From positions 19,585,501 to 19,649,500 of the forward strand of contig NC_092569.1 in NCBI RefSeq assembly GCF_037975245.1: a stretch of DNA of 64,000 bases, read 5' to 3'. The DNA is from Apostichopus japonicus (taxonomy: Eukaryota; Echinodermata; Holothuroidea; Aspidochirotida; Stichopodidae). A model generated the notes under the pieces. The model saw only the letters and a list, made by a program, of their open reading frames with translations, was not told where the DNA came from and ran no database searches. Positions 1 to 64,000 of the stretch are shown piece after piece. Each line of letters opens with the position of its first letter. The first letter of the stretch is position 1. The position numbers and the translations under genes were made by a program.

Positions 1-1600
1 GCAGTTGTACAATTTTTCTCTCAGAAAACGGCAAACTCACTGCTTTTGGATATTCTTGAAAAGTGAATTTATATTTTTTTCGTTTGAAGAGACTGTTCAC
101 TCGGTCGGATTACAGGCTTGCGCAATAGCATGTATATTGAGCTTCTTTAGAGTTCTGTAACATACAAGTTAGTATATAGTATTTAGCGTTGATCAATAGA
201 TTTTGAAGTCTTTTTTCAAAGATTTTTCAATTATTTATCAAGTTTGATTACGATTTGATCAACATAGACATCTGTCTAGAGCTGCTACTTTAAATTAAGA
301 CTTTGATTTAAGTTTTATCATAATTTGAAGATTTTTTGTTGTTGTAATCAAAACATTGCATTTCTATATACATAATACGCGCGCATGTGTTCTTTCTGGA
401 GAATCTCTGAAAATCCTTCACATTAAAGGTTCCTGATCCTATCTTGCATAAATAATCCAAAACTGACGTGATTTTTCTGCAACTGACTACATCCTACAAT
501 TTGGTCCGAGACGACCGCATAAGGACAAACACCGTACAATTAGGAATTTCTAGGAACCAAAAGAGATAAAAAGGAATCGAGAGGGATGAATAGCGACAAT
601 TTTACGTTTATGGTGATAGCTTTGTTTTCATAGTAAACACCCCGTATAATGAGACTCTTTCTCATCAATTTAGTCAAGTCTCATTTCAGATGATGGAGCA
701 AAAAATTAAGTTTTCGAAACTTCTTTCATTTCTAATTTGCTTTTTTACACGTGGCTGAATTTAACAAAGTTGTCTTGAAAACGAAAGTTAGAGAATCAAA
801 TTAAATTCTTAATAGTACTCACTCTTTCATTTATGTAATACTCCTTTGCGAGATATATAACTATTTCCATTTCAAGTTTGAGTCAACTTTACCGAATGAT
901 TTATTTCGTAAAATTATTTGGGTTGAGTTCGCAGTGACATATTGTTGGTCGACTAATAATTTTACTCGAATTGCCGTTACTTGATATTCCTCTATTTCAT
1001 ACAACTGTAAATTTAATTACATTGTTAAATCATTCTTCATTGCAACGATAATGCAATCTGCCAATTATGTAAACGTAAATGTATTACAAAAAACTAAATT
1101 AAAGAGAGGAGGTTACTTATTACCGGTTTACTTGCATAAAGTGATATCGTAGATAGAACGGTATTCAGTACAGTAACAAATCGCTGATTCAATCTGTTGG
1201 AGACACTATTTTCACATTGGTAATAATATTTTTATCTGCAGACGATTTTTACTTTTTCCCAAAATCCAACCGAAAAGAAACAATAGCTTAATGGTACTAT
1301 TTAGCTACATATTCCAAGGTAAAACACTATATATTAATTAGATATTTGTGAATCAATTAACAGCGTTCAAGTAGTTTCTGTGTTTATATTTTCATAGTGT
1401 ATCTTACGATAATTAATGCTTAATTCCCCCATCAAGGCAGTAGACCTCGGCTTTATTCATAACTTCAAAAAACAAAACTGAAAATGTGAAGAGAAAGACG
1501 TTCTAGCGGTTGCGTTTGGTTTATGTATAAGGTACACGGATATTTATAAGACAAAATTTAAATTTAATTTAATTTAAAAGACAACATAGAACACTGCAAG

Positions 1601-1601
<1 letters not shown>

Positions 1602-1642
<41 letters not shown>
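1602..1642. repeat. (AT)n microsatellite, unit 1
   Basis: About 20 AT repeats. It lies where unit 2 has the candidate alternative first exon (20503-20566). Degenerate remnants of that exon's 3' end follow directly. Confidence 0.95.
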
Positions 1643-1644
<2 letters not shown>

Positions 1645-2397
1645 ATTTTCGTTCGTTAGATTTAAAAGTAAACCTTCGAGTGAATGTCAATGTATTGCAT
1701 TGAAGTAACGTGTCCAATGTGTAATCAAAGGATATTCAAACATTAGTTGAAAACGAATCCCCACGTTAAGATTGTCATAATTCAAAGTTGGATAATTCTC
1801 TTCAGTTCTTATTTGTTCAGAGCAATACAAGAACTTACTAAAAATTATTAAACATTGATCAGCATAAAAAAAAAATCAGAAGTGTGAAGAACAGAAACTT
1901 CGGTAAATTGATAAAATTATATTTTTCTGGTTCAATTTGGGTATACTTACTTCAATGAAACTTAAAAGCAAATTTTTACACAGTTCGCTGTCAAACATAA
2001 TATTTTGTAAAAGGAGAGAAGTAAAGAAACTCTCTCTGATTGGCCCTCCTAAATGTTCAGAATATACACAAAATAACAAAAAAACATTTATTGTACTATT
2101 TTCTGAGAAGAAAACTGAACAAAGTGTTTTGTAAGTATATTTAATGATCCCAACGCATTTCAACATGCAACAATTTAAGCTGTTATTACCCAAGTAAAGT
2201 ATAAGAAAGTATTCGCAATTTGCAGGAAACAGGCACAGCAGATTCAATCTAGTACACATATGACCTCATAGTTCACGATTGAATATAACATGTAAATAAG
2301 TAAAGCACGAGTGAAATTGAAAATTGAGGGGAAAATATGTTTACTATATTTATCGCTGATAACATATGCCTAATGCTTTTGATTCTCTTTTACTCAG

Positions 2398-5300
2398 AGT
2401 AATCAGCAACTCTTTGTAGGAGCGACTGAAGGAAAAGTTAACAGTGAGTATTTATTCATTTTCTATTAATTAACCCTTTTCTTATATTTTCTATTTCCTT
2501 TTAATCATACAATTTCTCATTGATTGATATTTTCATATCTCATAATCCATGACAAACATTTGTCATGGCAACATATGTTACAATTGTTATGATTACTAAC
2601 TCTGGTGTAATATGAGAAGAGATATATATTTTTATTTTACTTATTAATTCCTTCAGTCACAAGCAAGTCAATACATTTCGACCGTAGGAATTAACGACAG
2701 TTTGAACAAATCTTCGACATTATATATTTGAAATTTATACACAAATTGCATGAGAAGGCTATATATCAACATATGGTACGTTACACGTTGTAAAATAATA
2801 AAGGATGCTCGGTGGTCTTAAATATTTGTCAATTCATGGTTTCATGTTTTTTTCTCAGTATTTCAATCAATGTATATAAAAGAATTTAAGTTTATTTGTA
2901 TGTTGCATATGTTGCATATGTTATTTATATATTTTGCAATTTGTGTACCAAGCATTAAGCTTGTGTACATATACATCACACATGTTCCATGATTTTTTTC
3001 CGTACAAAGTAATAAACCTGAAACTTTTCTTGAAAAAGAGTTGTAATGTCTGAATTGAGTTTTACGTTCAAAAGCAAATTAGTAATAGTTTATGTTGTCA
3101 TGTAATTCAGAATGTACTCTTTTTTATTGTTTATTGTAGTATATCCCATACTCAACCTTCATTTTCATAGCTTCCACTTAACTTGAATTTTTCCGTTCAG
3201 TTCAAAATTGACCATCTATTATTTGTTTAACGTTACAACAGCTATTTGGAGAAGTGTCTTTGTGAAGAAGTTTTCAGTAATGTATTGATTTATAAAATAT
3301 CACTAAATTTCCAAGACTAGTGAAGGAATACCAGGCTATCTTTTATCATATCAATTGTAATAGTATTTTGAAAAACAAACGTTAGATTTAGTAAAACTTA
3401 TCAATCAACTAAAAAGCAAAACGTTCCTCTAAGTTATATAAGAATGCGCTTCTCTATCGCGTCTAATGACGGGTTCAAAGTCATTTTGTAATACTATTTT
3501 GAAAAAAAAAACAACCTCATGTCTTACTATTGCAGTCTTGCTCTTGTCTGCTGCAGTCATGTCTGTTGCAATCATGTCTGCAGCAGTCATGTCTGCTGCA
3601 GTCTTGTCTGCTGCAGTCTTGTCTGCTGCAGTCTTGTCTGCTGCTGCTGCTCTTGTCTGCTGATGCTGCTCTTGTCTGCTGTAGTCTTGTCTGCTGCAGT
3701 CTTGTCTGCTGCTGCTGCTCTTGTCTGATGCAGTCTTGTCTGCTGTAGTCTTGTCTGCTGTAGTCTTGTCTGCTGCAGTCTTGTCTGCTGCAGTCTTGTC
3801 TGCTGCAGTCTTGTCTGCTGCAGTCTTGTCTGCTGCAGTCTTGTCTGCTGCAGTCTTGTCTGCTGCAGTCTTGTCTGCTGCTGCTGCTCTTGTCTGATGC
3901 AGTCTTGCTGCAGTCATGTCTGCTGCAGTCTTGCAGTCTTGCTATTGATGTGTTAATCTAGCGAGACGAAATATATGATTGTTTAATTAAACCCATTTTG
4001 GGTTTACAAATCTGAAATATTCATTGATAAACTTCTGTCGTTACATGATAACATAATGACAAATCTTGAAGACAACTTTGTTCTCATGATATCTGAATCG
4101 CCCCTTGTCCTCCTTTTACAGACAATGTTTTACTTTATCAGCGTCCTGAATACCCAAGAGATTGTCACGAAGTGTTGCATCGTTGTTAATCAACAAGTTC
4201 CAGTGGTGTTTATCTCATTAAACCAGACGGTTATGCCGAACCTTTCGAAGTCTACTGTGATAACACCGCAGATGATGGTGGATGGACGGTAAGTAGTTCA
4301 AATTGAAATATGAATGTTGATGCCAAACATTAGCCTAATATTCAGCTTCTTTCAAATCAATGAGCAAAGTTTTAAAATATTAGCTAGTTTATTTCCCTCA
4401 TCCTTGACGTTCTTTTTAAACCAAACGATTAGCAGAAAATGCTTCAATAATATAACAATATTTGTACTTCACATTTGAGAAATAACAAGCAAGTCTGTGA
4501 AAAAAAGTCATTGATCGAAAGCTCAGCTGATGATGAACATGTTTACATTGTTTGTTTACGTTTTTCATAAAATTAATATTAACTTGATCCCAATGTATAT
4601 TTCATACTTAAATACGAAGAAATTGTATCTCTCATGACTTATGTTCAAATTACTTGTTCTGTAATGCAGATCATACAACGTCGGTTTGACGGAACGATTA
4701 ATTTTAACCGCAGCTGGGAAGATTATCAGCTAGGATTTGGTTTTCTTTCGAGTGAATTGTGGATCGGTAATAAGAAGCTTTCATACTTAACCAATCAAAA
4801 GAGATATCAATTCCGCATTGACTTGACGACAACAGATGGTTCGTCTTTCGATGTGACGTATGACGCTTTCCGAATAAGCGATGACTCCAACAACTACAAG
4901 ATCGTCAAAGCAGAAATTACTAACAGGACAGTAGGTAAATATATAGAACGTTTATTCATTTCTAAATAAGTCTTGTCTTGTCGAAAGAAGTTTCGATATA
5001 TGTGAGTAAATAAGGATTACACTGGATATGAAAACAATTAAGATAACTGAAATGTCACTATTAAAGAGAGTGATGATACCTTTATCAATATTCAAGCCCG
5101 AGCGGGTTTTTAAGTTAACTTCTCTCCGCCTTATTTCCTGTTTCTACTACACTGTGTTTGTTGTGTATAATGTGAAAACAACCAGCATACTGAACTGAAC
5201 TGAACTTACTAATTATTCCCCAGTTTGTAACATCTTTCTGTACAGTCTATCTGTTTAATTATATCATCTCCTAAGTCTGATCTTCATCTCATTGAGTTTT

Positions 5301-8300
5301 GCTTTATTCATTGTTGTTTATCTAATTTAGTGAACTTTAGCGATAACATCTTGATGGGATCGTAATATAGTTTTGGTGATAATATCTTTATGGGAACGTA
5401 ATATAGTTTTTATCAGTTACATTCACATTTGGAGTAATGCTGTCAAAATTGTCAACCAAACACAAAACCACTGCTTGAAGTTCTCACTCTTTACTTGCAA
5501 TTAGCAATACTGGTTATGTTTACTTGCGAAGTTCACTAAATCAATGGCTAATGTTTTTTATATTTTTTTATTCTGCTAGTCTTTGTAGATAACTACATTG
5601 AATGGTGTCCAACAAATAAAACCTACAATGAGTGTCAACTTTGCGAGGCTACCTGTGCAGATCCTGAAAGTTGTATCAATACTTCCTGCAAAGGATCTCA
5701 TTCGTGTGTCTGTCCTGACGGATTTTTGATGAACGGTGATAACTGCATTAGAATAGAGGACTGTGGATGTTTCATGGAAAATGAAACAGATGGAGAGAGG
5801 GGTGTATTGCTAAAAGTACGTGTTTTCTTTCAGATCGTGATATCTATTACCAATAGTGAAAATAATTTAATAGATGCTTTCAAACTGGAGTAAGTGGATC
5901 GATTTGCATTTGCCTCCGACCCCTTGCAACCCGCATCCTCTTCAACTTTGGATATACGCAGTTTTGCCAGTAAAGTTAAGAAAACTGATATATCTTGTAT
6001 ATGTTTGCAGTTTTTCATCTTATCACTACTTAAAGAAACTTTTTCAGATCCCTAAAGTTACTTATGATGCCTGTAACGATTTTCTACTTTCCAGGAAGGA
6101 GGAATTTACGTCTCTCCAAACTGTGACAAGAAATGTTCTTGTACGGATAATCATCTTTCCTGTGCCGATAGTTATCAATGCGATCCTAATGCAGATTGTG
6201 AAGAAAGAAACGGTTTGTTGCAATGTTACTGCCCGCCAGGATATAGCGGATACGGCATACAGTGTAGGCCTCCAGTCCTTTCGGACTGTAACGAACTGTA
6301 CAACATTGGCGTGAGAACAAGTGGTGTCTATGAAATCAAACCCACAAATTGGCTTGACTCTTCATTTGAAGTTTACTGTAATATGTCTGACGGGGGAGGC
6401 TGGACGGTAAGTGTGACAGTTTTTCTTAAACCAGTGATCCGCAAGTTTTAGGGCGACGACACACAAGTTATCTGGGAGGACCAAACTACGACCCACCAGA
6501 GCCTCGATTTTACACCCGTAAGCAAGTTTAAACAACGTTGCCGTATGTAGAACACAAGATTAGGCTACCCATTAGACGGAGAAAGTCGAATGACTAATTT
6601 ATTGCCACTGTGGTATTACTATCAGGAATTTATTTTTAGAAACTTCATAAAACTTTAACTATTGGTTGTTCCTTTGGATGAGAATTGATGTTTTATTTTT
6701 TATTTTGTTACGTGCAATAATTATGACATCACATTATTGGTGCTGGAAAACGATTCCAAATAACTATAATTAATATGTATGTATTTTCCTTAAGAACTAA
6801 ATCTTTACATTGATTATTTTAGGTATTTCAGCGTCGCGTTGATGCTTTACAAGATTTTTATCTTTATTGGGATGACTACAAGATTGGCTTTGGTAATCAA
6901 AGTCGGAACTTCTGGCTCGGAAATGAAAAGATACATAGCTTGACGAACCAAAGACAATATGAACTCCGGATCGACTTTGTTGACAAAGATGGTGATCCTT
7001 ACTACGCCAAATACGATTTCTTTCGTATCAGTGAAGGGAACGATAACTTCAGACTAGATGTTGGAAATTATTCTGACGGAGATGCAGGTCGGTTGATATC
7101 TCCCGATTAATCAATCCCATCATGTTATCGTCAGATTGACATCATATATCATGTTTATTTTATAACGAAGTGTATATAAAGAAGAATGTAATACTATTTG
7201 TATGAAGTCCACTAGCCAATAACTTACTAGTTTATACAAGCTGTTTTGCCTCTGTTGAAAATAAACCCCCGATGGTAGAGTCTGTTGACTTACTGTGGTA
7301 ATAACTTGTTGATCTAAGTAAGGAGAATATATCTATAAGGAAGAATTCTCTGGCCAAATAGCTGGACCTTACGACCTTTGGACCTACGAAAACTGAAACC
7401 CAAGACACTTCAGTTAGTAATATATAAACCCGCCATGTTATACAGTACCTAATTATTTCTATACTTCTTTGCATAAGACTCACACATAGTGAAAAGATTA
7501 GTTATTTATATTCGACAAGATAGACCGAATACAAGCAGTAATTATTAATGTTATCAGACATGTAATGTAACGACTAGACGTTTTTACAAATCCATTTCTC
7601 AAAAGAAAAGTATGGAAATAACACAGGATAAGATGATTATGGACCCTACGCAAATTTTCACTCATACGAATACACCCACGCGCGTGTGCACAAACACAAA
7701 CTTAAATATTGAATATAGTATCATTTCAATGGCCTGGAAACACGCGTAGCTCGTGTTAGAGGTTACGATAACAGATCTTACCCTCGGGAGTTGTTTTAAG
7801 TGGTAGTCTTAAAGTTCTATAAATTAAAGATACGTTCAAGTTGATCTTTATTGATTTATGCATTAACAACTTCTATCAAACTTTTGTTAACTTAAAAGTG
7901 ATGTAAAATATAATATAATATTTATGTACACCGCCAGTATGCTAGATAAAAGTAACGGTGATGAGATTATTATCGTTCGTTACAAACCAGTTCCAAAGAA
8001 TCAATTACAAATTGAGCCTTTAAATTCTCGACTAATCCAACCTACATGGATACATGTTTGCTGGCCTGGAACAGCTACGTCATAAAAAAAATCATTGTAT
8101 TGGAAGGATTAAATGTAGGCTAAGGGAGCTCACAACATAAAATAAATATATTACTAACTATTACATGACAACAGTAAACCAAATACATGGTATCTGTTCT
8201 TGTAAAGGAAAGATGAATCACTAGTTTAACGCTGAAACAGAACTGATCTGTATGACAATTGTCCTCTATTTCCAGTTTTTAAAAACTTATAGATCAAAAT

Positions 8301-9078
8301 AAAAACAGATTAAAAGATATTGATAACAAAAAAACCATATCAAAAATGAGCACACATGAATTAACTCCCTTTAGTTTTCAAAATACCAGATGGGACCGCT
8401 TGCGGTACTTATAAAAATATTGTGATGAAAATTAGCCTATACATATACCTCGACCATGTAGGTAGGATATTATGGTGATGTAATCATCGAAGAAAAATTC
8501 GTTACATATAGAAAATCATAATTAACTAAACGCTTACACAATGTTAACAATGGTTCAACAGCATAACAAGCCATACAAAGAAGTTGATAGCCTCTTTACC
8601 GTCCCCTTTCCCTTTCTACATATTTCGTTTTTAATAATCATAGATAATACACGACTTTTAGTTTAACACACGTTAATCAAAACCACATGTAATATGAAAT
8701 ATCGTTATTACTGGAATAACATTTTGCTAAGTATACTGAATCGATACAATGATTAAATTTTGATTTTCTTTTCTGTTTCTTCTTCTTGTGTATTTATTCA
8801 ACAGGTGATTCGCTGACCGACCATGATGACCAACTGTTCACTACACGAGACAATGATAACGATGATTATGACTATAGTGATTACAGCTCTGAAAAAACAA
8901 CTTAGCCCGTCGTGATGATGGTGCATGGTGGTACATGAATTATTACTATGATAATGATTATATTTCATCTCTCAACAGTCCCTATGCGAGTCATTCCTTT
9001 TATTGGGATACCCTTCCAGGTTTTTTTAATTACATTAAATTCACAGAGATGAAAGTTCGCGCAATCGATGAAGAGTGA
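2398..9078 (+). pseudogene. Unit 1: disabled FReD/TIL/EGF-like gene copy
   Basis: Exons by homology to unit 2: 2398-2443, 4122-4288, 4670-4934, 5580-5815, 6095-6406, 6823-7087, 8805-9078. The first exon, if any, lies before the window. Two lesions are visible. TAA at 4187-4189 falls inside the first fibrinogen domain, where unit 2 has TCA. One A is missing from the A run at 8892-8897 in the last exon, which gives TAG at 8903-8905. The TIL, EGF-like and central FReD exons remain open with good splice sites, so decay looks recent. Skipping 4122-4288 would break the frame (167 nt). The TAA would matter less if a downstream start were used; I think pseudogene is likelier. Confidence 0.7.
3536..3945. 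repeat. 15-bp minisatellite, unit 1 intron 2
   Basis: Tandem copies of GTCTTGTCTGCTGCA and variants (GTCATG, CTGTAG, CTGCTGCTGCTCTTG). It is absent at the same site in unit 2 (about 22740-22760), where a single TTGCAACCTTGCTCTTG seed remains. The open frames across it are repeat translations. Confidence 0.95.
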
Positions 9079-9413
9079 TAAAGACCCACAACGGACTGTA
9101 TGAAACTATAGCACAAGAACAGTTAACAACATGCAGTTAAAATATATTGATGTATTGGTTCTATGTTTGTGTATCGTCATGACAACGCTTTTATCATAAG
9201 TTATGTTACAAAATATGCTGACTCCGTTTCTTTTCTTTTTAGTTTAGTGTAAAATTAGACTGATTGACTGAAATGATTGATAATTATTCACTATGGTTTG
9301 TAAAATGCTTAAAAAAATTGCCCCCCCCCCAATGTTCTCAATGTTTCAAATGTTCAGTTCAGTTAATTTTCGAAACACAGAAATGGAAAAGAGAGACAGT
9401 TGTAACTTAACGT

Positions 9414-9419
9414 AATAAA
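9414..9419 (+). terminator. AATAAA poly(A) signal candidate, unit 1
   Basis: A canonical hexamer about 340 bases after the ancestral stop, with a second AATAAA-like run just after it. It is retained at 43414-43419 in unit 3. The matching unit 2 site reads AACAAA. Confidence 0.4.
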
Positions 9420-9559
9420 CGAAGAACAAATAAATAAGCAAACGAGACCTTTCAGAGCTTGTGGTTTGCAGACTTTTATTTAATTTATACCATTTTGTCT
9501 TCTGCACATCTTTCTGTTCATTATATTTGTAAAGCCTCCCTCAAATCGTCACACGTTTA

Positions 9560-9810
9560 TAGTAGTTATAAAATACGCCTTACCCAAACAAATTAATTAA
9601 ATAAGCCTTACCTTATAATTATAACATGTTTTAAATACCTTAACTCTAACATGTTTATAGTAGTTATAAAATACGCCTTACTCTAACATGTTTTAAAATA
9701 CAAATAACACTTACTTATTTATAGCATTTATAAAATATGCCTTACCCTAACATATTTTTAAATACGCCTTAACCTAACATATTTTTTAAATACGCCTAAC
9801 ATTAACATGT
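9560..9810. repeat. Degenerate 'ACGCCTTACCCTAACATGTTTT' type repeats, unit 1 3' flank
   Basis: Several imperfect copies of TATAAAATACGCCTTA and CTAACATGTTTT at irregular spacing. The same family is at 43555-43815 (unit 3) and 28800-29030 and 29990-30070 (unit 2), so it predates unit duplication. Confidence 0.6.
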
Positions 9811-12261
9811 TTTCAACGAATGTGTTTCAGGATCAATAAATACAACTTGTTTCTTCGATTTTTTACACGTGCTTTTACGTATGTAATGTACTTTATTCGG
9901 ATATCGCTTTTCATTTAACTGATGAGATGGATATACACCCCTGTTGGTGAGATCTAGAATAACATCCGTTTAACATAGAAATGAATACAAAATCATAATT
10001 CTGTACCGTGTACATAAACCCAGTTAAAATCAACGACGTACATATGATTTCAAAGTAGGCGCTGTATGATTCTAATTTCTCCCGACAGGGCATGATATTT
10101 CGGGACGGGCATCCTTGGCCCCGGTGAGGTGGTCTCATTTTACTCGATTGAATGCAGGGAAAAAATCACCGACTGAGAGTTATACCATCCACCTCGACCA
10201 GGGGTCTACTAGCCAATGAGATTGGGTGGACATGGCGGCACACCCATCACAAAATTCCGACTTGTATTTTGTATCTGTAAGTCCCTTTAACCAAACAAAT
10301 GATTGTCGAGGGAAAAGGGGACTAAACGGATATTATCCAACATGTCTAACACCTCCCCTAACAAATCCGAACTGTAGCTACAGACCTGCTCCCGATTGAC
10401 GCTGAAGGTGGGAACATGACAATGAGGGATAAGATTTTATAACAACCCACCAACACAAATTCGCACCTCCCCTTGCGCCAATGATTTTCATGTGGTACGT
10501 TTGGACTCAGTCATTATTAAATCTTGGAAATGTCAAACAATTACACGTGAACATGCCGAATGCCAAACTAGTATTTGGCCAACATGCATATTACAGATCA
10601 CAAACTCAACATCGTAGAAAGATATAAAAGTGATATATTGCACGAAATCCTATCAAGAACAGGTGGACACTATAAAACCGAGAGAGCAATTTCACCCAGT
10701 ATAACTGTTCCACACTCCATAAAATGTATGAACTTTCTTTAGTTTAGTAACCACACTCTATAACTAACATATACAAAACATATGTTTATGCAGACAGATT
10801 ACACTGACACATGAAAACCACATCTGTTATAAATGTTATCCCTCAATAAAGAGTAATATTTTCAACTAAGGATTGGTAAACTAAGATATAACGTTAAATT
10901 TGAGGACGCACAGTGTTATCATACTATATAACAGTGAATATCTCCAAATTGAGAATAGTCGAACGTAATTGCTATAAGTAGATAGAAAGCTATCTTCAAA
11001 CCAGTGTGCAAATCGACGAGGCTTGGTTAGAATGATGACAGCTTTAAATATGGACAAATACCAAAGCATCATGATTAGTCTACATGATAGAAATATCTTA
11101 TTCTCGTTTGGGAGATCTCACAGATTTAGGGTTTCCCTAGCAACAAAGATGGTGCATTGATGCCCTCTAACTATGACATTTGCGTGCATCAGTTATTCAT
11201 GTGTTTTCTTTGTTTATTACAATATTTATTTGATGAAACAATTGTACAGCCTCAATGATCTTTGACTTTATGACCTTATAACGTCATCAGCTACATCTAG
11301 CTCAACATACTTATGCACAGGCAATACAGCCCACTCGATGATTTTACTTCCATCGGCCTAACGGTTTAGTGGCAAGTTTTGTTGGCATTCTTTTGACCTC
11401 CATCGATTTTATGACCATTGTGTCATTTTACATAAATAGGTAAAAGTTAAACCTTTTAAGTTTGGTATATCAAACATTGGTTTGAAAGTTTGTGCCTGGT
11501 TTTACAGAATTCCACAAAATGCTGTTATTATTGACAATTTTACCTTTGATGTCATCACTGACGAAGATACTACAAGATATACCCAGATGACCTTCCACTA
11601 AATTTTAAATTCATCGGCTTCAGTTTAAGAAGAAGCAGACTAGGTGGTACACAAACAAATTAAACTCTATTACGCCTCACAATGGCACATCACTTCTCGA
11701 CCTCTACCCCCAAAATGGAAAATTCACTTCATTTGATTGTGTCACACTGAGGTGTCCCTTTTTTAATACCGACCAAGTTTCAGCTACAAGTCTGCTACAA
11801 TAGTGTTTCGGTACCCTTCAAAATCCCCCTTTACCTACGAAATTGGACAAAAAGCTCTGCCGTGGCTCACAATAAAGCCAGTACACCCTCCTAAACTTCC
11901 TCTTTTCCTTCCCCTCGTGCTCTTCGTACTCCCTCCCCTCGTACCCTTCCTGCTCTCTTTTCCCCTCTTACCCTTACCATCCCCCTCTTCTCCCTGTCCC
12001 CTCCCCTCCTGTAACCCAAACAAGTTGCTAAAAAATCAGAAACTGTCCATATAGTCAACCAGGTAAACATTGGCTGACTCTACGACTGGAAGTGAGAACA
12101 CGTGTTGTGGGCTGCGACAATAACGTGTCGCTTGCTGATTGCTGCACAGCGCCCCTATTTAGTTTAGTTTAGTTTAGTAGAAAAAAGGATCAGGAGGGAC
12201 ACTTAAGTCCCCATCAAGGACCCTATAGAGAGAGAGAAAAAAAAACTGAAGACACAGACAC

Positions 12262-15100
12262 TCAGACCCGATTACACTGCTTAAAGTGCTTGTCCAAAGC
12301 ATTCTTAAACCCATTGACACTACTTGCAAGTACAACTTTGTCAGGCAAACCATTCCACTCATTCACAACCCTTTTAGAAAAAAAGTTATGCCGAATATTA
12401 ATCCTACTATGCGACTTTTGTAGTTTAAGACAATGACCTCTAGTGCAACTACTGTTAGCAAACAAGAAAAAGTCGGTAAAGGATAAATTGTCGAAACCAT
12501 ACACAATCTTGAAAACCTGGATCAAGTCTCCACGTAACCTCCTAAGCTCCAGTGAGGTGAGATTCAACAGTTGTAACCGCCTATAATAAGGAACCCTCGT
12601 TTATGAACTAATCATCCCAGTAGCCCTCCTCTGGACCTTTTCAAGTACTTCCTTATCCTTAGCAAAGTAAGGGTTCCAAGCCTGCACAGCACACTCCAGA
12701 TGAGGCCTAACCAACTGCTTATGAAGCCTAACTACGATGTCCTCTTTCAGAAAACTGAAGTTCCTCTTGATCATACCTAAAACCCTATTACCTCTTTTAG
12801 CAGCCTCAAGACAATGTCTAGAAGGTTGCATAGATGAGTCAATGTAGATACCTAGGTCTCTCTCAACAGAGACCTCCTGTAACTCCACACCATTAAGATT
12901 GCATGTAAACTTTTGGTTACTACTGCCAATGTGCATTACCTTACATTTATCAATATTAAAAAGCATTTGCCACCCCTGAGACCAGGAAAAAATCTTATCC
13001 AAATCCGCTTGAAATTTCTTAGAATCGCTTTTGGAAGAGACCTCAGAATACAATTTGGTGTCATCAGCAAACTTCTTAGCTTTACACAAAATATCTCCGT
13101 CGATATCATTTATATAGGCAACAAACAACAAGAGACCTAATACAGACCCTTGTGGAACCCCACTAGTAACGTTCTGCCAAGAAGAAGCACAGCCTTTAAT
13201 TACCACCCTCTGTTTCCTATTACCAAGCCAATTCCCGATCCAAGACAGTAAATTCCCTATGACACCCATGCTCTTCAGCCTAAGTAAAAGACGCTGGTGG
13301 GGAACTTTATCAAAGGCCTTCTGGAAATCCAGGAACACAACATCTACAGACCTCTGCCTATTTAGTGAACTTGTTACATCTTCCATAAACTCAAGGATAT
13401 TAGTGAGACAAGACCTTTTTTGACAAAAGCCACGTTGAGACTCTCTGATCAAAGACTGACTGCTGAAGTGACAGACCATAGACCTTTTAACAATAGACTC
13501 TATGACCTTGCAAACTACACTAGTGAGACTAACGGGCCTATAATTACAGGGCTTAGACTTATCACCCTTCTTGAAAATTGGGGTAATATTAGCACATCTC
13601 CAGTCCCTAGAACATAATCTTCATCCATAAATTTACTAAAAACCAACGAGAGTGGAACGCAGAAATGGTGTGCAAAAGTCTGCAACAAATACGGATGGAT
13701 TGTATCCGGTCCAGAAGCTTTAGAAACATTTAGCTGAAGCAGCTCCTTTAAGACAACCTCATCCGAAAATAAGACCGTATCCAGTTTAGGCCTATCACTG
13801 CCCCCCCCCCCCCCCTGAAAATCTGGAATACTACTCGTATCTTCCCTTGTGAAACCGACACAAAATAGTTGTTCAAAAGATTTCCAAGATCCTGACTATC
13901 AGTAACTATATTATCAGCCTGTGGTGCCCTAAGGGAAACAATTGCATCTTTTACTTTCTGCTTTGACCTGACATAAGAAAAGAAGGCCTTTGGGTTATCC
14001 TTAATTTTTAGTGCAATGCTTTTTTAGAAATTCAATTTTGCATCAGAGACTAAGCATTCTACCTTCAGCTGATGAATTTTAAACTTGGCCAAAAGAGATT
14101 CAGATTTAGTCCTCATAAACAACTTCCACATTCTACGTTTTTGCCTAATTGCACATTTCTTATTATTAACTTTCTTATTCATCCAGTGAGGCATACTGCG
14201 ATTCTTCCACGGAACATGATTTTCCATAATGACCTTTAATTTATCAGCAAAACAAATCCAAAACTGAGAAGCACTCATATCTCTAAACAAATTAATCCAA
14301 TCTGTACCCTTTAGTAAAGTTTCAATCTCCTCTGTATCTGATCTCGAAAAATCAGGGACTTTTTCATTGCTAACAGAATTTACGACTTTGCAAACAACAT
14401 CAAAAGCTAGTATATCATGATCACTAGTTCCTAGTTTTCCTAGACCCGTCAAATCAACAACATTGCTTGTATTCGAACTCAAAACAAGATCCAGGATGTT
14501 ATCCCCCCTAGTAGGGAAAGTAACATGTTGATGTAAAAAGGAATCTTGCACAACATATAGAAAATTACTACCCTTCCTACTACTAGAACCATCTATCCAA
14601 TTAATGTCAGGAAAATGAAAGTCGCCCATTATAACAACATCACCGTTAGCTGCCTTTCTAATTGAATCAAACAGCACGACATCATTATCATCGCTGCTGC
14701 TAGGAGAGCGGTAAACAACACCCACAGTGATAACGTCACTGAACCTCTTGGAGTTGTTTGTGGAAAACTCGCACCAGACAGAATTAACAAAAGCCCCTTG
14801 CAACTGAGATTTCTCAACACTTACAATGTCATCCCTAACATACAGTAAAACTCCCCCACCAACCCCATTATGAGTATCCCTTCTGTCCTGACGATACACA
14901 ACATACCCCGGGTGAGAAACCTCAGCACTATCAATGTCCTAGCTCCCTTAACCAAGATTCGGTGATACCAAACACATCCGGTTTCAGATCCTCAAGAAGC
15001 ACAGGAAATTCAGCAAAATTTTTACGAATACTTCTAGCATTGGTAAAGACAATCTTCAGCTTATCCCTGAAACTATGTACCTTAGAATGCCTCCTAAAGT
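12262..15100 (-). pseudogene. LINE ORF2: endonuclease and reverse transcriptase, broken
   Basis: Pieces in three frames. From about 15063, NARSIRKN and PDVFGITESWL open the apurinic-type endonuclease. A shift near 14935 leads to a frame running 14899-14024 with GGVLLYVRDD, VIMGDFHFPDI and GTSDH. The linker KDNPKAFFSYVRSKQK follows. The RT has PIFKKGDKSKPCNYRPVSL, FLDFQKAFDKVPH, SGVPQGSVLG and KKFADDTKLY (catalytic FADD). The C-terminal piece at 12567-12262 has TRGHCLKL and FFSKRVVNEWNGLP and ends at a stop. It encodes nicking and target-primed reverse transcription in the family; this copy is inactive. Confidence 0.85.
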
Positions 15101-15205
15101 TAGAACTATGACTATCACTTTTCTTGCTTTCAAAACGCCTATAATCGCCTCCACTAGGAACATAATCTTAATCCAAAATTATTCCTAACCTCATCGCCCC
15201 TCAAT

Positions 15206-16133
15206 TTAGTTTAAACATAGCTGTTCAACAGAGTAATTCACCATCCTACCAAACAACGAGGCCCCAGTATTAGCTAAGTGCAAACCATCCCTGGCGAACA
15301 AATCCCTTCTACCCTGGAAAGAAGACCACATGTCAACAAATGTGAAGCCGAAGTCGGCACACAGACTATACAATAAACCATTCAAAGTTACAATCTTATC
15401 TGACAGAACCTTGTTGTCAAATCTTGGCAACAAACTACATATGACAACTTTAGCCCGAGTTGATGCTAGTTGACACATCAAGTCGTGGTACCTAGACTGG
15501 ATAATGTTTTGTGACTCCTTCTGCACATTATTGGTGCCTACGTGGACCACAACCACCTCCTCATCTGACACGATTTTGTTAACCCTTTTACTGACATCCT
15601 GGATTTTAGCACCTGGCAAACATACCCTGACCCTTTTAGCTTTATCCGCCCTGCAGAACTCTCGGTCTACATACCGTACTAGTGAATCCCCACACAATAC
15701 CATTCTTCCTTTCGACTTCTCCTGTTCCCACTGACCGCTGTTTACAACCACACTACCATCTTCTATCACATCACAATCATCACGCACTTCGTCCACTACT
15801 AGCCACTCACTATTTCCCTCCTGGGAGACTTCATTCCCATCATCAACATCACGCAACTCCTCCACAGGTAACACTTCAAATCCAAGTTGGAACAACCTCG
15901 CAACACTCCCTATCAGCAACTGCACTACTCACAGCCCTACTACTCCCAACTTCCGTCCATACACAACTACAGCTATTCAATAGCTCCTCTAATTCCTTAA
16001 GTTTCACACACTTATCGCAAACAAACACAGCTTCACTAGACGCTGATTTAAAATCACATTCCAAGCCAGATTTCTAAAACTCGACCCACATATTACACGC
16101 ATCACAGCAGACTAAACGATCAGGCACAGCCAT
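15206..16133 (-). pseudogene. LINE ORF1: PHD-like zinc finger plus SGNH/GDSL esterase, broken
   Basis: ATG at 16133 begins MAVPDRLVCCDACNMWVEF with a CCDAC...W pattern, then a TAG (16076-16074), then a VCDKC pair: a PHD-type zinc finger. A frame change near 15900 leads to a 239-residue frame ending at 15206. This shows the SGNH blocks LCGDSL (Ser nucleophile), VVHVGTNN and DGLHLANTG (Asp/His). Esterase ORF1 proteins are known from CR1-clade LINEs, where they are thought to act in RNP or membrane association. One stop and one frameshift make it a dead copy. Confidence 0.75.
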
Positions 16134-16145
16134 AACGAAAATACT

Positions 16146-16570
16146 AAGTCAAAGAAAAACCAGCGAACACAGAAAATCGATACTCACGATGAGCAGTTTA
16201 GGCTAAACAGAGACTATACACTGAACGATAGGATACACTGACGCTACAGACCTAAAACCACGGATAGAACTGAAACAAGACAAAAACAGCTCAGATTGAA
16301 CACAAAACATGCAGAATGAAAGTTACAGACAATAAATAACGAATACACTGAGGCACAGAATACCCGCGAACACAGAAAATCGATACTCACGATTAGCAGC
16401 TTAGGCTAAACAGAGACTATATACTGAACTTTAGGATACACTGACGTTACAGACCTAAAACAACGGACAGCACTGAAAGAAGACGAAAAACAGCACAGAT
16501 TGAACACAAAAACATGCAGAATGACAGGAACGGACAAAAAATAACTCCAAATAAACAACTAAACGAATCA
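16146..16570 (-). repeat. Tandem duplicated LINE 5' segment (~220 bp x 2)
   Basis: 16153-16330 and 16372-16525 share GCGAACACAGAAAATCGATA, the TTAGGCTAAACAGAGACTAT block and the ACATGCAGAATGA block. They lie just before ORF1 on the - strand, so they could be repeated promoter units. That is inference from position. Confidence 0.65.
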
Positions 16571-16701
16571 CTAGGTGTTTTGATGAAAAAAAAAAACGAT
16601 CCCAGACTCCCAAAAATGAACGAATTGCAAGAGCTCCGAAAAAGTACGTGTGTACGCTTCAACGACCAAAGTCAAGTATTCAATAAAAAATTCAAAAATT
16701 T

Positions 16702-18010
16702 CATCAGCCAACCCTCGACATACAAATAGTATTGAACCTGTTACGAAACAGCCCGATTTTCTGATGCCAATGTACAGTTACATACGTGACATGTAGCCTC
16801 TGTACAGCTGCATAGGTTAGAAGACTTGTTAACCATAGTACCCTTCACAAACATTAAAGATATGAAAGAAAGATTGTGCTGATAAAAATTAATACGTTAT
16901 AATTTATTTTCTAACTGATTGAGGTAAAGGCCTCAACCTTCACCAGACGTAAACCTTTGTTTTTAAAATAGGGTGGGGGGGGGGGGGGTGGAGCGTAGCT
17001 GCAGTGTGATCTAACCGTTTCATATCAATTTAGGGGTAATGGGATCATCGGACCCATATTTTGTTTTTGTATTTAATCTTGAAAACTGTTGAGGCATATA
17101 CTATAAATGCGGTCCACATCAGTAGACCAATCAAATTTGCATATAGATACTTTGTGTGAGACGGTTAGAAAAAAACCCAACCAAACCAGTTTTACCGACT
17201 GAAGATCGAAGGTGGTCCCCGCCCCCTTTGCGCACGCCACTGTCCTTCATTGCCCCTACTTGGTGGTGAGCCTCCCCGTTCAGTATACATTCGGAGGAAG
17301 CTCATGGTTTATACTTTAAAGAAGACTTTATGATATTTGAGACGCCGCCGTCTGCTCCTCCCATCATACATGCAAACTAGGCTCGTTTGAAACACCGAAG
17401 GGGGATGCTACGTATAAAGACTAGTGACGTTCACAAGTACCTGAAAAGGGGGACATGGCTCAGTCAGGGACTTATAAAATCAGTGGGGAAAGATTCCGAC
17501 CATTTCTTCATGTGCACCCCCCCCCCTCCCCTGCATAACGACCTCAAACAAATTCCATTACTTCTCATTACATGGTATTGTTTACTCAAGACAAGATATT
17601 TTAATTGGAACATATTTAAAAATCAGTTTTTATGTTTAAAATATGAACTGGCAACTTCTTTACTTTAAAACTTCGAAGAAACAGTTCAATCTGACATACA
17701 ATTGGCAGAAAACGTGAAACATCGAAAACCATATTACGGTAATTGTTATTATTATAATTATAGTTATTCGCTATAAGATCCGGCTAATATTTTCCTCGTG
17801 TCTATACAATAGAATGGAACAAACCATTATACTGTAGCTTTCAGTAACCATCATTAATTACATGCAAATTACCCTAAATGAAGGTCACAAGATGACAAAT
17901 TCCATCCTTGCCGGTGACAAATGCTCTCTTGCTCCCCCGTACTTTTCTTCATTCCCACTAAAATGTTGCCAAAGTGTCCTTCACATCGATTTAGTTTGAT
18001 TCAGTGTTTC
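16702..18010. other. Intergenic region between unit 1 and unit 2
   Basis: Matches 46155-46440 and then 51278-52127, on either side of the inserted transposon in block B. It holds a G run (16973-16988) and a TATA-like CTATAAGA at about 17772. It is the likely promoter region of unit 2. No coding content. Confidence 0.5.
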
Positions 18011-18127
18011 ATGGAGAATCAGCAAGAAACGATTATTTTCAAAATGTGGATCCCAAGAAAGCTACGATTTTTTATACAATTTTGTTTCTTCGTCCTGTCA
18101 AGAAATATTGTCTGTTTCCACGGAGAG
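18011..18127 (+). CDS. Unit 2 exon 1: signal-peptide exon
   Basis: The frame opens at ATG 18011 with a second in-frame ATG at 18044. The second Met is followed by basic residues (PRKLR) and a hydrophobic run (FFIQFCFFVLS), as in a secretion signal, so 18044 may be the true start. The exon ends at GAG with a strong donor GTGAGT (18128). It is phase 0, which matches exon 2. A longer open frame begins at 17921. The exon is missing from the homologous stretches of units 3 and 4. Confidence 0.6.
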
Positions 18128-21100
18128 GTGAGTACTTTTTCAATTCTAATATTTCAGACTTTGTGGAATTTATTTTATTATAAATTGTGATTATTGTATA
18201 AATAATTTAACGGTAAGTTTTACCTATTTCAATAAATTAAATGTTAAATATCATTTTACATACAATGTATAAAATAGTACTAACAATTTTCTTCGGTGAG
18301 GTAGATTTTAAATCCTGTTAGTTTTTCTGCCTTTAGTTGGATTTAAACTTTAACAAATTTCATTAACTATTCTTAACAGGCTTGCTAAAAAAAAACAGAC
18401 AAAAAACAAATGGGTTCCTAAAATTTAAATGTATTAGTTTTTATCCCCAACTCTAGGTAATATATTTTATTTTTTTCATTATATATTTTATACATATTTT
18501 TTTTCGATTGATTTCTAGACATGAAAGCTATAATTAAAAAGAAACTACTTGTTATTTAAAGTGAAGTGAAAAGTGTAAAGTATTTACTGTTGGCAGTTTT
18601 GTAGATAGTTGTCATCTCTCAATAAGGCCATGCAAGAGAAATCAAAAACACTTCTACTTTTGTTTTATGGAATTCCAGAAGTAAAAGCTAGACCTTACAA
18701 ATACATGGCATTTAAATGTTGCCCACTTTTAATTAACATTTGTAGGGACTATTGTTCAGAAAACTTTCCTGATTATTCTAAAAATTCCACTCGCGTCACA
18801 GGACGTCATTTAAAACAATATACAGACCATAGTTATATTTATTTCTCTCAATAAGTTTGTGTGTGTTGTTCCTATCTTGATGTCATATCCCAACAAAGGT
18901 CCACACTGGTAACATATGATTCAATGTGTAGATCTATTTCAATTGATTTCCAAAAAAGTACAACTAAAACATTGTATGTAAAACTAGCTCTCGTTGGACA
19001 AGCAGTTGTACAATCTATCTCCAATAAAACAGCAAACTCAGTGCTGTTTGATATTCTCGAAAAATGAATTTCTATTCTTTTAAATCAACCGACTGTTCAT
19101 TAGGCTTTTTAAAGCTATATGATATATCTTTATCTTCATTGGAGTTCTGTTTAATACAAGTTAAAGTATATTATTTAGCTGTTTATCAACTCTTATTGAG
19201 ATTGATCAAACAAAGACATCTATCTAGAGCCTGCTACTATTTAACATTAAGAGTAAATAAAATCTCATCTCGTCCATTCTGAGAACTTTAAGTGCCTGTC
19301 ATGATACTAATTTTAAGGTTTACTTCTAACCAAACTCAGACGAAACTTAATTGAGTGAATCAACTTCAAACGACTTTGACTTCAGTATTATCGTAGTTTG
19401 GAATTAAAAAAAAAATTGTACTAAAAATGTTGCATTACTTTATAATTAGCGGGCATACATTCCTTCTGAACCAGTTAGGATCAGCTTTACAAAATCTCAA
19501 ATTAAATGTTTCTAAACCTGTGTTGTATATTATATATATTATAGACAACTATTAAAAATGAAAAAGAAGAAGGGATCAAGAGGAATATAAAATGAGGCAA
19601 ATTCTGAAAGTATATGTACATTAAAACAGTCGTGACTATATTTCTCAAACAAATCAATCTAGAATACAATTGTTTTATACAAATTAAATCATATAAAACA
19701 AATTAAATACCTTTTTCTTAAGATTTAAAGTTTTCAACTTCAAGATTGGGACAACTTTATCTAAACTTTTACGCTGTAAACTTTTTCTGTCAAGTGCACA
19801 GTTTTGATCTACTCAATATTTTTACTTGCATTTGCGTCACCTGAAATTTCTCATACTACTCCTTCATACAACTATAAGTATAAGTTTAGTTTACAGTGTC
19901 AAATCATTCTTCATTGTAACGATAATGTATCATACAAAATAATTAAATATAATATTAATCCTTTCCCTCCTTAAAAAACAAGAACAATAAGTCAGAGAGG
20001 CGGTAGCCTAAAAGCGATGTCGTAGATAAAACGGTTTTAGTACAGTATCAAGATCGCTGATTCAATTCGTGGTAGAAGCATTTTCACATTGGTAATAGTA
20101 TCTTTACCTTCACACGCTCTTTACCTTATTCACAAATCCGACCGAAAAAAGAAACAAAGGCTTTGTGATGATATGTAGCTGCAAATTCTAAGGTAAAGAA
20201 ATATCGTTTATTTAGATAGTTGTCAATCAACTAACAGCGTTAAAAGAGTTTCTGTGTTCAGACTGTCAGAGTGTATCTTACGATAATTGATGCTTAATTC
20301 CTCCACCAATGTTCTAGACCTCGGCAAAATTCATAGCTTCAAAACACAACACTGAACATTTAAAGAGAAATCTGTGTAGCGGTTGCGTTGGCATTTGGTT
20401 AATGTATAAGGTAAACGGATCCTTAAAATGGGCAAATTTATAGAAAGCCTATGTAGATACACTGTAATTCATATCTAGGTATATGTTTAACAGTTCGCGA
20501 TCATGAGTACAAGAGTTTATTTGTGTGTTGTAACGGCGTTCTTTAGATTGACAAGTCAAACTTCAGGTGAATGTGAATTAATTTCATTGAAGTAACTTTT
20601 CCATTGGGTGATCAAAGGATATTCAAATCTTAGTTGAAAACGAATCGGCATCTAAATTTGTCATTATTAAAATTTAGATAATTATCTACAGTTATTAATC
20701 CCTGAGAGCAATATAAGAACCTAATGAAAACTGTTAAACAATGATCAGCATAAAGAAAATTATATGTCTGCAGAACAGAAACTTTTGATCAAATTATTTT
20801 TTTCGCGCTTATTTTCGTGTAATTAGTTCAATGAACACTTAAGCAATTTTAACCCATTCACTGGGTTAAAATGTAAATGTTAAAATGTGTGTGTTGTAAC
20901 GGCGTTCTTTATATTGAACGGTCAAACTTCAGATGAATGTGAATTAATTGCATTGAAGTGACGTTTCCATTGGGTGATCAAAGGATATTCAAATCTTAGT
21001 TGAAAACGAATCGGCATCTAAATTTGTCATTATTAAATTTAGATAATTATCTACAGTTAGATAACAGTGAGAGCAATATATCTACAGTGAGAGCAATATA

Positions 21101-24100
21101 TCTACAGTGAGAGCAATATAAGAACTTAATGAAAACTGTTAAACAATGATCAACATAAAGAAAATTATATGTCTGCAGAACAGAAACTTTTGATCAAATT
21201 TTTTTTTTCGCGCTTATTTTCGTGTAATTAGTTCAATGAACACTTAAAGCAATTTTAACCCATTCACTGTAAAATAAATCAATTTCTGCCAATTCTAATA
21301 ATAATAAAATAATCTCTCTGATTGCCCTACAACATTTTTCGGAATATACACAAATCAACACAAACCATTCATTGTACTATTTTTTTCTGAAAACAAAAGT
21401 TAACAGATTTTTTTTTTAATTGGTTTAATGATCTCAATGCATTTCAACATGCAACGTTTGAACTCGATTCCAACTCCTATACATTAGCTTTACCTCAATC
21501 CTTGCTGTTATTACTCAAGTTAAGTATAGGGAAGTATTTGCCATTTGCAGGAAACAGGCACAGCCGAGTCAATCTCGTACATGTTGCCCTCATAGTTCAC
21601 GATTGAAAATAAACTGTAAATAAGTAAATGACATTCAAGTAAAATTGAAAATGTTGGGGAAAATATGTTAACTATATTTATCGCTGATAACATATACATG
21701 ATGCTTTGATTCTCTTTTACTCAGAGTAATCAACAACTCTTTGTAGGAGCGACTGAAGGAAAAGGTCACAGTGAGTGTTTTTTCATTTTCTATTAATTAA
21801 CCCTTTTCTTATTTTTCCTATCCCCTGTTTATCGTACACTTTCTCATTGATTGATATTTTCATTCCTCATAATCCATGCCAAACATATGTCACGGCAACA
21901 TCTGTTAATATAATTATGATCACTAACTCTCGTGTAATATGAGAAGAGAAATATTTCTTCTACTTATTACTTCCTTCAGTCACAAGCAAGTAAATACATT
22001 TTGACAAAAAGAAATAACGAAAGCTTTGAAAAAATCTTCGACACTGTAGATTTCAAATTTGTAAACAACTTTCATGATAAAGCCTTTCTTTACTTGTCAA
22101 CATATGGTACGGTACACGTTGTGAAATAGGAAAATATGCTCGCTGGTCTTACATGTCAGTCAGATAATACGCCCATTTTTATATCAGTATTTATATATCA
22201 TTTTATATAAAGAACTATTTCAAAGGTCATTTACATTTGATTGCTTAACTTGTAGATTATCTAAGCAACCTTGGAAATTATCATCCAAGTTCTTTATTGC
22301 GTAAATAGTTGCAATTTGTGTATCAAAATATTAAGCTGTTATACATTTATGTCACATATGTTGGCAAGATTATATTCTGTACAAAAGCGAAAAACCTGAC
22401 ATAAACTCTTCATGGAAAGGAAGTGATGTCTGAACTGAGAATAACAATCAAATGCAAATTTAGATTTTGTTTTAATATTTTTCAGAATATCCTTTCATTT
22501 TGTTATTTTTTTTAATGTATATCTGATACTAAAATCTTTATTTTTCATATCTTTCACTAATCTTGAATTTGACCTTTTAGTTCAGATTTGACCGTTTATT
22601 TTTTTGTATAACGTTAATGCAACTTTATAGAGAAGTGTCTTTGTGACGAAATTTCAGTAATTTGGGTTTCATTTATAACATATCACTGAATATTCAAGAC
22701 TAATTGTAATAATATTTTGGAAAAAAAACCTCATTTCTTACTATTGCAACCTTGCTCTTGATGTGTTAAGTTAGCATTAAGTCGAGATGAAATATATGAT
22801 TGTTTAATTAAACTCCTTTTTGTTTTAAAAATCTGGCTGATTTACGGATAACCTTCTATCTTTACATTATAACGTAACAATAAATCTTGAAGACAACTGA
22901 GTTCTCATGATATCAGAATCACCACTTGTTCTCCTTTGACAGACTATTTTTTTCTTTATCAACGTCCTGAATACCCAAGAGATTGTCACGAAGTGTTGCA
23001 TCGTTGTTCATCTACAAGTTCCAGTGGTGTTTATCTCATTAAACCAGACGGTTATGCCGAACCTTTTGAAGTCTACTGTGATAACACCGCAGATGATGGC
23101 GGATGGACGGTACGTATTTCAAAATGAATTATGAACGTCGATGCCAAACATCAGCCGGATATTCAGCTTCTTTCACCTAATCAAGCACAGTTTTATAGAG
23201 TTAGCTCTCATGTTCCCTTAAGCCTTTAAATTCTTTTATGATCATGTTTACTTTTTTATACTTGTTTTCATTTTAAGTTGATCACAATATATATTTCATA
23301 CTAAACTATAAAAAAAATTCTACAATTTACCATGCTAGAACTCGTTTCATCTGTCATCCTTTGCATAATGTATCATAATTTGTATATGAAATACTTCTTA
23401 ACTCCGATGGTCAACTTCTTAAGATCTTCAGATGGGATTACTTCAGTTGTGGTTAACAATCAGCCATGGATTTAAACTTTATGTCACAAAATAAAGAAAA
23501 AATGATTTTTTGGAAACGTAAATGAATGGTTGGTTTTAATAATCTAATTTAACTTAATATCTTGTATGAACTATATTCAAATTACTTGTTTCGTTATGCA
23601 GATCATACAACGTCGGTTTGACGGAACGATTAATTTTAATCGCAGCTGGGAAGATTATCAGCTAGGATTTGGTTTTCTTTCGAGTGAATTGTGGATCGGT
23701 AATAAGAGGCTTTCATACTTAACCAATCAAAAGAGATATCAACTCCGTATTGACTTGACGACAACAGATGGTTCGTCTTTTTATGTGACGTATGACACAT
23801 TCCGAATAAGCGATGACTTCAGCAACTACAAGCTCGTCAAAGCAGATATAACCAACAGAACAGTAGGTAAATATATAGAAAAACTTTCAGATACGTTTAT
23901 TCATGTCCCAAATAGGTCTTTTCTGGTCGATAGAAGATTCGATATATCATAGGAAATAAGGATGCAGGATTTCGAAGGATATGACAAATTTCAAGCTGAT
24001 TTAAATGTTCACTATTAAATATTGTGATGATACCTTTATCAATATTCAAGCTTATAAGTTTTTTGTTTTGTTTACTTCCCTTCACCTTAATTCCTGTTTC

Positions 24101-27100
24101 TACTACACTGTTTTTGTTGTGTATTATGTGAAGGAAAAAATTAACACAATGAACTAAATTGAACTTACTAATTAACTCCCATAGTTACAACCTTCTGTAC
24201 AGCCTATGTCTACAGCTATATCATCTCCTAAGCCTAATCTTCATCTAATCTATTCATTCAATTTTTGCTTTATTCATTGTTTTTTGTCTAATTTAGCCAA
24301 CTACCTGTCCAACTGACTTGTTAAAAGTCAGTTTGAATTTTCAATTTTTAAATCTGTCTTCGTTTCAGTTTGTCTCTGACGAAGATCTAGCTAGGATTGA
24401 TAAGCCAGGCCCTCTAACTTATTCAGTTTAGGAAATTGCATTTGATCATAAGCTAGACTAAAGTCAAGTATCATTTCAAAATATTTTCGCATCAACTAGA
24501 ACGATCTTGAAATGTCACAGTTCCTTCTTGTGTATTAATACTTTTATACAAAGTGGTGTCGTTGTGGAGTATAAAAACTCAGACTCGGAACATATTTCGT
24601 AATTTATAGAAATTGGCAACCAAACACCAAACCACTGCTTGAAGTTATAACCCTTTATTAAGCCAAATTCGTTATGTTTCGTTACAGAGTTCATAATAAG
24701 TATAGCTAATTTTAAAGTTTATTTTTCTGATTCTCATAGGCTATGTAAATAACTACATTGAATGGTGTCCAACAAATAAAACCTACAATGAGTGTCAACT
24801 TTGCGAGGCTACCTGTGCAGATCCTGATAGTTGTGTCAATACTTCCTGCAAAGGATCTCATTCGTGTGTCTGTCCTGAAGGATTTTTGATGAACGGTCAT
24901 AACTGCATTAGAATAGAGGACTGCGGATGTTTCATGGAAAGTGAAACAGATGGAGAGAAAGGTGTATTGTTAGAAGTAAGTAATTTCTTTCAAATTGTGA
25001 TATCTATTACCAACAGTGTTACAATTTAAATGATGCTTTCAAAAACTGGGGTTAGTGGATCGATTTGCATTTGCCTCTGGCCTCTTCCAACCCGCACCCT
25101 CTTCAACTTTGGATATACACACTTTTGCCAGTAAAGTTAGTAAAACTGATATATCTTGTGCGTGTTTGCAGTATTTCATCTTATCAATACTTGAAGAAAC
25201 CTTGTCAGATCCCTAAAGTTACTGATGATGCATGTAACGATTACCTACTTTCTAGGAAGGAGGAATTTACGTCTCTCTAACCTGTGACAAGAAATGTTCT
25301 TGTATGAATAATGATCTTACGTGTGACGATAGTTATCAATGCGATCCTAACGCAGCTTGTGAAGAAAGGAACGGTATTTTACAATGTTACTGTCCGCCTG
25401 GGTTTAGCGGAGACGGCACACAGTGTAGGCCTACAGGCGGCACAGTCCCTTCTGACTGCAAAGAACTGTACAACAATGGCGAGAGAACAAGTGGCGTCTA
25501 TGAAATCAAACCCACCATTTGGCCTGACTCTCCGTTTGAAGTTTACTGTAATATGTCTGACGGGGGAGGCTGGACGGTAAGTGTGACAGTTTTCTTAAGC
25601 CAGTGATCCGCAAGCTTTTAGGTAGACGACACACAAGTCATCCATGAATACCAAAGCACGACCCACCAGAGCCCAATCCCTCAGAACGGACGTTCAAAAT
25701 ACATAAAAGCTAGTTTGGATTGTGATGTTCGATTTGATACCCGTAATCTAATTTAAACAACGTTGCGGTATGTAGAACACGGGATTAGGCTGCTCTTTAG
25801 ACGGAGAAAGTTGAATGACCAATTTATCGCCACTAGGAGCGCATTCCCTAAGAGGAAGCATTTTCTATGTTGTGTTATTACTTTCAGGAATTTATTATTA
25901 GAAACTTCACGAAACTTTACGTATTGGTTGTTCCTTGGATGAGGGTTTAAGGTTTTTTTTTTGTTATTTTTATATTAACGGGCAATAGTTTTGGCATCAA
26001 CATATTGGTGGTGAGAACCACTTTTAAACGACTGTAATTATGTAATACATGTATGTCCTTTAATAACTGAATATTTACGTTGATTGTTTTAGGTATTCCA
26101 GCGTCGCGTTGATGATTCACAAGACTTTTATCTTTATTGGGATGACTACAAGATTGGCTTTGGTAATCGAAGTCGGAACTTCTGGCTCGGAAATGAAAAG
26201 ATATATAGCTTGACGAACCAAAGACAATATGAACTCCGGATCGACATTGTTAACCGTTACGGCGCTCCTTACTACGCCAAATACGAGTTCTTTCGTATCA
26301 GTGACGAGAACGATAACTTCAGGCTAGATGTTGGAAATTATTCTGACGGAGATGCAGGTAGGTTAATATCTCCCGAATTATCAATCCTATCATGTTATTT
26401 TCGTCAGTTTGACATCATATATCATGTTTATTTTGTAACGAAGTGTTTATAAAGGAATAGGTAGTACTATTTGTATTAAGATCACTAGCCAATCACTTTC
26501 TAGTTTAAACAAGCTGATTTGCCTCTGTTGAAAATAAACTGATTAACCCGATGACAGAATCTGATTATTTACTTTAGTAATAGTTTGTTGATCCGAGTAA
26601 GGAGCGTATATCTATTAGAAAGAATCCTCTGGCCAGATAGATGGGCCCTTAGACCTAAGAACATTCAAAGTAAAGAGACTTCAGTTAGTAACATGTTCAA
26701 CCCGTCATGTTATACGTAACCTAACTATATTTATATTGTGCATAAGGCACACACATAGTGAAGAGACTAGCAACTTATATTCGACAAGATAGACCGAATA
26801 CTAGCAGTAATTGTTAATGTTATCAGACATGTAATGTGCGACCAAGTACTTTTAAAAATCCATTACTCAAAAGAAAAATAGGTAAATATCACAGTGAAAG
26901 ATGCTTATGTACCCTAAGCATGTCTTCGCGCAAATATACGCGCACGGCACTAACAAACTTCCGGGTAGCTTGTGTTAGAGGGTACGATAACAGATCTTTC
27001 CTACGAAGTTGGTTTAAGTGGTAGGTTTACAATTCTATAAATTAAAGATACGCTCAAGTTGATCTTTATTGATAGATGTATTAACAACTTTTAGTAAACT

Positions 27101-28298
27101 TTTGTTAACTTATTGTGATTAAACAACATGATATCACATGTATTTACACCGCCAGTATGCTAAATATAGGAGTAAATATGATAAGATTATTACCGTTTGA
27201 TTACAAACCAGCATCAAAGAATCAATCATAAATTGAGCCTGTTAAATTTCCGACTAATCCAGCCTACATGGCTACATGCTTGCTGACCTGGAACAGCTAC
27301 GTCATAAAATATCATTGTATTGGAAGGATTACATGTAGGCTAAGGGAGCTCACAGAATAAATTAAATATATTCCATACTATAACATGTAAACAGTAAACC
27401 AAATAAACCGTAGCTGTTCTTTTAAATAAAAGGTGGGACTCATGTAATATTGCACTGAAACAGAACTGTTCTGCATGACAATTGTCATCTTTTTCCAGGT
27501 TTTAAATACTTATAGATAAAAATAAAAACAGATTAAAAGAATATAGATAACAAAAATAAACTAATTAAAAATGGGCACACACGAATGAACTTCCTTTAAT
27601 TTTCAAACTACCAGATCGGGATACTCGTGCGGTACTTATAAATATTATGATGAAAGTAGCGTATACATATACCTCGACCATGTAGCTAGGAATTTATGGT
27701 GATATAACCATCAAAGAAAATTCGTAACATATAGAAAATCAGTATGAACTAAACGCTTACACAATATTAACAATAGTTCAACAACATAATAAGCCAAACA
27801 TAAGTGAGTTGATAACCCCTTTCCCTTCCCCTTCGCTTTCTACATATTTTCGTTTTTAATAATCATAGACAATAAACGACGTTTAGTTTAACATACGTTA
27901 ATCAAAACCACATGTAATATGAAATTTCGTAATTACTGATATAACATTTTGCTAAGCATACTGAATCGATACAATGATTTAATCTTTGAATGTCTTTCAG
28001 TTTCTTCATCTATTGTATTTATTCAACAGGTGATTCGCTGACCTACCATGATGACCAACCGTTCACTACACGAGACAACGATAACGATGACTACGATTAT
28101 AGTTATTTTAGCTCTGAATATAACAATGCAGCGGTTTATTATAATGGTGCATGGTGGTACATTGATTATTATTATTATTATTCATCTCTAAACAGTCCCT
28201 ATGGGAGTTATTACTGTTATTGGGGTAACCTTCCAGGTTATTATAATTACATTCAATATACAGAGATGAAAGTTCGCGCAATCGACGAAGAACCATAA
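18011..28298 (+). CDS. Unit 2: secreted half-FReD / TIL / EGF-like / FReD protein, 8 exons, apparently intact
   Basis: Spliced model: 18011-18127, 21725-21770, 22943-23109, 23602-23866, 24740-24975, 25256-25576, 26093-26357, 28030-28298 (TAA). Exons total 1686 nt, one open frame of 561 residues, and every intron is GT-AG. Residues 1-39 hold a signal-like hydrophobic stretch; 63-198 are the N-terminal half of a fibrinogen domain; 207-262 a TIL domain; 278-334 a cysteine-rich/EGF-like segment; 344-556 a full fibrinogen domain. Known of the families: FReDs bind carbohydrate or acetylated ligands in innate recognition, and TIL domains often inhibit proteases. A secreted recognition role is inference. 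It is the only copy in the window without a disabling change. The start may instead be Met at 18044, in the same frame, or an alternative first exon at 20503. This exact domain order is not one I recognise by name. Confidence 0.75.
20503..20566 (+). CDS. Unit 2 candidate alternative first exon
   Basis: ATG at 20503 reads MSTRVYLCVVTAFFRLTSQT and ends at donor CAG|GTGAAT in phase 1. It cannot join exon 2, which is open only in phase 0. It joins exon 3 (phase 1) in frame, giving a protein of about 528 residues without the linker exon. The hydrophobic run VYLCVVTAFF is a plausible but weak signal peptide. The same place in units 1 and 3 is an AT microsatellite. Confidence 0.35.
20527..21270. repeat. 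Tandem ~365-bp duplication in unit 2 intron 1
   Basis: About 20522-20870 and 20887-21270 repeat the same text, including the body of the candidate alternative first exon. The second copy has no in-frame ATG, with a stop just upstream. It also contains three perfect 20-bp repeats of TCTACAGTGAGAGCAATATA at 21061-21120 (the first copy slightly different). Confidence 0.85.
21725..21770 (+). CDS. Unit 2 exon 2: 46-nt linker exon
   Basis: Between acceptor TACTCAG and donor GTGAGT. Only phase 0 is open, and it reads SNQQLFVGATEGKGH before leaving in phase 1. Near-identical exons occur in unit 1 (2398-2443) and unit 3 (36671-36716). Both splice sites and the length are kept in all three, which supports it as real. 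Confidence 0.65.
22943..23109 (+). CDS. Unit 2 exon 3: first fibrinogen domain, N-terminal part
   Basis: Enters in phase 1 and leaves in phase 0 at GGWT. It shows the canonical FReD opening: RDCHE, then SSGVYLIKPDG, EPFEVYCD and DGGWT. The two cysteines (residue 69 and in VYC) fit the first FReD disulfide. The acceptor is TTTGACAG and the donor GTACGT. The unit 1 copy carries a stop here; the unit 3 copy is half deleted. Confidence 0.85.
23602..23866 (+). CDS. Unit 2 exon 4: first fibrinogen domain, central part
   Basis: The 265-nt exon starts IIQRRFDG and contains WEDYQLGFG, ELWIGN and YQLRIDL, the core of the FReD fold. It has candidate N-glycosylation sites NRS and NRT. It leaves in phase 1, but the next exon encodes TIL and not the C-terminal P subdomain, so this fibrinogen domain is only about half length. 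It has the same length and phases as exon 7, its counterpart in the second domain. Confidence 0.85.
24740..24975 (+). CDS. Unit 2 exon 5: TIL (trypsin-inhibitor-like) cysteine-rich domain
   Basis: Reads EWCPTNKTYNECQLCEATC, then CVNTSC, SCVCPEGF, and NCIRIEDCGC, with eleven cysteines between residues 208 and 262. The CP..x..YxxC...C...TC and CxCxxGF spacing is typical of TIL domains in serine-protease inhibitors and in zonadhesin- or von Willebrand-type proteins. Phase 1 in, phase 0 out at GVLLE with donor GTAAGT. Confidence 0.8.
25256..25576 (+). CDS. Unit 2 exon 6: cysteine-rich/EGF-like segment plus start of second fibrinogen domain
   Basis: One 321-nt exon. It opens EGGIYVSLTCDKKCSC, resembling the TILa/VWC-like tail that often follows TIL. 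An EGF-like motif follows (CDPNAAC, LQCYCPPGFSGDGTQC), then a second FReD opening (DCKELY, SGVYEIKP, FEVYCN, GGGWT). Acceptor TTTCTAG, donor GTAAGT. It has 3 codons more than the unit 1 copy. Confidence 0.85.
26093..26357 (+). CDS. Unit 2 exon 7: second fibrinogen domain, central part
   Basis: Starts VFQRRVD and carries WDDYKIGFG, NFWLGNEKI, YELRIDI and FFRISDEND, all standard FReD core blocks. The 265-nt length and phases 0 to 1 are identical to exon 4. Confidence 0.88.
28030..28298 (+). CDS. Unit 2 exon 8: second fibrinogen domain, C-terminal P subdomain
   Basis: Reads GDSLTYHDDQPFTTRDNDND, then GAWWY, SSLNSPYG and YTEMKVR before TAA at 28296-28298. The DxDND cluster at the usual calcium site is kept. 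The usual cysteine pair of this subdomain (NCA and CHxxxLNG) is replaced by non-cysteine residues, and a run of tyrosines coded by an ATT/TAT repeat sits where the second cysteine normally lies. Ligand specificity is therefore probably altered; that is inference. Confidence 0.85.
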
Positions 28299-31135
28299 GG
28301 ACCCACAGCGGAGCGTATCAAACTATAACACAAGAACAGTTAACAACAGTTAAACTATATTGATGTATTGGTCCTATGTTTGTATATCGTCATGATAATA
28401 CTGTTATCATAAATTATGTTACAAAACATGCTGACTCTTGTTTCCTTTCTTTTTAGTTTAGTGTAAATTTAGACAGAATTTCTATTACATGCAAATGATT
28501 GATAACTATTCACTATGGTTTGTACATTGCTTACAAAATGTGTCCTCCCCGCCCCCCCCCCAAGGTTTTCAATATTTCAATGTTTGAGTTATGTCAGTTT
28601 TCGAATAGCAGAAATGAAAAAAAGAGAGACAGTTGTAAGTTTACATAACAAACGATAAGCCAATATACAAGGAAACATGGCGTGACCTTTCAGAGCTTGT
28701 GGTTTGCAGAACTCTATTTAAATTATACCAATTTGTCTTCTGCACACTTTTCTGTTCATTGTATTTATTTAGTCTTCCTCCAATCTCATATCGTAACACT
28801 TTGATAGCAGTTTGCAAACACGCCTAACCCTGGCTTATTAACGATAGTTATAAAGTACACATTACCTTAACACGTTTTAAATACACCTTGCTCCAACATG
28901 TTTAAAAAACGCCGAACCCTAACATGTTATATATGTATTTAAATACGCCTTCTCACAAACTTACTTATAGTATTTATGAATTGCACCTTACCCTAGCATG
29001 TTTTTAAATACGCCTAACCATAATGTATTACTTTAATACTTTCAACTGAAACTAACTAATCGGCGATATCTTTCTTATGGTAAAAAATGAGTCCCGCTTA
29101 CGTTATTTGAAAAACACATTTAACATAAATGATACAGACAATATCACTGGGGAGGGAATTCACAATTTCCCGTTTGCTTTATTCTATGTTTTTCTTTCAC
29201 CACTATTAAAGTCTCGAAAGAAGTCAATGGAGCGCCCCTTTAAATATTCCTAATTACTCAAATTAAAATTCACTACAAAGTATATCAATTATATACTCTG
29301 ACAAATTGATCACAGCCATCTTGAGAAATAGCATTAAAATGTACTTACATTGAAATGAATCTTAATTAGCTTCACGATAGCATCCAGAGCTTTCTCTCCT
29401 GACACGTGTCTCTCAACACGATGCGACGACGATAGACCTAAACATCCAGACAGTGGAAACAATAAAATACGTTCACAATTTATCTACTGCCTCACACAGT
29501 AATTAATATTTGCCTTCATACAACAGCCCACCCACTAGATTACTATCTCTTGGCGATTTCTGGTGAATGAAGTTACAATAATCAGGGGCTTCTTTAAGAT
29601 TACCTCCTCTGTATGGAAACTAATTTCGGAGTGACTTCCAAAATATCCCTAATTTCGCCTTCCGAAAATAAGAAAGGACATTTTAATTAACAACGCCACA
29701 CCCGCTTAAGCTGCTTATTTACGTGACCAATTCCGGTCATCAGGACATTTTGAGAAGATGGTGTATAAAAAAAGATTTTTATTCAAATACTCTTCAGATT
29801 AAACAAATCCAAACAAAGCATAACCTGGCGCTTAAATCCAGTCTTTCATGAAATTTCTTTAGGGAATACGGGATTAACCAAATACTTGAACATCTCTAGC
29901 CGCGGTAAGGCTATCAATATATCCAAATATTTTTTTAATCGCATTAATTACAGCCTCTAAGATTAACCGTGACGATGTTTATATATGATTTTAAAAACGC
30001 ATAACTCTAACATTTGTATAGTCGTTATAAAGTACGCCTTACCCTAACAACTTTTGTCAAATGGCCTTACCCGATCATGTGTTAAGCATGAAAAAATAAA
30101 CTTGTTTATAGGTACGTAATATATATACATATAAATCGTATATTGAAATAATTTAACTAATGAGACATCCCTGTCGGTGAGAATCTACAATGACATCCGT
30201 TCAGCATAAAAATCAATCCCAAATCATATTACTGTATCGCGTACTCAAACTCAGTTTCAAACGAAGTACATATGATTTCAAAGGAGGCGCTGTGTGATTC
30301 TAATTTCTCTCGACTCGGGGCATTTTTGAAGATTTTAGGACGGGCGTCCTGAGCCCCGGTGAGGTGGTCTCATATTTAGTGAATGCAATGGAAATAATGC
30401 CCACACTGAGATTTACACATCCACTTCGACCGGGGTTCTAGTAGCAAATGTTGTTATTAGTTTTGTTTTACATTTGACCCTGTGACGTCATCACTGACGA
30501 AGGTACTACAAGACAACGCCAGGTACACATCCTACAAGTTCATCGGCTTCAGGTTAAGGAGGAGCAGACTGCCTGGTACACTTTTTGTTCATACACAGAC
30601 ACATAAAATCTCGCACACTCATCACCATGACATATAAATTTTAGACTACTATGTCCCAAATGGTAAATCTACCGCATTTGATTGTATCACACTAAAAAAT
30701 CCCTCCTCCAATGTTCACCAGTTTCAATTACAAATTCTGCTACAACTTTTATTCAGCCACCGTCCACAATCCCTTTTTCCGACAAAATAGGACAAAGGCT
30801 CTGCTTGCATGGATCATAATATCGATAGTCTACACTCCTGAACTTCTTCATTTCCCTCCCCTCGCACCCCTTTCCCATTCCTCCTGTCCATCTCGCAATT
30901 CTCTCTCCCCTGTTTCAGTACCGCCTCTTCTCCCACTTCCCCTCCCTTCCTCACGGTAGCCTAAATGTGTAAATCACTGAAGAATCAGAAACTGCCTATA
31001 CATATAGTCAATCATGGCCATATTGGCCGATTCTACGACTGGAAGTCAACAAACGTGCTGTAGGCTGTGACTATCTATATATTATCTCTTGGTGATTGCT
31101 GCACAGCGCCCTAATCCATCAGCCATCGCTCGGCA
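28299..31135. other. Unit 2 3' flank, non-coding
   Basis: Homologous in patches to the unit 1 3' flank. About 1.3 kb equivalent to 10220-11525 is missing at 30440. A stretch at 29050-29990 has no counterpart in units 1 and 3. CT-rich tract at 30845-30955. No gene seen. Confidence 0.5.
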
Positions 31136-31369
31136 TACAAATACAGTAACATAAGTACGTGCATTAGCCTTTGTACAGCTGCATATGTTATGGAGATTTG
31201 CTTACCATAGTATCCGAACCCAATCACACTACACGGAAAGTAAAGATATGAGAGAAACCGTTAACAGTAATTAAAATAATAGTAAGAGTTAAATTGAGAT
31301 CGGAAATGGCCGCTCTAACCAAACCGTGGGAGAAAATGGGTCAGAACAACAGCAACACAAATAATGTTG

Positions 31370-32150
31370 TGCTTTCAAAATTAAGTCACTTCAGTTAGTA
31401 ACATAAAAACCCATCATATTATTCATAACCAAATTATTTATTTTATTCTTGGCAAAATGCAAAAACAAAGTGAAAAGATTAGTAACCACACGCATTCGAA
31501 AGAAAGATGGAATATTCATAGTTATTTTGAATGCAATCAGACATATATTTTAAGAGCCAATCATTTTACAAATCTATTACACAAAAGGAAGATACTGAAG
31601 TATCACAGTACAGAATGATATGTACCATACGCAAATCATCACACACACGCATACGCACACAAACACCCGAAACCATGCGTGTGGTATACCGTACCTGTTC
31701 TTGCATAGGAAAGCCGAATCGCTTGTAAGCAACTACTTAAAGGCTTGACTAGAAAAACGTCGTCTTAAAATATCATTGTATTGGAAGGATTAAACTTTTG
31801 TCATGTAAGAAAAGAGGGCTTAAAGGTGTCCACATTGTAAATTAAATATATTACAGACTATAACATGACAATGGGCATAGGCAAATATACCGTACCTGGT
31901 CTTGTATAGCAAAGCCGAAAGTGGAAAATTTTCTTCTACTCCCCGTTTTTATAGAAACGTATAAATAAAATAAATAAAGGCTATATAAAACACAATATAG
32001 ATCACAAACTAACCTGCTGAAAATGAGCACACATGAATGCACTTCCTTTAATTTACAACAGACCAGATCAAGGGTCTCTAACGTTACTTATGAATATTAT
32101 GTTGTAAATAGCGTATACCTCGATCATGTAGGTAATTAACTAAAGAATTA
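31370..32150 (+). pseudogene. Relic of a FReD unit: intron 7 fragment
   Basis: From TCACTTCAGTTAGTAACAT (31384) to CTCGATCATGTAGGTAA (about 32130) the text follows intron 7 of units 1-3 (about 7390-8470), with many differences and no exon. It appears to be the last visible piece of another copy between units 2 and 3. Confidence 0.55.
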
Positions 32151-32971
32151 AACATTATTAGAAACGTCACGGATGGATTGTAAAATAAACCGGAGCTATA
32201 TGTTTGTTTTACAAATTCGTACGTCGGGTACACTCTCATATTTAGTGATATGATTGAGGAAACACGTGCAAACAAGATTGAGCTGTTTAAACCTTCCGTA
32301 CGTATATAACATCACCAATGAAACGGAGTACGACATGATAGGCAGTGGCATTGAGAGCTAGATCGGGGCCCTACAGGGGAAACATGCCAACGCATACCAT
32401 GTATTCCATATGTACCATACCGATCATTATCCAAGGACCTCAATATTGTAACCCAATGGTCAAGCAATCCCTCTCCTCCCCGTGCACCCAGTAATACCTG
32501 ACCATAACAATCTGCAATGTTTGACCTATACTAAATTCTCAAAGCATCTTAATTGGTTTCCTAAGATATCCGTAAACTGAAACAGACAGAACAATAGGAT
32601 GCATGTATACATTGAGGTAGCACGTATTTGTTAAAGTATTTCCTCAAACGTGTGGATGTTTTCAGAATCTATTTATTTCCGGAAACAAGGTTACCTGGCA
32701 TTTCATATATATACTAGCAAGACGGAAACTTCCTTATTGATTATCACAATATTTCGCCAATCGACCCTTCAACCTACATGTATCCTGTTGGTTACAGTCT
32801 TCAGCTTCTAAATATCCTGGTTTACTGATACCTTTGTTCAATATCTACTGACCAAGTAGAGGAAGTACATTGATGACAAAAGCACCATAGGTGATTTTGC
32901 TGTAATTCAGCTATGCTCTTAATTAAAATACATTCCATTCGTGTTGTCAATCATATTATAACCAACCATTT
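32151..32971. other. Region upstream of unit 3 signal exon
   Basis: I find no counterpart elsewhere in the window and no coding content. It probably holds the unit 3 promoter. Confidence 0.35.
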
Positions 32972-33058
32972 ATGATAATGGACTGCCTCCTTGTCCGAGC
33001 AGTGCTTGTATCTTTCCTATGTACAGTGACGATCGGTTTCACTTTGGCAGACGGAATG
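32972..33058 (+). CDS. Unit 3 signal-peptide exon
   Basis: A 29-residue open segment beginning MIMDCLLVRAVLVSFLC and continuing to TLADGM. It has a long hydrophobic core and an A-D junction suited to signal peptidase. It ends at ATG|GTGAGT in phase 0, the phase needed by exon 2 at 36671. It lies upstream of the stretch homologous to unit 2's leader region, so it is a different first exon from the one at 18011. A TATA-like run (catatatatact) sits at about 32704-32715. Confidence 0.5.
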
Positions 33059-33439
33059 GTGAGTTCAACATGTTATGATCCTTGTTCTTGTTGTATCGAA
33101 GAATTCTTAGTTTGTAAGATTTTACTTTCCATCTGTGTGGAAATGAATACCTAATTTAAACTTTTGAAAAGCTTAGTTTTCTATAAGTTTAAATATCTTC
33201 GGATTTTATAGCTGAAAAAAAGTTGTTTTTTTTATAAATATGAAGAAAATGTTATCATACAAATATAGTTGCCATGAAGTAGGCCTACAAAATGCTGTGA
33301 TACGTAACACACATTTGCTACAGGCATATAAGTGGAAAAGGTAAAGATTGAATTTCATTGTATTTAAAACTATAAATTCAAGATTACTTATGGCTTCTAA
33401 CATTTATCAAGTCATTTTGAAGACGATAACAATTGAGGG

Positions 33440-34230
33440 AATAGCTGCCCTGGGGTCATTGAAACCGTTTTATATCAATGTAAGGGCATATGGTCATCGG
33501 CCCCAATCTCTTTAAATTTAGACGTCAAATCGTCTAAGGCATATGCTATAAATGCAGTCTATATAAGAAGCTAATAACGCATTTTACTTATGAATACTTT
33601 TGCAAGGCTGTTTATTAACCCTGACCAATTATTTATCCCCCGCTGATGATCCGAGGTGGTCCTCCCATCAGACATGCAAATAGGTAATACAGGTATATAT
33701 ATTGATAGGTAATATATTTCAAAACGGAAATCAGTTTTCATTGTTTACAGAAATGAAAGCTATTTGTATGAAAAACACTTGTTATTTAAAGTGATGTAAA
33801 AAGTGTTAATTACTTTGTGTTGGTAGTTTTGTATGTAATCTCTCAGTATAGGCCATGCACGAGAAATGAAAATCATTTTCTAATATAAAGATGGCATTTA
33901 AATTTGGTCCTCTTTGAGTAAACATTTCTAGGAACAATTGCTCAGAAAGCTTTCCGGATTATTCTCAACAAAATTCTGTATAATAAAAGAGACTGTAAAA
34001 TTTCACTCGCGTCACAGGCTGACAATTAAAACAATATACACACCGTAGTTATATATTATTTATTTCTCTCAATAAGTTTGTGTGTGTGTGTAGTTTGTAT
34101 ATTGTTGTCATCTCTAAAGGTCCACACTGGTCAAAAATGATTTAATTTTTAGATCCATTTCAATTGATTTCCAGAAATCAATCTAAGTACAACAGAAACA
34201 TGTTATGTAAACCTCGCTCTCGTTGGACAC
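33440..34230 (+). repeat. Partial copy of the unit leader region
   Basis: 33455-33690 resembles 17010-17380. The text then jumps at about 33700 to the counterpart of about 18460-19050. The segment that contains exon 1 in unit 2 is missing here. Confidence 0.6.
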
Positions 34231-35785
34231 GCAGTTGTACAATTTCTCTCTCAGAAAACGGCAAACTCACTGCTTTTGGATATTCTTGAAAAGTGAATTT
34301 ATATTTTTTCGTTTGAAGAGACTGTTCACTCGGTCGGATTACAGGCTTGCGCAATAGCATGTATATTTAGCTTCATTAGAGTTCTGTAACATACAAGTTA
34401 GTATATAGTATTTAGTTTGATTACGATTTGATCAACATAGACATCTGTCTAGAGCTGTTACTTTAAATTAAGTCTCTGTTTTAAGTTTTATCATAATTTG
34501 AAGAAATTTTTGTTGTTGTAATCAAAACATTGCATTTATATACACCTAATACGCGCGCATGTGTTCTTTCTGGAGAATCTCTGAAAATCCTTCACATTAA
34601 AGGTTCCTGACCCTATCTTGCATATATAATCCAAAACTGACGTGATTTTTCTGCAGCTGACTTCATCCTACAATTTGGTCTGAGACGACCGCAAATGGAC
34701 AAACACCGTACAATTAGGAATTTCTAGGAACCAAAAGAGATAAAAAGGAATCGAGAGGGATGAATAGCGACAATTTTACGTTTATGGTGATAGCTTTGTT
34801 TTCATAGAAGACACCCCGTATAATGAGATTCTTTCTCATCAATTTAGTCAAGTCTCATTACAGATGATGGAGCAAAAAATTATGTTTTCGAAACTTCTTT
34901 CATTTCTAATTTGCTTTTTTACACGTGACTGAATTTAACACGACAAAGTTGTCTTGAAAACGAAAGTTAGAGAATCAAATGAAATTCTTAATAGTACTCA
35001 CTCGTTCATTTATGTAATACTCCTTTGCGAGATATATAACTATTTCCACTTCAAGTTGGAGTCAACTTTACCAAATTATTTATTTCGTAAAATTATTTTG
35101 GTTGAGTTCGCAGTGACATATTGTTGGTCGACTAATAATTTTACTCGAATTGCCGTTACTTGATATTCCTCTATTTCATACAACTGTAAATTTAATTATA
35201 ACTTACATTGTTAAATCATTCTTCATTGCAACGATAATGCAATCTGCCAATTATGCAAACGTAAATGTATTACAAAAAACTAAATTAAAGAGAGGAGGTT
35301 ACTTATTACCGGTTTACTTGCATAAAGTGATATCGTAGATAGAACGGTATTCAGTTCAGTTACAAATCGCTGATTCAATCTGTTGGAGACACTATTTTCA
35401 CATTGGTAATAATATTTTTATCTGCAGACGATTTTTACTTTTTCCCAAAATCCAACCGAAAAGAAAAATTAGCTTAATGGTACTATTTAGCTACATATTC
35501 CAGGGTAAAACAATATATAGTAGATAGATATTTGTGAATCAATTAACAGCGTTGAAGTAGTTTCTGTGTTTATATTTTCATAGTGTATCTTGCGATTATT
35601 AATGCTTAATTCCCCCATCATGGCAGTAGACCTCGGCTTTATTCATAACTCAAAAAACAAAACTGAAAATGTGAAGAGAAAGACGTTCTAGCGGTTGCGT
35701 TTGGTTTATGTAAAAGGTACACGGATATTTATAAGACAAAATTTAAATTTAATTTAATTTAAAAGACAATATAGAACACTGCAAG

Positions 35786-35787
<2 letters not shown>

Positions 35788-35874
<87 letters not shown>
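35788..35874. repeat. (AT)n microsatellite, unit 3
   Basis: More than 40 AT repeats, about twice the unit 1 tract at the same site. Confidence 0.95.
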
Positions 35875-35875
<1 letters not shown>

Positions 35876-37804
35876 CTATCTATTTTCGTTTGTTCGTTAG
35901 ATTTAAAAGTAAACCTTCGAGTGAATGTCAATGTATTGCATTGAAGTAACGTGTACAATGTGTAATCAAAGGATATTCAAACATTAGTTGAAAACGAATC
36001 CCCACGTTTAGATTGTCATAATTCAAATTTGGATAATTCTCTTCAGTTCTTATTTGTTCAGAGCAATACAACTTACTAAAAATTATTAAACATCGATCAG
36101 CATAAAGAAAATCAGAAGTCTGAAGAATAGAAACTTCGGTAAATTTTGGTATACATACTTCAATGAAACTTAAAAGCAAATTTTTACACAGTTCGCTGTC
36201 AAACATAATATTTTGTAAAAGGAGAGAAGTAAAGAAACTCTCTCTGATTGGCCCTTCTAATTGTTCAGAATATACACAAAATAACAAAAAACATTTATTG
36301 TACTATTTTCTGAGAAGAAAACTAAACAAAGTGTTTTGTAAGTATATTTAATGATCCCAACGCATTTCAACATGCAACAATTTAAGAATTTTAGACAATT
36401 TAGGACTGAACTCGATTCAAACTCCTATACAATAAGCTTAACTCAAACCTAGCTGTTATTACCCAAGTAAAGTATAGGAAAGTATTCGCCATTTGCAGGA
36501 AACAGGCACAGCAGATTCAATCTAGTACACATATGACCTCATAGTTCACGACTGAATATAACATGTAAATAAGTAAAGCACGAGTGAAATTGAAAATTTA
36601 GGAGAAAATATGTATACTATATTTATCGCTGATAACATATGCATAATGCCTTTGATTCTCTTTTACTCAGAGTAATCAGCAACTCTTTGTAGGAGCGACT
36701 GAAGGAAACGTTAAGAGTGAGTGTTTATTCATTTTCTATTAATTAACCCTTTTCTTATATTTTCTGTTTCCTGTTAATCATACAATTTCTCATTGATTAA
36801 TATTTTCATATCTCATAATCCATGACAAACATTTGTCACGGCAACATATGTTACAATTGTTATGATCACTAACTCTCGTGTAATATGAGAAGAGATATAT
36901 ATTTGTATTTTACTTATTAATTCCTTCAGTCACAAGCAAGTCAATACATTTCGAACGTAGGAATTAACGACAGTTTGAACAAATCTTCGACATTATATAT
37001 TTGAAATTTATACACAAATTGCATGAGAAGGCTATATATGAACATATGGTACGTTACACGTTGTAAAATAATAAAGGATGCTCGATGGTCTTAAATATTT
37101 GTTAATTCATGGTTTCATGTTTTTTCTCAGTATTTTAATCAATGTATATAAAAGAATTTAAGTTTATTTGTATGTTGCATATGTTGCATATGTTATTTAT
37201 ATATTTTGCAATTTGTGTACCAAACATTAAGCTTGTGTACATATACATCACACATGTTCCATGATTTTTTTCCGTACAAAGTAATAAACCTGAAATAAAC
37301 TTTTCTTGAAAAAGAGTTGTAATGTCTGAATTGAGTTTTACGTTCAAAAGCAAATTAGTAATAGTTTATGTTGTCATGTAATTCAGAATGTACTCTTTTT
37401 TATTGTTTATTGTAGTATATCCCATACTCAACCTTCATTTTCATAGCTTCCACTTAACTTGAATTTTTCCGTTCAGTTCAAAATTAACCATCTATTATTT
37501 GTTTAACGTTACAACAGCTATTTGGAGAAGTGTCTTTGTAAAGAAGTTTTCAGTAATGTATTGATTTATAAAATATCACTAAATTTCCAAGACTAGTTAA
37601 GGAATACCAGGCTATCTTTTATCATATCAATTGTAATAGTATTTTGAAAAACAAACGTTAGATTTAGTAAAACTTATCAATCAACTAAAAAGCAAAACGT
37701 TCCTCTAAGTTATATAAGAATGCGCTTCTCTATCGCGTCTAATGACGGGTTCAAAGTCATTTTGTAATACTATTTTGAAAAAAAAACAACCTCATGTCTT
37801 ACTA

Positions 37805-38170
37805 TTGCAGTCTTGCTCTTGTCTGCTGCAGTCATGTCTGCTGCAGTCATGTCTGCTGCAGTCATGTCTGCTGCAGTCATGTCTGCAGCAGTCATGTCTG
37901 CTGCAGTCTTGTCTGCTGCAGTCTTGTCTGCTGCAGTCTTGTCTGCTGCTGCTGCTCTTGTCTGCTGCTGCTGCTCTTGTCTGCTGTAGTCTTGTCTGCT
38001 GTAGTCTTGTCTGCTGCAGTCTTGTCTGCTGCAGTCTTGCCTGCTGCAGTCTTGTCTGCTGCAGTCTTGTCTGCTGCAGTCTTGTCTGCTGCAGTCTTGT
38101 CTGCTGCTGCTGCTCTTGTCTGATGCAGTCTTGCTGCAGTCATGTCTGCTGCAGTCTTGCAGTCTTGCTA
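37805..38170. repeat. 15-bp minisatellite, unit 3 intron 2
   Basis: Same repeat family as 3536-3945 with a different copy number and variant order. It ends right beside the deletion that removed half of exon 3. Confidence 0.95.
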
Positions 38171-41100
38171 TTGATGTGTTAATCTAGCATTAAGACGAGT
38201 GGTGTTTATCTCATTAAACCAGACGGTTACGCCGAACCTTTCGAAGTCTACTGTGATAACACCGCAGATGATGGTGGATGGACGGTTAAGTAGTTCAAAT
38301 TGAAATATGAATGTTGATGCCAAACATTAGCCTAATATTCAGCTTCTTTCAAATCAATGAGCAAAGTTTAAAATATTAGCTAGTATATTTCCCTCATCCT
38401 TGACGTTCTTTTTAACCAAACGATTAGCAGAAAATGCTTCAATAATATAACAATATTTGTACTTCACATTTGAGAAATAACAAGCAAGTCTGTGAAAAAA
38501 AGTCATTGATCAAAAGCTCAGCTGATGATGAACATGTTTACATTGTTTGTTTACGTTTTTCATAAAATTAATATTAAGCTGATCCCAAAGTATATTTCAT
38601 ACCATCATGACATATCTCATGACTTATGTTCAAATTACTTGTTCTGTTATGCAGATCATACAACGTCGGTTTGACGGAACGATTAATTTTAATCGCAGCT
38701 GGGAAGATTATCAGCTAGGATTTGGTTTTCTTTCGAGTGAATTGTGGATCGGTAATAAGATGCTTTCATACTTAACCAATCAAAAGAGATATCAATTCCG
38801 CATTGACTTGACGAAAACAGATGGTTCGTCTTTCAATGTGACGTATGACGCTTTCCGAATAAGCGATGACTCCAACAACTACAAGATCGTCAAAGCAGAA
38901 ATTACTAACAGAACAGTAGGTAAATATATAGAATTACTTTGTAGTACGTTTATTCATTTCTAAATAAGTATTGTCTTGTCGAAAGAAGTTTCGATATATG
39001 TGAGTAAATAAGGATTACACTGGATATGAAAAAAATTAAGATAACTGAAATGTCACTATTAAAGAGAGTGATGATACCTTTATCAATATTCAAGCCCGAG
39101 CGGGTTTTTAAGTTAACTTCTCTCCGCCTAATTTCCTGTTTCTACTACACAGTGTTTGTTGTGTATAATGTGAAAACAACCAGCATACTGAACTGAACTG
39201 AACTTACTAATTATTCCCCATTTTGTAACATCTTTCTGTACAGTCTATCTGTTTAATTATATCATCTCCTAAGTCTGATCTTCATCTCATTAAGTTTTGC
39301 TTTATTCATTGTTGTTTATCTAAGTTAGTGAACTTTAGCGATAACATCTTGATGGGATCGTAATATAGTTTTGGTGATAATATCTTTATGGGAACGTAAT
39401 ATAGTTTTTATCAGTTACATTCACATTTGGAGTAATGCTGTCAAAATTGTCAACCAAACACAAAACCACTGCTTGAAGTTCTCACTCTTTACTTGCAATT
39501 AGCAATACTGGTTATGTTTACTTGCGAAGTTCACTAAATCAATGGCTAATGTTTTTTATATTTTTTTATTCTGCTAGTCTTTGTAGATAACTACATCGAG
39601 TGGTGTCCAACAAATAAAACCTACAATGAGTGTCAACTTTGCGAGGCTACCTGTGCAGATCCTGATAGTTGTATCAATACTTCCTTCAAAGGATCTCATT
39701 CGTGTGTCTGTCCTGACGGATTTTTGATGAACGGTGATAACTGCATTAGAATAGAGGACTGTGGATGTTTCATGGAAAATGAAACAGATGGAGAGAGGGG
39801 TGTATTGCTAAAAGTACGTGTTTTCTTTCAGATCGTGATATCTATTACCAATAGTGAAAATAATTTAATAGATGCTTTCAAACTGGAGTTAGTGGATCGA
39901 TTTGCATTTGCCTCCGACCCCTTGCAACCCGCATCCTCTTCAACTTTGGATATACGCAGTTTTGCCAGTAAAGTTAGGAAAACTGATATATCTTGTATTT
40001 GTTTGCAGTTTTTCATCTTATCACTACTTAAAGAAACTTTTTCAGATCCCTAAAGTTACTTATGATGCCTGTAACGATTTTCTACTTTCCAGGAAGGAGG
40101 AATTTACGTCTCTCCAAACTGTGACAAGAAATGTTCTTGTACGGATAATCATCTTTCCTGTGACGATAGTTATCAATGCGATCCTAATGCAGATTGTGAA
40201 GAAAGAACGGTTTGTTGCAATGTTACTGCCCGCCAGGATATAGCGGATACGGCATACAGTGTAGGCCTCCAGTCCTTTCGGACTGTAACGAACTGTACAA
40301 CATTGGCGTGAGAACAAGTGGTGTCTATGAAATCAAACCCACAAATTGGCTTGACTCTTCATTTGAAGTTTACTGTAATATGTCTGACGGGGGAGGCTGG
40401 ACGGTAAGTGTGACAGTTTTTCTTAAACCAGTGATCCGCAAGTTTTAGGCCGACGACACACAAGTTATCCGGGAGGACCAAACTACGACCCACCAGAGCC
40501 TCGATTTTACACCCGTAAGCAAGTTTAAACAACGTTGCCGTATGTAGAACACAAGATTAGGCTACCCATTAGACGGAGAAAGTCGAATGACTAATTTATT
40601 GCCACTGTGGTATTACTATCAGGAATTTATTTTTAGAAACTTCATAAAACTTTAACTATTGGTTGTTCCTTTGGATGAGAATTGATGTTTTATTTTTTAT
40701 TTTGTTACGTGCAATAATTATGACATCACATTATTGGTGCTGGAAAACGATTCCAAATAACTATAATTAATATGTATGTATTTTCCTTAAGAACTAAATC
40801 TTTACATTGATTATTTTAGGTATTCCAGCGTCGCGTTGATGCTTTACAAGATTTTTATCTTTATTGGGATGACTACAAGATTGGCTTTGGTAATCAAAGT
40901 CGGAACTTCTGGCTCGGAAATGAAAAGATACATAGCTTGACGAACCAAAGACAATATGAACTCCGGATCGACTTTGTTGACAAAGATGGTGATCCTTACT
41001 ACGCCAAATACGATTTCTTTCGTATCAGTGACGAGAACGATAACTTCAGACTAGATGTTGGAAATTATTCTGACGGAGATGCAGGTCGGTTAATATCTCC

Positions 41101-43080
41101 CGATTAATCAATCCCATCATGTTATCGTCAGATTGACATCATATATCATGTTTATTTTATAACGAAGTGTATATAAAGAAGAATGTAATACTATTTGTAT
41201 GAAGTCCACTAGCCAATAACTTACTAGTTTATACAAGCTGTTTTGCCTCTGTTGAAAATAAACCCCAGATGGTATGTTGATGATGTTGACTTACTGTGGT
41301 AATAACTTGTTGATCTAAGTAAGGAGAATATATCTATAAAGGAAGAATTCTCTGGCCAAATAGCTGGACCTTACGACCTTTGGACCTACGAAAACTGAAA
41401 CCCAAGACACTTCAGTTAGTAATATATAAACCCGCCATGTTATACAGTACCTAATTATTTCTATACTTCTTTGCATAAGACTCACACATAGTGAAAAGAT
41501 TAGTTATTTATATTCGACAAGATAGACCGAATACAAGCAGTAATTATTAATGTTATCAGACATGTAATGTAACGACTAGACTTTTTTACAAATCCATTTC
41601 TCAAAAGAAAAGTATGGAAATAACACAGGATAAGATGATTATGGACCCTACGCAAATTTCCACTCATACGAATACACCCACGCGCGTGTGCACAAACACA
41701 AACTTAAATATTGAATATAGTATCATTTCACTGGCCTGGAAACCCGCGTAGCTCGTGTTAGAGGTTACGATAACAGATCTTACCCTCAGGAGTTGTTTTA
41801 AGTGGTAGTCTTAAAGTTCTATAAATTAAAGATACGTTCAAGTTGATCTTTATTGATTTATGCATTAACAACTTCCATCAAACTTTTGTTAACTTAAAGT
41901 GATGTAAAACATAATATCACATTTATGTACACCGCCAGTATGCTAGATAAAAGTAACGGTGATGAGATTATTATCGTTCGTTACAAACCAGTTCCAAAGA
42001 ATCAATTACAAATTGAGCCTTTAAATTCTCGACTAATCCAACCTACATGGATACATGTTTGCTGGCCTGGAACAGCTACGTCATAAAAAAAATCATTGTA
42101 TTGGAAGGATTAAATGTAGGCTAAGGGAGCTCACAACATAAAATAAATATATTACTAACTATTACATGACAACAGTAAACCAAATACATGGTATCTGTTC
42201 TTGTAAAGGACAGATGAATCACTAGTTTAACGCTGAAACAGAACTGATCTGTATGACAATTGTCCTCTATTTCCAGTTTTTAAAAACTTATAGATCAAAA
42301 TAAAAACAGATTAAAAGATATTGATAACAAAACAACCATATCAAAAATGAGCACACATGAATTAACTCCCTTTAGTTTTCAAAATACCAGATGGGACCGC
42401 TTGCGGTACTTATAAAAATATTGTGATGAAAATTAGCCTATACATATACCTCGACCATGTAGGTAGGATATTATGGTGATGTAATCATCGAAGAAAAATT
42501 CGTTACATATAGAAAATCATAATTAACTAAACGCTTACACAATGTTAACAATGGTTCAACAGCATAACAAGCCATACAAAAGAGTTGATAGCCTCTTTAC
42601 CGTCCCCTTTCCCTTTCTACATATTTCGTTTTTAATAATCATAGATAATACACGACTTTTAGTTTAACACACGTTAATCAAAACCACATGTAATATGAAA
42701 TATCGTTATTACTGGAATAACATTTTGCTAAGTATACTGAATCGATACAATGATTAAATTTTGATTTTCTTTTCTGTTTCTTCTTCTTGTGTATTTATTC
42801 AACAGGTGATTCGCTGACCGACCATGATGACCAACCGTTCACTACACGAGACAATGATAACGATGATTACGACTATAGTGATTACAGCTCTGAAAAAAAC
42901 AACTTAGCCCGTCGTGATGATGGTGCATGGTGGTACATGAATTATTACTATGATAATGATTATATTTCATCTCTCAACAGTCCCTATGCGAGTCATTCCT
43001 TTTATTGGGATACCCTTCCAGGTTCTTTTAATTACATTAAATTCACAGAGATGAAAGTTCGCGCAATCGATGAAGAGTGA

Positions 43081-46000
43081 TAAAGACCCACAACGGACTG
43101 TATGAAACTATAGCACAAGAACAGTTAACAACATGCAGTTAAAATATATTGATGTATTGGTTCTATGTTTGTGTATCGTCATGACAACGCTTTTATCATA
43201 AGTTATGTTACAAAATATGCTGACTCCGTTTCTTTTCTTTTTATTTAGTGTAAAATTAGACTGATTGACTGAAATGATTGATAATTATTCACTATGGTTT
43301 GTAAAATGCTTAAAAAATTGCCCCCCCCCCCAATGTTCTCAATGTTTCAAATGTTCAGTTCAGTTAATTTTCGAAACACAGAATGGAAAAGAGAGACAGT
43401 TGTAACTTAACGTAATAAACGAAGAACAAATAAATAAGCAAACGAGACCTTTCAGAGCTTGTGGTTTGCAGACTTTTATTTAATTTATACCATTTTGTCT
43501 TCTGCACATCTTTCTGTTCATTATATTTGTAAAGCCTCCCTCAAATCGTCACACGTTTATAGTAGTTATAAAATACGCCTTACCCAAACAAATTAATTAA
43601 ATAAGCCTTACCTTATAATTATAACATGTTTTAAATACCTTAACTCTAACATGTTTATAGTAGTTATAAAATACGCCTTACTCTAACATGTTTTAAAATA
43701 CAAATAACACTTACTTATTTATAGCATTTATAAAATATGCCTTACCCTAACATATTTTTAAATACGCCTTAACCTAACATATTTTTTAAATACGCCTAAC
43801 ATTAACATGTTTTCAACGAATGTGTTTCAGGATCAATAAATACAACTTGTTTCTTCGATTTTTTACACATGCTTTTACGTATGTAATGTACTTTATTCGG
43901 ATATCGCTTTTCATTTAACTGATGAGATGGATATACACCCCTGTTGGTGAGAATCTAGAATAACATCCGTTTAACATAGAAATGAATACAAAATCATAAT
44001 TCTGTACCGTGTACATAAACCCAGTTAAAATCAACGACGTACATATGATTTCAAAGTAGGCGCTGTATGATTCTAATTTCTCCCGACAGGGCATGATATT
44101 TCGGGACGGGCATCCTTGGCCCCGGTGAGGTGGTCTCATTTTACTCGATTGAATGCAGGGAAAAAATCACCGACTGAGAGTTATACCATCCACCTCGACC
44201 AGGGGTCTACTAGCCAATGAGATTGGGTGGACATGGCGGCACACCCATCACAAAATTCCGACTTGTATTTTGTATCTGTAAGTCCCTTTAACCAAACAAA
44301 TGATTGTCCAGGGAAAAGGGGACTAAACGGATATTATCCAACATGTCTAACACCTCCCCTAACAAATCCGAACTGTAGCTACAGACCTGCTCCCGATTGA
44401 CGCTGAAGGTGGGAACATGACAATGAGGGATAAGATTTTATAACAACCCACCAACACAAATTCGCACCTCCCCTTGCGCCAATGATTTTCATGTGGTACG
44501 TTTGGACTCAGTCATTATTAAATCTTGGAAATGTCAAACAATTACACGTGAACATGCCGAATGCCAAACTAGTATTTGGCCAACATGCATATTACAAATC
44601 ACAAACTCAACATCGTAGAAAAATATAAAAGTGATATATTGCACGAAATCCTATCAAGAACAGGTGGACACTATAAAACCGAGAGAGCAATTTCACCCAG
44701 TATAACTGTTCCACACTCCATAAAATGTATGAACTTCCTTTAGTTTAGTAACCACACTCTATAACTAACATATACAAAACATATGTTTATGCAGACAGAT
44801 TACACTGACACATGAAAACCACATCTGTTATAAATGTTATCCCTAATTAAAGAGTAATATTTTCAACTAAGGATTGGTAAACTAAGATATAACGTTAAAT
44901 TTGAGGACGCACAGTGTTATCATACTATATAACAGTGAATATCTCCAAATTGAGAATAGTCGAACGTAATTGCTATAAGTAGATAGAAAGCTATCTTCAA
45001 ACCAGTGTGCAAATCGACGAGGCTTGGTGAGAATAATGACAGCTTTAAAAATGGACAAATACCAAAGCATCATGATTAGTCTACATGATAGAAATAATCT
45101 AATTCTCGTTTGGGAGATCTCACAGATTTAGGGTTTCCGTAGCAACAAAGATGGTGCATTGATGCCCTCTAACTATGACATTTGCGTGCATCAGTTATGT
45201 GTTTTCTTATTACAATATTTATTTGATGAAACAATTGTACAGCCTCAATGATCTTTGACTTTATGACCTTATAACGTCATCAGCTACATCTAGCGAAACA
45301 TACTTTATGTACAAGCAACACAGCCCACTCAATGATTTTACGTCCATTGGCCTAACGGTTAAGTGGCAAGTTTTGTTGGCATTCTTTTGACCTCCATCGA
45401 TTTTATGACCATTGTGTCATTTTACATAAATAATTAAAAGTTAAACCTTTAAAGTTTGGTATATCAAACATTGGTTTGAAAGTTTGTGCTTGGTTTTACA
45501 GAATTCCCAAAAATGTTGTTATTATTAACAATTTTACCTTTGATGTCATCACTGACGAAGATATTACAAGATATTCCCAGATGACCTTCCACTAAATTTT
45601 AAATTCATCGGCTTCAGTTTAAGGAGAAGCAGACTACGTGGTACACTAACAAATTAAACTCTATTACGCCTCACAATGGCACATCACTTTTCGACCTCTA
45701 TCCCAAAAATGGAAAATCCACTTCATTTGTTTGTGTCACACTGAGGTGTCCCTTTTTTAATACCGACCAAGTTTCAGCTACAAGTCTGCTACAATTGTGT
45801 TTCGGCACCCTTCAAAATCCCCCTTTACCGACGAAATTGGACAAAAAGCTCTGCCGTGGCTCACAATAAAGCCAGTACACCCTCCTAAACTTCCTCTTTC
45901 CCCTCCCCTCGTGCTCTTTGTACTCCCTCCACTCGTACTCTTCCTGCTCTCCTTTCCCTCTTACCCTTCCCATCCCCCTCTTTTCCCTGTCCCCTCCCTT

Positions 46001-46440
46001 CCTGTAACCTAAACAAGTCGCTGAAAAATCAGAAACTGTCCATATAGTCAACCAGGTAAATATTGGCTGACTCTACGACTGGAAGTGAGAACACGTGCTG
46101 TAGGCTGCGACAATAACGTATCGCTTGTTGATTGCTGCACAGCGCCCCTATTTCATCAGCCAACCCTCGACATACAAATAGTATTGAACCTGTTACGAAA
46201 CAGCCCGATTCTCTGATGCCATTGGTACAGTTACATACGTGACATGTAGCCTCTGTACAGCTGTATAGGTTATGAAGATTTCTCAACCATAGCACCCTTT
46301 ACAAACATTAAAGATATGACAGAAAATGGTTTATTCTGAGGCATAACTATTCTCATATAGGTCTATATAATGTTGGTCTATGATGTAGCCCTAAAAGAAA
46401 GATTGTGCTGATAAAAATTAATACATTACAATTTATTTTC
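43081..46440. other. Unit 3 3' flank, non-coding
   Basis: Close match to 9079-12160 and on to 16702-16910. It supplies the empty site for the block A LINE at about 46149-46160. CT-rich tract at 45880-46010. No gene seen. Confidence 0.6.
43414..43419 (+). terminator. AATAAA poly(A) signal candidate, unit 3
   Basis: Same position relative to the stop as in unit 1, about 335 bases downstream of TGA 43078-43080. Confidence 0.4.
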
Positions 46441-46568
46441 TAATAGTCAGGTGGCTTAGCAAATTTAACGTTAACGGCCGGACAAAAGTACCAAATTTGG
46501 CATGGAGTTTCTTTTCGACCTATCTATCGATTTTATCCGTGGAACCCACTTAATCGGTTCCGATTTTT

Positions 46569-47055
46569 CAAGATGGCGGCCAAACTCCAAGATGGCCGCC
46601 AGAAAAAAAGGAAATGTCATATATCTGGCTATAAAAATCAGAAATGAACAAATGAGGGGTCAATTCAGGTGTTTCCGGGGTCACTGAAACAGATGATGGT
46701 CATGGCATGTTGCTTGAGCAACCCATTTCTAAGATGGCGGCCAAAATCCAAGATGGCCGCCAGAAAAAAAGGAAATGTCATATATCTGGCTATAAAAATC
46801 AGAAATGAACAAATGAGGGGTCAATTCAGGTGTTTCCGGGGTCACTGAAACAGATGATGGTCATGGCATGTTGCTTGAGCAACCCATTTCCAAGATGGCG
46901 GCCAGAATCCAAGATGGCCGCCAGAAAAAAAGGAAATGTCATATATCTGGCTGTTGAAATCAGAAATGAACAAATGAGGAGTCAATTCAGGTGTTTCAGG
47001 GGTCACTGAAACAGATGATGGTCATGACACGTTGCTTGGGTCACCTATTACCAAG
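46569..47055. repeat. Left-terminal ~163-bp tandem repeats with AAGATGGCGGCC motifs
   Basis: Three units at about 46569, 46730 and 46891, each with AAGATGGCGGCC followed some 10 bases later by AAGATGGCCGCC, then AATTCAGGTGTTTC and GATGATGGTCATGGCA. A fourth partial motif (AAGATAGCGGCC) is at 47052. Confidence 0.9.
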
Positions 47056-47097
47056 ATAGCGGCCAATATAACAGAAAATACACTTGTTGTCACTGTT

Positions 47098-47632
47098 AAA
47101 TGTCAGTGGAAGTGTAGACTTGACTTTAAAGATTCCGATTCCTTCTGATTAGTATTGAAAATCCAACCACCAGACTGACTTTTAGTCGATGCAGTGTGAA
47201 AATTAGACAGATTTACTATTACGTAATGTTTTTTTGACGTCAAGGGGGGAAGCAAAGGATAATGCATAATTTACAATTTCAAAACTCTGCCACTTAAGAA
47301 TGGCGAATCTGATTTGAATGAAACGTTACTGATTTGAAGAATATATAGATGCAGGCATTCATTGACTTTGAAGAAAACATTAACTTGAACTTTTCACCTA
47401 TAGGGGAACCAAAAATCAGCAAGTACCGTGTAAACTCAATAGCGTCATTCATTTTGTTTCCTTCTTGACGTCAACGGACCCGGATATTTAGGTAACACAA
47501 AAACGAAATGAGTTTGAAACTCAAACTTTGATATTTGGGGTTATAAAATACACTCTTTTCATCTATGTAAGTTTCAAATCAATCCGCTGCACTTAAAGTG
47601 ACCTTCAAAATGTAAGTTTACACTTCCACTGA
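47098..47632. mobile_element. MITE-like inverted-repeat insertion inside the TIR transposon
   Basis: GTCAGTGGAAGTGTAGACTT at about 47103 and the inverted AAGTTTACACTTCCACTGAC ending at about 47632, about 530 bp apart. There is no open frame and no clear target duplication, so it could be part of the larger element. Confidence 0.4.
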
Positions 47633-47649
47633 CCTTTAAGTACATACTG

Positions 47650-50345
47650 GAAGTATTCAGGAATTCTGTGTACAATGTTTCAATACAATGTTTCTTTACC
47701 AGACAGTTCACAGTCGATGTACACTATTTGGATGGACATTGCATCGACAAAGAGATGTGCAAGGCAGATTTGCCTTGCTGCATTTGCGTGTGTGCTTTTT
47801 ACGTGCAAAGAAAACGGACACAGACCAAAGGTCAACAGAACCAAAAACAATCCCAGTCTGTATAACAACCACCAAAATCCCAACTGAAACCCACAAACAG
47901 AAATCTCTCACTAACCCACACATGTATATAACGTAGCGTTTAACGTGACGTGAAAAGGACACAGACCCAAAGGCCAACAGAACCAATACAATAAATCACT
48001 ACAAACCAGCCCCAAAAAGCAAACTGCAAACCACAAACAGAAAAAAAAACCACCAACCCATATATAATGTAACGGCCACACAAACCCCCACACCTAACAA
48101 CTAACTCACTCCAAATTTAATCCGGGGAACGCCGTCCCGATAGTAGACGACAGGCTTGCGCCAGCGTCTACGAAAGGGAGTGTCGTGAAGCCATGCATGG
48201 TCGGCCTCCATGCGCAACCTATGTCACTTTGCATGAGGGAGACGACAGCCTCGGCCCTCCAGACGTCCCCATCAAAAACTAGGCGGCATCTGCTGTTCCA
48301 GATGTGTCTCAACAACAGCAGATCCCTAACCCATGTTGGGCACACAGAGGGCAACAAACCATACAAAACAAAATCACTACTAATGGCCCACAGTGTGCAA
48401 CCAATAACACCAATAACGAAGGCGTGAAACCATCATTCCCACACCATCCGGACAAAGGGACACTCCAGCAAAAGGTGTTGCATAGTCTCGATGGCCTCAC
48501 AGCCCACATGTTGACAAATCCCATCACCTAATCGCCACCTGACTAGGTGAAAATGGTTAGTGATGAAGACCCCATGTACAATCCTCCATGCCAAGTCCCG
48601 GAGACGGCTATCTAGTGACTTACAACACACAGACCGCCACACATCTGGAGAGATGGCGGTTTGGCAACCCGACGGGCACACAGGCGCGGGCATTGAACAT
48701 AACACAGAGGGGGCCACGTTCAGCAGAACATCTGGCCCACCCTCCTCTTTGATTCTAAGAAGTGAGTCACCAGTCTGATTATACACCCCCGAAGGGCGTG
48801 TCGCATTTGGCCGGTTATTGGAAAAGGATCCAGACCAGTGGTGGCCAAAAAGAAACCCACACCAGAACCGAACAAAAAAGGCAAAGGGAAACGAAGGATT
48901 CTCAAACGCAACGAACACACCTTTCAAAAGAAGAAAGCGCAGTTTAGATGGTAGGTGGACAAGAGCCCACCGGTCAAGGGGGTCTTTTACAGAACGATCC
49001 TTTTGACAAGGTTTGGTTTGCGCTTTCCCCAAATGTAATAAAAAATGATCCACTCCAATTGCACCAAGGCATGATCCGGTGCAGCGATCACCGTACCAGG
49101 ATACCAAAGGAGAGGAACAATAAAACGATTAACAACTGTAACCTTCCCAGGGAGGGAGAGCCACCTCCGACTAAAAGTGTCGAGCCGTGCCCCACCTGGT
49201 CAGCCTTCTAGGCCCAAGTGGTGGCCTCGGGGCACCATAACCTAGCCAGATGCCATTTACCCTGATCATTACATCTGACCAAGTAGCATCGAACGGGAGG
49301 GATTGGCCGTGCCAACCTCCTAAACGCAGCCCTTTGGTCTTGGACTTGCTAAGACTGGCACAAGTAGCCTCTTGGAAGGTGGCCAAAACCTTCGATGAAG
49401 GCTTGAAGGAGGCGAGGTCCGACAAAATACAAGTGACGTCATCGGCATATTGCACGCTTGTAACTCTAGCCCCACCCGGTACATTGAAGGGTCGAAAACT
49501 TAAGCATCTGTCCAGCGAGGTACTAAGCGTTTTGCTGAAGAGAACATACAACAACGGGGAGAGGGGACAACCCTGATGGACTCCCGATTCGGGAAGGGAC
49601 CAGAATTAATCCGTTAACAGTGACTATGCTCGTGACGTCCTTATTTAGTAACGAGACCCAACGAATAAACACTGAGTTCAATCCGAAGGACTCTAAGGTT
49701 CTGAACAGAAAGTCGTGATCTACCATGTCAAAGGCCTTCTCCTGGTCCAAGGAGACCAGTGCACATGGCAAATCACGAAATTTAACAAACTCGATCAAGT
49801 CTCTCATCAACCAGAGGTTATGTTGAATACACTTGCCTCGCACAGCACAAGTCTGGAGAGGACCTACAATATCCGGCATCACATCCGCTAAGCGATTTCC
49901 TAATGCTTTGGCCAGGATTTTGTAGTCCACATTTAACAGCGTTATTGGACGCCTATTAGGGTCCAAAGGGTCTCCCGACTTTGGGAGGAGAACAATATTT
50001 CCAACCCGCTGTGTTTGGCTCATGTAATTCAACTGGAAAGAGGTAGCGAACACGTCTCTCAAGTCCCCACCGAGAACCTCCCACTGCAGAAGGTCCTATA
50101 GAACTCAGCAGGTAGGCCATCGGTACCGGGGAACTTTCCCTTCTTCATCGCTGCTACCGCTGTCCAGAGCTCACCAAGGGAGAGATTCGAACCCAAGCTA
50201 TCGTTTTTACGCTGAGGGGGGGTGGGGCAGGGAGTGGGGGCAGGGGGGTGGGGGAGGGGGGCCTTGTCTATACCAGACAACAAGTCTAACTGGAGATCCT
50301 CGCTAACAGCAGCCCTGGAGTACAAGTTCGAAAAGAACGACCCAA
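47650..50345 (-). mobile_element. Tx1/L1-type LINE fragment nested in the DNA transposon
   Basis: Reverse-transcriptase pieces on the - strand in several frames; no endonuclease or ORF1 remains, so it is 5' truncated near 50345. The probable 3' untranslated part (47800-48070) holds two copies of a roughly 130-bp repeat with GGACACAGACC and CCAACAGAACCAA. The ends are uncertain and no poly(A) tail is visible. GC content is clearly higher than the surroundings. Confidence 0.7.
48106..50325 (-). pseudogene. LINE reverse transcriptase with C-terminal zinc-binding region, broken
   Basis: In order on the - strand: MKKGKFPGTDGLPAEFYRTF (50180-50120), PKSGDPLDPNRRPITLLNVD and CALVSLDQEKAFDMVDHDFL (49980-49720), LLYVLFSK and VQYADDVTCIL with the catalytic YADD (49554-49420), then a zf-RVT-like segment with LAWRIVHGVF, GDGICQHVGCE and MQHLLLECP (48600-48440). 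Frames change at about 50060, 49530 and 49200. The QTCAVRGK and YADD forms resemble the Tx1/L1 group; the clade is inference. Confidence 0.75.
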
Positions 50346-50784
50346 ATACTTCAGATGACTAGTGACCAGACTTAGCGTGTGTTGTTAGCAGAATTGATAT
50401 TGTGTTTATGAAGGTTGCACAATCGTACAAATCTCCCAATAAGTCGGTATTCACATCTGGTCGGTTTTCCCTCAAGTTACCCTATTATATAGATTGACTC
50501 AATGTAATCAGTCTTACATGACACTCGCAACTTGTAACCATATAATATCGGGCTTTGCAACAGTATCCATCCACGGTCGGTCACACCTCAAAGTTCCCCA
50601 GTAAGTCCTAAGTCCTAAGTGGCTTCCTGAGCCAAAGTGACACAATTAGAATACCAGCCATAACATATAGTCAGGGTGCTAGCCTGGTTTCATTTACACG
50701 TTTGAGGACGGAAGGTTTGATGGTCCCGATCAGTAAAAGGCACAGGGGTCTGGGGAATGAATATATATGAAATTTTCTTTTTTC

Positions 50785-51145
50785 CAGGTGGCCATCTTGG
50801 ATTCTGGCCGCCATCTTGGAAGTGGGTTACCCAAGCAACATGCCATGGCCATCAACTGTTTCAGTGACCCCGGAAACACCTGAATTGACCCCTCATTTGT
50901 TCATCTCCGATTTTTACAGCCAGATATATTACATTTCCTTTTTTCTGGCGGCCATCTTGGATTTTGGCCGCCATCTTGGAAGTGGGTTACTCGAGCAACA
51001 TACCATGGCCATCATCTGTTTCAGTGACCCCGGAAACACCTGAATTGACCCCTCATTTGTTCGTCTCCGATTTTTACAGCCAGATATATGACATTTCCTT
51101 TTTTTCTGGCGGCCATCTTGGATTTTGGCCGCCATCTTGGAAAAT
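50785..51145. repeat. Right-terminal inverted copies of the same repeats
   Basis: Inverted repeats of the left array: GGCGGCCATCTTGG / GGCCGCCATCTTGG pairs at about 50790, 50947 and 51108. They make the element capable of a long fold-back. Confidence 0.9.
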
Positions 51146-54100
51146 CGGAGCCGATCAAGTGGGTTCCACGGATTAAATCAATAGATAGGTCGAAAAGAAA
51201 CTCCATGCCAAATTTGGTACTTTTGTCCAGCCGGTAACGTTAAGCCTAAAAATTGTTGCTAAGCCACCTGACTATAACTGATTGAGGTAGAGGCCTCAAC
51301 CTTCACCAGACGTAAACCTTTGTTTTTATATTAGGGTGGGGGGGGGGCGTAGCTGCCGTGTGATCAAACCGTTTCATATCAATTTAGGGGTAATGGGATC
51401 ATCGGACCCATATTTTGTTTTTGTATTTAGTCTTGAAAACTTTTGAGGCATATACTATTAATGTGGTCCACATCAGTAGCCCAATCAATTTTGCTTATAG
51501 ATACTTTGTGTGAGACGGTTAGAAAAATACCCAACAAAACCAGTTTTACCGATTGACGATCGAAGGTTGTCCCCGCCCCCTTTGCGCACGCCACTCTCCT
51601 TCATTGCCCCTACATTAGTAGTGAGCCTCTCCGTTCAGTATACATTCGGAGGAAGCTCATGGTTTATACTTTAAAGAAGACTTTATGATATTTGAGACGC
51701 CGCCGTCTGCTCCTCGCATCAGACATGCAAACTAGGCTCGTTTGAAACACCGAAGGGGGATGCTACTTATAAAGACTAGTGACGTTCACAAGTAGCTGAG
51801 AGAGGGGGGACATGGCTCAGTCAGGGATTTATAAAATCAGTGAGGAAAGAATCCGACCAATCCTCCATGTGCACCCCCTGAATAACGACCTCACACATTC
51901 CATTACTTCTCATTACATGGTATCGTTTACTCAATACAAGATATTTTAATTGGAACATATTTACAAATAAGTTTTTATGTTTAAAATATTAACTGGCAAT
52001 TTCTTTACTTTCAAACTTCGACGAAACAGTTCAATCTGACAAACAATTGGCAGAAAACGTGACGCATGTACAGAAACATCGAAAACCATAATTATTATTA
52101 TTATTATAATTGTAGTTATTCCTTATAAGATCCAGGATAGGTGAGTACATTTTTCCATTCTAATATTTCAGACTTTGTGGAATTTATTTTATTATAAAAT
52201 TGTGATTATTGTATAAATAATTTAACGGTAATTTTTACCTATTTCAATAAATTAAATGTTAAATATCATTTTACAATGTATAAAATAGAAGTAACAATTT
52301 TCTTCGGTGTGGTAGATTTTAAATCCTGTTAGTTTTTCTGCCTTTAAGTTGCATTTAAACTTTTTCAAATTTCATTAACTATTCTCAACAGGCTTGCTAA
52401 AAAAAAAACCCAGGCAAAAAACAAATGGGTTCCTAAAATGTAAATGTTTTAGTTTTCATCCCCAGCTCTAGGTAATATATTTTATTTTTTCAATATATTT
52501 TTATACATATTTTTTTCCATTAATTTCCAGACAAGAAAGCTATAATTAAAAAAAAAACACTTGTTATTTAAAGTGATGTGAAAAGTGTAAAGTATTTACT
52601 GTTGGCAGTTTTGTAGACAGTTGTCATCCCTCAATATAGGCAATGCACGAGAAATCAAAAAAACACTTCTACTTTTGTTTTATGGATTCCAGAAGTAAAA
52701 GCTAGACGTTACAAATACATGACATTTAAGTTTTGCCAACTTTTAATTAACATTTTTAGGGACTATTGTTCAGAAAACTTTCCTGATTATTCTTAAAAAA
52801 AAATCTGTATAATAAAAGAGACTGTACAATTCCACCCGCGTCGCAGACCGTCATTTAAGACAATATACAGACCGTAGCTATATTTATTCTCACAATAAGT
52901 TTGTGTGTTCCTATCTTGATGTCATATCCCAATAAAGGTCCACACTGGTAACATATGATTCAATTTGTAGATCTATTTCAATTGATTTCCAAAAATCTAA
53001 ATACAACTAAAACATTGTATTTAAAACTCGCTCTCGTTGGACAAGCAGTTGTACAATCTATCTCCAATAAAACAGCAAACTCAGTGCTGTTTGATATTCT
53101 CGAAAAATGAATTTCTATTCTTTTAAATTAACCGACTGTTCGTTAGGCTTTTTAAAGCTATATTATATATCTTTATCTTCATTGGAGTTCTGTTTAATAC
53201 AAGTTAAAGTATATTATTTGCGTTGATTGTTGCATTTTGAAGTCAATTTAATGATCTTTTAACTATTTATCAACTCTTATTGCGATTGATCATACAAAGA
53301 CATCTGTCTAGAGCCTGCTGCTATTTAACATTAAGAGTAAATAAAATCTCATCTCGTCCATTCTGAGAACTTTAAGTGCCTGTCATCATACTAAATTTAA
53401 GATTTACTTCTAACCAAACTCAGACGAAACTTAATTTAGTGAATCAACTTCAAACGACTTTGACTTTAGTATTATCGTAGTTTGGAATTAAAAAAATTCT
53501 ACTCAAAATGTTGCATTACTTTATAATTAGCGGGCATATATTCCTTCTGAACCAGTTAAAATCTCAAATTAAATGTTCCTTAACCTATGCTGTATATTAT
53601 GTCCATGAGATATGGTGGACATGGAGGCCAACCACTACAGAATACCAAACTGTTGTTTATATCTATAAGTCCCCTTTACCAACCAAAATATTCTCAAAGG
53701 GGAAGGGGACTAAACTCATATTAGCCAACATGTCTGACCCCGCCCCCCATAAATCCGAACACTGTCTACGGAACTGCTCCCGATTGACGCTGAAGGTAGG
53801 CACAAGACAACATAAAACATTTCCCCCCCCCCCTTTCTCACACACAAACACCTCCAATTGCGCCAATGATTTTCATGTGGTCGGCCTACATTTTTATTAC
53901 AGAGTCATTATGTAATATCTGAAATGCTGAAACAGTTTTACATGCGCATGCCGAATGCCAAATTAGTAGTTGGCCTACGTTTATATCACGAAATACAAAC
54001 TCAACATCCTCGGAGGAACTAAATGCGAGATATTGCAAGAAATCGTGTCAAGGAGAGGTGACGATAAATATTCATATAGAGATCCATTTCACCCAATATC

Positions 54101-55013
54101 ACTATTCCACACTCCATAAATGTAAGCTTCCTTTTATTTATTAACCACACATATTCGACAGGTGTGTATGTATCCAGACATATTACAATGATACATGAAA
54201 ACCAAATCTGTTATAATGTTATCCCTCAATAAAGAGTAATCATTTTAACTAAGATTGGTAAACTAAGATTTAACGTGAAATTTGAGGACGCCTAACTTTG
54301 TCAACCCATATAAACATTGTAACTCTTGAAGTTACGAATATTGACGTATTAATTGTTATAAGTAGATAGATAGTTTAAACCAGTGTGTAAATCAACAAGG
54401 ATTGGTAAGAATAATGATACAGTTACAGCACTGACTTGATCACTATGCAGCGTTAAAGAAGACACCGACTAAACCGTCATTATCTATCATTCTTTTTCTC
54501 GTTTGGGAGAGGTTTCCCCAGCCACAAGGCTGGCAGATTGATATCATCTAACTAAGGGATCTTTGTGCATCAGTTATTAATGGGTTTTATCCTTGTTAAT
54601 TACAATATTTATTTTCTGTAATGGAAATGGGGTTTTCAAATGCTGAATCTAAAATATTGAACCTATTATAAAACGTAGTGATCAAACAATTGTACGGCTT
54701 TAATTATCTTTGACGTTATGACCCTATAACGTAAGTTAGCTATAGCAGCCTCAACATTGGTTATGCACAGGAAGTACACACCACTCGATGATTTGACGTC
54801 CATCGGCCTGAGCAAGTTGTGTTTGAAAAAAGTCTGGCCAATATATGGTGACTATACCGATTGCATCACTATTATGGTGTTTTACATTAATAAGTACGAG
54901 TTAAACGTTTTAAGTGTGATTTATCAAAGCATTTTACAGAATTCCCCCAAATCACATGATTATTTTGTATTGTTACAAAAATAGGTGACATTTTTGTTTA
55001 ATCATAATTATAT

Positions 55014-56274
55014 TGTAGTGCATAATAAGCTACCGTAGATTACGGCTGTTAAGCGTCATGGCGATGAGTGCACATGAAGGCCTCGTGGGCCGGAAGTTGA
55101 GCTTCCGCGACTATTGTTTAACTTTGATCAGTAACATCCTGACACGTGCTGTGTGAAAGTTACGGCCAGCCTGCACTGATACGCAGGGTTAGGACACATC
55201 TGTTTTTGCAGCCGAAGAGAAAGGATCTTTATCAAAGTGGTCGTTATATATATAGATTAGAATTAGAATCGTCAAGTTGTGATTGAACTTTTGTCGTTTG
55301 TATAGTCAGTCAATTTCTCTGTGTTCGATTTGGGTAAACCAACTGTTAGTTAGCCCTAATAACTTTATATTCTGGAGTCGTTGTGCACCGTCGCCGTAGA
55401 AGTTTTGCCGTGAATCTAACAGGGCCTAGAGTAAGTACCAGTAATCAACCTATATATATAAATCGGTCGTATAGAGACCAGACGTTGAACACCTAAATTA
55501 ACGGTGACATTAATCAGGCAGAGTGTAACTCGACATCTGTCTGGCTGGGGATTAAATTATTCCGTATGAAGGGGGAAATTACATTTACATATTTCTGCTG
55601 GTATTCTGGACCTAACGGGAGGGCCTCTTTCATTTTTACGGAACCACATATTTTAGCTGCTGTTATATTCTAGATGTAGGGACCATCTTTCCACCCCATA
55701 CCCGCGGAATTGTCGGTAATTCGCCTAACAGCGGAACACAGGGCTATTCCGCCTACCCGCGGAATTGATGGTATTCCGCCTTACAGCGGGACAGAGGGTA
55801 TTCCGCCTAACAGCGGAACAAAGGGCTATTCCGCCTACCCGCGGAATTGACGGTATTCCGCCTAACAGCGGAACAGAGGCTATTCCGCCTACCCGCGGAA
55901 TTGAGTGGATTCCGCCGAACAACGGAAAGGAGGCTCGTTCCGCCTATTTTTTCGGAATATACTATTATACTGGTTTCTGGCGGAATTAGGAATATTCCGC
56001 AGGTCATATACTGGGACTCTACACCTGACTAGTTGTCATTAAGGTCCTACATTGTGTTGCATTGATGTTCCTTCATATATATACTTAATAAATGTATTCA
56101 GATGTTCATTTAATGCCCGTAGCATGAAACTGAAAGCAAGTCGTGTTGTAAATAGATTGTTTATACCTACGACCTTGTGTGCCTGAGTATTTATTTCAGA
56201 ACAGAACTCCGTTCCAGTGATCCTAGACTCCAGTCGAGACATGATCTCACACCACGGACGAGGTAGCGTTACAG
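55014..56274 (+). mobile_element. Candidate solo LTR
   Basis: A 1.26-kb insertion in the unit 4 flank. It starts TGTAGTGC and ends GCGTTACAG, with TATAT directly outside both ends (55009-55013 and 56275-56279). A TATATATA run at about 55246 and AATAAA at about 56088 fit an LTR promoter and poly(A) signal. The right end is one base off a canonical CA, and there is no internal retroviral coding, so this is a proposal. Confidence 0.4.
55695..55995. repeat. Palindromic TTCCGC...GCGGAA repeat cluster
   Basis: About ten short hairpins of two alternating kinds, ATTCCGCCTACCCGCGGAAT and ATTCCGCCTAACAGCGGAAC, spaced about 20-40 bases apart and decaying at the right edge. Both strands read through without stops in several frames, but the products are repeat translations. 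Confidence 0.85.
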
Positions 56275-56634
56275 TATATTACCTATGCCCTGACGAAGGT
56301 ACAACAAGACATGCCCACCTCCAATAAGTTTTAAATTAATCGGCTTTAGGTTAAGGAGAAGCAGACTACGTGGTACACAGGCACATAAAATCTCGCACAC
56401 GCATCACTATGGCACATCACTTCTCGACCTCTATCCCCAAAATGGTAAGTCCACTTTATTTGATTGTGTCACACTAAGAAGTCCCTCCTCTAATGCCTAC
56501 CCGTTTCAGTTACAAATTCTGCTACAACTTTTATTTAGGCACCCTTCAAAATCCCATTTTCCGACAAAATGTGACATAAAGATAGTATACCCTCCTGAAC
56601 TCCCTCTTTCCCCTCCCCTCGTGCCCCTTTCCTT

Positions 56635-56636
<2 letters not shown>

Positions 56637-56708
<72 letters not shown>

Positions 56709-56758
56709 TATATAAATATATATATATATATATTAATATATATATTTATATATAATAA
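56637..56758. repeat. (AT)n/(TA)n microsatellite
   Basis: A nearly pure AT tract of about 65 bp, followed by an imperfect ATATATA/TAATATA tract. It marks the end of recognisable unit 4 homology. Confidence 0.95.
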
Positions 56759-58471
56759 TACATATCAGCAAATATTCGACATTCTGTAAGTTAACATTGT
56801 TTTTTGTCTAAACATTTTAAGAAAAGTCAACCAGGAAAGAACCTGGCTACGAAAACAAAACAACGAACCGAACCAACTGATCCACTTTCAACCTCAGTCC
56901 CATTACGCCGAGACTGTGAGGTGTGCATTACGATTCCTCTAGAGGGAACATAATGCACCACATGCTCTAAGACAAAATGCTGAGAAGATCTTTGTTGTGT
57001 AATAAACAATACATGTTGCTGTCGTCAGTCCCGAATTGATGTTGAATAAACCAGCCTATATCGTCACGAGGCATCTCTCACACATAATGTAACACAAAAT
57101 TAGCTTACTGAAAAAATGGTAAGTGCAAATTAATTTGATTTAATGCCAGGATTTTGATCAAATATTAAAATTCTGAAATAACTGTCATTAAGATATCAGA
57201 TAGGCTGTATGCCTTGCATTACTTTAGCTCTCACAAACGCATCTCAGATACGTAAAAGATTGACTCCTATCGGTTGGTTAACGGTTGGAAATGGAATAGC
57301 TAAAATGACCTAATTTGTGCTTTGTTATCATAATCATTGTCAGGTATCATCATTGCTTTTTCTGCCTTAATGTGAAAGCACAATTTAAAACATATGGTTG
57401 TGAAAATAAGTAGGATTGAAGGTGATATAAACTATTTTAGAAAGTATTTAGTTCTATGTTGATATTACTCCTTGTGAGATGCCTCTGTTTACATACAAAT
57501 AGATGGCAGTATTTACATTTACAGTACTATCAGAATACATGTTCATACGTTTCGTTTCTGTTGATGTTTGTTGTGATTATAATCAAAGACATTACAGAGA
57601 CATCAGCTATCATGTATGGTTGGTAGGATATGTTAGTTTAAAACTTCTATCTATGTTTTGAGGCCTTGAAAGTGACTAGTTTAGTGTGTTATTCAATGGA
57701 ACGATTAATTGATGTACACCATCTATACCGTAGTTCGACTACACTGTCTGTCGGTCTACTGCGTATATATAAACCGTTTATAGTGTAATAGTTTGTGGAC
57801 CTTCCTATATCTAACTATTGATCAAAGTCCCTGGTTTATGGAGGAAGTACACAAGAACTGTTGCGACTATCGTTTCAGAAGTCGTATCAGATAAAGTATG
57901 CAATCATTGTAGTGTACGCATGTACTATGTACATCTGAGATGTATCAAGCAACCCGATCGTCTTTCCGGTAAAAAATACTACACGTAATTATATCACTTT
58001 TTGTTGAGTATTTCAGTTATGGAACATAACCTGAAGCAAAACATGAATTAAAAAAACATTACACTTAATCTGAAACTATAAATGTTTGGAAATCAAGTTT
58101 AATATATATACTTGAACTTATCAGGCACAAGATATGGTCAGCTCATTTTAAAGAATGCTTGTGCCATGGTTAGTTCTTTACATAACCTGAAGATAAAATG
58201 ATCGAAAAATGTTTATTCTACTATCTTGACATTTATCAGACAGTAGATACGGTTTGTTGTTGTTCTTGTTGTGGTAAAGAATGAACCAGCCATGATTTCT
58301 TCTTTTCGATTTTAAGTCATTAACATATGGTTTATTTTTGGTATATATATCCCCCTGTAAGTTTTGCAAAGCCCTGATGTGAAATTTTGATCATTATTGT
58401 AAATCGTTGCTTAATGATTTTCAGTATTTATGTTGCATACCCTTTCTGTTGTTACTAAATGTAGCACAGTA
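56759..58471. other. Non-coding spacer right of unit 4
   Basis: AT-rich sequence with only short open frames. I see no match to the other units and no motif I can name. Confidence 0.4.
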
Positions 58472-58489
58472 CACTGAAAACTTAAATTG

Positions 58490-58862
58490 GTTCACCGACT
58501 AACATAACATTAGTCCATCTGGTGCCTCTCCCGACTAACATAGCCTTGGTCAGTTGCTATACCGACTAATTTATTCCTTAGTCAGTTGGATTTCTTAGTC
58601 GGTCATCTTAGTCCGTCAGCTTAGTCGATCAACAATTTCTCAGTCGGTAAATGTATATTAGTCAGTTACATTAGTTGGTGACATTAGTCGGTCTTTACCG
58701 ACTAATTTATATGAGCCACCGACTAGTTTATAGCAGGTTTTACATTAGTCAGGATGGTGCCTCTCCCGACTAACCTTTCTTAGTCCGTATCGACTGACTA
58801 GTTGCACCGACTAGATTCACTGAAAGAATTAAACCCGACTAGTTTCAATGACTAGCATCACT
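58490..58862. repeat. Left subterminal GACTAA/TTAGTC repeats
   Basis: More than fifteen copies of CGACTAA, TTAGTCGG and close variants on both strands. GGTGCCTCTCCCGACTAAC occurs twice (58519, 58755). CACTGAAAG also recurs at 58818 and 58859. Confidence 0.85.
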
Positions 58863-59487
58863 GAAAGAAAAGAGAGAAGAAGAAACACAAATAATGTTTA
58901 CGTTGGCAGTATTTATTTCTGATAAAACTTCTGATGTCTACAAAAGGCTGACTTTCGACAGATAGAGAAGAAATCACTGTAAATAAAATCTGAAAATCTG
59001 ATTTTTTTCCAACAAAGTTAAGACAAGTTAATGGATCAAACATGAATCGCAAAAGTATAGCACTGCACAATAATGCAAAGTTGAATCTTGGGCAAGGGTT
59101 CCTCATGACTTTCCTTTTAAAGTGGTACCCCAAATCGACACCAGTTAAGTCTTCACGAACAAAGAGTGTTTCTCTTAACTACAAATGGCCTCCCACTTGT
59201 CTTCAGGAAGCCAAAATCTGCACCATTATTGACCTGTGAACAGAAAATATGATATACGTGTAAGCACAGATACAGATATAGCACATGATAACTCACATTA
59301 TCATAAACATACATTTACATTAAAATTTTATAACATATTGGGAGGTATACATTTAAATCTAGGTCCCTCAAATTATAAGCCAGGAATAGCAGCTTTACCA
59401 AATTATTATTAGCTTTGCACAGCATAACACCAAGTTATTTCTCAAAGCTTAATAATTATGGTAATCATATTAATAATGATCCCAATA

Positions 59488-61020
59488 GACCGGGATCCCA
59501 GAGGGTTTGGTTAGCTGGGAAGGTAACCAATTGCCTTGTACATCACAATGTTCACAGTGCATTCCTGTATATGAAACCAGACGACTGGCAAACTGACTGT
59601 GGTGGGTGTGGCTGGGAGAGCAATTTTAAAGTCACCTGATAGCTAACCTAGATCAGTTTTCATGGTAACACATCAAAGTAAGTACAATATGTCAGGTATG
59701 GCCCCAAGAGCAACAAATGGCCATTGCCAGTAATTATTGGTGGTGGGGTAGCCCTGCCAGTGATCTATATTTGACCCCTCAAGGCTGACCTAGGTCAGCT
59801 CATGAGGTAACCACTTGAAACCTACTGGAAAATGTTGGTTAGGGCTTCAGATACAACTGATGGGCATTGCCAGTAATTTTTATTGGTGGGGTACCCCTGC
59901 CAGTAGACCCCCAAAATGCCCATCCCCCATTGACCTAGATGAGCTCATGATGTAACCAGTTGAAAACTACTGGAAAATGGTATCACTTCATATGTAAGGG
60001 ATGGGAATTTCCAGTAATTTATATTGGGGGGGGTACCCCTGCCAGTAGACCCCCAAATGCCCATTCCCTCATTGACCTAGGTCAGCTCATGAGATAACCA
60101 GTTGAAAAATTACTGGAAAATGATAGGTATCACTTCATATGTAAGGGATGGGCATTTCCAGTCATTTACATTGGTGGGGTAACCCTGCCAGTAGACCCCC
60201 AAAATGCCCATCCCCCATTGACCTAGATTAGCTCATGAGGTAACCAGTTGAAAACTACTGTAAAATGATTGGCAGGACTCTATATATATGTAAGGGATGG
60301 GCATTTCCAGTAATTTATATTTGTGGGGTACCCCTGCCAGTAGACCCCCAAAAAGCCCCCCCCCCCCTCATTGATCTAGGTCAGCTCATGATTTAACCAG
60401 TTGAAAACTACTGGAAAATTATTAACAGGATTCTATATGTAAGGGATGGGCGGACTCTGGCAGTGGTGGCCTACCAATATAAAATACTGGAAATGCCCAT
60501 CCTTACATATGAAGTGATACCTATCATTTTCCTGTAGGTTTCAACTGGTCAAATCATGAGCTCACCTAGGTCAATGAGGGGATGGGCATATTGGGGGTCT
60601 ACTGGCAGGGGTACCCCACCAATAAAAATTACTGGCAATGCCCATCCCTTGTATCTGAAGTCCTAACCAACATTTTCCAGTAGGTTTCAAGTGGTTACCT
60701 CATGAGCTGACCTAGGTCAGCCGTGAGGGGTCAATTATAGATCACTGGCAGGGGTACCCCACCACCATTAATTACTGGCAATGGCCATTTGTTGCTCTTG
60801 GGGCCATACCTGACACATTGTTCTTACTTTGATGTGGTTACCATGAAAGCTGCTCTAGGTTAGCTATTAGGTGATTTTAAAATTGCTCTCTCAGCCACAT
60901 CCACCACAGTCGGTTTGCCAGTCGTCAGGTTTCATATACAGGAATGCATTGTGAACATTGTGATGTACCAGGCAATTGGTTACCTTCCCAGCTAACCAAA
61001 CCCTCTGGACTCCCGCTCTA
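59488..61020. repeat. 1.5-kb palindrome with internal ~145-bp tandem repeats
   Basis: The left edge CAGAGGGTTTGGTTAGCTGG (59500) is mirrored by CCAGCTAACCAAACCCTCTG (60988). The arms stay complementary inward to a centre near 60450. Each arm has tandem units with CCTGCCAGTAGACCCCCAAA and GACCTAGGTCAGCTCATGA, more in the left arm than in the right. It could be a fold-back element nested in the larger transposon. Confidence 0.85.
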
Positions 61021-62994
61021 CAGATCAGTGAAAATTTGACCAAACTTATGAAGCTTGCACGTAAATGATAAACTAGACTGTTTTTTTTTTTTTAAAACAG
61101 GTTATGAAAAGTATCTTAAATATCATTAAACAGTTGGGTACAATAGTTAAACTCACTCTTCCATCTTTTTTCTCTATGGTACTTGTTCCTTTGCTTTTTG
61201 GACTCTTGGATAAACTCTTTTGTTCTGCGAAGGGTACCAATATATCATCTTAAAACATGTCTTTAAGCCATATATAACACAGTTCTCCTCTTCTGTTGTT
61301 ACCTCCACACTGGTGTCGTACATCACAGGAAAGCTCACCCTTGACTTAGATATTTGGCTTTTCAATTCCTGCTGGAAAAAAGAAACAGCAAAGTATTCAT
61401 CATTTGAAAAAAAATAAATAAAGTTGTCACCACAAAGTTATGTGAGATTTGCTTCCACTATAGTCTCAAAAAAACAATCCCAAAGTTTGAAGCAGACTGT
61501 ATAAAGCTGAAAATTTGAACGAGAGTGTCATCACCATTGCAACCAGAATCAAATGCCCAGAATACAGAGATAATAAATCATGGGCTAAATCTTTGTTTGT
61601 TTTTATGATCTTTAAAAATATAAAATTTTAGAAACAGAAATGCACTGAGCCAACTTATTTATAGGCCTAATCGTTTTTAGTTGTTATTTTGCTTGCTCAC
61701 ATAACAAGCCTGTTTAGACCTAGGCTGGAGGAGAATCAGTACTTTGTTACACTAAGTTTGTCTACGGTCGTTTTGATTTAGTCTTACTAGTAGTACTAAA
61801 GTATATAATGGACCGGCGAAGACTAGAGAATACCCAGAGTTTTAGCAACTGCGTTAAACTGTATCATCTGATCTATTATTTACGCCAATGAGTTTCATTC
61901 AATCTAGGATCAAAAAGAGAAAACTAATTAATCTTAACCTTTAAACTTTGCTACTAAACAGATATGCTTGAATTACAAATAAATGTCAAAAAAACATCAT
62001 AATCTAAGAATCGATGCATATACATACACATAAACAGAATAATTTGAATTCGCGCAAGTGAACCCTGCACTACATTGGACAGTAAAAAAACGTGCAATTA
62101 GACCAAACTAAACATACTAAATTTTCCGTTACTTCTACATAAAATATCAATACAAATACAACAACTTACTCTTTTGGCAGTATACTAAAAGCACATGTTA
62201 TAATAACTTCAGACTATCAAGCTTTCCTGAGAAAAAAAACGGTTAATACTTCTAACAGTAAGCAAGTCGACCGTGAAGGAATGTCGCAATTGTTTCCTGG
62301 GCGTGACCGGAAATTAAATACTAAAAAATGATAAATGAAAAGGTTAAATAGAACTGAAGCGTGCATCCTGACTGCTCGCAACATATAATACCGTTGACTA
62401 GCCAACATAATGTGTTCAGCCGACTGTGACTGTACGTTTGAAGGTCTAGCCTTGCTTATTCAATATCACAAAGCCTACCCATTTAGATTCACATGGGAAA
62501 TTACAGGAAATCTTTACCAAATGAGTGTAGACTTCAAATAAACTATTGAGCCTTATAGTTCCAGCATTTGTTTGGGAATAAATTAGAAGATTATGTGCCA
62601 CTGTTCAATCTAGCCCAATACACACATAACACATTGTTAATTGGTGTTTAGAATGCACACTTTAGTGTTGAGAATGCACTGCAGTACCCAGTAGAAGCCT
62701 ATAGGCTACTCACTGTCATTGCACTTGTGTATTGCGAAACGCCAACGTGACAACGGTAGCGTTACACTAACCATAATACAGTACTAGTGCCAGTGGCCTA
62801 ACAATTAACTTTAATTTTACCTTCTAGTTAAAGGAATAACAGGTAGGCCGATGATGCAGTTAATACCTCCATTCTTCTAAAGACCTTCTTGGGTGATTTA
62901 CGGTTGAAAGTTGCTTAGAGTGATCGTATGAAACTATGCCAAGCCCAGCAAGCTGCCGTTGCCTCTCGGTTTCCAAATTGAAGTGAATCGAATT
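61021..62994. other. Interior of the CACTG element, nothing recognised
   Basis: It contains a T run at 61080-61093 and AT-rich sequence. One - strand stretch (61390-61174) is open for about 65 codons after an AG and includes EVTTEEENCVIYGL, but I cannot assign it. Confidence 0.35.
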
Positions 62995-63250
62995 GGGTTA
63001 AAATACATTAGTCCGTCGACACCGACTAAGCTACGATTATGGCGTAAATCGGGTGTCCGTATCGTTCTTAGTCCATGGGTTAAAATACCTTAGTCCGTCG
63101 CCACCGACTAAGCTGCGATTATATTTTCCTTAGTCAGTGTAAACTAACTAAGAAGCAGCGATGAAACGAAGATTTTTGCTAGTCCGGGTGCATTGACTAA
63201 CGTTAAAGACTAATTTAACGTTAGTCCGTGGCAATATTGACTAGTTTATT
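62995..63250. repeat. Right subterminal GACTAA/TTAGTC repeats
   Basis: Words TTAGTCCGTCG and CACCGACTAAGCT appear twice as a roughly 78-bp direct repeat (63009 and 63089), followed by further GACTAA/TTAGTC words up to the end of the element. Confidence 0.85.
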
Positions 63251-63528
63251 TTTTCAGTGTATGACACTTGCCCTTTACCTTTTAGAATTTAGAGTAAACA
63301 GACAAGTCTACTTTTGATATACTCTTTGAATTCAGTAAAATTTAAATGAATTGTATATAATAATGTTTTAAATATTACCATATATGGATCCCATTCTCCA
63401 GGGACGTATTATGGTGGACTTTAAAGGTGAAGTGGGGGGGGGGGAGGAATTCCGACTGATTTATAAATCTGAACTTTTATGGAAAGGCCAAAGGCGAACA
63501 AATAATTTCATAAAGGAGGAGGACTGCC

Positions 63529-64000
63529 CTGGGGTCATTGAAACTGACTCCTACGTAGAGAGGGGGGGGGGAGGGTCTGGAGGTCCTCCCCACTTTCTGA
63601 TTTTAAGTATAGACGTCAAAAGGCACATTTCTACCTGACATAAAAGCGTTTCATCTAATACATCGTAACGTTTACTCATCAGAAATGCAAACTGGGCTCG
63701 TTTAAAACACCGAAAGGGAAATGCTACGTATAAAGACTAGTAACGTGCACAAGTGAGTGAAGGAGGGGGGACACCGTTCGGTCGGAGATTCCTAAAATCA
63801 GTGGGGTTAGAATCCGTCCAATCCTCTATTTGCGGACCCCCCTGCGCATTTCTATCTCACCTAAAAGCGTTTCATCCAATACATCGTAACGTTTACTCAC
63901 CTAAAAGATATTTGAATAGGAACATGTCGACAAATAAGTTCAGTTTCATCTTTCAAAAATTACCTGGGAATATTTTTACTTTCTAACTTCAACGTAACAG
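63529..64000 (+). repeat. Start of a fifth unit (leader region)
   Basis: CTGCCCTGGGGTCATTGAAA (63532) matches 33447, and CTCGTTTAAAACACCGAAAG to AAAATCAGTG (63697-63805) follows 17382-17485. It is more diverged than units 2 and 4 are from each other. The window ends before any exon. Confidence 0.65.

Follow-up and report, generated by a model that had tools for sequence, protein, structure and literature searches.

A large gene family in Apostichopus japonicus that encodes a half fibrinogen domain, a TIL and TILa/EGF-like segment and a complete fibrinogen domain

In the window studied here, the whole stretch of 64 000 nt of the Apostichopus japonicus genome at C9:19585501-19649500, we found three tandem copies (A, B and C; tblastn with the eight exon parts) of a gene in which a fibrinogen domain lacking its terminal part (half-FReD, or FReD1) is followed by TIL and TILa/EGF-like segments and a complete fibrinogen domain (FReD2), copy B alone being intact. 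The family to which these copies belong is large and not a local accident. We give a probability of about 0.5 to the reading that these genes constitute a FREP family whose proteins would combine a conserved half-FReD scaffold with a variable FReD head, copy B being an intact member. The fibrinogen parts encoded by successive exons are called a, b and c (the last being terminal), and the features of the window are:

Copy A, 2398..9078 (end approximate), + strand: exon order as in copy B from exon 2; probable pseudogene.
Copy B exon 1, 18011..18127, + strand: signal-peptide-like; the start is possibly the second ATG, at 18044.
Copy B exon 2, 21725..21770, + strand: linker; its acceptor is kept in copies A and C.
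Copy B exon 3, 22943..23109, + strand: FReD1 part a, with the third cysteine typical of FReD1.
Copy B exon 4, 23602..23866, + strand: FReD1 part b, with a phase-1 donor at its end.
Copy B intron 4, 23867..24739, + strand: three forward frames searched, without trace of a terminal FReD exon.
Copy B exon 5, 24740..24975, + strand: TIL domain.
Copy B exon 6, 25256..25576, + strand: TILa/EGF_3, then FReD2 part a.
Copy B exon 7, 26093..26357, + strand: FReD2 part b, with a phase-1 donor at its end.
Copy B exon 8, 28030..28298, + strand: FReD2 part c, comprising the P subdomain, Tyr-rich variable segments and the stop.
Copy C, 36671..43080 (end approximate), + strand: exon order as in copy B from exon 2; probable pseudogene.

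All intron-adjoining borders of the eight copy B exons were GT–AG, their phases matched and the spliced frame encoded 561 amino acids, as the initial annotation had it. That annotation had also read the order as half FReD, TIL, EGF-like and complete FReD, which Pfam confirmed (half Fibrinogen_C, TIL, TILa/EGF_3 and complete Fibrinogen_C) with the addition of TILa, a domain not named at the time. The Fibrinogen_C match of FReD1, at 134.2 bits when taken alone, ended at profile position 125 of 221, while that of FReD2 ran from position 2 to 219 of 221 (173.3 bits) and thus represents a complete C-terminal domain. The ten-cysteine TIL domain (residues 208–260) scored just above the cut-off of 24.5 bits (25.0 bits in the whole protein and 28.2 bits in its middle piece), and TILa (272–321) was overlapped by EGF_3 (303–334). 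No VWD, C8 or FN3 repeats appeared in the Pfam scan of the copy B protein, the sole NCBIfam result was a short fibrinogen-like motif model, and no relatives were found in viral contigs. A structure model of the TIL exon built from three near-identical rows was poor (mean pLDDT 37.6).

Exon 1 is hydrophobic and conserved upstream of two paralogues in the array, L035 (100% identity over 39 residues) and L036 (83% over the matched part), and the copy B protein is probably secreted. In L036, the one informative paralogue, the first ATG (18011) reads ACG and the second (18044) is kept, so that the copy B protein may start at 18044 and be 550 amino acids in length. An alternative signal exon at about 20504–20566, joined to an acceptor at 21747, was dropped because that stretch consists of AT repeats in copies A and C and because it is exon 1 at 18011 that recurs 5′ of the two paralogues.

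When the genome (671 581 487 bp, 35 contigs) was searched for the TIL exon, at least 150 matches were obtained at E up to 0.001, a lower bound since 150 were scored out of 627 candidates. Among the 150 matches listed, 139 lay on C9 and 11 on C14, C15, C20 and C22 (read off the table). We examined 29 TIL loci, namely the three in the window, twenty 10-kb loci (L009–L028) and six more distant ones (L029–L034, three of them extended upstream by L037–L039), L001–L008 being repeats of loci already counted; as all were picked by a TIL match, they give no measure of the family's share among all FReD genes. FReD parts a and b preceded TIL in 27 of these 29 loci, in which TIL identity to copy B goes down to 37%; one of them is on C20 (L033), so that the arrangement spans two chromosomes. 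In none of the 27 did tblastn detect an exon c between FReD1b and TIL (E thresholds of 10 for the window, 0.001 for L009–L028 and 0.05 for the distant loci), although tblastn could miss a strongly diverged one where the intron is longer. Likewise, no hidden terminal FReD exon was detected in intron 4 of copy B (tblastn over the window; Pfam in three forward frames) or, by tblastn, in that of copies A and C. Estimated from match ends, FReD1b lies 195–879 nt from TIL, compared with 1235–1722 nt between FReD2b and exon c; the shortest of these gaps, 195 nt (L033) and 247 nt (L029), cannot hold exon c, whose coding segment in copy B is 267 nt. The order continued to exon c in 26 of the 27 loci (by a partial match in some); the last exons of L022 lie beyond the fetched stretch and in L021 the match to FReD1 exon b covered just half of it. 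At the two remaining loci, C15:5.09 and C9:6.45, the order is TIL-EGF-FReD, with no FReD1 found within 8 kb upstream, and a gene at C9:29.74 Mb contains two half-FReDs before the complete FReD (the middle part a being read by eye).

Copies A, B and C belong to a 15-copy array at C9 19.35–19.66 Mb, ten members of which (B, L009, L010, L012, L013 and L016–L020) have a single open frame over exons 3–8 and canonical splice sites (AG/GT) throughout. These ten encode 25 or 26 cysteines in exons 3–8, except for L020 (23), where TIL cysteines have been lost. The remaining copies are broken by stops (L011, L015, A and C) or by a shifted exon 7 (L014). In copy A, FReD1 exon a is interrupted by a stop and the last exon has a 1-base deletion; in copy C a satellite takes the place of the opening half of FReD1 exon a, the TILa/EGF exon is frameshifted and one TIL cysteine is lost. 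Identity between A and C is 97.9% over 8 kb, and copy B shares with them 84.9–94.7% identity in exons 4–8 and 59.3–88.1% in introns 3–7. The dN/dS against copy B was 0.43 for A (95% interval 0.29–0.62; 497 of 502 codons, the stop and gapped codons being set aside) and 0.45 for C (0.31–0.66). The exon and intron identities, the ratio for A and the ten open frames of the array indicate that the architecture is more than chance. For FReD1 only, the ratios were 0.22 (0.09–0.57) in A and 0.28 (0.10–0.81) in C, and for FReD2 0.46 (0.27–0.82) and 0.49 (0.29–0.90) respectively.

Over nine intact array copies, dN/dS was 0.22 (0.13–0.38) in FReD1, 0.31 (0.18–0.55) in FReD2 a+b, 0.50 (0.30–0.91) in TIL + TILa/EGF and 0.70 (0.39–1.27) in exon c. 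The half-FReD, which is thus under purifying selection, had the lowest ratio of the four segments compared, with an interval that overlaps that of FReD2 a+b, and FReD2 exon a taken alone was lower still (0.11). Exon c was the loosest segment, its value being reached by FReD1 in 0.35% of bootstraps. Amino-acid divergence is greater in this terminal exon of FReD2, where dS is higher too (0.173 vs 0.117) and where the segment between RDNDND and EMKVR carries indels and 24% Tyr (126 of 522 residues). We tested for positive selection in exon c and found none (dN/dS of the middle segment 0.77, 0.42–1.49), so its variability may reflect relaxed constraint.

The two kinds of fibrinogen domain also separate clearly. 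When exon b sequences from 21 of the 29 loci (41 tips) were placed in a tree, all 19 FReD1 tips fell on one side of a branch (SH-aLRT 97.7, bootstrap 100), and the extra, middle half-FReD of the C9:29.74 Mb gene grouped with FReD2. Of the 171 pairs among 19 loci, 138 showed greater similarity in FReD1 than in FReD2 and 32 the reverse. The motif GFGFLxxE occurred in 19 of 19 FReD1 copies and in 0 of 22 FReD2 and middle copies. A third cysteine was present in FReD1 exon a in 26 of 27 cases, while the 23 FReD2 exon-a matches listed had two cysteines (one in truncated matches); the FReD2 part a on C15 also has three, so that the extra cysteine, which may pair elsewhere, is not wholly specific to FReD1.

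Several other readings have to be set against this evidence. We find it hardly credible that exons 3–4 and 5–8 belong to different transcripts, as two neighbouring genes or through a gene-model artefact. Gene borders are hard to see in tandem arrays and the present evidence is genomic, but FReD1b ends in a phase-1 donor with no terminal exon behind it, TIL starts at a phase-1 acceptor within the short distance given above, and the joining of the two halves in all but two of the 29 loci, including one on a second chromosome, upholds by genomic evidence the single gene originally proposed. Alternative splicing of exon 4 to exon 8, which would yield a short isoform with one whole FReD beside the long form, seems unlikely, even though both junctions are phase 1, exons 5–7 amount to 822 nt (a multiple of three) and exons 3, 4 and 8 joined together match Fibrinogen_C over positions 2–219 of 221 (161.7 bits, FReD2 scoring 173.3 and the half by itself 134.2). 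The strong constraint on FReD1 would also fit such an isoform; however, in copy B and throughout the array FReD1b ends in a sequence of the VKADITNRTV type, unlike the FReD2 type found before exon c (DVGNYSDGDA). Quite unlikely, in our view, is a half-FReD that is a functionless passenger, left over from a truncated duplication and tolerated in the protein. It does lack the P subdomain, which in known FReDs bears the calcium and ligand sites (PMC3908420), yet its dN/dS is the lowest of the four segments, with the overlap noted above, and in distant paralogues it is still 51–75% identical to its best query and retains the third cysteine.

The initial annotation had further suggested a lectin coupled to a protease-inhibitor-like module, such that TIL would inhibit a serine protease once FReD has bound its target; this we consider very unlikely. 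TIL scores above its Pfam cut-off and, taken alone, it aligned better to the bee chymotrypsin inhibitor (E 0.0016) and the Ascaris trypsin inhibitor (0.0047) than to FCGBP (0.03), but its best match was a fibrillin EGF (0.00077), VWF also being among the weaker matches (0.015). As these matches do not decide the matter, the filing of the module as FCGBP-type rests on the TIL-TILa pair, for which the best match was FCGBP, a mucosal VWD protein (E 9.6e-22), several of whose repeats were matched. The loop between cysteines 5 and 6, which we take to be the reactive-site loop of TIL inhibitors with P1 as its middle residue, comprises three residues in the bee inhibitor and four, with an N-glycosylation sequon, in copy B. 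Among 30 TIL cores, such a four-residue loop with an N-x-S/T sequon was found in 13 of the 15 array copies, the other two having lost cysteines, and a three-residue loop in 12 distant cores, whose middle residue is E (six), N (two), V, S, D or R; the loop-closing cysteine is absent in three. A three-residue loop with a suitable P1 is therefore not seen in copy B, and the P1-equivalent residue is not conserved in the family, which on account of this varied loop does not look like an inhibitor family. Single members may nevertheless be inhibitors, and one distant member, on C15, has Arg as the central residue of its three-residue loop. The inhibitor idea is thus weak, given the FCGBP match of the TIL-TILa pair and the unconserved loop. 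The lectin part of the proposal is doubtful too, since residues of the acetyl pocket are absent from the aligned positions of copy B.

The pocket in question is known from FIBCD1 and TL5A, where a disulfide beside the calcium site holds a cis-peptide; the acetyl group is bound there by main-chain nitrogens, with a histidine in the pocket lining (PMC3908420). Copy B resembles ficolin, TL5A and FIBCD1 in its complete FReD, Asp-rich calcium-site motif and GAWWY, but it adds a half-FReD and lacks the P-domain cysteine pair and the histidine at the positions aligned with ficolin-2. No cysteine was seen by eye at these two columns in the other array copies, although exon c of B, L011 and L015 contains cysteines at other places; seven distant members (L021, L028, L029, L030, L031, L033 and L034) do have the first P-domain cysteine (CA motif). 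The calcium site is recognized by motif only, the Asp-rich FTTRDNDND of copy B aligning with FSTKDQDND of ficolin-2. With the pocket residues gone and the calcium motif kept, the array has lost the standard acetyl pocket, and whether the FReD2 head would act as a lectin is uncertain.

Under the reading that we favour, a FREP family with a constant half-FReD and a variable head, the gene structure suggests a possible origin. Phase-1 introns would delimit a cassette of TIL, TILa/EGF + FReD a and FReD b, and such cassettes could be repeated or joined before a single terminal exon; the half domain would then exist because phase-1 introns permit this. The gene at C9:29.74 Mb, with its two half-FReDs, is the instance that we cite for cassette repetition. 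In the protein, the half-FReD would act as a constant scaffold whose additional conserved cysteine might join chains, and without a P subdomain it would be without the known ligand pocket. The TIL-TILa/EGF part would serve as a disulfide-rich stalk, as in FCGBP, and the P subdomain of FReD2, with its Tyr/Ser/Asn/Asp-rich variable segments, as the recognition face of proteins that would be secreted into coelomic fluid or matrix, with a possible role in defence or regeneration. A more ambitious proposal, which we offer tentatively and as the less probable one, is a genome-encoded system of constant and variable recognition. It would draw on at least 100 candidate genes, most of them on a single chromosome and some in tandem arrays, with a strongly conserved half-FReD as a domain of its own (perhaps oligomerizing by the extra cysteine), Tyr/Ser/Asp-rich P segments of FReD2 that vary by indels, among other changes, and replace the acetyl pocket in the array, and cassette repetition that adds half-FReDs. 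A FReD is usually regarded as one whole fold whose pocket lies in the last third. In this large family two-thirds of such a domain is kept, under constraint at least as strong as that on the corresponding region of the adjacent complete FReD, which suggests that A+B can function alone.

As had been supposed from the outset, no named family with this order came to light: neither the order half-FReD/TIL/TILa-EGF/FReD nor the half-FReD was found described in the open-access literature (PMC), so that the parts are known while the arrangement and its conservation were not found described there. An expansion of A. japonicus FREPs has been published (Zhang et al. 2017, PMC5638244), in a paper that also treats PSP94-like genes. 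Those FREPs are up-regulated in visceral regeneration, occur in tandem, with a 21-gene tandem cluster, and lie mainly on one linkage group, LG02 (PMC5638244). The present genes are alike in being FReD genes that are expanded, tandem and mostly on one chromosome, LG02 and C9 not being equated here, but a term search of the main text of PMC5638244 gave no hit for TIL or EGF, and the passages concerned describe neither the half-FReD nor the order. The half-FReD architecture is therefore something to look for in the FREP expansion linked to sea-cucumber regeneration. PMC5897022, PMC7916379 and PMC10381214 refer to holothurian transcripts carrying FBG, TILa and EGF as tenascin-like. They resemble copy B in combining FBG with TILa, and with EGF in the review, but the passages concerned in PMC5897022 and PMC7916379 do not give the order, a half domain or the family size. 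The copy B protein, having no FN3, is not a tenascin. Ba et al. in 2015 reportedly dealt with A. japonicus tenascin and fibropellin, and Wu et al. in 2014 with fibrinogen-like protein A. In FCGBP and zonadhesin (PDB 8rde; PMC1325057) TIL and TILa are colinear, as in copy B, but FCGBP-type assemblies have VWD and C8, both absent from copy B, whose TIL-TILa sits between fibrinogen domains. Mollusc FREPs are likewise a FReD family with an added module, which there is IgSF and here a half-FReD with TIL-TILa/EGF.

Because FReDs outside the family may share GFGFLxxE, it is as a lead only that we record a similarity in another sea cucumber, Holothuria tubulosa. Three peptides of its cell-free coelomic fluid (NGFGFLNTEF, HGFGFLNGEF and NGFGFLGSEF), picked from proteomic data by a bioinformatic workflow, carry this FReD1-type motif (PMC13208588).

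The window contains a remnant of a fourth family unit, listed here with the repeats, duplication and transposon remains.

3432-3957 and 37718-38183: satellite of short units, with several frames open
12265-15928, minus strand: non-LTR retrotransposon remains, with an endonuclease ORF (Pfam; 14027-14938)
20519-20872 and 20885-21275: segment of roughly 0.4 kb, duplicated locally
48436-50095, minus strand: non-LTR retrotransposon remains, with a reverse transcriptase ORF (Pfam; 49526-50095)
51275-56632: remnant of a fourth unit, composite of copy B-like and copy A-like DNA

One part of this remnant resembles the upstream stretch and start of the intact gene, copy B (16912-17781 and 18117-19533), with exon 1 nearly all absent, and is fused to a part resembling DNA downstream of copy A (10216-11920). 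Within this remnant, tblastn with copy B parts over the window detected no match to a FReD exon.

The duplication upstream of copy B exon 2 contains a signal-peptide-like reading frame (MSTRVYLCVVTAFF...), the donor of which is retained in just one of the two duplicates; in copies A and C this stretch is taken up by AT repeats. Tyrosine is extremely abundant in the last exon of copy B (28030-28298) and might serve in adhesion or cross-linking; the exon encodes a single cysteine, at a position lacking cysteine in the other aligned copies. In copy C, the satellite extends into FReD1 exon a, the first half of which it has replaced. Outside the window, the gene at 29.74 Mb of the same chromosome (L030 with its upstream extension, L037) carries two half-FReD units preceding the complete FReD.

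The remaining ORFs of both retrotransposon regions look transposon-like, as judged by eye only. A block of direct and inverted repeats (approximately 73-90% identity) lies at 59445-61056.
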